From positions 2,356,001-2,420,000 of the forward strand of contig OX439050.1 in assembly GCA_949317995.1 (NCBI GenBank): DNA of 64,000 nt, written 5' to 3'. The stretch comes from Acholoe squamosa. Lineage: Eukaryota; Annelida; Polychaeta; Phyllodocida; Polynoidae. A model generated the notes under the pieces. It was given only the letters and a program-made list of their open reading frames with translations, was not told the origin of the DNA and did not search any database. Positions 1 to 64,000 of this stretch are shown here, one piece after another (the stretch's first letter is position 1; each line of letters starts with the position of its first letter). The translations under genes were made by a program, and so were the position numbers.

Positions 1-2
1 CC

Positions 3-1556
3 CAGGATAAGCATGGCCGAACTAGTAGAGTCCGGATAAGTGAGGTGCCCATAGTCCACAACCTGGACCCGGACTATACCCCTAGAGAGGCTTCCGATAG
101 TAGTGCGGAGACCAGTGGGTTCCACATTCATGTGGATCCTAGTAACGACCCGGGGCTGGGTGCTGGTAATGACAACACCCAACCGAATCCATCAAACGAT
201 GGCGGCCAGTCAACGGGAAATCAGCCATCCGACGGCGGTTACCAAGGCGCGCAAGGGGGGGGCGGTGCTTCGGGTGCCACAGGCTATAGTGGTACCTCGG
301 GTACCGGCCCCAACCAGGGTGGTGCGAGCTATACGAACCACAGTGGTACACAGTGGACGTATACACAACCTCCACCACCGCCTCCACCGGGCAATTCGAG
401 CTTCGGTGGTATAGGGGGCAATCGGACCTTGAATGAAACCAAGGCGATTGAATGGAGCAAACAGCAATGCACTAGATTGATGTATGCTCACAATTCTGCC
501 CGAAGGGTAGCCGTTATTCCTAGAGAATATGACGGTACTCGACCATGGAAAGAGTGGTTTGAAGATTTCATCGATGTGATGAATTGTAATGGATGGACCC
601 CATACGAGGCCAAGCCACATCTGGTGAGATGTCTGAAAGGCGGGCCGGGTCGCATGGCTGTAGAGCAATGGCGAACCTGGTACGGCCTCGTTGGGAGTTT
701 TGAGCAGTTAGTAGAAACTGCTAGTGGACTGTTATGCAACATGGTCAAGGAAGACCCGATGGTCCGTTTTAAGAAACGCACACAGAAGCCGAATGAAGCT
801 TTCAGAGCATACGGTATGGAACTCCATGCCCTGCTAAGTAAGGCCAGACCCGGTACTGAAAACCAGGACTGGTATATGGACGATTTGATCACTCAATTCG
901 TCAAGGGTCTAAGAGACCGAGATGAACAATTAGCAGCGAGGGATGCCTGGAAGGAGGGCATAACACTACACGGCATATTTAATGGTATAGATATGGCCGT
1001 GAAGAAGCGAGCTATGTTAGCTGGGGACATACCTAATGCCAGCGGCTTGGTACCCCTGGCATCGGTGACCCAGCAGTCGGAGGTCAATACTCCCTCAGAC
1101 GACTTCGAATTGATTGATATCGAACAGGAAGACGGCACCTTCTGTTCGATGCAATTAAGGAAGAATACTTCAGGTAGGAAGTATATTCCCAGGAAATCTT
1201 TTAATAAACAAAGGGACTCTAGACCTTCATCCGAGGTCAAGAGTGACCCGAAGGCTGTCGAGAAGGCGGTCAAGTCCACTGTAAGCACTGACAAAGTGAA
1301 GACTCAGTCCCCTCAGTCCCCGGACATGACCAAACTTCTGGAAGACATGTGTAAGAAAATTACAGATGCCATCCAAGCCAATCGGCAAAGACCCCGGGTG
1401 GATCGCCGAACGGTTAAGTGTTTCAGGTGCCAGCGCATGGGACACTACTCATCTGAATGTACCGCTACTAAGCCGGTAATGGCTGCCTTCTATGAAGCCG
1501 AAGACGACGGCGTAGAAAGGGAGAATGCTACGGATTCCACAGTTGTGGAAAACTAG
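3..1556 (+). CDS. gag: E1 Gag, C-terminal part (partial at 5' end)
   Basis: This is the structural protein that forms the retrotransposon particle. The frame is open from base 3 without an ATG before the capsid region, so the true start is upstream. Visible order: Gly/Ser/Asn/Gln-rich low complexity (about 70-390), a proline run, a capsid-like segment (about 500-1000) containing EYDGTRPWKEW, NCNGW and KKRTQKPNEAF, a basic linker, and one CCHC zinc knuckle CFRCQRMGHYSSEC (about 1419-1460) for RNA packaging. The E2 and E3 homologues show a coiled coil further upstream. The stop TAG is 1554-1556 inside GGAAAACTAG; pol lies in the -1 frame and is open across this point, so Pol is probably made by -1 frameshifting. 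Confidence 0.88.
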   Translation, partial: QDKHGRTSRVRISEVPIVHNLDPDYTPREASDSSAETSGFHIHVDPSNDPGLGAGNDNTQPNPSNDGGQSTGNQPSDGGYQGAQGGGGASGATGYSGTSGTGPNQGGASYTNHSGTQWTYTQPPPPPPPGNSSFGGIGGNRTLNETKAIEWSKQQCTRLMYAHNSARRVAVIPREYDGTRPWKEWFEDFIDVMNCNGWTPYEAKPHLVRCLKGGPGRMAVEQWRTWYGLVGSFEQLVETASGLLCNMVKEDPMVRFKKRTQKPNEAFRAYGMELHALLSKARPGTENQDWYMDDLITQFVKGLRDRDEQLAARDAWKEGITLHGIFNGIDMAVKKRAMLAGDIPNASGLVPLASVTQQSEVNTPSDDFELIDIEQEDGTFCSMQLRKNTSGRKYIPRKSFNKQRDSRPSSEVKSDPKAVEKAVKSTVSTDKVKTQSPQSPDMTKLLEDMCKKITDAIQANRQRPRVDRRTVKCFRCQRMGHYSSECTATKPVMAAFYEAEDDGVERENATDSTVVEN

Positions 1557-4500
1557 TGGGGGTTGTGTCAACGGCATCTGACATGGCCCCGAGTGGGAAC
1601 GAATGCCAAAATGCTACCGGGGGTATCCCGGTGGAAGATTTCGAGTCAATTACACCTGGAGGCCGGGTGGCTGAGGGTGCGCACCCCTGCACCTCGGCCG
1701 GGGCCAGGGACCCTAGTGTTGATATGTGCAGGAGCGATCATATGGAGGCGAGTGGCCGCACTAGGGGAGAGGAAGGATGGATCAAAGAGTTGATTCGAGT
1801 GTGTGGGACACGCCTTCCCCCAAGTCATCCGTGTCTGGAATTCCTGAGAGGACTCGGATTGAATCTTGGTGATTCGGGAGACTTTCACCAGTTTACCAGT
1901 AACCCCTCGCCTTTAGGGGGGAGACGGTGGTATGTACCCATATCTGTGGAAGGCCGGGTGGGGGAATTCTTGGTGGATACTGGAGCTAGTCATTCATGTG
2001 TGTCCAAAAGATTCTTCGATTCGGTGGCCGGCAGCCATGAGAACCTCAAAACGGGGGTAAATGCTTGTACGGCCGACGGAAGCAGTATGCGTACATTTGG
2101 TAGGACGTTTATGCCTATCCATATAGGAGGCAAAGAGTTTGTTCTTTCGCCAACTATAGCAGAGGTTAGTGATGACGGAATCCTCGGATTGGATTTTGCA
2201 AGCTTATACGGGGCCGTCTTGGACCCGAGGGACGGTACGATGGGTATACGGAGCCCGTATGGCTTGCATGTCCAATGCGTATTGAGACAGGTGTCTTCGG
2301 TCGCAGCAGTGGTACATACGGTGAAGATCCCACCGGGTACCACTTGCGATGTCCTTTGTGGCGGATCCATGGCTCAGAGGAATGAAACTGGAGTCTACGA
2401 ACCCGACACGGTGTATTTGTCAAGCATCGGGTTAGACTCAGTGGATACATTAGTGGCTAATGCAGCTTGGTCCGTATTACCCATAACTAACCGAAGTGGT
2501 TCAGTGGTTTATTTGAGGCGAGGCGACAGTGTTGGAAGGATGAGTTCGGTAGAACATGTCGCCGAGGCTAAATTTAACAAACCACTAAACCCAGTTAGTC
2601 AGCATCCTATGGATGAAGAATTCCAAAAGCTGATTGATCAGTCAGATTTAAAGAATACGGACGATAAGGATTGCCTAGCGAGACTTCTACAAAAGTACGA
2701 AGGTGCTTTTGGTAGGGAAGGAGGCCCGGTGGGTAGATCCGATAAGGTGTTGCACACCATAGATGTGGGCAGCGAGAAACCTTTTAAAATCCCGTATCGT
2801 AGACTTCCCCTTAAGAAGAAGTTAATCTGTGAAGAGCAAATACAAAAACAGTTGGACCTAGGGGTAATCGTGCCTAGCTCGAGTCCCTGGTCCAGCCCTG
2901 TTTGTATGACTACTAAGAAAGACGGTACAATCCGCTTTTGTGTCGACTACCGGAAATTGAACGGTATAACAAAGAAGAACTCGTATCCTTTACCAAGGAT
3001 AGACGAGACTTTAGATAGCTTGGGCGGAAACCAATGGTTCTGTACCTTGGATTTACAGTCCGGATATTGGCAAATACCAATGCACCCCAAAGACAAGGAG
3101 AAGACAGCATTCTCCAGTCATATGGGGCTGTTTGAGTATAATGTCCTACCCTTCGGATTGTGTAACGCCCCCGCTACATTCGAGGCTATGATGGAATCCT
3201 TACTGAGTGACCTTTTGTGGAAGAAATGCCTGGTTTACTTGGATGATGTGGTCGTGTTCGGCAAGTCATTCAAGGAATGCCTGGCGAATCTGCAATTAGT
3301 CCTCGACCGGATACTATCAAACGGTCTTAAACTTAAACCCAAGAAATGTAATTTGTTTAAGAAAACCATTACATACTTGGGAAGGATCATTACTCCTAAC
3401 GGGGTAAGTGCGGATCCGGAAAAATTAGAAGCTGTAGAAAATTGGGAAAGACCCACGAGTGCTAAGGAGGTGAGATCATTTTTAGGATTTTGTTCCTATT
3501 ATCGTGATTTCATACCGAATTACTCTCGTGTCAGCTTCCCCATGCAGTGCTTAGCTCACTGGACCCCGGGGAGGGCACGGGACCCATTCCCATGGACCAG
3601 CGAGCAAGAAGAGTCTTTTAATAAAATAAAAGATTTATTTAGGAATACACCCGTGTTGAAATATCCCACTCCCGAGGGACATTTCATCTTAGACACGGAT
3701 GCGAGCAATGATGCGATTGGGGCAGCTCTCTCTCAGGTCCAAGAGGGAGTCGAAGTGCCAATAGCATTTGCTAGCAACACGTTAAGCAAGACACAGCGAA
3801 ATTATTGTACCACCAAGCGAGAACTCCTCGCTGTGGTGGTGTATACGAAGAAGTTTAAGCATTTCCTTTGGGGAAGTGACTTTACTTTAAGAACAGACCA
3901 TTCGTCTCTTAGGTGGCTCCTTAACTTTAAGGATGCCGAGGGGATGATTGGACGTTGGTTAGCTCACCTATCCGAATTCGGATTAGAGCATAAACAAATA
4001 GAGCACCGACCCGGTGCTAAACACATCAATGCGGATGCCTTGTCAAGACGGCCTATCCGAAGGTGCCAAAATGCCACATGTGAAGACTGCGGGGCCCACA
4101 ATGCTGTGGTAGCCGGGCTGGTATTTAATTATACCACCCCCCGTATCCCCTGGGAGGAGGCTGTATGCAGCTATCTCGATTGGTCCCCAGAGACCATCAA
4201 GAAGTTTCAACAGTCAGACCCCACCACTGCGCGCATAATGGAATACCTACGGTCAGGCATTAAACCGGCAAGGCCTCTAGTTTCCCTGGAGGATAGGGAA
4301 GCGAGGCGGTTGCTGGCTCAATGGGCCGAGCTAGAGATCCGAGACAGCATACTATGTAGGTGGAAGACAACTCCCACCAACGGTAGGCTGTTGCAAATAG
4401 TGATACCCGCCCCGATGAGGAGGGATATCATGTATTATTGCCATGGCCACCAAACGAGTGGCCATTTCGGTAAGAGAAGGTCGATAGAGCGTCTACAAAG

Positions 4501-5791
4501 GCGTTACTACTGGCCCGGTATGAGAGGCGACCTGCTCCGGTGGATCGCCACTTGCCCGGATTGTTGTAAAAACTAACCGGGACCCGGCCTGGGTAAGCAA
4601 CCCTTATCACAGGAATTGTTTGGTGTCAGATTTGCTCGAGTAGCGATAGACATCATCAGTGGGATTAAGACGACGCCGCGAGACAATACTTGTATGATGG
4701 TCGTAACCGACTATTATACTAAGTACACTCGGGTGTTCCCCCTTCCCAACCACAAAGCCGCCACATGCGCGGAGGCATTTGTGAAAGGCTGGGTGCTGCA
4801 TTTGGGTGTTCCCCTTATGATGCACAGTGACCAGGGAAGGGAGTTCGAGTCAGAACTTTGGCAGGAAATGTGCCATTACCTAGCCATTTGTAAGACCCGA
4901 ACAAACCCGTACCGACCACAGTCGGATGGGCAGGTAGAGCGCTTCAATAGAACCCTCATACAAGTACTAAAGCCCCTGGTTAATACCCACCAGGATGACT
5001 GGGATGAACAGTGCGAGTTTGTAGTACATGCCTACAACAACACTGTCCATTCATCAACTAACTGCACCCCAAACATGCTAGTGTTCGGCGAGGACATCAT
5101 AATGCCCGCCGACTTAGTGTATGGAGTGGTTGGAATAGACCCGGAGGCGCCCTGCACGGTGCTGTTTGTAGAGTCATTAAGGGACCGGTTCAAACAGGCA
5201 TACGAGGCCGTTCGGAAAGAACTGCTGAAGAGTGCGAAGTGGCAGAAGGTGGGCTATGACACCAATGCTAAACGAATTCGTTTTAATGTTGGGGACAAAG
5301 TACTAAGGTACTACGAGCCGCTGGATAAGCTGAAGCTCGTAACGCCTTGGGAAGGTCCATTTAAAATCGTTCGTGTCATCTCCGAGTCCACGGTGATGAT
5401 AGAGGACTGCCTGACGGGTAGGAAATGGAAGACAAATGTCGGAAAACTTCGGCCCTGGAAGGGGCGCGAAGAGGCGGAGAGGGAGTTCGGCTACAAACCA
5501 CCTGTATCTGTCCCTAGCGGACCGAGCGTGGTAGTACCGAGGAAGCGCCCTAGAGGCCGGCCGAGAAAGACGCCGGGAGACGAGGTTATAGTAAAAAAGA
5601 AGACGAAGGCCAGGAAACGACCTAATCGTAAGAAATGGAAGAAAGTCTCGCTGAGTGAAGGCATTACGTATGGGAAGGGTCCCGCTCTGACTAAGCGAGA
5701 TCCAGAAAAGGCCGTACGTAAAGCGGGGAAAAATAAAATGCTAACCGAAGGCGTTAGACGCAGCCCCCGGTTGAGGTCTGCTGTAACCTAA
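1556..5791 (+). pseudogene. pol: E1 Pol (protease-RT-RNase H-integrase), one in-frame stop
   Basis: This is the polyprotein that processes Gag, copies the RNA and integrates the DNA. Order: aspartic protease with VDTGAS (about 1972), RT with the LDLQSGYWQ and YLDD boxes (YLDD near 3235), RNase H with LDTDASND (near 3688), integrase HHCC zinc domain with CPDCC (near 4555), integrase core with acidic residues in VTDYY, HSDQG and QVERF (about 4705, 4825, 4935), a WEGPF module (about 5350), and a basic tail with the AT-hook-like RPRGRPRK (about 5550). It ends in RRSPR...SAVT. The only break is TAA at 4574-4576, where E2 and E3 have Lys (AAA to TAA is a single change). It separates the zinc domain from the integrase core. 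Everything else is in one frame. Confidence 0.93.
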
Positions 5792-5902
5792 CTCAGTACA
5801 CAACGAGCTGCTGCGTGTTGTCCGCCATAGGCAGGCAACATACGTTCCACGGCCAGAGATGTCGAACGCGCCCTCCCCGGGTGGCTGTATCCCGTGAGTG
5901 GC

Positions 5903-5929
5903 GGTCGGATTAACCGGTACATTCGCTTT
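5903..5929 (+). promoter_or_regulatory. Conserved pol-ORF3 intergenic motif (E1 copy)
   Basis: The stretch GGTCGGATTAACCGGTA followed by CATTCGCTT matches the E2 and E3 intergenic motif (consensus GGWCGGATWAWCCRGT, then a short run ending GC). It lies 112 bp after the pol stop, compared with about 126 bp in E2 and 101 bp in E3. The function is unknown; a promoter, splice or RNA element for ORF3 is an inference from position and conservation. Confidence 0.55.
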
Positions 5930-6210
5930 GAAGCGTTGTATACACCGCTAAGCTCCAGACGATAGCACTCGGGTAGTAGGCCGCGTCTCACATGTCGAGT
6001 CGAATGTTGGTTCGGATCTAGTTCCCTAGGTGGCGCTGCTGGTGTGGCGGGAAAGCGCGGAACTAGGTCACCGGATAGCCATGGCGGGATCTCGCGAGAC
6101 GAGAGGTCTGACGTCATACTGGTCATAACTAGAGCGGACTCGTGGTGGTTAGACGCCACCCGTTTTTGCTCTAGTTATTTGTCGGCGGTTATACAGCCTG
6201 TAGCTGTCGT

Positions 6211-6225
6211 GTTAGCCTAGCTAAC
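6211..6225 (+). other. Small perfect inverted repeat in the ORF3 leader
   Basis: GTTAGC-CTA-GCTAAC, a 6-bp stem with a 3-base loop, lies just upstream of the larger hairpin before ORF3. It may be part of a structured leader. It was not seen at the same place in E2 or E3. Confidence 0.35.
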
Positions 6226-6238
6226 CCAAAAGCTTCTC

Positions 6239-6270
6239 TGTTGGACGAATCCTTCGGGAGGAGTCCAACA
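6239..6270 (+). promoter_or_regulatory. Hairpin upstream of E1 ORF3, UUCG-type loop
   Basis: The outer stem TGTTGGAC/GTCCAACA (8 bp) encloses an inner TCC-TTCG-GGA, a classic stable C(UUCG)G tetraloop. It ends 38 bases before the ORF3 ATG. E2 and E3 have different hairpin sequences at comparable places, so the structure rather than the sequence appears to be kept. Its role is inferred only. Confidence 0.55.
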
Positions 6271-6308
6271 AAACTTGCCAATTAATTTTGGAAGTCGAAC
6301 CCGGTGCC

Positions 6309-9038
6309 ATGGCACAGGGAACGATTGACGCTGCGCGTCAAACAGCCAACATTCCGTTGGAACAAGACGAGGACCCGAAGGTCCCGTCTCGGGTCGAGGA
6401 ATCTATGGATTCTTCGACAGAGGAGGCCGCCCGGACGCTCTCGGCTATGGCCGAGGCAACCGACCGGGAGAGGATGCCACCTCCACCCCCGCCATGCCCG
6501 GAGCACCCGTCTACAACAGCCGCTTCGGGTAGCAAAGTGGATGTCCTGGACATTCCAATGTATCCTCCGGGATTCAGGACTCAGATCAGACGTCTAGCAC
6601 ACGTTGATCGCCAGGAAGGTATCGTGTATACCTCCTGGGGTACGTACATCCCTATGCACGCCTCCATGTTCGGATGCGGGCCCATGGCGGTGGAGCAGGG
6701 CGTGCCCGAGCCCATACCAGATGAACTTAAAACTATGGTAATGGACTCGTGTAGTGACGAGCTGGCTGACAACATGCCAGTTTCTTGGCTCCGCAACTAC
6801 CTAAAGTTGGCGGAGAATATGGCGACTAACGAGAATTTAGCTCGAGCCGTCTTGATCTCTGCGGGCATCATCCAGAAGGCCACGGAGTTAAGGGAGTCCG
6901 AATCCGACATGGATACAGACTCCACAGTAACCTTGTCGTCGGTGGAAACCGACCGGGTCAAGCGATTGACCCGTAAACCTGCGCCCAAGGGTCCTCTCAC
7001 TGAGAGCGATCTGGAGGCTGAGGATGTCCGCATCGCCGTCGAGAGGTCCACGACCGAGACCGACCCAGCTGCCGACATCCCGGAGGCACCTGGCGAGATC
7101 TCGGAAGAGGACATCTCGCGCCAGCAGGCTGCTGTAGAGGCAAAGCGAACCGAGCTTGCCAAGCAGCAGAAGGAGCTCACCGCAGCTCGCCGGGCCCATC
7201 GCAAGCAGCAGGCCCAACGGAAAGCTGAGATCTCTTCCGACTCTGACTCCCCGGTCAGCGGAAGGAGGAGCCCTCGGACAGGGGACAGGAGCCGACGCGA
7301 GTCGGATTCCAGTCCCGAAGTTCCGGCCCAACCGACTAAGGTTGTGCGCCGGAAGAAGAAGAATGGAGCGAAAGCGTCTCCGGCAGAGCCCACGCCCCCC
7401 ACCAAGCCGAGGGGTAAGGGCAAACCGAAGACGCCCGCTCCCACCACTACAACCACCACGGTAGCCACCTCGGTTACTGCATCTTCTGCAGCCAGCACGT
7501 CGGGTGCAAAGACGAAGTCCCCTACCAAGGCTCCGACTGGTACTACCACCTCCAGCCGAGCCAGCCGTAGGGGAGCTGACATATACACGGACAGCGAGGA
7601 AAGCGAAAGCGATCCAGAGCTGCCCGAGTCTGCCAAATCTGATTTGGAGTCCGTGACAACGTGGGAAGAAATGACCACGGATGTTCCCAAGGACGACAAT
7701 CAGAAGTGGATGTGGAAGAATGCAGCCGAGGGGTTCAAGGAACGGACTCCCCGCTGCTTCGCGGACTGTGCTTACGACACAGTCCATTATATGTGTCCGA
7801 GCGCCGTCAATAAGGACGGTGACAGCGATGACGAGGAGTGGATGAAGTCCGGCCCCTCGGATACGCCAGTAGGCAAGTTCTACCTGATTTGGATTGACCA
7901 GCTCAAGTCCAAATTAGGCTCGATCTACAGCTACGAGGCCCGGACGAAAGTCCAGTGGGCAATGACCCAATGGGGACCAACCGGCAACCGCCGAAGGTGC
8001 CCGTTTGAGTCTTGCCAGCTGTCTCTCACGGGTGAGAAGATGTTCGAGACGAAGCCCCGCTTCGCTCGACACATCGTCGAGTTTCATATGCATCACAAGC
8101 CTGTGATGATGTGTGTGCTCGGGGACCGCCCGAGTAAACATTGTGATGGCTCGTTCAGCACTCACCGGCGCCGAGACATGGCTCTGCATTTGCAGAAGGC
8201 CCATGGCATCGGCCTGGAGAAGACCAGGAAACGAGCCATCAAGTGCTTCAGCGAGCTCCTTGCTAATTGGTCCGCGCTGAGCATCAAGGAAGTGAAAGAG
8301 CAGGCATTCGAGACCGGATTCTGCTCGTGGAAGAGCGGCAACTTGCTGACTTACTTCCAGACGAACTCCTCGTCCACAAAATTCGGGATGCCCAGCGAGG
8401 TGCACCTGAAGGTGAAAAAGTGGCGAGGAGACGACAAGCGAGAGAAGGCCAAAGCCCGCTCTAAAGGTCCAAACGGAGGCACAGTCACGACTACTGCTTC
8501 CAAGAGGACCCGAGCAGACCGGTCCGTGAGCCCTTCGGGTGGCAAGGACCAGCCAAGACCAGCCAACCCAGCTGATCGTCGCGAGTCGGGACAACAGGTC
8601 TCGGCTCTAGAGATGCCTGGCAACCAGGCCCGCAGGTCGGGTAGCCAGGCGACCGCACCGGCGACTACAGCCACCTCCACACCTGCACCCGCGGAACAAC
8701 GCCCGGGCGAAGCCTCTGGCGGCCTGGATGATGGGGGCGAACTGTTCGCTCCCCCATCCGGGTATTCTACTTGGTGGGCTGGAGAGGGATCCTCCGGCAA
8801 GCGCCCCACGTACAGTGAGTACGCGGCGAAGTTCCCTTCAATGGGACCGGCTGGACCCGAGTCGCAGGTCCTTACCTCCTTGGGCCGGGCCAAAGCTCGT
8901 GGTAGGGGCCGCGGTGGGCTGGAGTCCACCCGAGGCTCCCCGGGTGGTGGCCGAGGCCGAGGAGGCATCACGGTGGAGGGCCCGTCTGCTCCTCCAACAG
9001 GCACCCCGCCTGTCTCAGTGGAGGCCCCAGCGGTATAA
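6309..9038 (+). CDS. E1 ORF3: zinc-finger accessory protein of a gypsy element
   Basis: I chose ATG 6309 because it sits in a strong Kozak context (GCCATGG); upstream in-frame codons are non-ATG. The protein is 909 residues. Order: a conserved helical segment (about 75-200, with MPVSWLRNY), a Gln/Lys/Arg coiled coil (270-305), an acidic/Ser-Arg region, a Thr/Ala-rich linker, a Cys cluster CFADC...CP (about 483-497), a C-x4-C...H-x4-H finger beginning CPFESC (about 564-592), a second finger C-x9-C...H-x4-H (about 601-632), a Lys-rich stretch, FPSMGPAGPESQ (about 841-852) and an RGG-rich tail. The fingers and the GPESQ motif are shared with E3. There is no signal peptide or membrane segment, so it is not an envelope. 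Nucleic-acid binding is inferred. It lies 517 bp after pol on the same strand. Confidence 0.85.
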   Translation: MAQGTIDAARQTANIPLEQDEDPKVPSRVEESMDSSTEEAARTLSAMAEATDRERMPPPPPPCPEHPSTTAASGSKVDVLDIPMYPPGFRTQIRRLAHVDRQEGIVYTSWGTYIPMHASMFGCGPMAVEQGVPEPIPDELKTMVMDSCSDELADNMPVSWLRNYLKLAENMATNENLARAVLISAGIIQKATELRESESDMDTDSTVTLSSVETDRVKRLTRKPAPKGPLTESDLEAEDVRIAVERSTTETDPAADIPEAPGEISEEDISRQQAAVEAKRTELAKQQKELTAARRAHRKQQAQRKAEISSDSDSPVSGRRSPRTGDRSRRESDSSPEVPAQPTKVVRRKKKNGAKASPAEPTPPTKPRGKGKPKTPAPTTTTTTVATSVTASSAASTSGAKTKSPTKAPTGTTTSSRASRRGADIYTDSEESESDPELPESAKSDLESVTTWEEMTTDVPKDDNQKWMWKNAAEGFKERTPRCFADCAYDTVHYMCPSAVNKDGDSDDEEWMKSGPSDTPVGKFYLIWIDQLKSKLGSIYSYEARTKVQWAMTQWGPTGNRRRCPFESCQLSLTGEKMFETKPRFARHIVEFHMHHKPVMMCVLGDRPSKHCDGSFSTHRRRDMALHLQKAHGIGLEKTRKRAIKCFSELLANWSALSIKEVKEQAFETGFCSWKSGNLLTYFQTNSSSTKFGMPSEVHLKVKKWRGDDKREKAKARSKGPNGGTVTTTASKRTRADRSVSPSGGKDQPRPANPADRRESGQQVSALEMPGNQARRSGSQATAPATTATSTPAPAEQRPGEASGGLDDGGELFAPPSGYSTWWAGEGSSGKRPTYSEYAAKFPSMGPAGPESQVLTSLGRAKARGRGRGGLESTRGSPGGGRGRGGITVEGPSAPPTGTPPVSVEAPAV

Positions 9039-9340
9039 TACAGATACGCTTCGACCCTGGCAGTACTGTGTACTGGTAGGTCAACTGGGAAGTCAGGAGT
9101 GCCTCACACTGCTTGATAAAGCCCAATCGATCTGGTTGGGAGGAATGCTTGGTGCTGGTTGGCCATGGTTGAAGCTGGTTGGGAGGAGTGTAGGGGCCAG
9201 CTCTGGCTGTAAGTCCATGGCGGTAGGCCATCTGCCCCGTTCCGGTTGCACCAGCCCTCAGGGGCTGGTCAGCCGGTATAAGCTGCCCCCTTGTGTATTA
9301 TACCGATCCAGATGTAGGTGGAAGGTAGAGAATGTCAGAC
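9039..9340 (+). other. E1 3' region, possible polypurine tract and LTR start
   Basis: No gene is present. GGTTGGGAGGAG followed by TGTAGGGG near 9177-9196 looks like a polypurine tract plus LTR start by analogy with E2 (AAGGGGGCAG then TGTAGGGG). A weak TATA-like GGTATAAGC lies near 9277. The downstream LTR is not recognisable before the tRNA and satellite, so the end may be truncated. Confidence 0.3.
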
Positions 9341-9412
9341 GGGGAAGTAGCTCAGCGGTAGAGCTTCCGCCTGCAGGTTGGAGGGTCCCGGGTTCGACTC
9401 CCGGTTTCTCCA
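9341..9412 (+). tRNA. tRNA-Cys (GCA)
   Basis: A complete 72-nt cloverleaf: acceptor GGGGAAG/TTTCTCC with G-T wobbles and discriminator A; D arm GCTC-AGCGGTA-GAGC; anticodon loop CTGCAGG with GCA at 9373-9375; T arm CCGGG-TTCGACT-CCCGG. The internal Pol III boxes are good (A box TAGCTCAGCGG, B box GGTTCGACTCC) and a TTTT terminator follows at 9417-9420. One pair at the base of the anticodon loop (31-39) is mismatched, so a tRNA-derived repeat or pseudogene is possible. Confidence 0.75.
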
Positions 9413-9429
9413 AGACGTTTTCCGCCGAC

Positions 9430-12400
9430 CTCTACACGTGTAAGCCGCACCCTGAGTTCAGGGTGTTAGAGTAAGCTGCACCCTGAGTTCAGGGTTTTAG
9501 TATAAGATGCACCCTGAGTTCAAGGTGTTAGTATAAGCCGCACCCTGAGTTCAGGGTTTTAGTATAAGCCACACCCTGAGTAAAGGGTTTTAGTATAAGC
9601 TGCACCCTGAGTTCGGGGTTTTAGTATAAGCCACACCCTGAGTTCAGGGTTTTAGTATAAGCTGCACCCTGAGTTCGGGGTTTTAGTATAAGCCACACCC
9701 TGAGTTCAGGGTTTTAGTATAAGCTGCACCCTGAGTTCAGGATTTTAGTATGAGCTGCACCCTGAGTTCAGGTGTTAGTGTAAGCCTCACCCTGAGTTCA
9801 GGGTTTTAGTATAAGCTGCATCCTGAGTTCAGGTGTTAGTGTAAGCCTCACCCTGAGTTCAGGGTTTTAGTATAAGCTGCATCCTGAGTTCAGGGTTTTA
9901 GTATAAGCTGCAACCTGAGTTCAGGGTTTTAGTATAAGCCGCACCCTGAGTTCAGGGTTTTAGTATCAGCTGCACCCTGAGTTCAGGGTTTTAGTATAAG
10001 CAACACCCTGAGTTCAGGGTTTTAGTATAAGCCACACCCTGAGTTCGGGGTTTTAGTATAAGCAACACCCTGAGTTCAGGGGTTTAGTATAAGCCACACC
10101 CTGAGTTCAGGGTGTTAGTATAAGCCGCACCCTGAGTTCAGGGTTTAAGTATAAGCCTCACCCTGAGTTCAGGGTTTTAGTATAAGCAACTGCCTGAGTT
10201 TAGGGTGTTAGTGTAAGCCGCACCCTGAGTTCAGGGTTTTAGTATGAGCTGCACCCTGAGTTCAGGGTTTTAGTATAAGCAACTGCCTGAGTTTAGGGTT
10301 TAGGGTGTTAGTGTAAGCCGCACCCTGAGTTCAGGGTGTTAGAGTAAGCTGCACCCTGAGTTCAGGGTTTTAGTATAAGATGCACCCTGAGTTCAGGGTG
10401 TTAGTATAAGCCGCACCCTGAGTTCAGGGTTTTAGTATGAGCTGCACCCTGAGTTCAGGGTTTTAGTATAAGCAACTGCCTGAGTTTAGGTTTAGGGTGT
10501 TAGTGTAAGCCGCACCCTGAGTTCAGGGTGTTAGAGTAAGCTGCACCCTGAGTTCAGGGTTTTAGTATAAGATGCACCCTGAGTTCAGGGTGTTAGTATA
10601 AGCCGCACCCTGAGTTCAGGGTTTTAGTATAAGCCACACCCTGAGTAAAGGGTTTTAGTATAAGCTGCACCCTGAGTTCGGGGTTTTAGTATAAGCCGCA
10701 CCCTGAGTTCAGGGTTTTAGTATAAGCCACACCCTGAGTTCAGGGTTTAAGTCTAAGCTGCACCCTGAGTTCAGGGTTTTAGTATAAGCTGCACCCTGAG
10801 TTCAGGGTTTTAGTATAAGCTGCACCCTGAGTTCAGGGTTTTAGTATAAGCCACACCCTGAGTTCAGGGTTTTAGTATAAGCCACACCCTGAGCTCAGGG
10901 TTTTAGTATAAGCAACACCCTGAGCTCAGGGTTTTAGTATAAGCCACACCCTAAGCTCAGGGTTTTAGTATAAGCAGCACCCTGAGTTCAGGGTTTTAGT
11001 ATAAGCCGCACCCTGAGTTCAGGGTTCTACTGTAAGCTGCACCCTGAGTTCAGGGGTTTAATATGAGCAACACCCTGAGTTCAGGTTTTTAGTATAAGCC
11101 GCACCCTGAGTTCAGGGTTTAAGTATAAGCAACACCCTGAGCTCAGGGTTTTAGTATAAGCCGCACCCTGAATTCAGGGTTTTAGTATAAGCCGAACCCT
11201 GAGTTCAGGGTTTAAGTCTAAGCTGCACCCTGAGTTCAGGGTTTTAGTATAACCCGAACCCTGAGTTCAGGGTTTAAGTATAAGCCGCACCCTGAGTTCA
11301 GGGTTTTAGTATAAGCCGAACCCTGAGTTCAGGGTTTAAGTCTAAGCTGCACCCTGAGTTCAGGGTTTAAGTATAAGCCGCACCCTGAGTTCAGGGTTTT
11401 AGTATAAGCCGAACCCTGAGTTCAGGGTTTAAGTCTAAGCTGCACCCTGAGTTCAGGGTTTTAGTATAAGCCACACCCAGAGTTCAGGTGTTAGTATAAG
11501 CTGCACACTGAGTTCAGGGTTTTAGTATAAGCAACTGCCTGAGTTCAGGGTTTTAGTATAAGCTGCACCCTGAGTTCAGGATTTTAGTATAAGCTGCACA
11601 CTGAGTTCAGGTGTTAGTATAAGCCACACCCAGAGTTCAGGTTTTAGTATAAGCCGCACCCTGAGTTCAGGATTTTAGTATGAGCTGCACCCTGAGTTCA
11701 GGGTGTTAGTGTAAGCCACACGCTGAGTTCAGGGGTTTAGTATAAGTTATAGTATAAGCCGCACCCTGAGTTCAGGGTTTTTGTATAAGCAACTGCCTGA
11801 GTTCCGGGTTTTAGTAAAAGCAACTGCCTGAGTTCAGGGTTTTAGTATAAGCTGCACCCTGAGTTCAGGGTTTAAGTATAAGCAACACCCTGAGCTCAGG
11901 GTTTTAGTATAAGCGGCACCCTGAATTCAGGGTTTTAGTATAAGCCGCACCCTGAGTTCAGGGTTTTAGTATAAGCTGCACCCTGAGTTCAGGGTTTTAG
12001 TATAAGCAACTGCCTGAGTTCAGGGTTTTAGTATAAGCTGCACCCTGAGTTCACGGTGTTAGTATAAGCCCCACCCTGAGTTCAGGGTTTTAGTATAAGC
12101 CGCACCCTGAGTTCAGGGTTTTAGTATAAGCTGCACCCTGAGTTCAGGGTTTTAGTATAAGCAACTGCCTGAGTTCAGGGTTTTAGTATAAGCTGCACCC
12201 TGAGTTCAGGGTTTTAGTGTAAGCCACACGCTGAGTTCAGGGGTTTAGTATAAGTTATAGTATAATCCGCACCCTGAGTTCAGGGTTTTTGTATAAGCAA
12301 CTGCCTGAGTTCAGGGTTTTAGTAAAAGCAACTGCCTGAGTTCAGGGTTTTAGTATAAGCTGCACCCTGAGTTCAGGGTTTTAGTATAAGCTGCACCCTG

Positions 12401-12675
12401 AGTTCAGGGGTTTAGTATAAGCTGCACCCTGAGTTCAGGGTTTTAGTAAAAGCAACTGCCTGAGTTCAGGGTTTTAGTATAAGCTGCACCCTGAGTTCAG
12501 GGTTTTAGTATAAGCTGCACCCTGAGTTCAGGGTGTTAGTATAAGCCACACCCTGAGTTCAGGGTTTTAGTATAAGCCACACGCTGAGTTCAGGGTTTTA
12601 GTATAATCTGCATCCTGAGTTCAGGGTTTCAGTATAATCTGCACCCTGAGTTCAGGGTTCTAGTATAAGCAACTA
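9430..12675. repeat. 31-bp satellite array (about 100 units)
   Basis: Tandem units of about 31 bp, consensus GTATAAGCCGCACCCTGAG plus TTCAGGGTTTTA. Each unit has the near-palindrome ACCCTGA-GT-TCAGGGT. Variants include GCAACTGCCTGAG units, short units ending AGGTGTTAG, and locally duplicated TTTAGGG. Higher-order blocks repeat, for example TTTAGGGTGTTAGTGTAAGCC recurs. There are no unique spacers, so this is not a CRISPR array. Isolated relics of the unit recur at about 13999-14130. Confidence 0.95.
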
Positions 12676-12725
12676 AAAGCTGTACTAAACCACGCAAAAT
12701 TAAGTCTCATCGGTGCCCTATAGAT

Positions 12726-13142
12726 AATCTCTGACTCAGGGTGTGTCTTATGTACCATACAGAGAGTCTCTGAGTCAGTGTACATCTTATGTACCATACA
12801 GAGAGTCTCTGAGTCAGTGTACATTTAATGTACCATACAGAGAGTCTCTGAGTCAGGGTACGTCTTATGTGCCCCATAGAGAGTCTCTGAGTCAGTGTAC
12901 ATCTTATGTACCATACAGAGAGTCTCTGAGTCAGTGTACATCTAATGTACCATACAGAGAGTCTCTGAGTCAGGGTACGTCTTATGTACCATACTGAGAG
13001 TCTCTGAGTCAGTGTACATCTTATGTACCATACAGAGAGTCTCTGAGTCAGTGTACATCTAATGTACCATACAGAGAGTCTCTGAGTCAGTGTACATCTT
13101 ATGTACCATACAGAGAGTCTCTGAGTCAGGGTGTGTCTTATG
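12726..13142. repeat. 39-bp satellite array with an AP-1-like site in every unit
   Basis: About 11 units of 39 bp: GAGAGTCTCTGAGTCAG, then TGTACATCTTATGTACCATA and a short remainder. TGAGTCA occurs at a strict 39-bp spacing from 12771 to 13122 (ten times) and TGACTCA at 12732. Because 39 is a multiple of 3, the array is open in several frames; these frames are not genes. Confidence 0.95.
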
Positions 13143-13220
13143 TCACATGTATAATTACAACACAATATTTTACTTTTATAATGACAAGGGCACACATGTT
13201 TCCCTGTAGAATCCACTTAC

Positions 13221-13705
13221 TGTATTAATTCTAATAAACATGCCTCCTATTCTAGAGGCACACGAGTATCCATGTAGAAACCGATTACTGTATTAATTTT
13301 AATAAACACGCCTCCTATTCTAGAGGCACACGAGTATCCATGTAGAAACCAATTACTGTATTAATTCTAATAAACACGCCTCCTATTCTAGAGGCACACG
13401 AGTATCCATGTAGAAACCGATTACTGTATTAATTCTAATAAACACGCCTCCTAATCTAGAGGCACACGATTATCCATGTAGAAACCGATTACTGCATTAT
13501 TTCTAATAAACACGCCACCTATTCTAGTGGCACACGAGTATCCATGTTGAAACCGACTACTGTATTAATTCTAATAAACACGCCTCCTATTCTAGAGGCA
13601 CACAAGTATCCATGTTGAAACCGATTACTGTATTAATTCTAATAAACACGCCTCCTATTCTAGAGGCACACAAGTATCCGTGTAGAAACCAATTAATGTA
13701 TTAAT
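13221..13705. repeat. 68-bp tandem repeat (about 7 units)
   Basis: Units start TGTATTAATTCTAATAAAC at 13221, 13289, 13357, 13425, 13493, 13561 and 13629, with a partial unit at 13697. Each contains CCTCCTATTCTAGAGGCACA and a variable ATCCATGTAGAAACC segment. Confidence 0.93.
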
Positions 13706-14157
13706 AATGTGGGTGTATACTGCCCTTATTAGAATTAATTCTTTTTGACCATTTTATAAATCATTTTAGGCACCGTTGCACTTATTAGAATGAATATGTT
13801 ACATTGGTTGAAAAGAGTTAAACCTGAGGGATGTCAGTAATGAGATGTTAAACATAATGTGAGAATGTCAGTAATGGGATGTTAAACATAATGTGAGGAT
13901 GTCAGTAATGAGATGTTAAACATGTAAGGATGTCAGTAATGAGATGGGGCTGGATGTCATACTTATTATGCTGTAAGGCAGCTGTGATTGTTCAAGGGTA
14001 CAGTGTAAGCCGCACCCTTGTATTCAGAAGCCGTACCTCCAACTAAAGTATAGGCTGCAGTTGGGGCTTGCGAATTGATGTTTTATCCCTGTTCTATTAT
14101 GTTAAATATCACCTATAAGCCGCACCCCTGCTTAGGCTTACACTGTAGACTGACATT
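13706..14157. repeat. Spacer with a 34-bp tandem repeat and satellite relics
   Basis: GATGTCAGTAATGAGATG recurs about four times between 13828 and 13946 (units about 34-37 bp). From about 13999 to 14130, isolated GTAAGCCGCACCC and ATAAGCCGCACCC fragments look like degraded members of the 31-bp satellite. No gene seen. Confidence 0.7.
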
Positions 14158-15470
14158 TTGGTTTGCGTATATGCCACATCTTATATTCTGGAATTTACTT
14201 TATTTCAGATGCTCTGTCGTGTAGAACCAGCCCTTGAAGGAGTAACTGATATCAAAGTTTTCACAAACTACTGTGGGGTTTCATTCCAACTATGTAGGAT
14301 GGTCATTGATCCCATCAAATCGATTCATGGTGATTTAAAAAAAAATAACATTGTCACATTAAGAAAAGCACTGTACAGTATGCCCTAACTTCCTCCACCC
14401 TGTGATTCCTCAGATCCCTCATTACTTCAGACAGAAAATCTGGAACTAACTGATGTTTGCTATTATATTTGGACTCAGATAATTTGCTTCCTCAGACAGA
14501 ACTCCTTGCATTTTCCATATCTGAGGAAGCTAGGGTCGACTGTATTTACAGAGGCTCTTGCCTGTATGTAGCGCAAGAAGTGGGCTTTCCAGAATTGAAA
14601 ATGAAAGTTCTTGAAATTCTTACTAGAACCTGCGTTATTCTCATTATGATATTCTTTAAGCTATAAACTTTGTTTTCAGTTCGCTGAACAAAATTGGGCT
14701 AATTCAATCAAACTCAAGATGGAGGGTCAAAAGAAGCCGAGCATTTTGTCCTCAGGCAAAAGTATTGACAAGTCAAAAATCAAAGGCTCCCAAGAGGAAA
14801 GATGATGATCATGATGTTAGTGATAATGAAAATGATCAAGTCACTGAGTCCACGTTTGATAAATGCGAGAGACTGTCAGAGGAGGAATATACCTTGAGGG
14901 CAAAGGGGTTGGCTGACAAGAAACATCGAGTATGTATGAGGGAGCTTGAAATAGAAGAACGAAAAGTCAGAGAACAAACAAAAGTGCTGGATAGGGAGTA
15001 CAAGTTGGATTACCTCACCAACATATATATATGAATGACATGTCAGAATACTCCACTAGATCAGCCATCCCATAATGCATCAGTTCAGTGCATGATCCCA
15101 CAGCAGCAACATGTACATCCCAGTGTCAGGAATATACAACAAATTATTCCAGATCTGCATCGGTACAGGTCGCAACAGTCTAGTCATTATTGGCTTCCTT
15201 TTTGTACGAACAGACTTTGCTAATACCACCAAGTGCTCTTGAGCCTGTCATGTCAAACAGGTCAATATGTGCGTCATCCAACAATTGTGGCAAGAATGAC
15301 CAAGGCACTTACCATGGGGAAACCTCAGGTGTGGCTAGTCCACAAACAGTACGACTGTCCAGTAAACAGCTAGCTCACACGATGAGTTTGTTCAAGGATG
15401 AACTCCACACGCACGTAAAAACTGTAGTGGAGAAAGTGGTTGGCAAGCACAAGAAGGACACTAATTACAC
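14158..15470 (+). pseudogene. Unidentified exon-like remnants, interrupted by E2
   Basis: I do not recognise the product. Three coding-like stretches occur on the + strand: 14209-14388, preceded by a plausible acceptor (TTTATTTCAG at 14199-14208); 14457-14666; and a charged segment from about 14755 (after TGTCCTCAG) to 15034, containing RKDDDHDVSDNEND and helical EERKVREQTKVLDREYKL. A final frame, 15190-15470, contains ELHTHVKTVVEKVVGKHKK and runs directly into the E2 LTR at 15471. Stops between the stretches mean this is either a spliced gene with missing exons or a decayed one. Without E2 and one target copy, the last frame would close about 7 codons after 15470. Confidence 0.3.
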
Positions 15471-15558
15471 TGTAATAGTTTGTCTCGTTAAGTTAGATTA
15501 AATCATAACGAAGATTTCTGACTGCGCTTACCCGAAAACCAACTGGTCACAGCACCAG
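15471..15558 (-). repeat. Partial LTR end plus leader, tandem with the E2 3' LTR
   Basis: 15471-15515 repeats the terminal 45 bp of the E2 LTR. 15516-15558 repeats the primer-site and leader sequence normally found only inside the element next to the 5' LTR (matching about 28784-28827). So on the element strand the order is full LTR, primer site and leader, then an LTR end. This is the signature of two elements sharing an LTR with the second nearly fully deleted. Confidence 0.85.
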
Positions 15559-15974
15559 TGTAATAGTTCGTCTCGTTAAGTTAGATTAAATCATAACGAA
15601 GAGAGAGAAAAGTTTCCGGGTAGGCAACCAAGCTTTTATTTCATAGCTTACGTTACATACGATCACAGCCTCAGAGGACTACATGCTACTAGGGCATTCG
15701 GTTACCCTTTCGGGTAACGACCTGGTTGAGCAGTGGGTCAAACCACTACTGAAGAACATGGGGGTAGAACCAGCCTTATATAGGGGAAAAGCCCACGAAA
15801 CTCAGACCGGCCACGTGACGTGTGGCGGACGAGTGGTAGGCCCCCTGGTGTAATGGATACGAACCCAGAGGCAGGTGCTGCCACCTGCCATCCGGACTCC
15901 CCCACTACACCCGAAGACCTAGGTCTGAGTCCCACGGGTACATGAACGTAAAGTGTAAACACCATACCCCTACA
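15559..15974 (-). repeat. E2 3' LTR (416 bp)
   Basis: Nearly identical to 28828-29242 with a handful of substitutions and small indels. On the element strand it begins TGTAGGGGTATGG and ends TATTACA. A TATA box (TATATAAGG) lies near 15776-15784, about 190 bp into the LTR. The start overlaps CTATATAAGG in U3, as in the other LTR. Confidence 0.93.
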
Positions 15975-15986
15975 CTGCCCCCTTAG
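15975..15986 (-). promoter_or_regulatory. E2 polypurine tract
   Basis: On the element strand CTAAGGGGGCAG directly precedes the 3' LTR start TGTAGGGG. A purine run at this place is the usual plus-strand primer of LTR elements. Confidence 0.8.
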
Positions 15987-17282
15987 ACAATAACTTGGGG
16001 GTAATTAAACCGCAGTGTATTAATAACCTAGTAAGTGATTGTTTACAATACTAAAAAGGGGTATTAATTACACTTGCTCGATGTGAAATAGGCTATAGTA
16101 TGAGACTATGCTATTTCTGAAAAATTATACAATAATAGCATCGAGTATCGTTCATTTCATTTCCACCAGTAGCTATAACAACCACAAATGATAAATATAT
16201 AAATATCACAGATTTATATTAATGTTTGACAACAGTAGGGTCCTGAAAAGGACCGGTGGTTGTAAATAATGATCGTATTACAGTTATTAAACCCGGAAAA
16301 AAAATTTTCGACTTTTTAAATTAACAACTCTGTACACTTATGAAGTGAACTGAATATTAATGATCAGATATGAACAATCAATCTGATACTATATAAACAC
16401 AATAAGGTATTAAACCTGATTAATATAATATTGATTTTAGAGAGATCCCTTGGACTTTCTCTATTTTATAAAAATAAAGGATTATACATTTTGAGACGCA
16501 GCTCAATTAATACCTTAGTGTTTTATATTTACAAGTTACAGAAGAAGTATAGTCTCTTAATATGTTGAGACCAGGAATGACCTATATAGACAATTATAGG
16601 TCTAGGATTACCTTAAATAACTTTTAGGATACGCAGACCCAGTATATTTATAGGTAAATACCTTTATATAATAATATATCTTTATAAAAGATATTTTAGA
16701 GTTATAAATACAATTTTACATACAATATAATATTATCAACTAAGTTACTTGTTTATGGTTAGAGGATGTAACAGGAGTCGGATGCTGCTGATGTCTTGGT
16801 ATGGGCGAGCTGAACCCTGATGCCTGAAGTGCTATAGAAGAATTTGTTGGTGGGTGTAGCTAAACCCTGATGCCTGTAGTGCTAGCTAACTGGAAGTGAT
16901 AGTAGATCCATTTGTAGATTATTGATGGACTTTATGGGCGTAGCTAAACCCTGATGCCTGTAGTGCTAGCTCACAAATAGTAGTGGTGTAGTAGTAAATC
17001 CGGTTTGTAGTTTAAGAGTCCATATTAGCGTGAAAATGTCCATGATTTCATAATAGGCACAGTCATTATGTTATAGCACGGTACAATTATGATGTTTGCA
17101 GCATTCGTACTCCTCCTCCAGAGTGACTTGTTTTTCTCCTTCTGTTTTCAGTTTCCGGATTAGGGTACAGTTTGGTACCCGAATCAATACGGGTTGGATA
17201 AAAAAATGGTTTCCTATCCAACAATACATAGGTAATAGCACCTCGGGACACACAATTATGTCCAATCTTCATGCAACAGTTT
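15987..17282. other. AT-rich E2 3' region with a threefold dispersed repeat
   Basis: No gene between ORF3 and the polypurine tract. 16000-16760 is very AT-rich. Three copies of a motif containing ACCCTGATGCCTG(T/A)AGTGCTA lie at about 16812, 16864 and 16946; two of them are flanked by AGCTA/TAGCT and so are weakly palindromic. Confidence 0.6.
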
Positions 17283-20000
17283 TCACTGTTCCATGTTCTC
17301 CTCGGGTGGCTGGTTTGGACCCGGTTGTTGAGCCTGTGGCTGAACAAGAGAGTCCACACCAGCTCCATCCGTAGGTGCAGCCAATGCGGGGACAGCAGGT
17401 GTTAGTTTCACCTTCTGGCGTGCTTCGAACAGGCTCAAAGCATGCCCAGGTGTGCCGTCCCAGTTATCCATGATAACTCCAAAGACCTTGAAGAACTTTT
17501 GCTGGTTCTTCATGTTCGTTGCTCGTTCTAGGTCGAGCATCTGAGAAGCTGTTTCCTTCTCGGATAAGGCTTCCTGCCGCAGATTAGCAGCCTCCTGCTT
17601 ATCCTTGGCAATATCCGCCTTTATCTGAGTAGAGATCCGGTTGATCTCTGACTTCTGGATCGTGTCTATGCACTGGAGAGTGCTCGACACGGTCCGATGC
17701 TACATATCCAGATGGAGGTTTTCCAGATGATGCTGTAACGTCTCAAATTGCTTGCTCTGAATATTGCAAGACAATTTGTCCTCCTTCTTGAAGAAGGTCT
17801 CCACTGTCTGGATCACCTTAGGCCGATGAATCACAGCACCAGGTGGGGGTACCTGACCCTGAGGCTTCGGCTGTGCTCCAGACCCACTCGCAGTGACAGC
17901 TACACGTGTATGCGAAGAAGCAACCGCAGTAGTAGCCACACTAGCGGTGGTCGTAGGAGGGCCTTGATTTGGTAGTCCCTGAGCCAGGGGCAACTGCGAC
18001 AATTCTCTTCTAAGGTCTGTGACAGTCAACAATGGCGCGGGTGGACGTTGTCTCACCACAGCACTCATTGTTGGTCGTGGAGCTTGACCTCCTACTGTCG
18101 GCAGTTCCTGCTTGACCCTCCCGTACTGATCAAAGATTTGCATCTCTGGTCCGGGTGGGCCCATAGCAGGGTACTGCTTCGGGTCTTTGACATTCAAAGG
18201 CACGTGTTTCCGGGAGGACTGACCACCCGGTCCACTGACACCAAAGAATGTCGGGTTCTGTGCACCTTGTGGGGTTGGTGCTCGTCCATAATGGGAAGGA
18301 GTTCCAGTAGGAGACGGAAGATGTGGCTTCTTCCTTCCCCCATTCGTCTGTCTCTCCATATCTTCACGCCTCTCACAGGTGATCCGAGGGGGCAGTCTCC
18401 ATACGGATTTACTCCCCTTCAGGTGTCCCCTGTGTAGAGGAATGAAGTCAGCAAAGTTGCTATTGGCGTTTGCCCAGATAGCAGCCTCTTGCTCGTCAGT
18501 CGGAGTGGCGTCCACAACTGGGTCAACCGGCTCCTCTCCCTCCGGGTCGGATGGTACATCCACAGGTTGCACAACGGGTTGTTGACCCGCGAGAACCTGG
18601 GCTGCTGCATCTTGAGCGTCTCCACTCAAATCGGCCATTACGTCATGTAGCTTGACGATTGGCACACCGAGCTCAACTTTTACAGTTGGGACAGCCAGTT
18701 CAGCTTCTGGAGTTTCAGCTTGAACGTCTACCTCGATAGGTTCAGGTTTACGTTGGTTAACCTTCTTCTTATTCCGCCTGCGGGATCTGCCGTTAGTAGA
18801 AGTGCCGGGCTCGGATGCATCCGTCTCGTTGCCGGAGACATCCGAAGCCTTAGCTCCCTTCTTATTGGCCGAGCGTGGGGACACCCGACGGGTTCGGGTA
18901 CTGTCGGCCACACTCGTGCTAGTAGAGGGTTCGGTTCCTGACCGTTTCCCTTGGGGGTTCCTTTACCCTTTCCACCAGCTGCTTTCCCTACCACCTCAGT
19001 CTTCGTAGCGGTAGACTGAGCAGTTGTAGGGGAATCATCTGCACCAGTTGGAACCTTCTCAGGTACTACTGCTGCGTCTCCCAAGGTAGGAGTTACAGCA
19101 GGAGACATGAGACAGTCCATCCGATCGGCCATCTTGGCTGTTACCTGGACAGTAATCCACAACAGCGTTACCTGCTGCTTCATACTCATCTGCTGTACCT
19201 AACATTAGGATCTGGTCTCTATCTATGTATCTAGAGACCTCATCTGCCTTGACACCGGTGTAACCCGTTTTGTCAGACACATAGGAAGGCCTATAGGAGG
19301 TATTCCTTCGGAAAGCCATTTCTGCGTCCCAGACGGCTTTACGAAACCATAAGTGGATTACCAGTCCTTTGACCATCTGATGGTAATCCATCAGCCAGGC
19401 TTCCGGAAAGGTATAAGCCCATTGCGGATGAGCACATTCCCAGATTGCGTTGACAACACGCTCGTCAACCTCTCTGGGCGTCCCATAACAGGTGGGTATC
19501 AGCATTTCCTCAGAAATAGCTAACATCCGTCCGTCATAGGGACCGGCTACATCATGCCATTCTGGACTGTCTGGTAGGGGCAGCTCTAGGTACATTGGCC
19601 TGTCAACTGGAGAAGCAGGTCCCAAAGTACCGGACGAGGTACTCCCACCCAGACGAGGCGGCAATTGAGGGGGAGGTGGCATCAGAGCCCTGTCATGAGA
19701 CTGGACTCCTGCCGGCTCTCCACTCAAACCTTCGGATGGAGGGGCTACATAAGGCTCACCTACATCAATTCGTTGTTGAACACCTCGGCGTTCAGGACTA
19801 ACTTGTCTGGAGTTGTCGGATGTGTCATAGAACGATTCTACGTCGCTATCGTCTACTCCAGAGAAGTACTGATCAACATTCATTTGTTGATCCATCTGTT
19901 CACAATCAGCATCGTATTGCTGATCATCGTATGTATAAGTGGGACTCTTGGGAGAACCACTTCCATACTGATGGTCATTTCCTACTGCTGTAACGCAGCA
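17283..20000 (-). pseudogene. E2 ORF3 remnant (zinc fingers deleted, chimeric N-terminus)
   Basis: Homologous to E1/E3 ORF3. The N-terminal domain (about 19200-19570; YDGR, GTP, then FPEAWLMDY and WFRKAVWDAEMAF) aligns with E3 YDGR, GTP, MPPEWLRDW and GFRETVYAANRAF. The C-terminal YPAMGPPGPEMQ (about 18142-18177) matches FPSMGPAGPESQ of E1. The zinc-finger segment is gone: the sequence goes from AIWANANSNF straight to a Lys/Arg-Pro region. Two compensating frameshifts lie between about 19130 and 18915, and an in-frame TAG is at 17700-17702. Beyond it, 17283-17690 reads as a coiled-coil-like tail not seen in E1 ORF3. Upstream of 20000 the frame enters antisense recombinase sequence, so the native start is lost. 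Confidence 0.8.
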
Positions 20001-20009
20001 GTAGGAAAT
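19977..20009. other. 14-bp perfect inverted repeat at the ORF3/recombinase junction
   Basis: ATTTCCTACTGCTG-TAACG-CAGCAGTAGGAAAT: 14-bp arms, 5-base loop. One arm belongs to the edge of the recombinase fragment and the other to the ORF3 side. It marks the joint between them, probably a fold-back or template-switch joint. Confidence 0.7.
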
Positions 20010-20333
20010 TAACACGATTGGAAAGTTCATGAGTCGTATATCCGTTGATGCTAAATTAAGCAAGATCTACACAAACCACTGCATCCGTGCAACATGCATC
20101 ACCAAACTGAGGGACCAAGGGATTGCAGCAAAAGACATTAAATCGGTTACAGGACATCGGGCAGAATCATCAATTGATTTCTACTCAAAATGCCCCGATA
20201 GTCTGAACGAAAACATGTCACTTCGACTCGCAGGAGCTGTCACCAATGTCACACCAGGGAGACATGTCACTCAGGTGACAGCAGCGCAAGGTAGATCAGA
20301 TGATGCTACCCTCTCGCAGACAAATGTTGTCAA
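20001..20333 (+). pseudogene. Fragment of Crypton-like tyrosine recombinase (C-terminal part)
   Basis: Nearly identical to the 3' part of the recombinase exon at 22793-23763 but on the opposite strand. It retains the HxxR box (NHCIRATCITKL) and the GHRAESSIDFY box. It has 23 bp near 20261-20283 that are absent from the other copy and that shift the downstream frame. The fragment is embedded in E2 between ORF3 and its upstream hairpin, so it arrived by insertion or as filler at a break. Confidence 0.88.
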
Positions 20334-20423
20334 CTGATCAACCGGCACCACCGCCAAGGCAGACGGCCTCTTCTGCCATCGACAGAAGTGGCTGTTCGGG
20401 GATTTAAATATCCCAATCCACTG

Positions 20424-20447
20424 GATAAGCAGTAAGGACTGCTTACC
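20424..20447 (-). promoter_or_regulatory. Hairpin upstream of E2 ORF3
   Basis: TAAGCAGT-AAGG-ACTGCTTA, an 8-bp perfect stem with a 4-base loop. On the element strand it extends to 11 pairs with one G-U. It lies on the ORF3 side of the conserved motif, as in E1 and E3. Confidence 0.5.
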
Positions 20448-20763
20448 CAGTGAAAGGCGGGTGCCTTTTAACGAGGGCACACCTCGAAACACGGCTGTCA
20501 TGGGCTATCAAACTCCAACAAGAGTAAGACCACCCTCGGCCATGTCTTCTTCCTTCGCAGGAATAAGACAATATGGCGGGATACTCGAACTTGAAACGCT
20601 GCGCATGATCACACCGGCGCCCCACGTGACCATTTGAAAATGGGTCAACAACTTTCCCGCGTGCCCTTAATTAGGTCACGCGCCCTTACATAAAAACAAT
20701 ACAATACCCAATCGGTCGTCTGTCCGTACTCAGGGTTCAACCATGACAACTCGCTAGGTATTA

Positions 20764-20809
20764 TGGAGTTTATGGATAGCATAGGCATATCCACTGGATT
20801 ATCCGTCCA
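20764..20809 (-). promoter_or_regulatory. Conserved pol-ORF3 intergenic motif (E2 copy)
   Basis: 46 bp matching E3 43168-43213 at 40 of 46 positions without gaps, ending GGATTATCCGTCCA on the + strand. It is about 126 bp downstream of the E2 pol stop. This is much better conserved than the neighbouring ORF3 protein. E1 keeps the core. Confidence 0.75.
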
Positions 20810-20934
20810 AAACCATGGGTACATTGTCATAGGACCTTTTCCAGAAACTCATGACCGGCTCAAATATACATTGAACTAGGTTACAACATATAACACTACA
20901 CAGTACAGGACAACACACTCGTTGTGGTAACAGG

Positions 20935-22100
20935 CTAGGTTACGGCAGTCTTTAGCAACCTTGGACTGCGTCTAAGAGGTTTTGAGGCCTCTTTTATTGA
21001 CCTGGTATCCATAAGAGCCTTTTCCAAGGTCTTCTTAGCCTTAGAAGGACCTTCTCCTCTTATTTTTACCTGCGCCTGCCGAGACTTTTTGTATCTTCCC
21101 CTGTTTTCCGGATGTTACGACAGGGGGCACCACCCTCTTCGGGTCTGCAACCTTCCGTGGCCGCCCGGGTCCTCGCTTTCGGGTCGGTACCACTTCGAGT
21201 TGCTTAACACGACTCTGTTCCATTACTTCCAATAGACCATCGCCGTACATTTCAGTGGAGGTATCCCTCCCCCACCATGGGCGTAGTCTCGCTACATTTG
21301 ACTTGTAACATTTACCAAGCTGTGATTTAATAATCACTGTGCAATCACTAATAACCTGAGTTATAGTGAAAGGTCCATCCCAATTGCTGGCTAATTTCAG
21401 GTTGGCCAGAGGTTGGTGTAGACGCAGTACTCTATCCCCTAGATTAAAAAAATCTACCTTTTAGACCTGTGTCATAGCCAACTTTCTGCCAACGTGCAGT
21501 TTTCTGCAACTCGTCTCTAACCCTCTCATAGGCTTGTTTGAAATTATCCCGTAGGGATTCTACAAACATCACCTGGCAAGGGGTTTCCGGATTCATTCTT
21601 ATTACGCCAAACACTAAATCTGCTGGCATAATCAAATCCTCTCCAAAAACGAGGAGATTAGGAGAACAGTTTGTGCTCGAGTGTACAGTGCCATTATAAG
21701 CATGTACCACGAATTCACATTGTTCATCCCAATCATCCATCTGCTCATTTACTAGAGACTTCAATACTTGGATCAAAGTCCTATTGAATCTCTCTACCTG
21801 TCCATCACTCTGTGGCCTATAGGGATTAGTTCTTGTCTTGCAAATTGCCAGACAATTACACATCTCCTGCCACAGACTAGACTCAAATTCTCTGCCCTGG
21901 TCACTGTGTAACATGAGTGGGACACCTAGGTGCAACACCCACCCTTTTACAAAGGCCATAGCACAAGTAACAGCCTTATGATCCGGTAAAGGAAACACTC
22001 GGGTGTACTTGGTATAATAATCAGACACGACCATCATACACGTGTTGCCAGTAGGAGTGGGGGGAATCCCACTGATAATGTCAACAGCTATTCTAGTAAA
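20935..22100 (-). pseudogene. pol: E2 Pol, 3' part (integrase core and tail)
   Basis: Continues the integrase interrupted at 25036. It contains the core acidic boxes VSDYYTK (about 22010-22030), HSDQGRE (about 21895-21915) and QVERFNR (about 21785-21805), then WDGPFTITQV, an AT-hook-like KRGPGRPRK (about 21160-21185), and a last segment ending RRSPRLLKTAVT before TAG at 20935-20937. One frameshift lies at a T7 run near 21446-21455 and another near 21040-21060, after KNKRRR. Confidence 0.88.
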
Positions 22101-22230
22101 GGCATAAATAACAAATAGAGGTTCACGAGTTGATTCTAGGGGGAGATAAGAAGCATGAGGCCGTAGGCCGAGTGTCTTCTTATCTATCCCCCTAGAATCA
22201 ACGAGTGAACCTCTATTTGTTATGTATGGC
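22101..22230. repeat. Foldback inverted repeat at the edge of the Crypton-like insertion
   Basis: Arms 22108-22153 and 22176-22223 are almost perfectly complementary (two substitutions and one 2-bp indel), loop 22154-22175. Weaker pairing reaches 22101 and 22230 (GGCATAAATAAC against GTTATGTATGGC). The outer end coincides with the integrase break. It could be a small foldback element or the structured end of the recombinase element. Confidence 0.8.
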
Positions 22231-22792
22231 GTTTATACCAGGGTTTCCTCCATTTTTTTAAGTAATTACCTTATAAAATGACAAAATATCCGACCAAGCG
22301 ATACGTCTTGTTCGACCTCCTCCGCCATCTTTGTTTGCTTTCTCTCTGTTACGGACAGACACAAAAAGTTACGTTGACATTCTCCCCAAGGGACGCACTA
22401 TATACAGCGGCGGAGGTTTCATTTAACCACTGTAAAGTGAAGAAATATATTCCCGCCCTATGTTATAATGCATTGTAAATGATGTATTAGAAGAGAGAGA
22501 AGATATATATAACAAACAAAATATATTTATTTATTTAACAAAGTATAAGTGCTGTTTAAATAATTCAACAATGGTGTAAACAGAGGAAACAAATGATTTT
22601 CTTTTTTTCTTTCAACACAGAACAAGTATACCTCATCTTAGAGGCTTCAGAACAACAACTTTAATGTTTTACTTGTTAAGGTTAATAGTGAAACTGCAGT
22701 TGTCAAACTTAACATTTGAAAATAAAGCTGGTGTACTGCTTGAATTGTTCACATTGACAACATTTGTCTGCGAGAGGGTAGCATCATCTGAT
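22231..22792. other. 3' flank of the recombinase gene
   Basis: AT-rich with no gene. On the - strand, directly after the stop, the sequence still reads (in the frame lost through the 23-bp deletion) as a plausible ancestral C-terminus ending near 22675. Beyond that I see nothing specific. Confidence 0.4.
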
Positions 22793-24587
22793 CTACCTTG
22801 CGCTCCCTGGTGTGACATTGGTGACAGCTCCTGCGAGTCGAAGTGACATGTTTTCGTTCAGACTATCGGGGCATTTTGAGTAGAAATCAATTGATGATTC
22901 TGCCCGATGTCCTGTAACCGATTTAATGTCTTTTGCTGCAATCCCTTGGTCCCTCAGTTTGGTGATGCATGTTGCACGGATGCAGTGGTTTGTGTAGATC
23001 TTGCTTAATTTAGCATCAACGGATATACGACTCATGAACTTTCCAATCGTGTTAATTCCTACAGCTGATTTAGCATACCAAGAAGTTGACAACCTAAAGT
23101 TTTTTTTCTTTGGTGTCTGGAAGAAGTTATCGATTTCCATATGTAGCTTGGACAAATACAGCTTCAATGACTTCAATGGACAATTTTCTTCTCCAGTCCC
23201 ATACATGCGTTGTTCATGTTCCTTGTCATGATACGAAATGCTTTGGTGATTTTTTTCGAGTGGTTGATGGTCAAGGGTGGCATATTCCTTTCCATTGGAA
23301 TCTTTCACAAAGATTATGTGTTTTTTTTTGAGTTTGTGTAACCCTTCCCGGGCTCTTCTACCGAAATGTAGTACTAACTCGTAGAAAACCTTATTTTGAA
23401 GCTGTGTGGGATTATCATTCGAGAGAGTTTTAGTAGTGTACATTTTTTTTTCATCATCAGGTGTAATGGGGGGGTAGCTAGTAGAGACATCCAAACCTGC
23501 TTTTTTGTTTATTTTTATATGACCAATTAGGGTCTGGTTAGCTTGATTGAAGATGATATCGGCCATGATGTTAAATGGTACGTTGTATGGACTGCTGGTC
23601 AAGTCGCGATGAATAGCTCCTCGTACACATAACAGGCTTTTTTTGGAGTATTCCTGGCCATTCTTTTGTCGAACATTTGCATAGAATTTTCGGAGAAGTG
23701 GTGATAATATTTCAGGCATCATTTCTTCGAAAGCTGGATTTTCCCCCTCTTCAATAAGCCAATCTGGAAAATAAAATATATATTTTGTATTAAAGTTAAT
23801 AACTTGACACAAAATGTTATTTAAAATTTGATTTATATCTAAACAGGTACAGGTTCACTTCTACCATTTCTATTTAACTTCTGGTTACGTCTTTTGGGGA
23901 GAAGCGCTAACGTGGCGCCAATTTCGCTTGTAAAATATTAGCAGTAAACTTTCGCATATTCACCGGTACCAGGAACACACTTCCGATCATACCGTTTCTC
24001 CCCGAAAGGGTTCACGTTAACTTCTATATGTATATGCTGCCACCTAGCGGCTCATGTTTGAACTAAGATGATACACAGACCAGCGCGTGCCGGAACTACT
24101 TTCATGCGGCTGAGCGCTGTATATTGTTTGTTTACATACTTCAAAGCAATACGATGTGGAAATATATCTTACCTCGGAAAATTTTCACACCCCATTTGGT
24201 TTGTTGCAGAGTTTTCCCAGCTCGAGCTGCTGTCTCCATAGCATTGACATCTTCTTCTCGTAGATTACCAAATCTTTTCGATACAGGTTCATTTGCAACA
24301 TGTGGAATAGGCTCTACGGGAGGTTGTTCTTGTACCGGTACTTCAGGCAGGGGGAACTTTTCGAATTGGTCGTCTACGATGAGTTCTTGTATGAGTACAT
24401 CGCTATGTCGGAGGCTTCTCGTATTTACATCGTTCATTACTGTGCCGTCAGACAGGAGGGTTACAAAGTAAACATATGCACCTTCCAAACGTACATTGCT
24501 AATTAATCCTTGCACCCATTCTCCATTGTATACAACCTCTACAAATTCACCTTGTTTAAAGTTCGACTGCCAACTCGAAGAAGCCAT
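22793..24587 (-). CDS. Two-exon Crypton-like tyrosine recombinase (DUF3504/YR type) with Tudor-like N-terminus
   Basis: Exon 1 24587-24173 starts at ATG in AAGATGG. Donor CGAG|GTAAGA, intron 24172-23764 (409 bp), acceptor TTTTCCAG|ATTGG, exon 2 23763-22793; total 461 codons in one frame. Residues about 10-65 (EFVEVVYNGEWVQGLI, then LLSDGTVMN) have a Tudor/Agenet-like pattern. The rest resembles Crypton-derived recombinase domains as in ZMYM/QRICH1-type proteins. Catalytic residues are present: Arg in GRRAREGLH (about 275), H-x-x-R in NHCIRAT (about 396), His in GHRAES and Tyr in SIDFYSKC (about 433). Compared with the fragment at 20001-20333 it lacks 23 bp near its end, so the normal C-terminus is lost and it stops after VTPGSAR. 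Possible roles are a mobile Crypton enzyme or a domesticated one. Confidence 0.8.
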
Positions 24588-25035
24588 CTTGGCAGGAGAA
24601 GTGTAGAAATCTCTAGTGCGGGCGGTAAGAATCCAATCGATATTCATACGCCCATAAGGACCAAGGACAAAGTTCAACATGAACAATTGTATCGCGCTGC
24701 ACTACAGTCGGCGTTCCGTACGCAGTCAACATGACGGGGAATTTTTCGCTCGATTCGATTTTTATTTCTTCAATCCTGTTGAAACTACACTTTAAATCAT
24801 GGCAAATTAAAGGTAGGTGATAGATTATAATATCTAGATTCATCCTCTATTATCATTAAGCTTCTAATCGTATAGTTTTTTTATTATTGAATTAAATTCT
24901 TCGCTGTCAACTTGCTGTCACGTCGTCTCGTCTCCAGTGTCAATGTCCATTCAAATAGCGCGTACTATTCGAACGTCATTATCCGCTCCAGGCACCGTAA
25001 AATCGTGCAAGAATGTGATAACCATGGTATAACAA
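24588..25035. other. 5' flank of the recombinase gene
   Basis: Non-coding. It would hold the promoter for the - strand recombinase gene, but no clear TATA box or other motif is evident. The right border is the integrase junction near 25036. Confidence 0.35.
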
Positions 25036-26690
25036 ACCTTACACCAAACAGTTCTTGGGATAATGGCAGTTTGCCTAACCCGGGTCCTGGTTTGTTCTTA
25101 CAGCACTCGGGACAGGTCTCTACCCATCGGGTGAGATCTGTACTCATGCCGGGCCAATAGTATCGTCTGGTTAGACGTTCTAGAGACCGTTTCTTTCCAA
25201 AGTGTCCACTAGTTCTATGCCCGTGACAGAAATACATAATATCTCGTCGCATAGCACTAGGTATGACAACTTGCAAGGTTTTCTTCCTATTAGAATAGTT
25301 CTTCCATCGAAACAGAATACCATCCCGGACTTCCAGCTCGGCCCATTGAGCTAAGAATCGTCTCATCTCTCTGTTCTCCAATGACACTTCAGGTCTTGGA
25401 GGACAGACACCCTGATTAAGGAACTTAATCAAACGTGATGTGACTGCATCAGACTCCTGGAACTGTTGGATGGTCTCCAAGGACCAATTCAAGACATGTT
25501 CCGGATGGGTTTCGAAAGGAACTCGAACCCCTGCCAACACAGCATTGTGTGCTCCACAATCAGTGCAATCAGCATTTGCACATTTCCTCACTGGGATTCT
25601 AGACAAAGCATCTGCATTCAAATGCTTTGCCCCGGCTCGGTGTTCAATCTGGCTGTGATTTAGACCGAATTCGGATAGGTGCGCCAACCAGCGACCTATC
25701 ATCCCCTCTGCATCTTTGAAGTTCAATAACCATCTGAGGGAAGAGTGATCAGTCCGTAGAGTGAAATCACTTCCCCACAAAAAGTGCTTGAACTTCTTCG
25801 TATAGACCACCACAGCCAACAACTCATGTTAAGTGGTACAATAGTTTCTTTGAGATTTACTCAACGTGTTACTAGCGAAGGCTATAGGAACTTCAACCCC
25901 ATCCTGGACCTGAGAAAGGGCGGCTCCTATGCTTTCGTTACTAGCATCAGTATCTAGAATGAAATGAACATTCTCCGTAGGGTAATTCAACACAGGTGTA
26001 CTTGCAAACAGACCCTTTATTTTCATAAAGGCCTTGTCTTGCTCGGATCCCCAAGGGAACCGTTCTTTTCTCACTCCGGGTGTCCAGTGGGACAAACTCT
26101 GGATAGGAAAGGCAACCCTTGAATATCCTGCGATAAAGTCCCGGTAATAGGAACAGAATCCGAGGAAGGATCTAACTTCTTTCGCATTTGTGGGTGCCTG
26201 CCAATTTGACACGACATCCAGTTTCTCCGGATCGGCTTTAATCCCTTCATTCGAGATTATTCGCCCCAAGTAATTAATAGATCTTTTAAAAAGATCGCAT
26301 TTCTTGGGCTTCAGCTTCAAACCATTAGTTATGATCCTTTCCAGAACCATACCTAAATTTTCCAAGCATTCCTCGTATGTCTTCCCAAAGACAATCACAT
26401 CATCTAGATAGACGAGACATTTCTTCCATAATAGGTCACTTAATAAAGTTTCCATCATGGCTTCAAATGTCGCCGGTGCATTGCACAATCTAAAAGGCAT
26501 CACATTATATTGGAATAACCCAACATGACTGGAAAAGGCCGTCTTCTCCATGTCTTTCGGATGCATACCCACTTGCCAGTACCCGGATTGTAAGTCTAGA
26601 GAGCAATACCATTGCTTACCTCCAAGGGAGTCTATAGTCTCATCAATCCGTGGTAAGGGATATGAATTCTTCTTGGTCATACCATTCTAA
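25036..26690 (-). pseudogene. pol: E2 Pol, 5' part (RT, RNase H, integrase zinc domain)
   Basis: Starts abruptly inside RT at NGMTKKNSYPLPRIDE because the protease and first RT boxes are deleted. Visible: LDLQSGYWQVG, CLVYLDDVIVFG (about 26395-26425), RNase H LDTDASNES (about 25945-25970), RTDHSSLRW, the integrase zinc domain with CHGHRTSGHFG and CPECC (to about 25095), then the break near 25036. TAA at 25829-25831 replaces the conserved Lys after NYCTT; the next codon is also changed. A Gly to Arg change (PFRLCNAP for PFGLCNAP) hits a conserved RT box. Confidence 0.92.
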
Positions 26691-28784
26691 ACAGAACACT
26701 TTGGCAGATTCCTTAGGTTTCTGCGTTCTTTTAGTGAACGTCAGCCAAGGATCTTCTCCAACTATATTCCCGTATAAATATGAAGCAATCTCTATGAGTT
26801 CATCATATTTCATATGAGCCGAGAGTCCTACAATTTGGGAATCTCTCCATTGTTCCACGGCTCCTTTCCCGTCGCCTTCCTTTAACCAGCATACTAGATA
26901 AGGGAGAGCTTCCGCTTTGCCCCATCCATTGCAGTTAAAGACATCCGCGCAGCCTTGATACTCCTCCTTCCAAGGATTCTTGGCATTAAAGGGGGTAGGT
27001 ATCTTAGCTACTCTACGAGCCGTATTCGTGGATCCAGTAAGGGTTAAACCCCTACTCCATTCCATGATCTCCGTATCGTCCAGACCTTGATTGTAACAAT
27101 CAACACCTAAGTTAGCAATCGCTGCATTAGAGTCATGCAGCACTTGTAACCCTGGAGAAAGAGATACTCGGCGACTGAGTCTCTTTTTCCTTGGAGGATT
27201 CGTACCATAAGTACCTCCAAAGCCTCCGGGTGGTGGTCCTCCTCCACCCCCTCATCCCCCTGTTCCGTATGGAGGCACCTGCGAGAAGGTGTATCCGCCG
27301 GTTTGAGGAGTTGGCCCTGGATTATTGGTGGATTGTGTGTTTCCACCAAAGCTAAAGGAACCACTATTGGAATTAGTGTTTCCTCCTGTTCCATGTGACT
27401 GATTTCCATCATTGAAACCAGTCCCACTGGCAGAGGGTCTGCTTCTGGAACCATCTCCTGAGGGTCCGGATCCTTGATCACATCCGGATTGCCCCCCAGC
27501 TGTACTAGAATTCCCGGATGTTCGTCCGGTTGTTCCTCCGGACATGTTCCGGGTGTTACTATTGGACGGATTTGTTCCTGATTGGGACTGTTTCCATCCA
27601 AACTGGGCATACGGGCCATTTGGTCCCCCTAAAGGTGACTGTTGTGGCCATCCGCCGTCAAAGGTGGAGGTTCTTGCTGAGTGGTTTTGTTTAGTTCCAC
27701 TCGCAGAGTCACCCCCACTATTTCCCGTACCTAAACCAAGAGGTTTCGAGGTATTATCCATGAATCTAACCTGATGGCTCTTTACTCCTTCGTAACGAGG
27801 TACAGTTGTCTCTGTTACCCCGTCATCGCCCCTCAAAGAGTTCATCTGGTTACTCGTCGTGTTTAGGGCAATTCCTGAAACAGTGAAGTCTGATTCAAGA
27901 GTGCCTGCTGCACGACCAGTATCTTCTAGATACTTTGACATCTGGATAGCTTTAGCTTCCAGTTCGGAATAATCATCCATCATTTTTGTTTGTTTGGCAG
28001 CCAAATCTGTGGATTCACGTATCCATTGACCTTTGAGTTTTTCATGCTCTTCGGTTTGTTTTTGATACGTTTTCCGTGCATCCTTGAAGGCTGATTCAAT
28101 TTTCATCAGCTCTTCTTGATACTTGCCATGGGCCGATTGAGTTGAATTTAACTCCTGTTTAGTTCTATTCAACTCATCACATGAGGCTCTGTATTCCAGA
28201 TCCGCCGTGTATAGTGCATCACGATACTGTTCATGCTGGAGTTGGAAATCTTGTTTTTCCTTCTCCATTTGATCCAATAACAATCGTTGTTGGCATCTAC
28301 AACTTTGATCGTAATCAAGACGTTCTGATATCAACTGTTTGTTTTCAGTCAGAATTTTGTCTCGAGTTCCGGTCAGTATAATAAGGTCCTTTTGGATCTT
28401 CTCGTATTCAGCTCTCATGTCTTCAAGCTCGTCCATTTTGTTCTTTTCGAATCCACATTTTTTATGTTTAATTCGAGAACTATATAGAGTTTCAAACATA
28501 CCTGCACTAGGTTTTGGTACCTCAAATGGCAGTTTACCAAATTGAGCAGTAGTTTTATGCATAGGTGCAGGTTTCAAAGTACCTCCTGGCATGAATAAGG
28601 AGTCCCCAAATTCATCCAGTTCATCATGTAAGTTTTTTCTTACATCCTCTAACCCATCAGGGTAGTGTTCCAGTGGATCTCTCCACTCCGTTCCTTGGGG
28701 TGGTGACTTGATTTCACCATCCTCCATCGGGGAGTTTAGCTCATGATTTGGGCCATTTCCCCTAACTGGGCTCAGCTCAGTCAT
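26643..28784 (-). pseudogene. gag: E2 Gag (full N-terminus, one stop, C-terminus deleted)
   Basis: Starts with ATG 28784, 42 bp from the LTR. Residues about 100-300 are a long coiled coil (EKIQKDLIILTGTRDKIL and following heptads). Next is a Gly/Ser/Asn-rich linker, then the capsid segment (CYNQGLDDTEIMEW, NPWKEEYQGCADVFNCNGW, KRTQKPKESAKVF). An in-frame TGA at 27252-27254 falls in the Gly run; the same frame continues after it. At about 26690 the capsid coding is fused to the middle of RT, removing the rest of Gag, the zinc knuckle, the protease and the start of RT (about 2.1 kb judging by E1). Confidence 0.88.
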
Positions 28785-28815
28785 TTCTGACTGCGCTTAC
28801 CCGAAAACCAACTGG

Positions 28816-28826
28816 TCACAGCACCA
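28816..28826 (-). promoter_or_regulatory. E2 primer-binding site (tRNA-His type)
   Basis: On the element strand TGGTGCTGTGA begins one base after the LTR. It equals the complement of a tRNA-His 3' end (TCACGGCACCA) with one change; E3 has the exact match TGGTGCCGTGA. Confidence 0.7.
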
Positions 28827-28827
28827 G

Positions 28828-29242
28828 TGTAATAGTTCGTCTCGTTAAGTTAGATTAAATCATAACGAAGAGAGAGAAAAGTTTCCGGGTAGGCAACCGA
28901 GCTTTTATTTCATAGCTTACGTTACATACGATCACAGCCTCAGAGGACTATATGCTACTAGGGCATTCGGTTACCCTTCCGTGTAACGACCTGGTTGAGC
29001 AGTGGGTCAAACCACTACTGAAGAACATGGGGGTAGAACCAGCCTTATATAGGGGAAAAGCCCGCAAAACTCAGACCGCCACATGACGTGTGGCGGATGA
29101 GTGGTAGGCCCCCTGGTGTAATGGATACGAACCCAGAGGCAGGTGCTGCCACCTGCCATCCGGACTCCCCCACTACACCCGAAGACCTAGGTCTGAGTCC
29201 CACGGGTACATGAACGTAAAGTGTAAACACCATACCCCTACA
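28828..29242 (-). repeat. E2 5' LTR (415 bp)
   Basis: Matches 15559-15974 along its whole length. TG...CA ends, TATA box TATATAAGG on the element strand near 29045. Flanked outside by ACAC (29243-29246), the target duplication. Confidence 0.93.
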
Positions 29243-29246
29243 ACAC

Positions 29247-29665
29247 TAATATCTCAACAAAGATTTAGGCTTTGAGTACTGTATGTTGACTCATTGCTGC
29301 TTTTATGAAGCATTCTCTCAGCCTTAGTAAGTCCCCTCCACTTGAAAAGAATTTATGAATGTCCACTCTTTATGTCTCCTTATGTAGAATTTGGTGATGC
29401 TTTTTGCTCAATGTGCTAAACATCTGTAAAGGCATTGTGTCCCAGACGTCATTCCCCAGCACTCAGTTCCCAGGTCCAGTGCTGTTCTACTAAACACAAC
29501 AGGATAACACAATATATTTCTACATAAAACAGAGTGATTTGGCAGCTGAATGGACCTGAATAGAGCCTCTATTTTGGTAGTAAATCAGCATGAGGGAGCC
29601 TTGATCACCATTCTCCCCTTCCATTGTCCCCTTGTGGGCATGGGTACGACTGATATCATTCATGT

Positions 29666-29697
<32 letters not shown>

Positions 29698-29870
29698 GGT
29701 GTAACCGGCAAATTGGGGACACTGTTGCACACTCCTCCAAAGCGGGGACATTCCTACATTCACCCAGCTTTCACTTAATTCGTGTTCAATTTAGAGCACA
29801 AGTCCATTCTAGCTCCCATTAAACAGTAAACAGTTATAGTGCAAAATACCAAACTGGCCTCTGATGCTCC
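29247..29870. other. Host spacer with (CA)n microsatellite
   Basis: Between the E2 and E4 target duplications. No gene recognised. A CA dinucleotide run of about 28 bp is at 29666-29693. The last four bases (CTCC) are the E4 target site. Confidence 0.8.
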
Positions 29871-31060
29871 TATCATATACCATTTTATTATTCCATAAAT
29901 TGTAACATATTATTGTATTAATCAAAGAATATATAAGAAATTAATACATAGGTTGGTTATAAGAGCTATAAGAGCGCTCAAACTTTATATAAGAGTGTTC
30001 ATGCTCCACTGCACACCAGCTATATCAAATATACATAAGTTACATCACCAAAGGAACCGACCTCATGGTCCACTGCATAATATAATGCTTTTAAGGGTCT
30101 AAGTGACCAACCTCATGGTCCAGTGCACAATTTAATAACTTGTAAGTAAATGCAACCGGCCGTCACGGGTGCCTGGGCACCACTGACGTCGTCATGGGTG
30201 TCTGAGCACCCAAACACTGAACAATAGCTTACATAAGTCACAACGCCTATTATTAAGGAAGTTACACCATGTAGACTAATTCAACCTCAGAATGCGCTAC
30301 AGACGAACCAGCGCAAGTTACGCGCCTGGGAAGCGGGCATTGGTAACTTGACATATTCAAATCCGCACACTGAAGTGGCAGTACCGACCAAGACAATGGG
30401 GGACATGGCGGCGTCCATGGGGGTCCTTTGTGCACCCAGTGACACATGAAAGACTCCCCTCAAACAATTGCAGAGTTAGGCAGATGCCACTGGCTCCAGT
30501 CAGTCTGAGGAGCAAAGCCAAGAAATGGTACAAATAGCACTGGCTGCTCCTCCTAGAAATCAGAATCACCAGAACCACCCTAGAGGTAACATCTCCAGTC
30601 ATCACTCCTGCTACCTGCTATAGCTCTACACTATGGTTAGACTATGCCAGACAGGCATAGGGCTGAACCACTAGTGGCCAGAGGCTATCTCATACAAGAC
30701 ATCTACCAGAGGGTAAAGTTATACATTATTATATTATTCCTCTAAGCAGCAGGTCAGGAGCTAGGTGTGGGAACCCACCTAGAACTATACTGGACATTGT
30801 ATTATTATTATTACCTCACAGGTGGAGTGGAACAGAACATTATACTTTATAAACACTTGTATATTTACTGTATGTGGAAATTACCTGCATATTAACATAT
30901 GTGTGATTGATATTTCATACATGTTGCCTAAAGCTGAATAAACCAGTGATAACTGGAAATAACACAATTTATAAGAGCTTGATGATTTTACACTATATAC
31001 CACTAGTCATATGATATTTCTCATATGACAACTTGATCATGCACAATTACTAGTATGACA
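29871..31060 (+). repeat. E4 5' LTR (1190 bp)
   Basis: Near-identical to the right LTR except that it lacks two blocks present there (about 115 bp and about 50 bp). TATA box TTTATATAAGAG at 29983-29994. Ends AGTATGACA; a candidate primer site TGGTGGAGAAC follows from 31064, which I cannot assign to a tRNA. Confidence 0.92.
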
Positions 31061-31218
31061 AAGTGGTGGAGAACATCCTACTAAGATCCCAAATCTCACA
31101 AGCTCATTAAAAATTAAGCTGGCAACATCACTAAAAACAATCACACACACAGCAAATCCCACTCCACCCACCCAGTGACCTTGACACCATGTTCAATAAG
31201 GTCACCAGTGAGATCACC

Positions 31219-31440
31219 CACATATCAGTGAGGTCTCCCACACACGTCAGTGAGGTCTCCCACACATCAGTGAGGTCTCCCACACGTCAGTGAGGTCTCC
31301 CACACGTCAGTGAGGTCTCCCGCACGTCAGTGAGGTCTCCCGCATGTCAGTGAGGTCTCCCACACGTCAGTGAGGTCTCCCACACGTTAGTGAGGTCTCC
31401 CACACGTCAGTAAGGTCTCCCACACGTCAGTGAGGTCTCC
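31219..31440 (+). repeat. Eleven 20-bp repeats in the E4 leader
   Basis: Unit CACACGTCAGTGAGGTCTCC repeated 11 times with few changes, between the primer site and gag. Most units carry CACGTCAG (complement CTGACGTG, a CRE-like half site). The position is the same as that of the repeated insulator of Drosophila gypsy. A Ser/Thr/Pro-rich open stretch follows to about 31815 and may be displaced N-terminal Gag or leader. Confidence 0.9.
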
Positions 31441-31810
31441 CCACACATCAAGTTCTTATCAGTCAAGCTGGCAGAACAACACAAGAAGACCTTACGTAGT
31501 CAGGGACCTGCTGAAGAGGTCTCCCTTCCACCTAGATCTAGGAGACCCACAGCGGGCAACTCAGCCTCCAATACGGCAGACCCACACTCAGTAGACCCCA
31601 CACCACCCACCCTGTCTACTCAGGGTACAACCAGTTCTCAGGGATCCAACATCTCCCAGGGATCTCTACAGGACGCCCAACTGACGCTATCTACCTCTGG
31701 GGAAGAAGGATCTGCCTCGGGGGGCGGATCCATACCCTCATCTAGATCTTCCACCCCAGCACCTGCCTCTGTACCAATCCTCCAGAGACACATCTCCCAC
31801 ACCCTCCACC

Positions 31811-33497
31811 ATGGACACCGATGAAGGCCCCCAACCTAATCAGACAGCTGAGAAGATAAGGGCCTATGAGAAGGCCATCCAAGATGCAGTTACTGCCCTA
31901 GAGACCAACAAGTCCCAGCAGGAGGAGAGGGAGAGGATCCTCAACCAACAATTGGCAGAGAGGAATGCGGCAATAGACACCCAGCAGATGGCCATGGAAG
32001 ACCAGCAGAAGGCCATGGAAGACCAGCGGAAGGCCCTAGATAGACAACAACAACAGATAGCAGATCTCATGAAGATGGTATCACCCCAGACCTCACAGCC
32101 TCCCACACCCACCACCACACCTGTTGTCACACCATCTGCCTCTGGATCCAAGGATGACATCATAATCTCTATGGTGTCCAACGTGACCAAGCTCATAGAC
32201 AGACAACAACATGATGACAGAAAGATCAGGCAACATGAGGTAACAAAACCCAAAATTTTTTCTCACCCATCACCACTCATGTCAACAGCATTATTTATTG
32301 ATCACAAATTCCCAGAATATCTGAAGGACAAGTAAAAGTAACAGACAGTGACACCATGGTTACATATTTACCCAAGTACCTTGAAGGACAAGCACTAGCT
32401 TGGTTTGAATCCTTCAGGGAAAGTGCCACACCTGATATGTTGACATGGACCAATGTAGTGCATAAACTAAAAGAGTATTTTGCTACTCGAGACAATATCA
32501 TCTCCAGGACTGCACTCCGTGCACAAAAGAAAGATGAACCTGTCCTAGACTATGCATGCCATCTCAGAAAAGTGTGTAATGCCCAACGCCAAAACGATGA
32601 AACCTTAAGCAAAGCATTCACCCAAGGCATGAGGCCTTGGATCTCTGTAGCTCTTGAAAACAAGAAAATAGACTCTTTTGACCAAGCCCTAGACCTAGCC
32701 TTAGAGGTTGAGACCCAAGAAAGATCTAGGAAAACAAGGGATGCAGAGTCTAAACCACAGCCTACTAAGAAAAAGGTCCAGGAAATCACCACTAGTTCAG
32801 ATGAAGATGTTAACCTAATGTCTAGTGCCCATGTAAGGCAACAGGAAGCTAAGGCTGCATCCAAAGACCCTACCGGTAGATATAGAGGAAATAACTATGA
32901 CCCCAACTACCGCTCCAGTAGAGGTAGAGGTAGAGGGGGTAACAGCAACAACCGGGGGGTCACAACAGTAGAAAAGACAACAGCTCATCCAACTCCAACA
33001 ATGGTAACTCTTCATACAGTGATAGGAGAGACAGAACCCCAAGTAATGGCAGATCCTATAATAACCAAGGATCCAACAGTAGGAGCCATAGTCCACATAG
33101 GAACTACAACAATGGATCCTACAACAACAATGGTTCCTACAACAACCAGGGTTCCAACAACTCTAGATCCTATAGTCAAGGATCCAACAGTAGGAGCCAT
33201 AGTCCACATAGGAACTACAACGGTGGATCCTACAACAACAATGGTGCCTACAACAATCAGGGATCCAACAACTCTGGATCCTACAGCAACCAGGGTTCTA
33301 ATAACTATGGGCAATACAGCAACTCTGGTCAATATAACCAGGGTTCCAACTCACATCAGGAGGATCACAAACCCAACACAAGAGGTTACCAGGGGAACCA
33401 ACACAGTAACCCCCAAACAATACCTCACATGATGGAACAACTCTCCAAGCTCCTGGTGGCAAGCATCGCAACCGCCCCACAGAACCAGGAAAACTAG
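31811..33497 (+). pseudogene. gag: E4 Gag with two frameshifts
   Basis: Start ATG 31811 (ACCATGGAC). First part: coiled coil with Gln-rich heptads (QQMAMEDQQKAMEDQRKALD). The frame breaks near 32335; capsid-like sequence continues in another frame from about 32341 (YLEGQALAWFES, TWTNVVHKLKEYF). It breaks again at a G run near 32957. The final frame is Ser/Asn/Tyr/Gly-rich with two tandem copies of about 120 bp (33050-33290) and ends with TAG at 33495-33497 in GGAAAACTAG. No CCHC knuckle seen. Pol follows in the same frame after that TAG, so readthrough rather than frameshifting would join them. Confidence 0.85.
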
Positions 33498-33506
33498 AAT
33501 GTCACA

Positions 33507-36500
33507 GTGCCGATAGGGCCAGTGCACTGTGACACCCCAAATACAAACAATCAATCAGGATTAACAAAGATCCAACCAGAGACAATTGCTAGTGCCAATC
33601 TACCATCTAACAGACAGAGACGTCCATCAGTGATACACATCACCCCACCAGATGCATCATCAAAGGATACAGGTGAGAGTACCAAGCTTTCTATTGTACT
33701 TCTTCAAAATGGCTGTATCAATGCAAATCTGTATGATGTTTCAGATGTACAATGTTTGGTTGATACAGGTGCTACTATCACCTGTGTCAGACAATCATTC
33801 CTCATGGATCTCCAAAAGAGATTCCATATCCAACTGAGGAAAAAAAAAATTAACATCCATTTGGCAGATGGATCGGTGTGTCATGTTAGACATTCAGCTA
33901 TGCTGAACTTTAGAATCCAAGGTGTCAGATTCCAATACCAAATTGCTGTAATACCCAACCTCACACAGCCCGTTGTTCTCGACACAGATTTCTTAAGCAC
34001 TACAAAATCTCAAATTGAATTTAATGTTGATCCTGAACAAATTCTCAAACCCATTAGTACAGTGAGGGATTTTACCATCCCTCCATTCTCTGAACTTGCA
34101 GTATTGGGTAAAGTCACATATACTCAATCACTGCAAGGCAAAACTGGAGTAGTAGATAACCTCCAAAGAAATAACAATGCCCCATATCTAGTTCAAAGGG
34201 CAGCAGTAACCCCCAGGGAAAATAACAAACACCCCCTTGTGTTACTCAACACCAGCAGGTGCCCACATAAAATCAAAAAGGGTGCCATCATAGCTCTATT
34301 TCAGGAAGTCAAGGAATCTGATTTAGAAAAACCTCAACAGGTGTCAGACACTACCCCACACACTGATCAATCCATCTCAGCCATACGGCCTGAGGATGAA
34401 ACTCCCTTCAATGACACAGACTCAGCCCGTGAGTCTACATATGCTGACCCTGAACCTAACTCAATCAGACTCTCTGAAATAGCTGCTATACATAGTGAGG
34501 CACATGACCTCGAGCCAGAATTGGAAGAGAATGTTCCACCAAAATCTGTGCTCACATCAAAAGACAAGCATGATAGGTTAGAATCACTGCTGACCAAGTA
34601 TGATGATATATTTTTAGGAAAAGATGGAGACATTGGTGCTACACACCTGTATACCCACTCGATACATGTAAAACCTGAAGCAGTACCATATCATTTCCTA
34701 CCATATAGACAAACACCAGAAAAACAGGCCGCAATAGGGGAAGAATGTGAAAGGCTAGTACAGCAGGGCATTTTGAGAGAATGTGCTGAGGGCCCCTTGG
34801 CATCCAGATCCTTTTTAGTACAAAAATCATCAGGAGGCCATAGGCTCGTAACAGATTTTCGTCATTTGAACCAAAACACGATCAATCAAGCCTTATCTAC
34901 ACCCCGGGCCGACGACACTCTAGACATGATAGGGTCACTCAGACCAAGAGTATTCAGTAAGCTGGATGCCCAACAGGGATTTTTTCAAATTCCTATAAGA
35001 GAGGAGGACCAGCATAAAACCGCATTCATAGCAAATGACAAAAAATATGTCTACCAAAGGATGCCGATGGGATTAGCGACCGCCCCAGCGGGGTTTTGCC
35101 ATCTAGTAACATTGATTCTGAACAAACTCAAATATAAATGTGCCCTACTATACCTAGACGACATATTAGTATTATCACCATCGATCGAACAACACTTCCA
35201 TGACCTGGAAGATGTTTTCAACAGCTTAAGAGTTGGTAAACTCAAATTGAAGAAATCAAAATGTGAATACTTCATAGACAGAATAGACTTCCTGGGAATG
35301 AGAGTCACACCCATGGGACTGCAACCATCTCCCACAAAGGTGGAATCAATCAAAACTTTCCCAACACCGAAATCAGTCAAAAATGTTAGATCCTTCACAG
35401 GCCTATGCCAATACTTCAAAAAGTTTATCAAAGGTTATGCCCAAATTGCTAGACCATTGTATGATCTACAGACACATCTCAAAGCATTTGTCTGGACAGA
35501 GGATGCAGATAATGCTTTCAAAACATTAAAGCATGCCCTCTGTACCAATGCTCTTCTCAGATATCCAAACTATGAGAAAGAGTTCAGTTTGGCAACTGAT
35601 GCTTCCAATGTGAGTTTAGGAGCTGTACTCTCACAGAGAGATAATGAAGGAGTGCTCAGACCAGTAGCCTTTGCAGGTAGAACCCTCTCCAAACATGAGA
35701 GAAATTACAATACCACAGAGAGAGAACTACTGGGAGTAGTGTATGGAGTATTACACTTCAGACACTACCTAGAAACTAGACACTTCCAATTATACACAGA
35801 CCATGCAGCCCTAATCCCACTATTAACCAATACAGGACTCACACATAGATGGGCCAGATGGGCTCTAGACATACAGCAATTTTCATTCACCATCCAACAC
35901 GTGAAAGGTGATGATAACACACCACCAGATGCTATGTCTAGAAGGGAATAGGGTAGAGTGACCTGGAGTCGTCCAGGTACCTTGAGTCGGCCATTTTGCT
36001 TGGTTTTGGGCAAAAAATAAATGTGTTAATGAATATATTAGTGGATTCTAAGCTATTTGCACTGGTGCTATATGGCAAGATAAGCTATAAGCTATCTTAG
36101 CATCTTTTGGAATATAAGTTTAGGACCTTTCAGGAGCTCTAGATGACACTAGAGTTTGTAAATTATTCTTGAAGTCAGATATAGGTTTCTGATGATTTTC
36201 CAGCAACAAAATGATAGATAAGTGATAATGTGATATTGACCAAGTAACAGAGTTAAACCTAACTAAACTTTGAAAAAAGCATTGCATTCATACTCTGTCA
36301 AACATCATTTAACTTGAAATTATTCCTTTTATAGTGTTCAGTACAAAAGTCAACAATCTGCTGTATAGAAGTTGACTTGTTGTATGATAAGACTGACAAA
36401 AGGTGTCTTTGAGCAATACATGTACCTTGAGTCGGCCACTATACAAGTACCTTGAGTCGGCCACTATTGCTTTTTGGTCCAAAATGAACTTAGTAGTGAC

Positions 36501-38417
36501 CATTTCATTGGGTTCTAAGTTATTTACACTGCTAGAATATGTTGTGCTGTAGCACCTGCTATCTCTCCATCTTTGGGAAAGTGAATCTAGCACTATCCAT
36601 TATTTTTCAACAAAATCAACTATATTCTACCAATTAGGTAGAGAGCTCTTCTGATAGATTGACAGCCACTTTGAAATGACGGACAGCTGATAAATGGGGA
36701 TAAGTTTGCTATAATTTATGTTTACCCAAGGAATGGTATTAATCAGCATTATAATTAGTAAAATCATTCCAGAAACACTCTGACCAAGATCTCTCAGCCG
36801 GGAATAAATGTTTTCCTTGTTTTGCTTCAAAAGCACACTCTTTACTATGAATTAGTTGAGTCATTTTGTGATGTGGCTGACTCAAGGTACCACAGTGGCC
36901 GACTCATGGTACTGATGAAAGAAAATTCACATCTATTGAATAATGGGTGCTCAAAGAGCTCCATGAGTATGGGTATGAAAGTAGTAACATTGCTGGATGG
37001 AAAGAGTAAGACATCTGGGTAATATTTATATCCATTTTTAGATGACCCCTGCAAGTTTTCCTACTATTACAAAGATTCTAGACTAACTAGTAGGTGCTAA
37101 GATGGCCCAGGTGGACGACTCATGGTCACTTTACCCTACCCAGATTCTGGACCCATGACTAACCCTCCACCCCCACCAAGGAGAGTTAGAGCAGCCAGTA
37201 GAACCAAGTTTGCAAAAGTAACAAAGAAGGTACCATTCAAAAGGGATGATCCACCCAACACCATTGAAAGGCCAGAGACACCCATTAGGGGTATCTTGAA
37301 GCAATCTACACACTATGTGTTTTGCCATTGTGAGAGAGAATACTCACAACTCTTTCCAGATAATGACTTCGAGCCTATTGAATTCTCATCACTCAATCAG
37401 ATGCTGAAGGCAACTCCTAAGGAGCCACCCTTCACCCCACCTGACTCAGATGATGAAGATTCAGAAGACACATTATATGCTATTACTTAAGCAACTTCCA
37501 AATCAGTCAGATTCTTTGAATCAATGCAGGGAGAGGAAACATCAAACCATTTGTGTCCTATGACCACACGCTCAAAGACTAGGGAAATGATTCAGGAGGG
37601 CACACCAAAGCCCCCCACACAATCACAAACTATTCTAAAAGAGAAAGAGGTCACAGGAAACAAACCTACCAAAACCCCACCTGCCAAGAAAAATGTCACA
37701 AAAGACACTGCATCTAATAAATCAAAGAACGCTGAGAGACAGAAGAATGACAAAAAGCAAATTGTGCCTTTAAAGAAAAAGGTTGCCACTCCCATCAAGG
37801 CGAGAATAGGCCCTCCAAAGGAGCCTACACACCAAAACAAGAGTGACACACCCCAACTAAAGGCACAAGATAGGCCAATAGTCTATGAAAAAGAAAGGGA
37901 AAGAGACAGAATAAAACAACATGTGCTAGATATAAACCAACTGCCGGATCAGATTCCCGACACATCCATCTCAGGTACAAACCTTGGCTTGGAACAAAGG
38001 AAGGACAAGGAACTATTGCCCCTCATACAATATCTTGAGGATGGGACCTTGCCTGCACCAAAAGCACAAGGAAATAGAATCATCAACCAAGGCCAGACAT
38101 ACACCTTGGTAAATGGTACATTAGTCCATATATGCCCCATAAATTGGAGAAAAACCAATACTGTACCACTTCAAATTGTTATACCACAGCAATGGGTAAC
38201 AAGTACACTACAGTATTTCCATGACTCACCTACTGGCGGCCATCTTGGTTCAAGTAGGATGCTGTCAGCACTCCGACCTAGGGTGTATTGGAAGTCTATG
38301 CTAGCAGACACAACAAAATATGTTTCCACCTGCCACACATGCCTCACAGCAAAAAGGCAAGTACACTCACACAAAACACCAATGACCAGTAGCAGACACT
38401 GGAGATCAAGGCCCTGA
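33507..38417 (+). pseudogene. pol: E4 Pol (protease-RT-RNase H-integrase zinc domain), split by a DNA element
   Basis: Protease VDTGATITC (about 33760), RT with KLDAQQGFFQIPI and LLYLDDILVLS (YLDD about 35150), RNase H LATDASNVSLG (about 35590), TERELLGVV, ending DAMSRRE at 35948. There a TA-flanked element (35951-37136) interrupts a TAC codon; the same frame resumes at 37137. TAA at 37488-37490 interrupts a Pro/Lys-rich linker. The integrase zinc domain (HDSPTGGHLG, CHTCLTAK; about 38220-38355) is the last recognisable piece: the catalytic core is missing and the frame ends at 38417. Distinct from E1-E3 in all RT boxes. Confidence 0.92.
35951..37136. mobile_element. Non-autonomous TIR DNA element in E4 pol (1186 bp, TA target)
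   Basis: Ends: GGGTAGAGTGACC at 35951 and its counterpart GGTCACTTTACCC ending at 37136, with matching GAGTCGTCCA just inside. TA is duplicated at 35949-35950 and 37137-37138, as for Tc1/mariner-type insertions. No transposase. Related motifs (ACCTTGAGTCGGCCA and its complement) recur inside near 35977, 36423, 36446, 36875 and 36893, so the element is built from degenerate copies of its own end. Confidence 0.88.
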
Positions 38418-38472
38418 CTCCAGAGAAACAATACCAAGCCCACAATGGATGTGGGTAGGGTAGGCTACATAA

Positions 38473-40197
38473 GAAGCACTGTGGACCATAGCCCACCATC
38501 AGTCTTCATCCAGCTGCAGTCTGGAACACAAGTCTACAGGACCCCACTTGGGAATTAGCCAGCCCTCTTCTCCATTAAGGAGAGACTGCACTAGGATAAA
38601 GAACACACCTACTTCAAGGCACGAGAAAACTCAAAGGGAGAAAATGCAAGTATTAAATGATGCATTAATCATCATAGCAGCTAGAATGAATACAGTTCAA
38701 TCACTGCAAAGAACAAATGCAGCCCTGAGGATGCTATCATCAGGAATCCTGACCCCTGATATAGTACCACCCTCAGACCTTGCTAGATACTTAATTGACA
38801 TTAACAACAAACTTAGGATTACACGCCCTGGAGCACAAGTCGCAATTAATGACTTAGATTTCTATTATTCACAGAAGCTGACCTCATACACTTACTCAGC
38901 TCACCATATATATATTCATCTGGATATTATAATTCAATCTACTACCTCTACCTTCAAACTGTACCAAATGATTACATCACCCATGCCTATAGACACACAG
39001 GAGACCCCCACCAGAGGAGTCACCAGATTGCAAACCACAACTGAGTTTCTAGCAGTATCTTACAAAGAATCATTATTCATCGAATTGGACTCAGGTGATA
39101 TGCAGGCATGTGAAGGTACTACAGTAAAGGTATGCAGAGATGTAAATGGTAGAATTTATAAACACAGGCCTACATGCCCTGTAGCCATTTTCACTAACCA
39201 GGCTCAACAGATTAAGGAACATTGCAAGTTTACAGTTTCACCACTGCAAGCACCTACCACCCATGCTATTTCCATTTCTGAAGATGAGTATCTGGTCACT
39301 ACTAATGAACCCCATTACTTTATCAACTGCCATGGTAAAACGTCTGAAACTCGAAAAGCCCAGTCCTACTCAATCATAGGTGTACCCTGTGGGTGCACAA
39401 TCAGTGTAGGAGAATTTTCTCTTCCAAACACAAGGTTGCCCTGTAACTCAACCTTATCATTTCATTACATTCTCAAGACAATTAATTTACCATTCATGGC
39501 AGCACTTAACCAAATTTCTGAAACCAAACCAGATGAAAGAGAGAATCTTCCTAATTTCCCAGTAGTAAACCTTTCTAGAACCATAGACAAACTACAGGAA
39601 AATCCAATCATGGATGATATTACTCGACTAAATCTAGAGCCCTTTGCCAAAACATTATTAAAAGATGCCTCCAACCTTGATAAGGCATTGGAAACACGCT
39701 ACGTAGAATCACACCTACGTTGAGTTACAGAGCATCCAATCTTCCAAAGCTTAGGACTCATCCTAGGGATATCAGCTCACATTTTTATAGTATACATAAT
39801 ACTCAAACTGTACAGACTTGGAGGGACTGTAGCCTACCTGCCTACAGCCAAAGCATTTAGACTAGTCACCGAGCTCCCAGATAAGAATCCTACCAAAATT
39901 ACCCCTACAGAGGAAACCCACACCCCTTTCCTCACAATTCAGGAAACCCACACCCTGATAATTGCTATATTATTCACCCTGACCATCTACTCAGCCTACA
40001 GGATAATGAAGTACCTTAAGAAATTTGCACAGACACACTGTGGCAAGAAAAATGTGGCCAAGCGCACAAATCCCACAATATATTTTAAAATATATTGCGG
40101 AGACTCAAACTTCGCGCTACCCTTGAGGCCAATACCACATGAATTTGATGAGATTAAATCAGCAGCTGCCCCAACCTATAAGGATATAGTGGTGTAG
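38473..40197 (+). pseudogene. env: E4 envelope-like (F-type) glycoprotein remnant, one in-frame stop
   Basis: One frame from about 38473 to the TAG at 40195-40197, broken only by TGA at 39721-39723. The ectodomain has a helical segment (DALIIIAARMNTVQSLQ), a middle part with paired Cys, a VPCGCTIS/LPCNSTLSF Cys cluster, and N-glycosylation sites. Two hydrophobic segments (about 39745-39810 and 39955-40000) follow, the first a candidate membrane anchor, then a basic tail. This arrangement resembles envelope proteins of errantivirus-like gypsy elements. The N-terminus, including any signal peptide and cleavage site, is missing, probably lost in the deletion that also removed the integrase core. 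Not functional as it stands. Confidence 0.65.
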
Positions 40198-42804
40198 ATG
40201 GGTGTAGATGGCCTTCTGGACATCTGCCTCCCCTTGGCGAGACTTCTCGAACCAAACTTCCGCATTACCGGTTTTAATGGTAATAGCGTCCTTTGGTTTC
40301 TCAGGTGCAGCGACAGCCTTGGGAGGAGTCGAGGTGGCCTGTGGACCACTTCCGGGTTTAGGACTTCCGGACACACCTGTCGTTGGTACACAGAAGGCAG
40401 GTGGTACATTCTGTTTCAGTCCCATTTGCAGGTACATGTTTAACTGCTCCTGGGTAAAGGTAACTGGTGGGGCGGCTGGAGCGGATGCAGATCCGGCAGC
40501 AGCAGATGCGGTGGTCTTCTTTGGCATAAGGCGACCATCCTTTCCTACCACCAAGGTCTGGCTCTCAGGTCCAGGTCCCTGGTTTAAGGACGGAAAGTTT
40601 CGAGAACTCACTTTCCCAGGTTTAGATACGGCTCCAGCGTATCCGGCAGGTTCGGGCTTCTTGAACACCGGAGTGCCCTGAGCCTGCTCTGCGGGGTGCC
40701 TTGCCAGAGGGGACCTGGAACGGTCCTCTGCTCTGACTTTCGGTTTAGTCTTGCTCTGACCATTACCGTTGCCGCCACGGTTCTGATCTCTCCTGCTCCT
40801 TTCACGAGCTCTCTTTGCATCCTTTCCGGATTCCTCGCATTTCTGCCAGAGAGACTCGTGCATGTCCAGTTTACCCTTTCCAGGAGTCAGGACTATCTTT
40901 GCTCGGAGTTTCGAATCCTTGGTCTTCGGAACTTCGCAGAGGACTTGGTCCCCTGGTCGGATCTTAGACCAAGCATCCTCGCTCAGACTGTCGAACTCCT
41001 TCATGAGTTCCTGATGAAGCTCCATGATGCGCTTCCGTGCCCCGTCCAAACCTTCTGCGTGGCATTTCTTCTGGTGTCTAGCCAGATCACTACGTTGGTT
41101 GTATTGCACCTTCGTAGTACACTTCTTGCCCTTCTTACCATAACTCGGATCACAAATGTAAACCGGGTGATGGTGGAAGTGGGCCTCTACCAGATGCCGT
41201 TGGAACCGGGCTGGAGTACTCCAGGTCCGGATCGAGACATCACTCGCATCCTGGCAGATAGAGAAGGGACAGGACTTTTGATCGTCGCCGTACCACTTCT
41301 CTAAAGCCCAACGCAGCTTCCTCCTCTGGGTATAAGTGTAATACCCTTCGGTGTGGTTTAGCATAAGCCACATCTTTCGATAGGCTTTGCTCGGATTGGG
41401 GTCCTCGTCCGAAAGACGCATCCAATCTTCATCATCCGACTCATCGTTCTTATTGATTGAGTCTGGACAGGCATAGAGGGTAGAGCCGTCCTTCTTAACT
41501 CCGTACGCACAGTCGGAGAAACACGTCGGAATCCGGGTTTTGAATCCGGATTTGGCGTTAGCCCAACGTTCGGCCTCGGTTTGAGTTGATGGAGTGGCCT
41601 TCTCATCATACTCAACCGAGGATTCGTGCACCGACTCCTCGTCAGACGACTCAACCTCCATGGCAGTACTACCAGTGGTTGAGGTGCTGGGTTTCGGCTC
41701 GGCTCTAGCAGAATCCGGGAGATTCTTGAGCTTCCGAGCAGCGGATCGTCGGTTCTTACTGACCTTCCAGTCTTCCTCCGGTTCCTGGGTTCTGGATGTG
41801 CTGGAGGTTGTGGCTTCTACTGGGGTAGTAGTGCTGCCGGTAGCTGATGTAGCACTGGCGGAGCTTCTGGTGGCAAGCTTCAGGTCGGGGATAGGAGGTG
41901 CGGGTGCTTCCGCGGCCCTCTTAGCCTCTTCCTGGGCCTCCTGTTCGGCAGTCATACGGCGGACAATAACCGTCCGAAGGGCTGCAGCTCGGTCCAATCC
42001 GATTAGTGAATTGTTCTGGACATCCACCAATTCCTGTTCGGTTATGTAGTAACCGTCATCCCACTGCTCGAAGTTAGCAGCGGCCTCCCTGAATTCCTTA
42101 GTGGTCCGGCACGGCGTCCGGGTAGCACTAGGGCGTGGGTAGGTCTGGCCATCGGTATCCCAGACACAGCCTACCCAGTTGATGTTCGTAGCCTTGACGT
42201 TCCACAGGGATTTGTCAGGCTTCGGATACGCTCCGAGCTCGAAGGCTCGGTTAGCTGCATACACGGTTTCACGGAAACCAGCGTCCACCATAAGTCCCCG
42301 TTGGAACCACGGCCAGTCTCGAAGCCACTCGGGAGGCATCCTGGTCAGCTGTTCGGGAGCCATGACGCCCTCGATAGCTATCCTGACTTTCGGGTCCATC
42401 CTGACTGGTGTCCCGTCCGCGTAGGTCACTTGTGCCTGCAGTTCCGGGTGGACATACAGGTAGCGACCATCGTAGCTAGCTGGAAAAGGTTCCGCCACTG
42501 CTGGCTTCCACTCATCCTTCTGTCCGTCAACTTGGGTAGTTTTGGACTCTGTCGCTGCGGGTTCAGCACTCGCAGTCGCTCCGGATCCCTCGGCCGGGAG
42601 TGGAGATAACAGTTTCTCTGGCTCATTTAGTGAGAATGAAGCCAGCTTCTCCTCGAACGAGCGATCCGTGGGTTCCTCCACGTCCATCATCTCGCTCTCT
42701 TCCTGTGTAACAGGCGACAAAGCTTCCGGAAAAGCTTCTGCGGACGGAGTCAGCTTATCCGGGTCACCGGATAGCTTGGCTGCAGCTACGGATTCCTCAG
42801 CCAT
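40159..42804 (-). CDS. E3 ORF3: zinc-finger accessory protein, C-terminus truncated
   Basis: ATG 42804 in GTCATGGCT is preferred over an upstream GTG. About 868 codons belong to E3; the last dozen residues read into E4 DNA. N-terminal domain: YDGRYLYVHPE, GTPVRMD, MPPEWLRDW, FRETVYAANRAF (about residues 110-200). Then a Ser/Thr/Glu-rich region, the Cys cluster CFSDCAY...YACP (about 427), first finger beginning CPFSIC with RHLVEAHFHH (about 512-540), second finger C...KC...RHQKKCH (about 545-583), a Lys/Arg-rich stretch and FPSLNQGPGPESQ (about 737). Each block has its counterpart in E1 ORF3 in the same order. Nucleic-acid binding is inferred. No membrane segment. It starts 510 bp after pol. 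Confidence 0.83.
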   Translation of the reverse strand: MAEESVAAAKLSGDPDKLTPSAEAFPEALSPVTQEESEMMDVEEPTDRSFEEKLASFSLNEPEKLLSPLPAEGSGATASAEPAATESKTTQVDGQKDEWKPAVAEPFPASYDGRYLYVHPELQAQVTYADGTPVRMDPKVRIAIEGVMAPEQLTRMPPEWLRDWPWFQRGLMVDAGFRETVYAANRAFELGAYPKPDKSLWNVKATNINWVGCVWDTDGQTYPRPSATRTPCRTTKEFREAAANFEQWDDGYYITEQELVDVQNNSLIGLDRAAALRTVIVRRMTAEQEAQEEAKRAAEAPAPPIPDLKLATRSSASATSATGSTTTPVEATTSSTSRTQEPEEDWKVSKNRRSAARKLKNLPDSARAEPKPSTSTTGSTAMEVESSDEESVHESSVEYDEKATPSTQTEAERWANAKSGFKTRIPTCFSDCAYGVKKDGSTLYACPDSINKNDESDDEDWMRLSDEDPNPSKAYRKMWLMLNHTEGYYTYTQRRKLRWALEKWYGDDQKSCPFSICQDASDVSIRTWSTPARFQRHLVEAHFHHHPVYICDPSYGKKGKKCTTKVQYNQRSDLARHQKKCHAEGLDGARKRIMELHQELMKEFDSLSEDAWSKIRPGDQVLCEVPKTKDSKLRAKIVLTPGKGKLDMHESLWQKCEESGKDAKRARERSRRDQNRGGNGNGQSKTKPKVRAEDRSRSPLARHPAEQAQGTPVFKKPEPAGYAGAVSKPGKVSSRNFPSLNQGPGPESQTLVVGKDGRLMPKKTTASAAAGSASAPAAPPVTFTQEQLNMYLQMGLKQNVPPAFCVPTTGVSGSPKPGSGPQATSTPPKAVAAPEKPKDAITIKTGNAEVWFEKSRQGEADVQKAIYTHLHHYILIGWGSC
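40191..40210. other. 10-bp tandem duplication at the E4/E3 junction
   Basis: GGTGTAGATG occurs twice in a row exactly where the E4 env-like frame ends and E3 ORF3 sequence begins. E3 has no 3' LTR here, so this is a deletion joint, perhaps mediated by the short repeat. Confidence 0.7.
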
Positions 42805-42876
42805 GACTGGGGAATCACCCACGGGAGTAAACTACTCCTTTTTCCGGCTTTTACGGCGCCGGGGCCGACACAAACG

Positions 42877-42902
42877 GAGTCTGTCTACCAGGAGACAGAC
42901 TC
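42877..42902 (-). promoter_or_regulatory. Hairpin upstream of E3 ORF3
   Basis: GAGTCTGTCT-ACCAGG-AGACAGACTC: a perfect 10-bp stem with a 6-base loop, 73 bp before the ATG. Sequence unlike the E1 and E2 hairpins but in the equivalent place. Confidence 0.6.
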
Positions 42903-43167
42903 TGGAGGAGCAGCGAGGGGTTTGCTTAGCCAGTAAAATCCAAGAAGGGAGCGAGCTCGACCGTCTTAGACGTTACCGAAAAACAATATGGCGACAGGCC
43001 AGCATTCGTGACGTCATTTCCCCGCATCCCGCGAGGTCACGAGAGGTCAGCCGAGACTGGACACGGTGACGTCATGCGGAAACGCACGTGCTACAGGCGG
43101 TACATCAACAAACTGATTGTTTTTAGGTAATTATCGCTCACCCCGATGACTCGTCTGGATATTTAAG

Positions 43168-43213
43168 TGGAGATTATGGAAAGCTTAAGCAAATCCACCG
43201 GATTATCCGTCCA
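43168..43213 (-). promoter_or_regulatory. Conserved pol-ORF3 intergenic motif (E3 copy)
   Basis: 46 bp aligned without gaps to E2 20764-20809 (40 identical), ending GGATTATCCGTCCA on the + strand. It lies 101 bp after the pol stop. See the E1 and E2 entries. Confidence 0.75.
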
Positions 43214-43313
43214 CTACCCATTGGTACATCATGCGGCGGCGACAAATAAGTCTTTAGGGTCAGTTGTCATCCGTTCCTCTAAATGTAAACATTACACTCG
43301 TTGTGTATACAGG

Positions 43314-46300
43314 TTAGGTCACTGCAGTCCTCTGGGCAATTCGGGGGCTGCGGCGAACGTATCTCCCCTTCTCGGATAGTTCTTTATCGGACCTGACAGT
43401 CTGAAGAGCTTTCTCTAGGTGCTTCTTAGCCTTAGAAACACCTTTCCTCCTCTTTTTGTCTTCACCTGCCGAGACTTTTTTAACTCCCCCACGCTTAATC
43501 GGTGTTGGCGTGGGTGTCACTGATTCGGAACACTTCTTGGGTCTACCACGGCCGCGCTTCACTGTAGTGTTCTCTACCTGGTCTATTATGCGATTCTGGT
43601 TCAGGATCTTTCCGGAACCTTCACCATACATTTCTGTGGAGGTCTCCCTCCCAGACCATTTCCTTAATCTAGCCACATTTGACTTATAAAGTCGACCAAG
43701 GTCAGATTTAATAATTACGGTACAATCACTGATAACTTGTGTTATAGTAAAGGGACCGTCCCAATTAGACGCTAATTTTATGTGTCTAAGCGGTTCATGT
43801 AATCTGAGAACTCTGTCTCCGGATTGGAATTTCCGATGCTTTAGATCGGTATCGTATCCTACTTTCTGCCATTTGGCACTTTTCTCCAAATCAATTCGGA
43901 CAGACTCATATGCTTTTCTAAATCTGTCTCTTAAACATTCTACAAAAACTACATGGCAAGGTAGTTCAGGGTCCATCCCTACGACTCCAAAAACTAGGTC
44001 AGGCATTATCAAATCCTCTCCGAATACTAAAAGGTTCGGAGAACAATTTGTACTTGAATGTACCGTACTGTTATAAGCATGTGTCACGAAATGACATTGC
44101 TCATCCCAGTCATCCATATGTTCATTAACGAGTGACTTTAGGACTTGGATGAGGGTTCTATTGAACCTTTCCACCAATCCGTCGCTTTGTGGCCTATACG
44201 GGTTGGTTCTGGTCTTGCAAATAGCTAAGTATTCGCACATACCCTGCCAGAGATTTGATTCGAATTCTCTGCCTTGGTCACTGTGTAACATTAATGGTAC
44301 ACCGAAGCTTAGTACCCAACCTTTTACAAAAGCTTCGGCACAAGTAATTGCTTTGTGGTCCGGTAGTGGAAATACTTTAGTGTATTTTGTATAATAATCA
44401 CACACTACCATCATACATGTATTATCATTAGCGGTTGTATTAAATCCACTAATAATATCTACCCCGATTCTTGCGAATCTAACTCCGAAAAGTTCTTGGG
44501 ATAGGGGAAGTTTGCCCATCCCGGGTCCGGGTTTGTTTTTACAACAATCCGGACAGGTGGTTACCCATCTTTGCAAGTCCCGTGTCATGCCAGGCCAATA
44601 GTATTTCTTGGAAAGTCGTGCTAGCGAGCGTTTCCTTCCGAAATGACCACTGGTCCGATGCCCATGACAGAAGTACATAATGTCATGTCTCATAGCATGT
44701 GGTATCACCACTTGCATGATTCTCTCACCATTATTACATGGCTTCCAACGGTATAACACGCCTTTCCGGACTCCAAGCTCGGTCCATTGAGCAAGAAACC
44801 TTCTCATTTCTCGATTTTCCAGAGAGACCTCTGGTCTAACTGGACGTATACCCTTTGGTACTAATTGCAGTAGCTGCGCAGTTATTGAGTCAGCTTCCTG
44901 GAAATGTCGTATGTGATCCATAGACCAATCCAGTATACTGGCAACTAGGGGTACGAATGGTCTTCGAATCCCTGCTAACACTGCCCTATGAGCTCCACAA
45001 TCAGTACAATCCGGATTATCACATTTCCGGATTGGTATTCGAGACAAAGCATCAGCATTTAAATGCTTAACTCCGGGTCTATGCTGAATCTGTTGATGTT
45101 CAAGCCCATATTCGGATAAATGGGCTAGCCATCGGCCTAACATGCCTTCAGCATCTCGGAAGTTCAGTAGCCACCTTAAAGAGGAATGATCCGTACGTAA
45201 AGTAAAGTTCGTTCCCCATAGAAAATGTTTGAACTTCTTGGTATATACGACTACTGCTAACAACTCTCTTTTGGTTGTGCAGTAATTGCGCTGAGTCTTG
45301 CTCAGTGTGTTGCTGGCAAAGGCAATCGGTACTTCTCTCCCATTTTGGACTTGCGAGAGAGCTGCACCAATGCTATCATTACTAGCATCAGTATCCAGTA
45401 TGAAATGATCCGTTTCATTCGGATATTGCAATACGGGAGTACTCGTGAACAGGTCTTTTAGCTTTTGAAAAGCGGTTTCCTGTTCATGCGTCCAAGGAAA
45501 TTTTTCCTTGGTACTTCCTGGAGTCCAGTTAGCTATTGCTTGTAATGGGTAACTGACTCTAGAATAATTCGGAATAAATTCCCTGTAATAGGAACAGAAT
45601 CCTAAAAAGGACCTCACTTCCTTGGGTGTTTTAGGTCTATTCCAATTCGTAACTGATTCGATTTTTTCCGGATCAGCCTTTATTCCTTCATCACTGATGA
45701 TGCGGCCCAAATAATTTATGGACTTTCTAAACATGTGGCATTTCTTAGGTTTCAATTTGAGACCATTAGAAATAATACGTTCTAGTACCATTTTCAGGTT
45801 ATTAGAACACTCTTCGAATGTTTTTCCGAAGACTATGACATCGTCAAGATATACAAGACATCTTTTCCACAATAAATCACTTAGAATTGTTTCCATCATT
45901 GCTTCAAATGTTGCAGGTGCATTGCACAGTCCAAACGGCATTACATTATATTGGAATAATCCAATATGACTCAAAAATGCAGTTTTCTCCATATCTGAAG
46001 GGTTCATTCCCAATTGCCAGTAGCCTGATTGCAAGTCTAGGGTACAAAACCAGCTGTTTCCCCCTAAGGAGTCAATGGTTTCATCTATTCTCGGTAATGG
46101 ATACGAATTCTTTTTCGTTATTCCATTCAACTTCCTGTAGTCTATGCAGAAACGGATAGTACCGTCTTTCTTTGTTACCATACACACAGGACTACTCCAT
46201 GGACTATTGGAAGGGACTATTACATCCTGTTCCAACATCTTGTTTATTTCATCCTCAGCTACTCTCTTTTTTGCTAAAGGTAACCGTCTATACGGTATCT

Positions 46301-47396
46301 TAAAGGGTTCGGCATCTCCAGTATCTATTTTATGTAATACTTTATTTGTCGTACCTAGTTTTTCACCAGGTTTGGCAAAGGCAGTATGATACTGACAGAG
46401 CATATCATAGAACTCTTTCCGGTGTTCCGGATCCTCTAATGAAGTTTCTTCATACAACTTAAGTAAGTCTTCCGAAATTTCATCATCCCCTGTTACCTTC
46501 TGTAAGCTTAGCTTACTATCCGTTACAGTTTCCGAAAGGGTCACATTTCCAAAAACTTGTCCCTTTTTCAAGTAGATAGTAGTGTTTCCGGTATTGGAGA
46601 CAGGTACTACCGACCAGGATGCATTCGCTACTATCGTGTCTACAGAATTTAATCCGATACTTGATAACGTAACTACATCCGGTTCTATCACTGCAGGCTT
46701 ATTACGCATTGCAGGATCACTTCTTACAAGCACATCACAGGCTACTCCCGGAGGGATTCGCACAGTGTGTGCCACACTAGCCATACTGCTCACTTGTCTC
46801 AGTACACATCTAACTTTTACGGGATACGGGTATCTCACACTCAACACTCCTGTTTGGGGTTCTAACACAGCACCATACAGGGATGCGAAATCCAACCCAA
46901 GTATACCCTCATCTGCTATATCCGCAACGGTGGTGCTCATGACATAGTCATGGATACCATCCAACTGTAGTTTCACACAAGTTTTACCATACGTTTGCAA
47001 GGTACTGCCGTCGGCCGTCTGAGCACTTCCTCCCGATTTGAGAGTCTCATGTTCATCCGGTATAAGATCGTAGAACCCCCTGGAGATACAAGAGTGGCTA
47101 GCTCCCGTATCCACAAGGAATTCGGCAGATCTTCCGTTAACAGTGAGGCAAACATACCACCGCCTTCCGTTTAGAACAGAGGGTATGTCCGTGACAATCG
47201 GAACGTCATTTTTCACACCAGGAGTCGATCCACATCTTTTCAGGAATTCAAGACAAGGATGACCCGGGGGCAGGTGGGCACCACAGACCTTGGCTAATTC
47301 ATAGCCGCCTGCCTCGTTACTGATATTGGGTTTCCCCTGTGCGCCCGTGGCACCTGTTATATCAGCTTCCCTAACCTTCTGGGTGTCTACAACCAC
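43314..47396 (-). CDS. pol: E3 Pol, intact (1360 residues from first start-like codon)
   Basis: The only unbroken pol of the family here. Protease FLVDTGASHSC (about 93), RT LDLQSGYWQLG and RCLVYLDDVIVFG (YLDD about 513), RNase H LDTDASNDSIG (about 668) and RTDHSSLRW, integrase zinc domain CHGHRTSGHFG...CPDCC (about 905-945), core residues in VCDYY, HSDQG and LVERF (about 999, 1040, 1075), WDGPFTITQV, AT-hook-like KRGRGRPKK (about 1280), terminal RRSPR...TAVT. The frame is open upstream to the gag stop and lies -1 relative to gag, so the real product is probably a Gag-Pol fusion. One codon is missing relative to E1/E2 (IMPDLVFG for IMPADLVFG). Confidence 0.95.
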   Translation of the reverse strand: MVVDTQKVREADITGATGAQGKPNISNEAGGYELAKVCGAHLPPGHPCLEFLKRCGSTPGVKNDVPIVTDIPSVLNGRRWYVCLTVNGRSAEFLVDTGASHSCISRGFYDLIPDEHETLKSGGSAQTADGSTLQTYGKTCVKLQLDGIHDYVMSTTVADIADEGILGLDFASLYGAVLEPQTGVLSVRYPYPVKVRCVLRQVSSMASVAHTVRIPPGVACDVLVRSDPAMRNKPAVIEPDVVTLSSIGLNSVDTIVANASWSVVPVSNTGNTTIYLKKGQVFGNVTLSETVTDSKLSLQKVTGDDEISEDLLKLYEETSLEDPEHRKEFYDMLCQYHTAFAKPGEKLGTTNKVLHKIDTGDAEPFKIPYRRLPLAKKRVAEDEINKMLEQDVIVPSNSPWSSPVCMVTKKDGTIRFCIDYRKLNGITKKNSYPLPRIDETIDSLGGNSWFCTLDLQSGYWQLGMNPSDMEKTAFLSHIGLFQYNVMPFGLCNAPATFEAMMETILSDLLWKRCLVYLDDVIVFGKTFEECSNNLKMVLERIISNGLKLKPKKCHMFRKSINYLGRIISDEGIKADPEKIESVTNWNRPKTPKEVRSFLGFCSYYREFIPNYSRVSYPLQAIANWTPGSTKEKFPWTHEQETAFQKLKDLFTSTPVLQYPNETDHFILDTDASNDSIGAALSQVQNGREVPIAFASNTLSKTQRNYCTTKRELLAVVVYTKKFKHFLWGTNFTLRTDHSSLRWLLNFRDAEGMLGRWLAHLSEYGLEHQQIQHRPGVKHLNADALSRIPIRKCDNPDCTDCGAHRAVLAGIRRPFVPLVASILDWSMDHIRHFQEADSITAQLLQLVPKGIRPVRPEVSLENREMRRFLAQWTELGVRKGVLYRWKPCNNGERIMQVVIPHAMRHDIMYFCHGHRTSGHFGRKRSLARLSKKYYWPGMTRDLQRWVTTCPDCCKNKPGPGMGKLPLSQELFGVRFARIGVDIISGFNTTANDNTCMMVVCDYYTKYTKVFPLPDHKAITCAEAFVKGWVLSFGVPLMLHSDQGREFESNLWQGMCEYLAICKTRTNPYRPQSDGLVERFNRTLIQVLKSLVNEHMDDWDEQCHFVTHAYNSTVHSSTNCSPNLLVFGEDLIMPDLVFGVVGMDPELPCHVVFVECLRDRFRKAYESVRIDLEKSAKWQKVGYDTDLKHRKFQSGDRVLRLHEPLRHIKLASNWDGPFTITQVISDCTVIIKSDLGRLYKSNVARLRKWSGRETSTEMYGEGSGKILNQNRIIDQVENTTVKRGRGRPKKCSESVTPTPTPIKRGGVKKVSAGEDKKRRKGVSKAKKHLEKALQTVRSDKELSEKGRYVRRSPRIAQRTAVT

Positions 47397-47506
47397 CTCG
47401 GTGTTAGGCGATCTTGTTACTAAATGCGAACCGTCGTCACGGATGGTGATATTATGGCAAGATTTGTCACTGGGATCCCCTTCTTTGCCCCTTGGGAGAT
47501 CCCTTT

Positions 47507-47516
47507 CTAGTTTTCC
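47507..47516 (-). promoter_or_regulatory. Gag-pol junction decamer GGAAAACTAG (E3)
   Basis: Identical to E1 1547-1556 and E4 33488-33497, always as gaa aac TAG in the gag frame. In E1 and E3 pol is -1; in E4 it is in frame. It may be a recoding site. It is not a canonical X-XXY-YYZ slip site. Confidence 0.5.
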
Positions 47517-50280
47517 TCTGTACTTATCCCAGAGACACTCTCCTGTTTACGCGGAACAGGCTTCTCAGCCATACATTCGGGAGCAAAATGCCCCAGTTTC
47601 TGACATCTGAAACATCTCCTTTGAGATTTATCAACTCTTGGTCTCCTTAGAGCTTCTGTTAATCCGGCTATTAATGTTTCCATCATGTTAGTCGGAGCAA
47701 CAGTGGCTGCTACAGTTGAGTTCGCCGTAGAGGCTACACTGCCATGTTGAGTTGATCCGGAAGCTGTTTTACCAGCAACAGATCCTCCTCTCCCTCTCGA
47801 ATGTACTTTCCTATACCGCTTTTGTCGGTAATACTTTCCAGCCACATGGACTGAACCAATATATTCTCCGTTTTCATCGGAGACATATTCATCTTCCTCA
47901 TCAACTTCATTTGATTCAACCGGAGCTAATTGGGAAGTATCATATACCGGAGCAGGTGTACCTCCGTATTGGAAGGGAGCTGCTCTTACTGGACTAGGTC
48001 CAAGACCTACTAAACGTTTCTTCATGTCATGTCCATCAATTGCTATGAACAGATCACTGAAGGAAGTGTCATCTTTCCAGGAGTCCCACACCACTTGCTT
48101 ATGATCCGGATCTCGCAATCCACTATAGAATTGTATGAACAATTCTTGTAGATAACAATCATCGTCATGAGCCCAATTTGGACGTGCTTTCGAAAGCAAG
48201 TCCTGTAGCTCCAAACCAAAGACTTTGTGTGATTCTTTAGGTTTTTGTGTTCTCTTCTTAAAGCTTACCCACGGATCTTCTCTAACGATTGATCCGAAAA
48301 GGTATGCGGCACATTCGACCAATTGATCATAGGTACCGTATATTCCGTAAGCTGCTCTCCATTGGTTGAGAGCTACTTTTCCGCCTTTATTTAACCAACA
48401 AATCAAATATGGCAGAGCTTCTTCTTTTGTCCATCCACTACAATTGACTTCGTCGACAAAAGCTTGATACCTGTCCTTCCATGGATCATTAGAATCATAT
48501 GGAGGGGGTATCCGTGCCTGCCTACGTGCCGGATTATTACATCCGCGTAGTCTATCTGCTTCTCGCATGCTCCAGCTCATGACTTCCATGCCGTCCGCTC
48601 CCTTTCGGTAGCAGTCAATGCCAAGGTTTTGGATACATTGGCTCCTATCAAAGATGGTTTGCATCCCTGCAGGCATAGAAGTTCTCCTGTTTGGTTTCCT
48701 GCCATCTCCTCCTGATCCTGATCCTCCGGATCCGGATCCTCCTGGGCCGCCTGGAGGGTTCCCTCCTGGTGGACCATTATTATTATAGCTTCCGGATGAA
48801 CCACCAGGGCATCCGCCATTGTAACCGGTGTTTCCAGAAGACGCATATCTAGGGTAAGAATCATTTTGATTCCATCCCTGGTTATAGCTATTACCATTTT
48901 GATAATTACCACCTCCTGATGGATTATAATTATTTCTATATCCATAGGAAGATGTTCTTGGTTGATACGTACCGCCATTAATATTGTTTTGTGGCGGGTT
49001 TGGTCTCGGAAAACGTCCATCAGTAGGACCATTACCAGAACCTGGGGTTGGATTCGGTAATCTTGGTACTGCTGGTGTACTGTGGCCGGGTTGGGGGAAA
49101 TATGAAGGTGGTGTCAACATATGCCTCATTGGTCCGGGTGCTCTTGGTTGTGCCACGGGTGTATTATTATTATTCCCTGTAGCACCATCGTGAGTCGCTT
49201 TGATTTTGTGACTCAAATCTGGTATGGGTGGTGCCGGACCTATCGTATCCAGCATTGGAATTACTGGTTTAGATGCGGTTCCATTTACTGCAGCATTATC
49301 CGGTTTCTTGTAGATTCCGGATACCACATTCTTGTCAGCCCCATCATCAACGAATGGGCTGTATCTAATTGGGGTTGCATCTTTAGATGTCTTTCCCAAC
49401 ATTGTAGATACCACAGCTGGATCTATATTACCTGGGCTGCTTCTACATATTTATCTAGAGTTATTGCAGTAGTCTGCAATTCCTGAAGCTCATTTGTGAG
49501 TTTCTGTCTATCCTCCTCCAGTTGTTTGTTGTAAGCGATAATGCCTACCCGGATGGTTTCATTGTCTTCAGCTTGTTTACTACACTGAAGTTTCAATTTA
49601 TCCAACTCATCCTGATAATGGCGAATTTCGGATTCGAATTTTGCCTTATCAAGGTTTAGTTGGTCGTTCATATCTATGTATGTTTGGATACGAATGTGCC
49701 TATTATCATATTCTTTGTTGAATGATTCTCTCATAGATTGAAGTTTTAGTTCTTCATTCTCGAGTTCTTTCATGTACTCGCTCCTTCTGGCTTCGAATTC
49801 CTTTCGCATGCCAGTTAGGTCTTCTTCCATCTGAAGTTTTTCATGGAATACTTCATCCTTAGCTTTGACCAAGGTATTTAAATTCTCGTTCAAAGTTACA
49901 TAAGTTTCATTCAACAACAGGACATCCGGTCGTTTTAATTCCTCACCTTCCGGTACCGCATAGGTTAAGTCGCCATCTATAGCGCTATAATCTAATATTG
50001 GTAATTCGGGCCTGGGTAACCTCTAAGGCAGTTCTCCGAATGTTACCCTTTTTCGCATTGGTGCCGGATGTTCTGGGTTAGTACTACCACCAACTTCGAA
50101 CATCGAATCACTTAATTCGTCAACAAGCGATTGTTGGCCTATTAAGTTACTATGTCTCTGTATAGACTGTTCGCGTCGTACAGAGTCTGGCAGATTCTCC
50201 TCACTATCATTATAGTGGGGTCCGGGATCTCTCCAAGATGCTGATTCCGCATCTTGCGAGTCCGAATGGGCTTGGAGCAT
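47507..50280 (-). pseudogene. gag: E3 Gag with one stop and one frameshift
   Basis: Starts at ATG 50280, 30 bp from the LTR. N-terminal segment to MRKRVTFGELP, then an in-frame TAG at 50023-50025. The same frame resumes as a coiled coil (to about 49425; EDLTGMRKEFEARRSEYM). A frameshift near 49430 leads into a Pro/Asn/Gly-rich linker (49414 to about 48680), the capsid segment (NDPWKDRYQAFVDEVNCSGW, KKRTQKPKESHKVFG) and a CCHC knuckle CFRCQKLGHFAPEC (about 47573-47614). It ends at TAG 47507-47509 in the decamer GGAAAACTAG shared with E1. Confidence 0.9.
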
Positions 50281-50298
50281 TAATGATCCATTTCCATT

Positions 50299-50309
50299 TC
50301 ACGGCACCA
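50299..50309 (-). promoter_or_regulatory. E3 primer-binding site (tRNA-His)
   Basis: TGGTGCCGTGA on the element strand, one base after the LTR, is the exact complement of the tRNA-His 3' end TCACGGCACCA. Confidence 0.78.
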
Positions 50310-50310
50310 G

Positions 50311-50687
50311 TGTAAGGGTTTGTGGCCTTACGGACCTGGGGGGTTCGGGTCTTACGGTTCGGAAAGAAAGAGTAAGACAGTATTCCAAGTGTATGCCAAC
50401 GGTTAGGTTTATTACTTAACGCACACTCACGGCTGCCGGATGATATCAAGGAGGCAGCTAATACTAAAAGACAACGGTTTACATGGTGTGGAGGCCAGAA
50501 GGACCTCTGACGTAGCGGCTGAGCCCTGGGCTTTATATACGGACCCAGGTGTTCGTCGTCAGATGTCCCCACAGACCCGGATCGGTGCTGCCACCTATCC
50601 GGAACCTGAGGAACGTCCGACGACTCGACTCACCCGCCACGTCAGACGGTACCCAACTCCTATGGTTTAATAACGTGTACCTCTACA
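50311..50687 (-). repeat. E3 5' LTR (377 bp)
   Basis: On the element strand it starts TGTAGAGGTACACG and ends CCTTACA, followed by the primer site. TATA box GTATATAAAG near 50531-50540. The sequence differs from the E2 LTR but the layout is the same. No partner LTR remains on the left. Confidence 0.8.
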
Positions 50688-51827
50688 TACCCATTAGCAC
50701 TTGTATACTATACGGAGGTTTACTTAAAGTAACACACTTTAGGTAACCAAGAAATTGTTGGAAAAATGAATTGAAAAAAAAAAGAAAAAATGAGGAAAAA
50801 TTGTTGACATGAAAAATGTTTACTTAAGATACTCACCAAATAATCTCTTTCAGGGACACATACTCAAAAAAGGCTAGGGAAAAGTCAATTAAAAGCAGCG
50901 GCCCACTGCCGAAATTGCCAATTAATACACCCATATAGCAAATTACAGACTAACTCAGAGACAAACCAGCCTATTGTACATAAAGTACTTTGTTTTTCTG
51001 GCCCTCGGAAAAATTTGTCTCAAGAAAATCCCAAAAATTGTATTTTGTGTACCGAAATTATACATTTGTACTCAACTGCACACTAAATTGTATGTTTGCA
51101 CACCAAATTGTACATTTGATCCCAATAACACACTAAATTGTATGTTTGCACACTAGATTGTATGTTTGTACCCAATTTGCAAACTAAATTGTATATTTGC
51201 ACACTAGATTGTACGTTTGTACCCAATTTGCAAACTAAATTATATGTTTGCACACTAGATTGTATGTTTGTACCCAATTTGCACACTAAATTGTATGTTT
51301 GCACACTAGATTGTACTCTTGTACCCAATTCGCACACTAAATTGTATATTTGCAAACCAAAATTATCATGTGTGACCAATTACACGCGAAATTATATATT
51401 TGCAAACCAAAATTATCATGTGTGACCAATTACACGCGAAATTGTATATTTGCAAACTAAGATTGTCATTTGAACACAATTACACGCAACATGTATATTT
51501 GCATACTAAAAATTGTCATTTCAACGCAATTACATGCAAAATTGTATATTTGCAAACTAAAATTGCCACTTGAATGCAATTACACGCGAAATTGTATATT
51601 TGCACACTAAAATTGTCATTTATGCTCAATTTGCACACTAAATTGGACATTTAATGCCAAAATTGCACGCCAAAATTATATGACATTTGCCAAAATGCAT
51701 GTTGTACATAAAATTAGAAATTTGTACCCAAAATTGAAAATGCATAAGCAAATACACCTATGTATGGTAAAATATAGAATTACGGAAATGTACTTTTACC
51801 CAGAGGAAAAATGTTTATATATACTGA
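50688..51827. repeat. AT-rich spacer with degenerate 40-50 bp repeats
   Basis: No gene. From about 51046 to 51650, segments like TTGTATGTTTGCACACTAGA and GTACCCAATTTGCAAACTAA recur about a dozen times with variable spacing. Open frames here on both strands come from the repeats. It may be E4 3' sequence or an unrelated insertion. Confidence 0.7.
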
Positions 51828-51890
51828 CAAAGCTCTACCACAAAAATTGTATTTGAAGCACTCCCTATTACTTCAAATCCTCTTACAAAC
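51828..51890 (+). repeat. 63-bp direct repeat, left copy
   Basis: Identical to 56488-56550. Left flank TATATACTGA, right flank GGGTACGAAC. Could be a terminal (split) direct repeat of the element or a piece of a neighbouring copy's recombinase gene. Confidence 0.9.
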
Positions 51891-52081
51891 GGGTACGAAC
51901 AATCCCTGATTGTTGGACTTATTGATCAGGACAGTTACCTGATCCACCCACCTGACAATAACTCTACACATGCACCCAGGTGGTGTGAACTCACACACTC
52001 TCACCTGTTGGACAGGTGTACCCTGGCATACCTATGCAGCAAGCCTAAGGGCACCTACATGTACTGTGGTTTTTAGCCATA
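51891..52081 (+). other. DIRS-like leader with perfect inverted repeats
   Basis: GATCAGG-ACAGTTA-CCTGATC (51924-51944) and CACCTGT-TGG-ACAGGTG (52002-52018) lie between the direct repeat and ORF1. They may form RNA structures or recombinase arms. Confidence 0.55.
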
Positions 52082-54004
52082 ATGGTTAACTGTTTAGTTT
52101 GCAATACTGCTTACCATGGAAACAAGAAACATTGCCCAAACTGTGGGGTATTGAACCACAAGTACAAGACTCAGGAGAGGAGTAACATGGATTCTCAGGA
52201 GGAGCAGGAGGAGGTGAGTCAGGGACATGCTAACATGGCCACCCCCCTGCAACCCCCAAGGCAGCATGGTTTACCTACTGATAGCAGTCAGCTAAGTAAG
52301 TCACATACTTTCCCTGAAACTATCATTAGACAAAGAATGGCAGCAGCTGAAGAAAAGGCAGAGTTACTTAGAAGGAAAGGGGAACTGTTAGGCTTACAAG
52401 AGAGGTTAGCCATGATAGAACTTGAGAATGCAGAGCTTGAACAATCTTATATTGAATCATTGAATGATATTACTGCCAAACAGAATGCTGCCAGGCAGAA
52501 GCGGCAGGCTGCATTCGTAAATTTCAATGATTTGGCTGCACCCAGAGGCACCGTTTACCCGGAATATGGATTTACGAACACAACCAGCGGTCGTCAAGGA
52601 GACGTAACGTCCGACCTACCCACAGAAGGAGGACGCGGACAGTCCGGTCTACACACAAAACGCCGCGGTGCGGATTACGCCGAAGCAGCCGGGGGAGGAG
52701 GATGCGGCCGGCCCGGTCCGCTGACAGCGGATTACGGCGAGACGCTCGACGACAGAGGATTTACGAATGCACCCGGGAGAGGAGGACGCGGACAGTCCGG
52801 TCTACACACAGGACGCCGTGGTGCGGATTACGGCGAGACGCAGGGCGACAGGCAGTTTACGAACGCTGCCGAGGGAAGCGGACGCGGCCGGCCCGGTCCG
52901 CTCACAGCGGATTACGGTCTACACACAGGACGCCGTGGTGCGGATTACGCCGAAACTCGACAGGAACAAGTTCCAGCGATGCCCCAATATGGCGGCACTT
53001 CCTCTATGGGTGTACCAGAGCATTTGCAAGATGAATTTAGGCAGTTTTCAGCTAATAAACATCACAGACTGCTTAACCAAAGCCATCCAGGTCCAGTAGG
53101 GGGGAGTTCAGGTGTACACACAGCAGTACAGGACCCACCACAGTTGTACTACCTGGATGGTACCCCCTACACTGGGACTCTACCTACCCAGCAACAACAA
53201 CAAAGGATGACACCACCCCATTTCCCCCCTTCAGCTACTATTCAATCAGGCCTAGCCTCTGCTGGTCTGACAGCTAAGAGTATGGGGGTGGAAGGAGACC
53301 TGGCTGGGTATTTAGATGCTAAAGATCAAGGTGATTTGTTGTCTACTTTGTTTAAAATTGGAGAAGCCACAAAGAAAAAAAGGTCACAACACTGGTTAAG
53401 ACCAGATTATCACATCCCAAATGATAAAGATTTTTCTGAAATGACATACAGGGAATTGATTTATGGTATGACATGTGTTCATGAGAAACTTGCTATTGCC
53501 AACCTTCCTCAATGGTCAGCCAAAAGTTATGGGGATCACATGAGGTTTGTTGCTAGGAAAGGTCTTAATGCTTCATATACATCTAGCGCACTAGCAAAAT
53601 ACAAACACGATGTTACCACTAGGGTAATTTCGGGAGAGCTTGCTGGTTTTCAGACAGCCGAACATGCATCAGTGTCTGATAACCTAGGTTCCGACAGCTT
53701 ACAAGTGGTTCATGACCTCAGGGCTGAATTGACTAAATTAAAAGCCAGCTCGAAGCAAAGCGGGAAAGGCAAAAGTAACCAGTCACAGAATAGAATTAAC
53801 TGCCCAGCCGTTGTGTGTGCTTTGTATAATTTCACCCGCTGTGGGTACAATCCGTGTAACAGATCACATGTATGTGCCGTATGCAGGGGCCCCCACCAAG
53901 CAAAAGGAGGGTGCAAGAACCAGGCAACTACAGCAAGCAGTACAGCCAATGCAAGGGGGGGGGGGGCTCCACTCTCTTCGTTCCACCTGCACAACATAAC
54001 ATGA
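52082..54004 (+). CDS. DIRS-like ORF1 (Gag-like, zinc-binding)
   Basis: ATG 52082 in ATAATGG. 640 residues. A two-CxxC zinc-ribbon-like start (CLVCNTAYHGNKKHCPNC), a coiled coil with many Glu/Arg (about 85-150), a GC- and CpG-rich part (about 52550-52970) encoding imperfect repeats of GLHTGRRGADY and GRPGPLTADYGE, a conserved helical region (about 395-540; SMGVEGDLAGYLDAKDQGD), and a terminal zinc-like cluster ending CAVCRGPHQAKGGC, typical of DIRS Gag-like proteins. The GC-rich block contrasts with the AT-rich flanks. A run of G near 53956-53966 near the end may be a frameshift hotspot. Confidence 0.85.
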   Translation: MVNCLVCNTAYHGNKKHCPNCGVLNHKYKTQERSNMDSQEEQEEVSQGHANMATPLQPPRQHGLPTDSSQLSKSHTFPETIIRQRMAAAEEKAELLRRKGELLGLQERLAMIELENAELEQSYIESLNDITAKQNAARQKRQAAFVNFNDLAAPRGTVYPEYGFTNTTSGRQGDVTSDLPTEGGRGQSGLHTKRRGADYAEAAGGGGCGRPGPLTADYGETLDDRGFTNAPGRGGRGQSGLHTGRRGADYGETQGDRQFTNAAEGSGRGRPGPLTADYGLHTGRRGADYAETRQEQVPAMPQYGGTSSMGVPEHLQDEFRQFSANKHHRLLNQSHPGPVGGSSGVHTAVQDPPQLYYLDGTPYTGTLPTQQQQQRMTPPHFPPSATIQSGLASAGLTAKSMGVEGDLAGYLDAKDQGDLLSTLFKIGEATKKKRSQHWLRPDYHIPNDKDFSEMTYRELIYGMTCVHEKLAIANLPQWSAKSYGDHMRFVARKGLNASYTSSALAKYKHDVTTRVISGELAGFQTAEHASVSDNLGSDSLQVVHDLRAELTKLKASSKQSGKGKSNQSQNRINCPAVVCALYNFTRCGYNPCNRSHVCAVCRGPHQAKGGCKNQATTASSTANARGGGAPLSSFHLHNIT

Positions 54005-54069
54005 CTTGATGTGAAACCGTCCCGACATGTAACATAGCATTTCAAAGTTGTTATAGCCCAGCAGCCAAT

Positions 54070-55779
54070 TTGGTAGATACTCTCTGCGACAGGGACTCGC
54101 TCATTTGTACCTCCAGTCTGTCCGAATTGTTGTCTGCTTATGGAGACTATGCTCCCATGTGGGACATTAGATCTTCTCATACACTCAAAGGAGTGAAGTC
54201 CCAGATGAAACCAGCTGGATGGCTATCTATGCTAAGCGGCGGTCCCAATTCAGTTTTTGGCATTAACGCATGGGATTACGACTCACATTTTCTCTTAGAC
54301 GGCATGATGCATGGATTTAAACTAGTAGACCCAGGTTCACCTATCCCATCATACAGTACTAAAAACTATGTACCCAAGGAAGCTAAGAGCTTCATCAATG
54401 AATTGCTAAAATCTGAAATCGAACAAGGGAAATTGTCAAAAGTGCAGTCACCCCCTACATGCATTCATGCGTTAGGCGCAGTTGAAAAGAAAGAAGGCGG
54501 ATATAGGCCAATTACAGACGCAAGTCGACCAGAAGGTCTTTCTATAAATTCTCATATGAGCGAAACTTTTCAGCACTTCAGCTACACAAGTGTTGACGAT
54601 GTATCTAGGGTTCTAAAACCGGGTATGTTTATGGCCGTCACAGACATATCAGCGGCATATCGTTCTATCATGATAAGACCTAAAGACAGGCAATACCAAG
54701 GACTAAAGTGGTCGCTTGATTCCGAGGAAGTTTATTTGGTGGACAATTTTGTATCGTTTGGTACAAGAATGGCAGCTTTCCTTTTTAATAGGATAACGGA
54801 TAGTATCACTCGCTACATGAGAGCGAATGGTTATTACTGCTTTAACTACCTCGACGACCTACTTACCATGGGCAACTCGTTTGAAGAGTGCCAACAAGCT
54901 CAATTATTCCTGCACAGCGTTCTACACTCGTTGGGATTTTATGTGTCTTATAAGAAGGTACTGTCCCCTGCACAAGTACAAATATACTTAGGAATTCAGA
55001 TTGACTCAGTGGAGATGCGACTCCGCTTACCAGATGATAAGGTCAAAAAGCTGCACAGCGAGCTTAGTTTCTTCGCATGTCGCCGTAAGGCAACAAAGAA
55101 ACAACTGCGCCGCTTATGTGGAATCTTGTCTCATTGCTCTACCCTGGTACGTGGAGGTCGCACATTCTCCCACCGTGTTATAGCTATGTTATCAGCGTTC
55201 ACCAGCAGCAAGCGTTATATAACTTTGTCAAAAGGGTTCTTCAAAGACCTAGATTGGTGGACGAGGTTCGCTGGATGGTTCAACGGAGAAGCAAAAATTG
55301 TAGTGGATATTCCACCAGCTCGCTGTGATTTATACATGGACGCCTCAAATGCAGGCTATGGCATACACTACGGCAAAGATTGGTTGTGTGCGGGTTGGAG
55401 GTGTCACATCAGTATGAACATTGACAGACATGGTCATTGTTTGCCTGCCCCTAGCCAATTTGTCCCGGAGAACATAAATATTAGGGAACTTTATCCTATA
55501 TTAATGGCTATTAGCAGATGGGGTCCCTCATGGCGGAACAAAAAGGTCATCTGTTACACGGACAACACCCATGTAGTTAGTGCTTTAAACCAGGGTAAAA
55601 GTGTCAATGCCAGGGCCATGGATTTCCTACGGGAACTGTTTTGGCTTACCGTCTTGTATAATTGCCATATTGTTGCATTCCATGTACCCGGTAAACTTAA
55701 CACCATCGCAGACGCACTGTCTCGAGTCCTATATTACCCACATAACCTTCCATTGTCTTTATGTTGTAGCGGCTGCTAA
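54070..55779 (+). CDS. DIRS-like reverse transcriptase and RNase H
   Basis: The frame has no ATG at its start; it opens after a TAG at 54055-54057 and the first possible start-like codon is 54070. RT: GGYRPITDASRPEG, MAVTDISAAYRSI, FVSFGTRMAAFLFNRI, and the catalytic NYLDDLL (about 54847-54865). RNase H: DLYMDASNAGYG (about 55327-55360), INIRELYPI, YTDNTHVV, and a terminal NTIADALSR. The frame differs from ORF1, so translation may use frameshifting or re-initiation. Confidence 0.9.
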   Translation: MVDTLCDRDSLICTSSLSELLSAYGDYAPMWDIRSSHTLKGVKSQMKPAGWLSMLSGGPNSVFGINAWDYDSHFLLDGMMHGFKLVDPGSPIPSYSTKNYVPKEAKSFINELLKSEIEQGKLSKVQSPPTCIHALGAVEKKEGGYRPITDASRPEGLSINSHMSETFQHFSYTSVDDVSRVLKPGMFMAVTDISAAYRSIMIRPKDRQYQGLKWSLDSEEVYLVDNFVSFGTRMAAFLFNRITDSITRYMRANGYYCFNYLDDLLTMGNSFEECQQAQLFLHSVLHSLGFYVSYKKVLSPAQVQIYLGIQIDSVEMRLRLPDDKVKKLHSELSFFACRRKATKKQLRRLCGILSHCSTLVRGGRTFSHRVIAMLSAFTSSKRYITLSKGFFKDLDWWTRFAGWFNGEAKIVVDIPPARCDLYMDASNAGYGIHYGKDWLCAGWRCHISMNIDRHGHCLPAPSQFVPENINIRELYPILMAISRWGPSWRNKKVICYTDNTHVVSALNQGKSVNARAMDFLRELFWLTVLYNCHIVAFHVPGKLNTIADALSRVLYYPHNLPLSLCCSGC

Positions 55780-56569
55780 GTTATGTGAAGAATTGGATTT
55801 GAAAGCAGCAGTTGCTAGAGCACACGCTTGGAGTGTATCCACATGGAAGACCAAGTGCAGCCAATGGAAACGCTTTATTGCATTTTGCACCATTTCTGCT
55901 TCAGTGCCTTTACCAACTTCAGCTAAGACACTATGTCGCTACATAGTTTATCTCTTTGCAGATCTGAAGTATAGCACTATTGATAATTATGTCAGCTCGG
56001 TGATCAGCCTCAATGCTCACTACGGACATGACATTACTTGGATAAGGTCCAACTTTATGTTTAAATGCACCATGTCGGGACTTAGAAGAATACTTGGGGA
56101 TCCTATCCCAATTAGGACTACTCTGTCAGTTTCTCAATTACTCGCTATGTTCAAGAACGTTGATTTGTTTGCACCCGATCAGCTAGCTATGTGGGCGTGC
56201 ATAGTTACTAGTTTCAGGACTCTTCTAAGGAAAAGCAATCTGGTGGTGGATAGTTGTGCTAAGGCTTCACCACACTTCCTAAGACGGAACTCAGTTTCAT
56301 TCACCAGCTGGGGTATGATAATAACAGTATCAAGTTCCAAAACTATACAGTTCGGACAAAGAGTCCACCACATCCCAGTGGTAGCTTCCCCAGACTCTCC
56401 ACTATGTGCCGTATCACTTCTCAAAAGGCACTTCGACATTACTCCAACAACGGACCCAGAGGCACCAGCCTTTCTAATCCGTAAAGGCAAAGCTCTACCA
56501 CAAAAATTGTATTTGAAGCACTCCCTATTACTTCAAATCCTCTTACAAACAGTATATAACTTCAAATAA
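55601..56569 (+). pseudogene. DIRS-like tyrosine recombinase, truncated
   Basis: Overlaps the end of RNase H in another frame; the recognisable domain begins near 55780 (AHAWSVSTWKTKCSQWKRF). The first Arg box (SFRTLLRKSNL, about 56212-56245) is present, and the segment FLIRKGKALPQKLYLKHS is typical just before the missing HSFR box. The frame then ends (QTVYNFK) right after the 63-bp repeat, so the HxxR and Tyr residues are absent. It cannot be catalytic as it stands. Confidence 0.8.
56488..56550 (+). repeat. 63-bp direct repeat, right copy
   Basis: Identical to 51828-51890 and in the coding frame of the recombinase. Right flank AGTATATAAC. Confidence 0.9.
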
Positions 56570-56626
56570 GGTAAAAATATATATTGTACATTCCCTCTGC
56601 GAAATGACGGAGTTTCGCATTTTTTC

Positions 56627-56639
56627 GGGGGAGACGGAG
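56627..56639 (+). promoter_or_regulatory. E4 polypurine tract
   Basis: GGGGGAGACGGAG, five bases before the right LTR. The sequence just upstream (56599-56620) forms a 7-bp hairpin TGCGAAA/TTTCGCA. Confidence 0.6.
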
Positions 56640-56644
56640 TATTC

Positions 56645-57998
56645 TATCATATACCATTTTATTATTCCATAAATTGTAACATATTATTGTATTAATCAAA
56701 GAATATATAAGAAATTAATACATAGGTTGGTTATAAGAGCTATAAGAGCACTCAAACTTTATATAAGAGCGTTCATGCTCCACTGCACACCAGCTATATC
56801 AAATATACATAAGTTACATCACCAAAGGAACCGACCTCATGGTCCACTGCATAATATAATGCTTTTAAGGGTCTAAGTGACCGACCTCATGGTCCAGTGC
56901 ACAATTTAATAACTTGTAAGTGAATGCAACCAGCCGTCACGGGTGCCTGGGCACCGCTGACGCCGTCATGGGTGTCTGAGCACCCAAACACTGAACAATA
57001 GCTTACATAAGTCACAACGCCATAACCTTCCGGGCGCTCTAGCGTTGCTCCTGAGCAACCTAGGTCAAATATCAAAGCATTTATGGAAAGCCCATAATTA
57101 GACGGTCAAAATGAGCCCAAGAACAAGGCGGAACTCCTATTATTAAGGACGTTACACTATGTAGACTAATTCAACCTCAGAATGCGCTACAGACAAACCA
57201 GCGTAAGTTACGCGCCCGGGAAGCAAGCATTTGTAACTTGACATATTCAAGTCCGCACATGCGCAAAATGGCGGTTGTAACGGTGTAAACGACCGAGATA
57301 TGAGGGTCTGAAGTGGCAGTACCGACCAAGACAATGGGGGACATGGCGGCGTCCATGGGGGTCCTTTGTGCACCCAGTGACACATGAAAGACTCCCCTCA
57401 AACAATTGCAGAGTTAGGCAGATGCCACTGGCTCCAGTCAGTCTGAGGAGCAAAGCCAAGAAATGGTACAAATAGCACTGGCTGCTCCTCCTAGAAATCA
57501 GAATCACCAGAACCACCCTAGAGGTAACATCTCCAGTCATCACTCCTGCTACCTGCTATAGCTCTACACTATGGTTAGACTATGCCAGACAGGCATAGGG
57601 CTGAACCACTAGTGGCCAGAGGCTATCTCCTACAAGACATCTACCAGAGGGTAAAGTTATACATTATTATATTATTCCTCTAAGCAGCAGGTCAGGAGCT
57701 AGGTGTGGGAACCCACCTAGAACTATACTGGACATTGTATTATTATTATTACCTCACAGGTTGAGTGGAACAGAACATTATACTTTATAAACACTTGTAT
57801 ATTTACTGTATGTGGAAATTACCTGCATATTAACATATGTGTGATTGATATTTCCTACATGTTGCCTAAAGCTGAATAAACCAGTGATAACTGGAAATAA
57901 CACAATTTATAAGAGCTTGATGATTTTACACTATATACCACTAGTCATATGGTATTTCTCATATGACAACTTGATCATGCACAATTACTAGTATGACA
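56645..57998 (+). repeat. E4 3' LTR (1354 bp)
   Basis: Aligned with the left LTR end to end. Two extra blocks (about 57022-57136 and 57259-57310) account for the length difference. TATA box TTTATATAAGAG near 56758. Followed by CTCC, the target duplication. Confidence 0.92.
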
Positions 57999-58002
57999 CT
58001 CC

Positions 58003-58420
58003 CAAGTAGACCAGTATGATGTGCCTAAACTGAGGACATGGCCAGTGTTTTATAAGCGAAGTGAGGACATTTGTACAATTTGAATAGCTATCTTATATCT
58101 ACTTTTCTGATCCTAAACACAAGAGTATTCAGTCTATTTATGAAGAATAGACTGTTTTTTTTAAATAACCAAGACATTATTACCTACCCATGTGCTCAAA
58201 CAAATTGGTGACTCAAACGATGTGTATGCAAACTGAGGACATAATCACACAGTATGTGTATGCGAATAGAGGACTTGATCTTAGATATACTCCACACAGT
58301 GTGTTTGCAAACTGAGGACTTAGCCACAACAGAGTGTGTATGCAAACTGAGGACACACAGTATATGTATGCAAACTGAGAACATGGCCACACAGTATGTG
58401 TTGTTAAACTCTATGTGTTG
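58003..58420. repeat. Degenerate repeats with TGTATGCAAACTGAGGACA
   Basis: About six imperfect units containing ATGCAAACTGAGGACA and ACACAGTATGTG between 58215 and 58405, with weaker copies to 58690. No gene. Confidence 0.7.
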
Positions 58421-59410
58421 GAGTTACTATTAAAGATGAGTTCTGAGAATTGTTTGTGAAGGAAAGGGTAGACAGGATATAGTAAGGTGACTAATGATAG
58501 TGAGAAGATAACAGTTATAGATGATAGAAACAGGTATCTAACAGTGTATGTAGATAGAGGACATTAGTACACCATGTGGGCAAATACAGGACCTGGTTAA
58601 AGGTAAGGTCCATAAAGTGTGTATATACAAACTAATACAGTGCGCGTCTGCAAATAGAAAACTAGTGTATACATACTCTGAGCAAACTGATGACATATCC
58701 AAAATTAGATTTTCATTGTAAAGGGACTCCTTGTGATAAGGTTTCCCTTGGGAGTGAGTGGATATAGGAGGAACTGCAGAAGAGAAAACATTTAGATGGC
58801 TCTGATGTACTGTACAGAATTTTCTTCTGAACCTAAAACCAACATTAAGGTAATATACAGTCAAAAACACAGAAAAATAATCATGCAACTTTTGAGAAGA
58901 TATGTATGAACAACTGTGGTATGTGGTCTCTTCTCTACTCTCTGACAGCTCTAATGTAGAAAGGACAAAGACATATTTATGTCAGTCCTCCCCCTGGCTT
59001 ATGGGGTCTTTAGTCAGTCCTCACCATGTACTGTGGGGTCCTTCCCCACTTCAAAGCTTCAACACTGCAGGGATTAGTTTACAACTTGACTGTTTCTGTG
59101 ACCCAATTAACCTAAGGTTCTGGTCGCATTAATTAAGGTATTGGCTCTATACGACAGGAATAGAAACATACATACATTACTTTTCATGTTACTCATAGAC
59201 CCAAAGTCTGCTCTCAATCAACATTCTGATTTTTTTTTAGTTTTCATTAACTGACATATCATTGGATGGTTATACTCACGTGTACATTAATTCAGATGAG
59301 AAAAGTGCCAGCAATTGAATTCACTATTGTTGTATGAATGTGGACCACAAGACTTGAATTGTTATTAGACATTGGTGCATGCAGGTAAATATCTATAATG
59401 TTCCCTTGAT
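58421..59410. other. Gene-free DNA
   Basis: AT-rich. Short open frames have no recognisable motifs. Nothing supported. Confidence 0.6.
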
Positions 59411-59909
59411 ACAGACACCTTTTTGGTTCATATACCTTCTGCTGCTGGGATGTGGGATCCTTGTTCAGTCACCGCCCTGGAGTGTGGGGTCCTGTCATTT
59501 TAGTGCACATGTTGGTGATATCACTGATATCATGGAATTGGTACATCAATATAGATCAATATAAATTTATGTAAAAAGGGGTAGGCAGGTGCATGGATAA
59601 GGATATGTATTTTTTAAACATGACTAGTATCTAATTTGTTGGGAGATCATACAGGTACTATGTCAAAAATGATTTTCAGCAAGCACTTAAGTATTTTGAC
59701 TGGCACAACTTCTATTATAGCAGGGACCCTAATACATGCTGGGATAACATGTGCGTAAGTATGCACACAAAACTAAATAAGACCATGACCCTAAGATCAT
59801 GAGAATTAGACAATACAGACACCTTCCTGGCTCATACACCTTCTGCTCCTGGGATGTGGGATCCTTGTTCAGTCACCGCCCTGGAGTGTGGGGTCCTGCC
59901 ATTTTGGTT
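59411..59909. repeat. 95-bp direct repeat, two copies 404 bp apart
   Basis: 59411-59505 and 59815-59909 are alike (shared GGGATGTGGGATCCTTGTTC and CACCGCCCTGGAGTGTGGGG). A related TGTGGGGTCCT fragment is near 59032. No gene between. Confidence 0.85.
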
Positions 59910-61539
59910 ACACTATATATAAAAATGGGTTGCTAGATCGCTGGTTAGAAATGTTCAATTTGTGACTGCTTCAGAGTGGGGTACCCTTGGGGTACCAGAT
60001 GAAGCAAAATTTTCAGGCTGTGCAGAAGTGAGGGAAGTGCCAGCTAACTCGACATGACATGATGACATTTAAACAAAAATATTCTAATACTTTGGGGGTG
60101 TTTCACAAACTTGATTAGTTCCTGATACTTTACTTTTGAGGTGTTCTTTGTTTACTTGCTTGGTAAATCGTTTTATAACCTTAAAAGTCGCCAGTAAATC
60201 TGCAATGGTTGCCATATTGGATCTCGGTTCAGAGATATCGGCACACTTCCTGTGGTTATTGATAAGGGAAATCTCCCTACGACTGCAGATCTAAATGGTA
60301 CTCCCCATGGGCTTCAGGTCATGTTAAGATCTGACTGGTAGTTTCAGAGAAACTTTAAAAATGTACCTCCGAAAGGATCTGCTTGGAGATTGCTAGATTT
60401 TTTTGACGTTGCTATTATCATGCGCCACTAAATTATGCAACTGTAATGTAAAACACCAGGGGGCAGCATCTTCAGTTGAGATGCTCTGAGGGAAGGCCCA
60501 TAAGTCTTCTTCCCCCCTCGTAGTCCCTTTCCTCCAAAATTTGCCCTTAACCAAACTATGTTCTAGAAGCTCACCCTATACTGCTCGGGCATTATAAGGG
60601 GATGCCCAAAAGAGCTCCATGCACCATGGCAATTGATTGGCTGTATGGTCCCAGTCTTTAACATATTGTCCACTTAAGCCCAGAAATGAGGGACAGGCAA
60701 CAAGAAGGCTATCCCAAGGAAGATGTGTGTCAGATGTGTCCAACTATTAACCTAATGCCATTCACCCATCCTGGGGAGGGCCTCCTGAGAATGTGCCCAG
60801 GCAACTGACTAGATAGTGTATACCTCCAACTGCCTAAGTTGGTAAGGCATGCCAGTAAACTGAGGGAGAGAATTTGAGGATAGACAAAGGCTCAAAGACA
60901 TATTAGGTGGGGGCAGAAGAGCCAGCTTAGTTGATCTATCCTAGGAGGCAATAGTTATATAGCAACCAGCAGTGAGCGATAATTCAAAGAGTCACCTGAA
61001 AAGCAGGGAGCCACAGAACAGACAGACGAGAAGCATTCAGAGAAGTTTGTGAAAACTGCAGGAGGAATACTAAGGAGGCTGCTGATAACTTAGGGTTAGA
61101 GGTAAACCACTAGAAGCTGGGTGACCAGTTGTTGCACAGCAGTCTTTGCTGGAAAAAGTCCTGGTGAAGGTCGAGATTCAATGGGCCCCGACCCCCTGGC
61201 CGGACCAGGATGGTGGAAGAGCTGGAACAGAACATGGCCTTCTGAGTGGGATGTCCCTTGAGTTGTCAGGGATCAGTCGCTCTCATTAACAATTTCATCA
61301 ACATTACCAACTGGTTGATATTGTGTTGATAGTTTTGATCAACCTGTCTTCAACACTTTTTCAATCATTCCAAATCAATTTTGTCAACCATCACCATTTC
61401 AACATCAGATCAATAGTTGACATATCACTGCTGATATATTGTTCAGCAGTGTTCTATGGCTGATCTTGGAGTATCTAATTGTAGAACCTCACAGTACCAG
61501 TCCTCTAGGAGATGAGAACTCTACCAGTAGGGCCCCAGC
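59910..61539. other. Gene-free DNA
   Basis: No supported gene or RNA. A stretch rich in CAACA/TTGAT motifs at about 61280-61450 is low-complexity. Confidence 0.55.
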
Positions 61540-61812
61540 CAGGTAAAATTGACAAAGGGACAAGTCCATTTCTTAAAATTGACTAGGTACATAGGGGTGG
61601 ATGACAGGGGACAAGAGTCATTTCTTAGAATCGACAAGGGGACAAGGCCACTTCTTAAATTCGACAAGGGACATAGGGGTGGGTGACAGGGCCAAGAGCC
61701 ATTTCTTAGAATCGACAAGGGGACAAGGCCACTTTTTGAATTTGACAAGGGACATAGGGGTGGATGACAAGGGACAAGAGCCATTTCTTAGAATCGACGA
61801 GGGACTTGAGAC
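61540..61812. repeat. 81-bp tandem repeat (about 3 units)
   Basis: TTCTTAGAATCGACAAGG recurs at 61622, 61703 and 61785 (last with GACGAGG). Units include GGGACAAGGCCACTT and ATAGGGGTGG. Open frames here derive from the repeat. Confidence 0.88.
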
Positions 61813-63060
61813 CCCCCTGTCTAGGGCCCTACCATTTAAACACCAGCCATGGCTCTGTAGGGAGACACGCCTGTTGACCCCATCCATTTGCAAATGAGCA
61901 GAACTGAGCACATCCTGTAGAGAGAAACAATAGGATCAAAGGATAGAAGTTTGTTTGCTTGGGCTTAAATATCAGTCATCAGGAATTGGAACTTTAGATG
62001 GGAGTTGTTCATAGAAATTGTGGGATAATTAAACCAAAAATCATGGAAATAGGTTCTTTAGGATCTAGTCTTTCATTACACATGTACAATACCCAAGACA
62101 AATGTTGATTTATTTACGAAAACAGAGTTGAAATTACCTCAGAATTTTGAGCTCTTTATGAGGCAAGCTGGCCTACCATTGATCTCTATGGGACGATAGA
62201 TTTTGACGATGAACATAGCACATGGAGTCCTATGGGAATTGGCAAGTTAAGATGCTTTTTTTTCAGCAGGTATGAGCTGAAACTGTTCCCCAAATGACGA
62301 TTAATATTGCCCGAAATGCATGGATTATATTGAAAAACTCATTAATTTCAAGTTAAATCGATAGAATCTATCGAATTCTCCATCAAAATTGTTACTTCTG
62401 GCAGGAGGGGGTCGGGCATGTGCAGAGAGATGCAAAATCCAAAATCACGAACACGGAGACAATTGGTTTATGGTGCTATTGACACTGCTTGATTATAACA
62501 AAATGGAGGAGAAATACAATCTCTCAGGCCATGTATTGTTAATATGGATCCTTCGTAAACACCTGCTGATACACTGGAATGCTTAACTCGCCATGAGAGG
62601 AGTTATTCGCCATTGAAAAATACGAGTGATGAATGCATTGTCCATAGCCTTAACCATTGATGACTCGGACACACTATAGTGACAAGTCTCATATGGTAGG
62701 TGACCTAGGCCATGAGTGCTCTATAGCACATGTCAAATCTTTTTGTCTTTAGAATCTCCAGCATTCAGTGAGTGAGTGAAGGTCATATTCATGGCAAGCA
62801 CTACATTACAATTTCACAGGAAAAATGTGGTAGTGCCCACGCATATGTGCACTACACACATCCAGAGGGGATAGGAAAGAGGAGAAATAGAACCTTTTAA
62901 GTGGGCTAGGGAAGCCCTCCAGCATTCAGTGATTAGTATCTATGATGATGAAAGGAAACCGGCCAAACTAGCAGAAAACCAGTAAAGTAACATAACTGCC
63001 AATAAAAGCCGATAACATTAAATGCTTATAGGTGGAGATAATTAGTAGCTCTACATTGGG
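61813..63060. other. Gene-free DNA
   Basis: Nothing supported. CCAGCATTCAGTGA occurs twice (about 62758 and 62919). Confidence 0.5.
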
Positions 63061-63067
63061 TCACTAC

Positions 63068-64000
63068 TGAGGGTGGAGTGCTCTGAGTGCAGTGAGGTTG
63101 TGGAGGGTGGAGTGCTGTGAGTGCTGTGAGGTTGTGGAGGGTGGAGTGCGCTGAGTGCTGTGAGGTTGTGGAGGGTGGAGTGCTCTGAGTGCTGTGAGGT
63201 TGTTGAGGGCGGAGTGCTCTGAGTGCTGTGAGGTTGTGGAGGGTGGAGTGTGCTGAGTGCTGTGAGGTTGTGGAGGGTGGAGTGCTCTGAGTGCTGTGAG
63301 GTTGTGGAGGGCAGAGTGCTGTGAGTGCTGTGAGGTTGTGGAGGGTGGAGTGCTGTGAGTGCTGTGAGGTTGTGGAGGGTGGAGTGCTCTGAGTGCTGTG
63401 AGGTTGTGGAGGGTGGACTGCTGTGAGTGCAGTGAGGTTGTGGAGGGTGGAGTGCTCTGAGTGCTGTGAGGTTGTGGAGGGTGGAGTGCTGTGAGTGCAG
63501 TGAGGTTGTGGAGGGTGGAGTGCGCTGAGTGCTGTGAGGTTGTGGAGGGCAGAGTGCTGTGAGTGCTGTGAGGTTGTGGAGGGTCGAGTGCGCTGAGTGC
63601 TGTGAGGTTGTGGAGGGTGGAGTGCTGTGAGTGCAGTGAGGTTGTGGAGGGTGGAGTGCGCTGAGTGCTGTGAGGTTGTGGAGGGTGGAGTGCTCTGAGT
63701 GCTGTGAGGTTGTGGAGGGTGGAGTGCTGTGAGTGCTGTGAGGTTGTGGAGGGTGGAGTGCTGTGAGTGCTGTGAGGTTGTGGTGGGTGCAGTGCTGTGA
63801 GGTTGTGGAGGGTGGAGTGCTGTGAGTGCTGTGAGGTTGTGGAGGGTGGAGTGCTGTGAGTGCAGTGAGGTTGTGGAGGGTGGAGTGCTCTGAGTGCTGT
63901 GAGGTTGTGGAGGGTGGAGTGCTCTGAGTGCTGTGAGGTTGTGGAGGGTCGAGTGCTGTGAGTACTGTGAGGTTGTGGTGGGTGGAGTGCTGTGAGGTTG
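63068..64000. repeat. 34-bp satellite running off the window
   Basis: About 27 units: GGAGTGCTGTGAGTGCTGTG plus AGGTTGTGGAGGGT, with CTCTG, GCGCTG and GTGCAG variants. Length unknown because it reaches the right edge. Confidence 0.95.

Follow-up and report, generated by a model that had tools for sequence, protein, structure and literature searches.

It is often assumed that whatever gene an LTR element has in its env position encodes an envelope. The 64,000-bp stretch of the polychaete Acholoe squamosa genome analysed here (the window; G000:C16:2356001-2420000) raises the question of what such a gene does when it resembles no envelope, as its three gypsy elements, E1 on the plus strand and E2 and E3 on the minus strand, each belong to a family that carries a third large open reading frame (ORF3) behind pol. 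Judged by its sequence, ORF3 is an accessory gene that a Ty3/gypsy lineage has kept for a long time, the predicted product being a soluble protein with two C2H2 fingers and a coiled coil; that the gene exists, stands where it does and is under selection is almost certain. A conserved env-position gene that is unlike an envelope, and has conserved RNA beside it, provides a testable case of how gypsy elements without Env may handle their RNA, and bears on how genes of the regulatory kind known from complex retroviruses arise.

The features of the three elements are collected in Table 1. The gag gene and 5' LTR of E1 extend beyond the left edge of the window, and further copies of all elements were sought in the 1.48-Gb assembly of 63 contigs.

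Table 1. Positions of gypsy element features within the 64-kb window.
Feature	Position	Strand	Remarks
E1 gag	1..1556	+	Frame open at left edge; CCHC knuckle (Pfam)
E1 pol	1556..5791	+	In-frame stop at 4574-4576; integrase core by Pfam
E1 CACAACGAG block	5799..5807	+	Directly after E1 pol stop; common to all four families
E1 three-way-junction RNA (likely)	5901..5948	+	pol-ORF3 gap; P1 5/5, P3 5/5 pairs
E1 ORF3	6309..9038	+	ATG 6309, frame 6228-9038; window copy cut after about codon 935 of 1196
E1 ORF3, two C2H2 fingers	7998..8204	+	Ligands invariant in E1, E2 and E3
E1 ORF3, GPESQ motif	8853..8867	+	GPExQ in E1, E2 and E3
E2 3' LTR	15514..15974	-	Repeat includes some PBS-like sequence
E2 ORF3, broken	17283..20379	-	Insertion 19996-20333, finger region deleted at about 18356, in-frame stop
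E2 three-way-junction RNA (likely)	20763..20810	-	P1 4/5 in window copy, 5/5 in L040
E2 CACAACGAG block	20918..20926	-	pol-ORF3 gap
E2 5' LTR plus PBS region	28783..29242	-	Pair with 3' LTR, 98.0% identical
E3 ORF3	40159..42804	-	Frame 40159-42822, ATG 42804; window copy cut at about codon 875 of 991
E3 ORF3, two C2H2 fingers	41059..41271	-	Block alignment of E1, E2 and E3
E3 three-way-junction RNA (likely)	43167..43214	-	P1 5/5, P3 5/5 pairs
E3 CACAACGAG block	43297..43305	-	pol-ORF3 gap
E3 pol (PR-RT-RH-IN)	43314..47396	-	Pfam
E3 5' LTR	50311..50687	-	98.7% to 3' LTR of another E3 copy (L041)

The elements belong to Ty3/gypsy (Metaviridae), given the gypsy order of the E3 pol domains (protease, reverse transcriptase, RNase H, integrase) and, in E1 and E2, LTRs with TG..CA termini, a primer binding site (PBS) and a polypurine tract. 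E1 and E2 have in common the LTR ends TGTAGGGG..ATTACA and the PBS CTGGTGC..TGACCAGTTGG, which resembles a tRNA-His primer site; the polypurine tract of E1 is AGTGGGGGTGG. No chromodomain was found at the C-terminus of E3 pol by Pfam at E<=1, which argues against a chromovirus. Troyka, to which the excerpted text of PMC12440569 ascribes CG..CG termini and 3-bp target site duplications, was rejected because the LTRs of E1 and E2 end in TG..CA. The initial annotation held that the E2 ORF3 lies within its element, and this is borne out by the window's own LTR pair, which encloses ORF3 and has a polypurine tract before its 3' member. For E1 and E3 the flanking LTRs were established through other copies in the genome: the E1 5' LTR, left of the window (L032 2078-2446), is 98.6% identical to the 3' LTR behind the ORF3 of L031, and the E3 5' LTR matches a 3' LTR that likewise stands behind an ORF3. 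Beyond the window, E1-type pols have frames of 1415–1419 aa (34 listed rows, one of which, L039, was assigned to E1 by its ORF3). Relatives of pol are present in ENA contigs, where 19 of 24 aligned sequences are 59–69% identical to E3 pol; searches of viral contigs returned no match to pol. The C-terminal tails of pol contain a sub-threshold AT hook by Pfam (E3 43533-43559, minus strand; E1 5543-5578, plus strand), and the RRSPR..AVT end of these E3 and E1 tails recurs in the ENA relatives.

A large ORF after pol had been described in all three elements; this holds for all three families, but the E2 copy in the window is not one open frame. All three window copies of ORF3 are damaged. That of E2, which begins at an ATG at 20379, is split by a 338-bp repeat (19996-20333) and lacks approximately 754 bp including both fingers; both fingers are present in the intact E2 copy L040. 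Undamaged frames elsewhere in the genome measure 1196 aa in E1, 991 aa in E3 and 1254 aa in E2, where 38 of the 121 listed rows have frames of 1246–1259 aa (counted from the list). The start methionine is kept in E1, E3 and E2 (MAQG, MAEE and MAEE respectively). Blocks common to the three proteins comprise an N-terminal domain (..WLR/M..), a W-NA-F-P stretch and the two C2H2 fingers, followed in the C-terminal part by GPExQ, a coiled coil recognised by eye and FGxxxxxWDGxP. The finger ligands in E1 (C592, C597, H616 and H621; C630, C640, H655 and H660 in the 1196-aa numbering) are invariant across E1, E2 and E3 at all eight positions, with irregular, unusual spacing, and a Cys cluster upstream of the fingers is confined among these three to E1 and E3. 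The common block order ascribed to E1 and E3 is substantiated by BLASTP, which finds the two proteins, both open, homologous over the finger region (E=4e-37); E3 and E2 have the N-terminal domain in common (1e-9), and E1 and E2 the C-terminal end (2e-4). Long low-complexity linkers run through the protein, and basic runs are present in E1 and E2; the same search finds none in E3, for which a looser one finds KKGKK.

A more distant pol query (P0030; 33 rows listed) reached a fourth family elsewhere in the genome, F4, of which one pol was read. Directly behind it (L042) lies an 817-aa frame, open at the edge, that matches the profile of the three ORF3 families (hhalign probability 98, E=1.6e-13), and F4 carries FFRVFGVQLSEW at a corresponding kind of place. 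The F4 ORF3 (L042 1490-2400) seems to begin in one frame and continue in another, a 182-aa frame overlapping the 817-aa one, by way of a frameshift, a splice or damage. Across the genome at least 221 rows were scored for ORF3 (at least 49 for E1, 51 for E3 and 121 for E2), some of them broken. A pol end stands upstream in all 37 loci that were reached by ORF3, namely 30/30 for E1, 6/6 for E3 and L040 for E2, a sample that takes in the window copies of E1 (L001) and E3 (L033); conversely, pol queries led to three loci, the E1-type L039 and L043 and the F4 locus L042, and ORF3 stands downstream in each. As the copies are much alike, these counts, among the matches listed, represent four families and not 40 independent cases. 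An outgroup pol search (P0053; 34 rows listed) gave at least four rows lying some 590–650 bp upstream of E1 or E3 ORF3 rows, and L043, the one row of this search that was read, proved to be an E1 subfamily with ORF3. Co-occurrence with pol had been named beforehand as a check, and ORF3 lies beside pol in every locus examined, in four families of this genome among the matches listed. Neither a single capture from the host nor relatives lacking ORF3, either of which had been offered as grounds for refutation, came to light in this genome among the loci examined; no sister element without ORF3 was found among those few loci, and F4 was the only further family.

ORF3 of E1 is under purifying selection. 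Comparison between copies, also proposed in the initial annotation, gave dN/dS values of 0.20–0.21 over the whole of ORF3, 0.05–0.09 in the finger region and 0.12–0.22 in the coiled coil for the E1-type copies L002, L039 and L043; L002 was reached by ORF3 and the other two by pol, leaving the pair L039-L043 alone wholly free of ORF3-ranking bias. Gap-free frames of 1196 codons are found in 26 of 30 E1 loci, three of the 26 having one stop, with a mean nucleotide difference among E1 copies of 0.29%; of the four loci left out, L001 is the truncated copy in the window, and L014, L022 and L027 contain gaps or rearrangements. The variant ratio in these 26 copies is 0.26, compared with 0.55 at the integrase end (25 of those 26), the former being biased low by the ranking of copies according to ORF3 protein score. 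That copies, and likewise LTRs, differ so little from one another points to recent activity of the elements.

What ORF3 is not can be said with some precision. The view that it is no envelope stands: a hydropathy scan found no strongly hydrophobic signal or transmembrane segment in the ORF3 of E1, E2 or E3 (highest 19-residue means 1.41, 0.96 and 0.67 respectively, the E1 value being computed on a row that contained gap symbols), there are two to three N-glycosylation motifs, and Pfam gives no match for the whole proteins. This also argues against an errantivirus-like element. An envelope was therefore rejected on the low hydropathy, the few glycosylation motifs and the finger and coiled-coil make-up, and we consider it extremely unlikely. 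No Pfam family covers the E1 or E3 protein as a whole, coiled-coil pieces appearing below threshold only, and no C2H2 profile is listed at E<=10 for their fingers, the program's filters removing most weak matches. In a database of 5.8 billion proteins, the cut E1 ORF3 had no match at E<=0.001 among the 7,986 best candidates scored, which were possibly crowded by low-complexity words, and the E3 finger region none at E<=10 among 372 candidates; these two were the queries. Two PDB matches (best E 0.68) are not meaningful, viral contigs contain no match to the ORF3 fingers, and AlphaFold predictions from two-row alignments gave mean pLDDT values of 36 and 42 with no usable fold. That no relative was found outside these elements would suit a fragment of a host gene, captured once and carried as a passenger, but four diverged families have ORF3 at the same place, and purifying selection acts on the E1 gene; such an origin is highly improbable.

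The gap between pol and ORF3 is itself conserved in part. The block CACAACGAG is found there in all four families: in F4 it lies 129 bases past the pol stop, in the other three (for E2, the window copy) 19–21 bases into the gap. Further on, E1, E3, E2 and F4 each contain a segment that can be folded into a three-way junction, which was recognised, and its register in F4 placed, by eye. Stem P1 has five of five pairs in E1, E3, E2 (L040) and F4, and four of five in the damaged window copy of E2, while its sequence varies among families such that all five positions are altered on both strands at least once; stem P3 keeps 5/5 pairs throughout, although E1 differs on both strands at two positions. 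Shifting the partner strand by up to four bases leaves fewer pairs in every case. Folding programs are less discriminating. Single-sequence folds of approximately 110 nt hardly beat shuffles (z -0.49, -1.96 and -0.48), and alignment folding yielded no significant window over the junction, 33–69 of 200 shuffles being equally good, as were 70, 170 and 147 of 500 for three local cuts over it. A loose pattern of the junction is unspecific, being present in 46–64 of 100 gap shuffles, and missed F4; Rfam searched over 4000-9500 at E<=1 matched only a tRNA at 9341. We take the three-way junction, whose stem covaries across all four families, to be likely. The best alignment-folding window, equalled by 1/200 shuffles, covers columns 381-500 of alignment A5 (the gap, window 5780-6308).

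Non-envelope accessory genes in the env position are a known kind, with examples in nematodes, bdelloid rotifers and plants. The closest in character is CERV, the env-position gene of the gypsy element Cer1 of C. elegans, which according to the portions of PMC10309623 consulted is expressed from a spliced mRNA, is nuclear, is needed for export of the full-length RNA, and contains, besides a Cys-rich region, what may be a leucine zipper. Like ORF3, CERV is not an envelope and has, in the same portions, no obvious homology outside its own group; it differs in having 517 aa, with exons 1–3 in the reading frame of gag and a Cys region of C4 type (PMC10309623), whereas ORF3 begins at an ATG of its own and has two C2H2 fingers, 991–1254 aa and an adjoining conserved RNA, a comparison made by description only. 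Bdelloid LTR elements also keep non-envelope ORF3s downstream of pol, but, as far as the extracts of PMC5408684 go, these are GDSL esterases, DEDDy exonucleases, and coiled-coil or transmembrane proteins, and the word 'zinc' has no occurrence in the main text. The additional ORFs of plant elements, Retand TRP28 among them, are likewise conserved between pol and the 3' LTR; those of Retand probably encode DNA-binding proteins, but they are antisense and have another domain (parts of PMC7264820 and PMC11963269). The sORF2 of the Drosophila MDG1 group is an accessory protein of elements without Env too; in the sections seen of PMC11952523 it is described as a short transmembrane protein resembling fusogens. 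The initial annotation's impression that there was no described precedent must be narrowed accordingly: accessory genes in this position are known, and what stands is that none was found for this protein family with its RNA element. As far as the literature and databases were searched, both are undescribed; in that literature, of which coverage was partial and to which Repbase did not belong, we found no gypsy lineage with a C2H2 ORF3.

By analogy, we tentatively propose that ORF3 is an RNA-handling accessory protein that works like CERV. Its translation would start at its own ATG, on an RNA that is spliced or initiated internally. The protein would multimerise through its coiled coil and, with its fingers and linkers, bind the element's full-length RNA in or close to the structured stretch that separates pol from ORF3, so promoting export or packaging of the unspliced RNA in the way that CERV serves Cer1. 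We infer that the protein is nuclear, that it binds RNA, and that this protein and this RNA are partners. RNA handling is favoured over DNA or chromatin binding and over a role in the particle because of the fingers, the likely multimerisation helix and the adjoining conserved RNA, and because CERV offers a model. The conserved RNA beside ORF3 hints at a home-made system for the element's own RNA, for which HIV Rev and its RRE, where a protein acts on the structured RNA of its own genome for export (as given in part of PMC4142337), may serve as a working model; no homology to Rev is claimed and binding of ORF3 to RNA is putative. In its most specific form, which is rather unlikely, the C2H2 and coiled-coil protein would multimerise on the junction RNA upstream of its own gene and export or package the full-length RNA, ORF3 being made from a separate RNA. 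Were such a Rev-RRE-like pair real, another animal group would have arrived at a solution like that of CERV, built on a different fold and with an RNA target that can be recognised.

Fingers need not bind RNA, and ORF3 may instead be a DNA- or chromatin-binding factor, acting on the LTR or on host chromatin to raise transcription, guide integration or counter silencing. C2H2 fingers with low-complexity tails are common among DNA-binding proteins, and the sub-threshold AT hook in the pol tail points the same way. So does the probable DNA-binding domain encoded by the antisense Retand ORFs (PMC11963269, in part); yet the finger spacing is irregular, Pfam lists no C2H2 model at E<=10 in E1 or E3, and the adjoining RNA element is left unexplained, making this role possible but doubtful. 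A cytoplasmic component of the particle, working with Gag as a second nucleocapsid or assembly cofactor, would agree with the coiled coil and fingers, with a size and position like those of a structural protein, and with the dN/dS of 0.05–0.09 in the finger region, but E1 Gag already has a CCHC knuckle and the gag regions of E2 and E3 show, by eye, coiled-coil-like N-terminal frames, and we judge it distinctly improbable. It is also conceivable, though we would not expect it, that the gap RNA serves translation or splicing of ORF3 alone, as an internal entry site or a splice control that the ORF3 protein does not bind. The RNA lies directly upstream of ORF3, E1, E3 and E2 keep their own ATG, and internal entry has been reported for an antisense transcript of an LTR element in a mussel (PMC10974842, from the part consulted); this reading is silent on the role of ORF3, however, and fits every other one. 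RNA handling after the manner of CERV thus remains the reading we prefer, at the tentative strength given above.

The surroundings of the three elements are rich in other repeats. A tRNA-Cys gene (9341-9412) stands beside the cut end of E1 and adjoins a long 31-bp satellite (9441-12670), which also flanks the E1 5' LTR (L032 1-2077); E1 seems to have inserted in an array of this satellite and to have been cut short on its right side. The end of the E2 3' LTR (15470-15600) contains PBS-like sequence together with a further, incomplete LTR end, as if by unequal LTR recombination. A tyrosine-recombinase-like frame, Crypton-like by eye, is inserted in E2 pol (22793-23854), and a portion of it recurs within E2 ORF3 at 19996-20333. 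Another gypsy-like element at 31811-39723 on the plus strand has protease, RT-RNase H and integrase-like frames, its last ORF (38548-39723) being envelope-type in appearance, unlike ORF3. A DIRS-like element at 52082-56569 on the plus strand comprises, by eye, gag-like, RT-RNase H and tyrosine-recombinase-like ORFs. Finally, a direct repeat of 93–98% identity (29870-31060 and 56644-57998) encloses E3 and two other elements.
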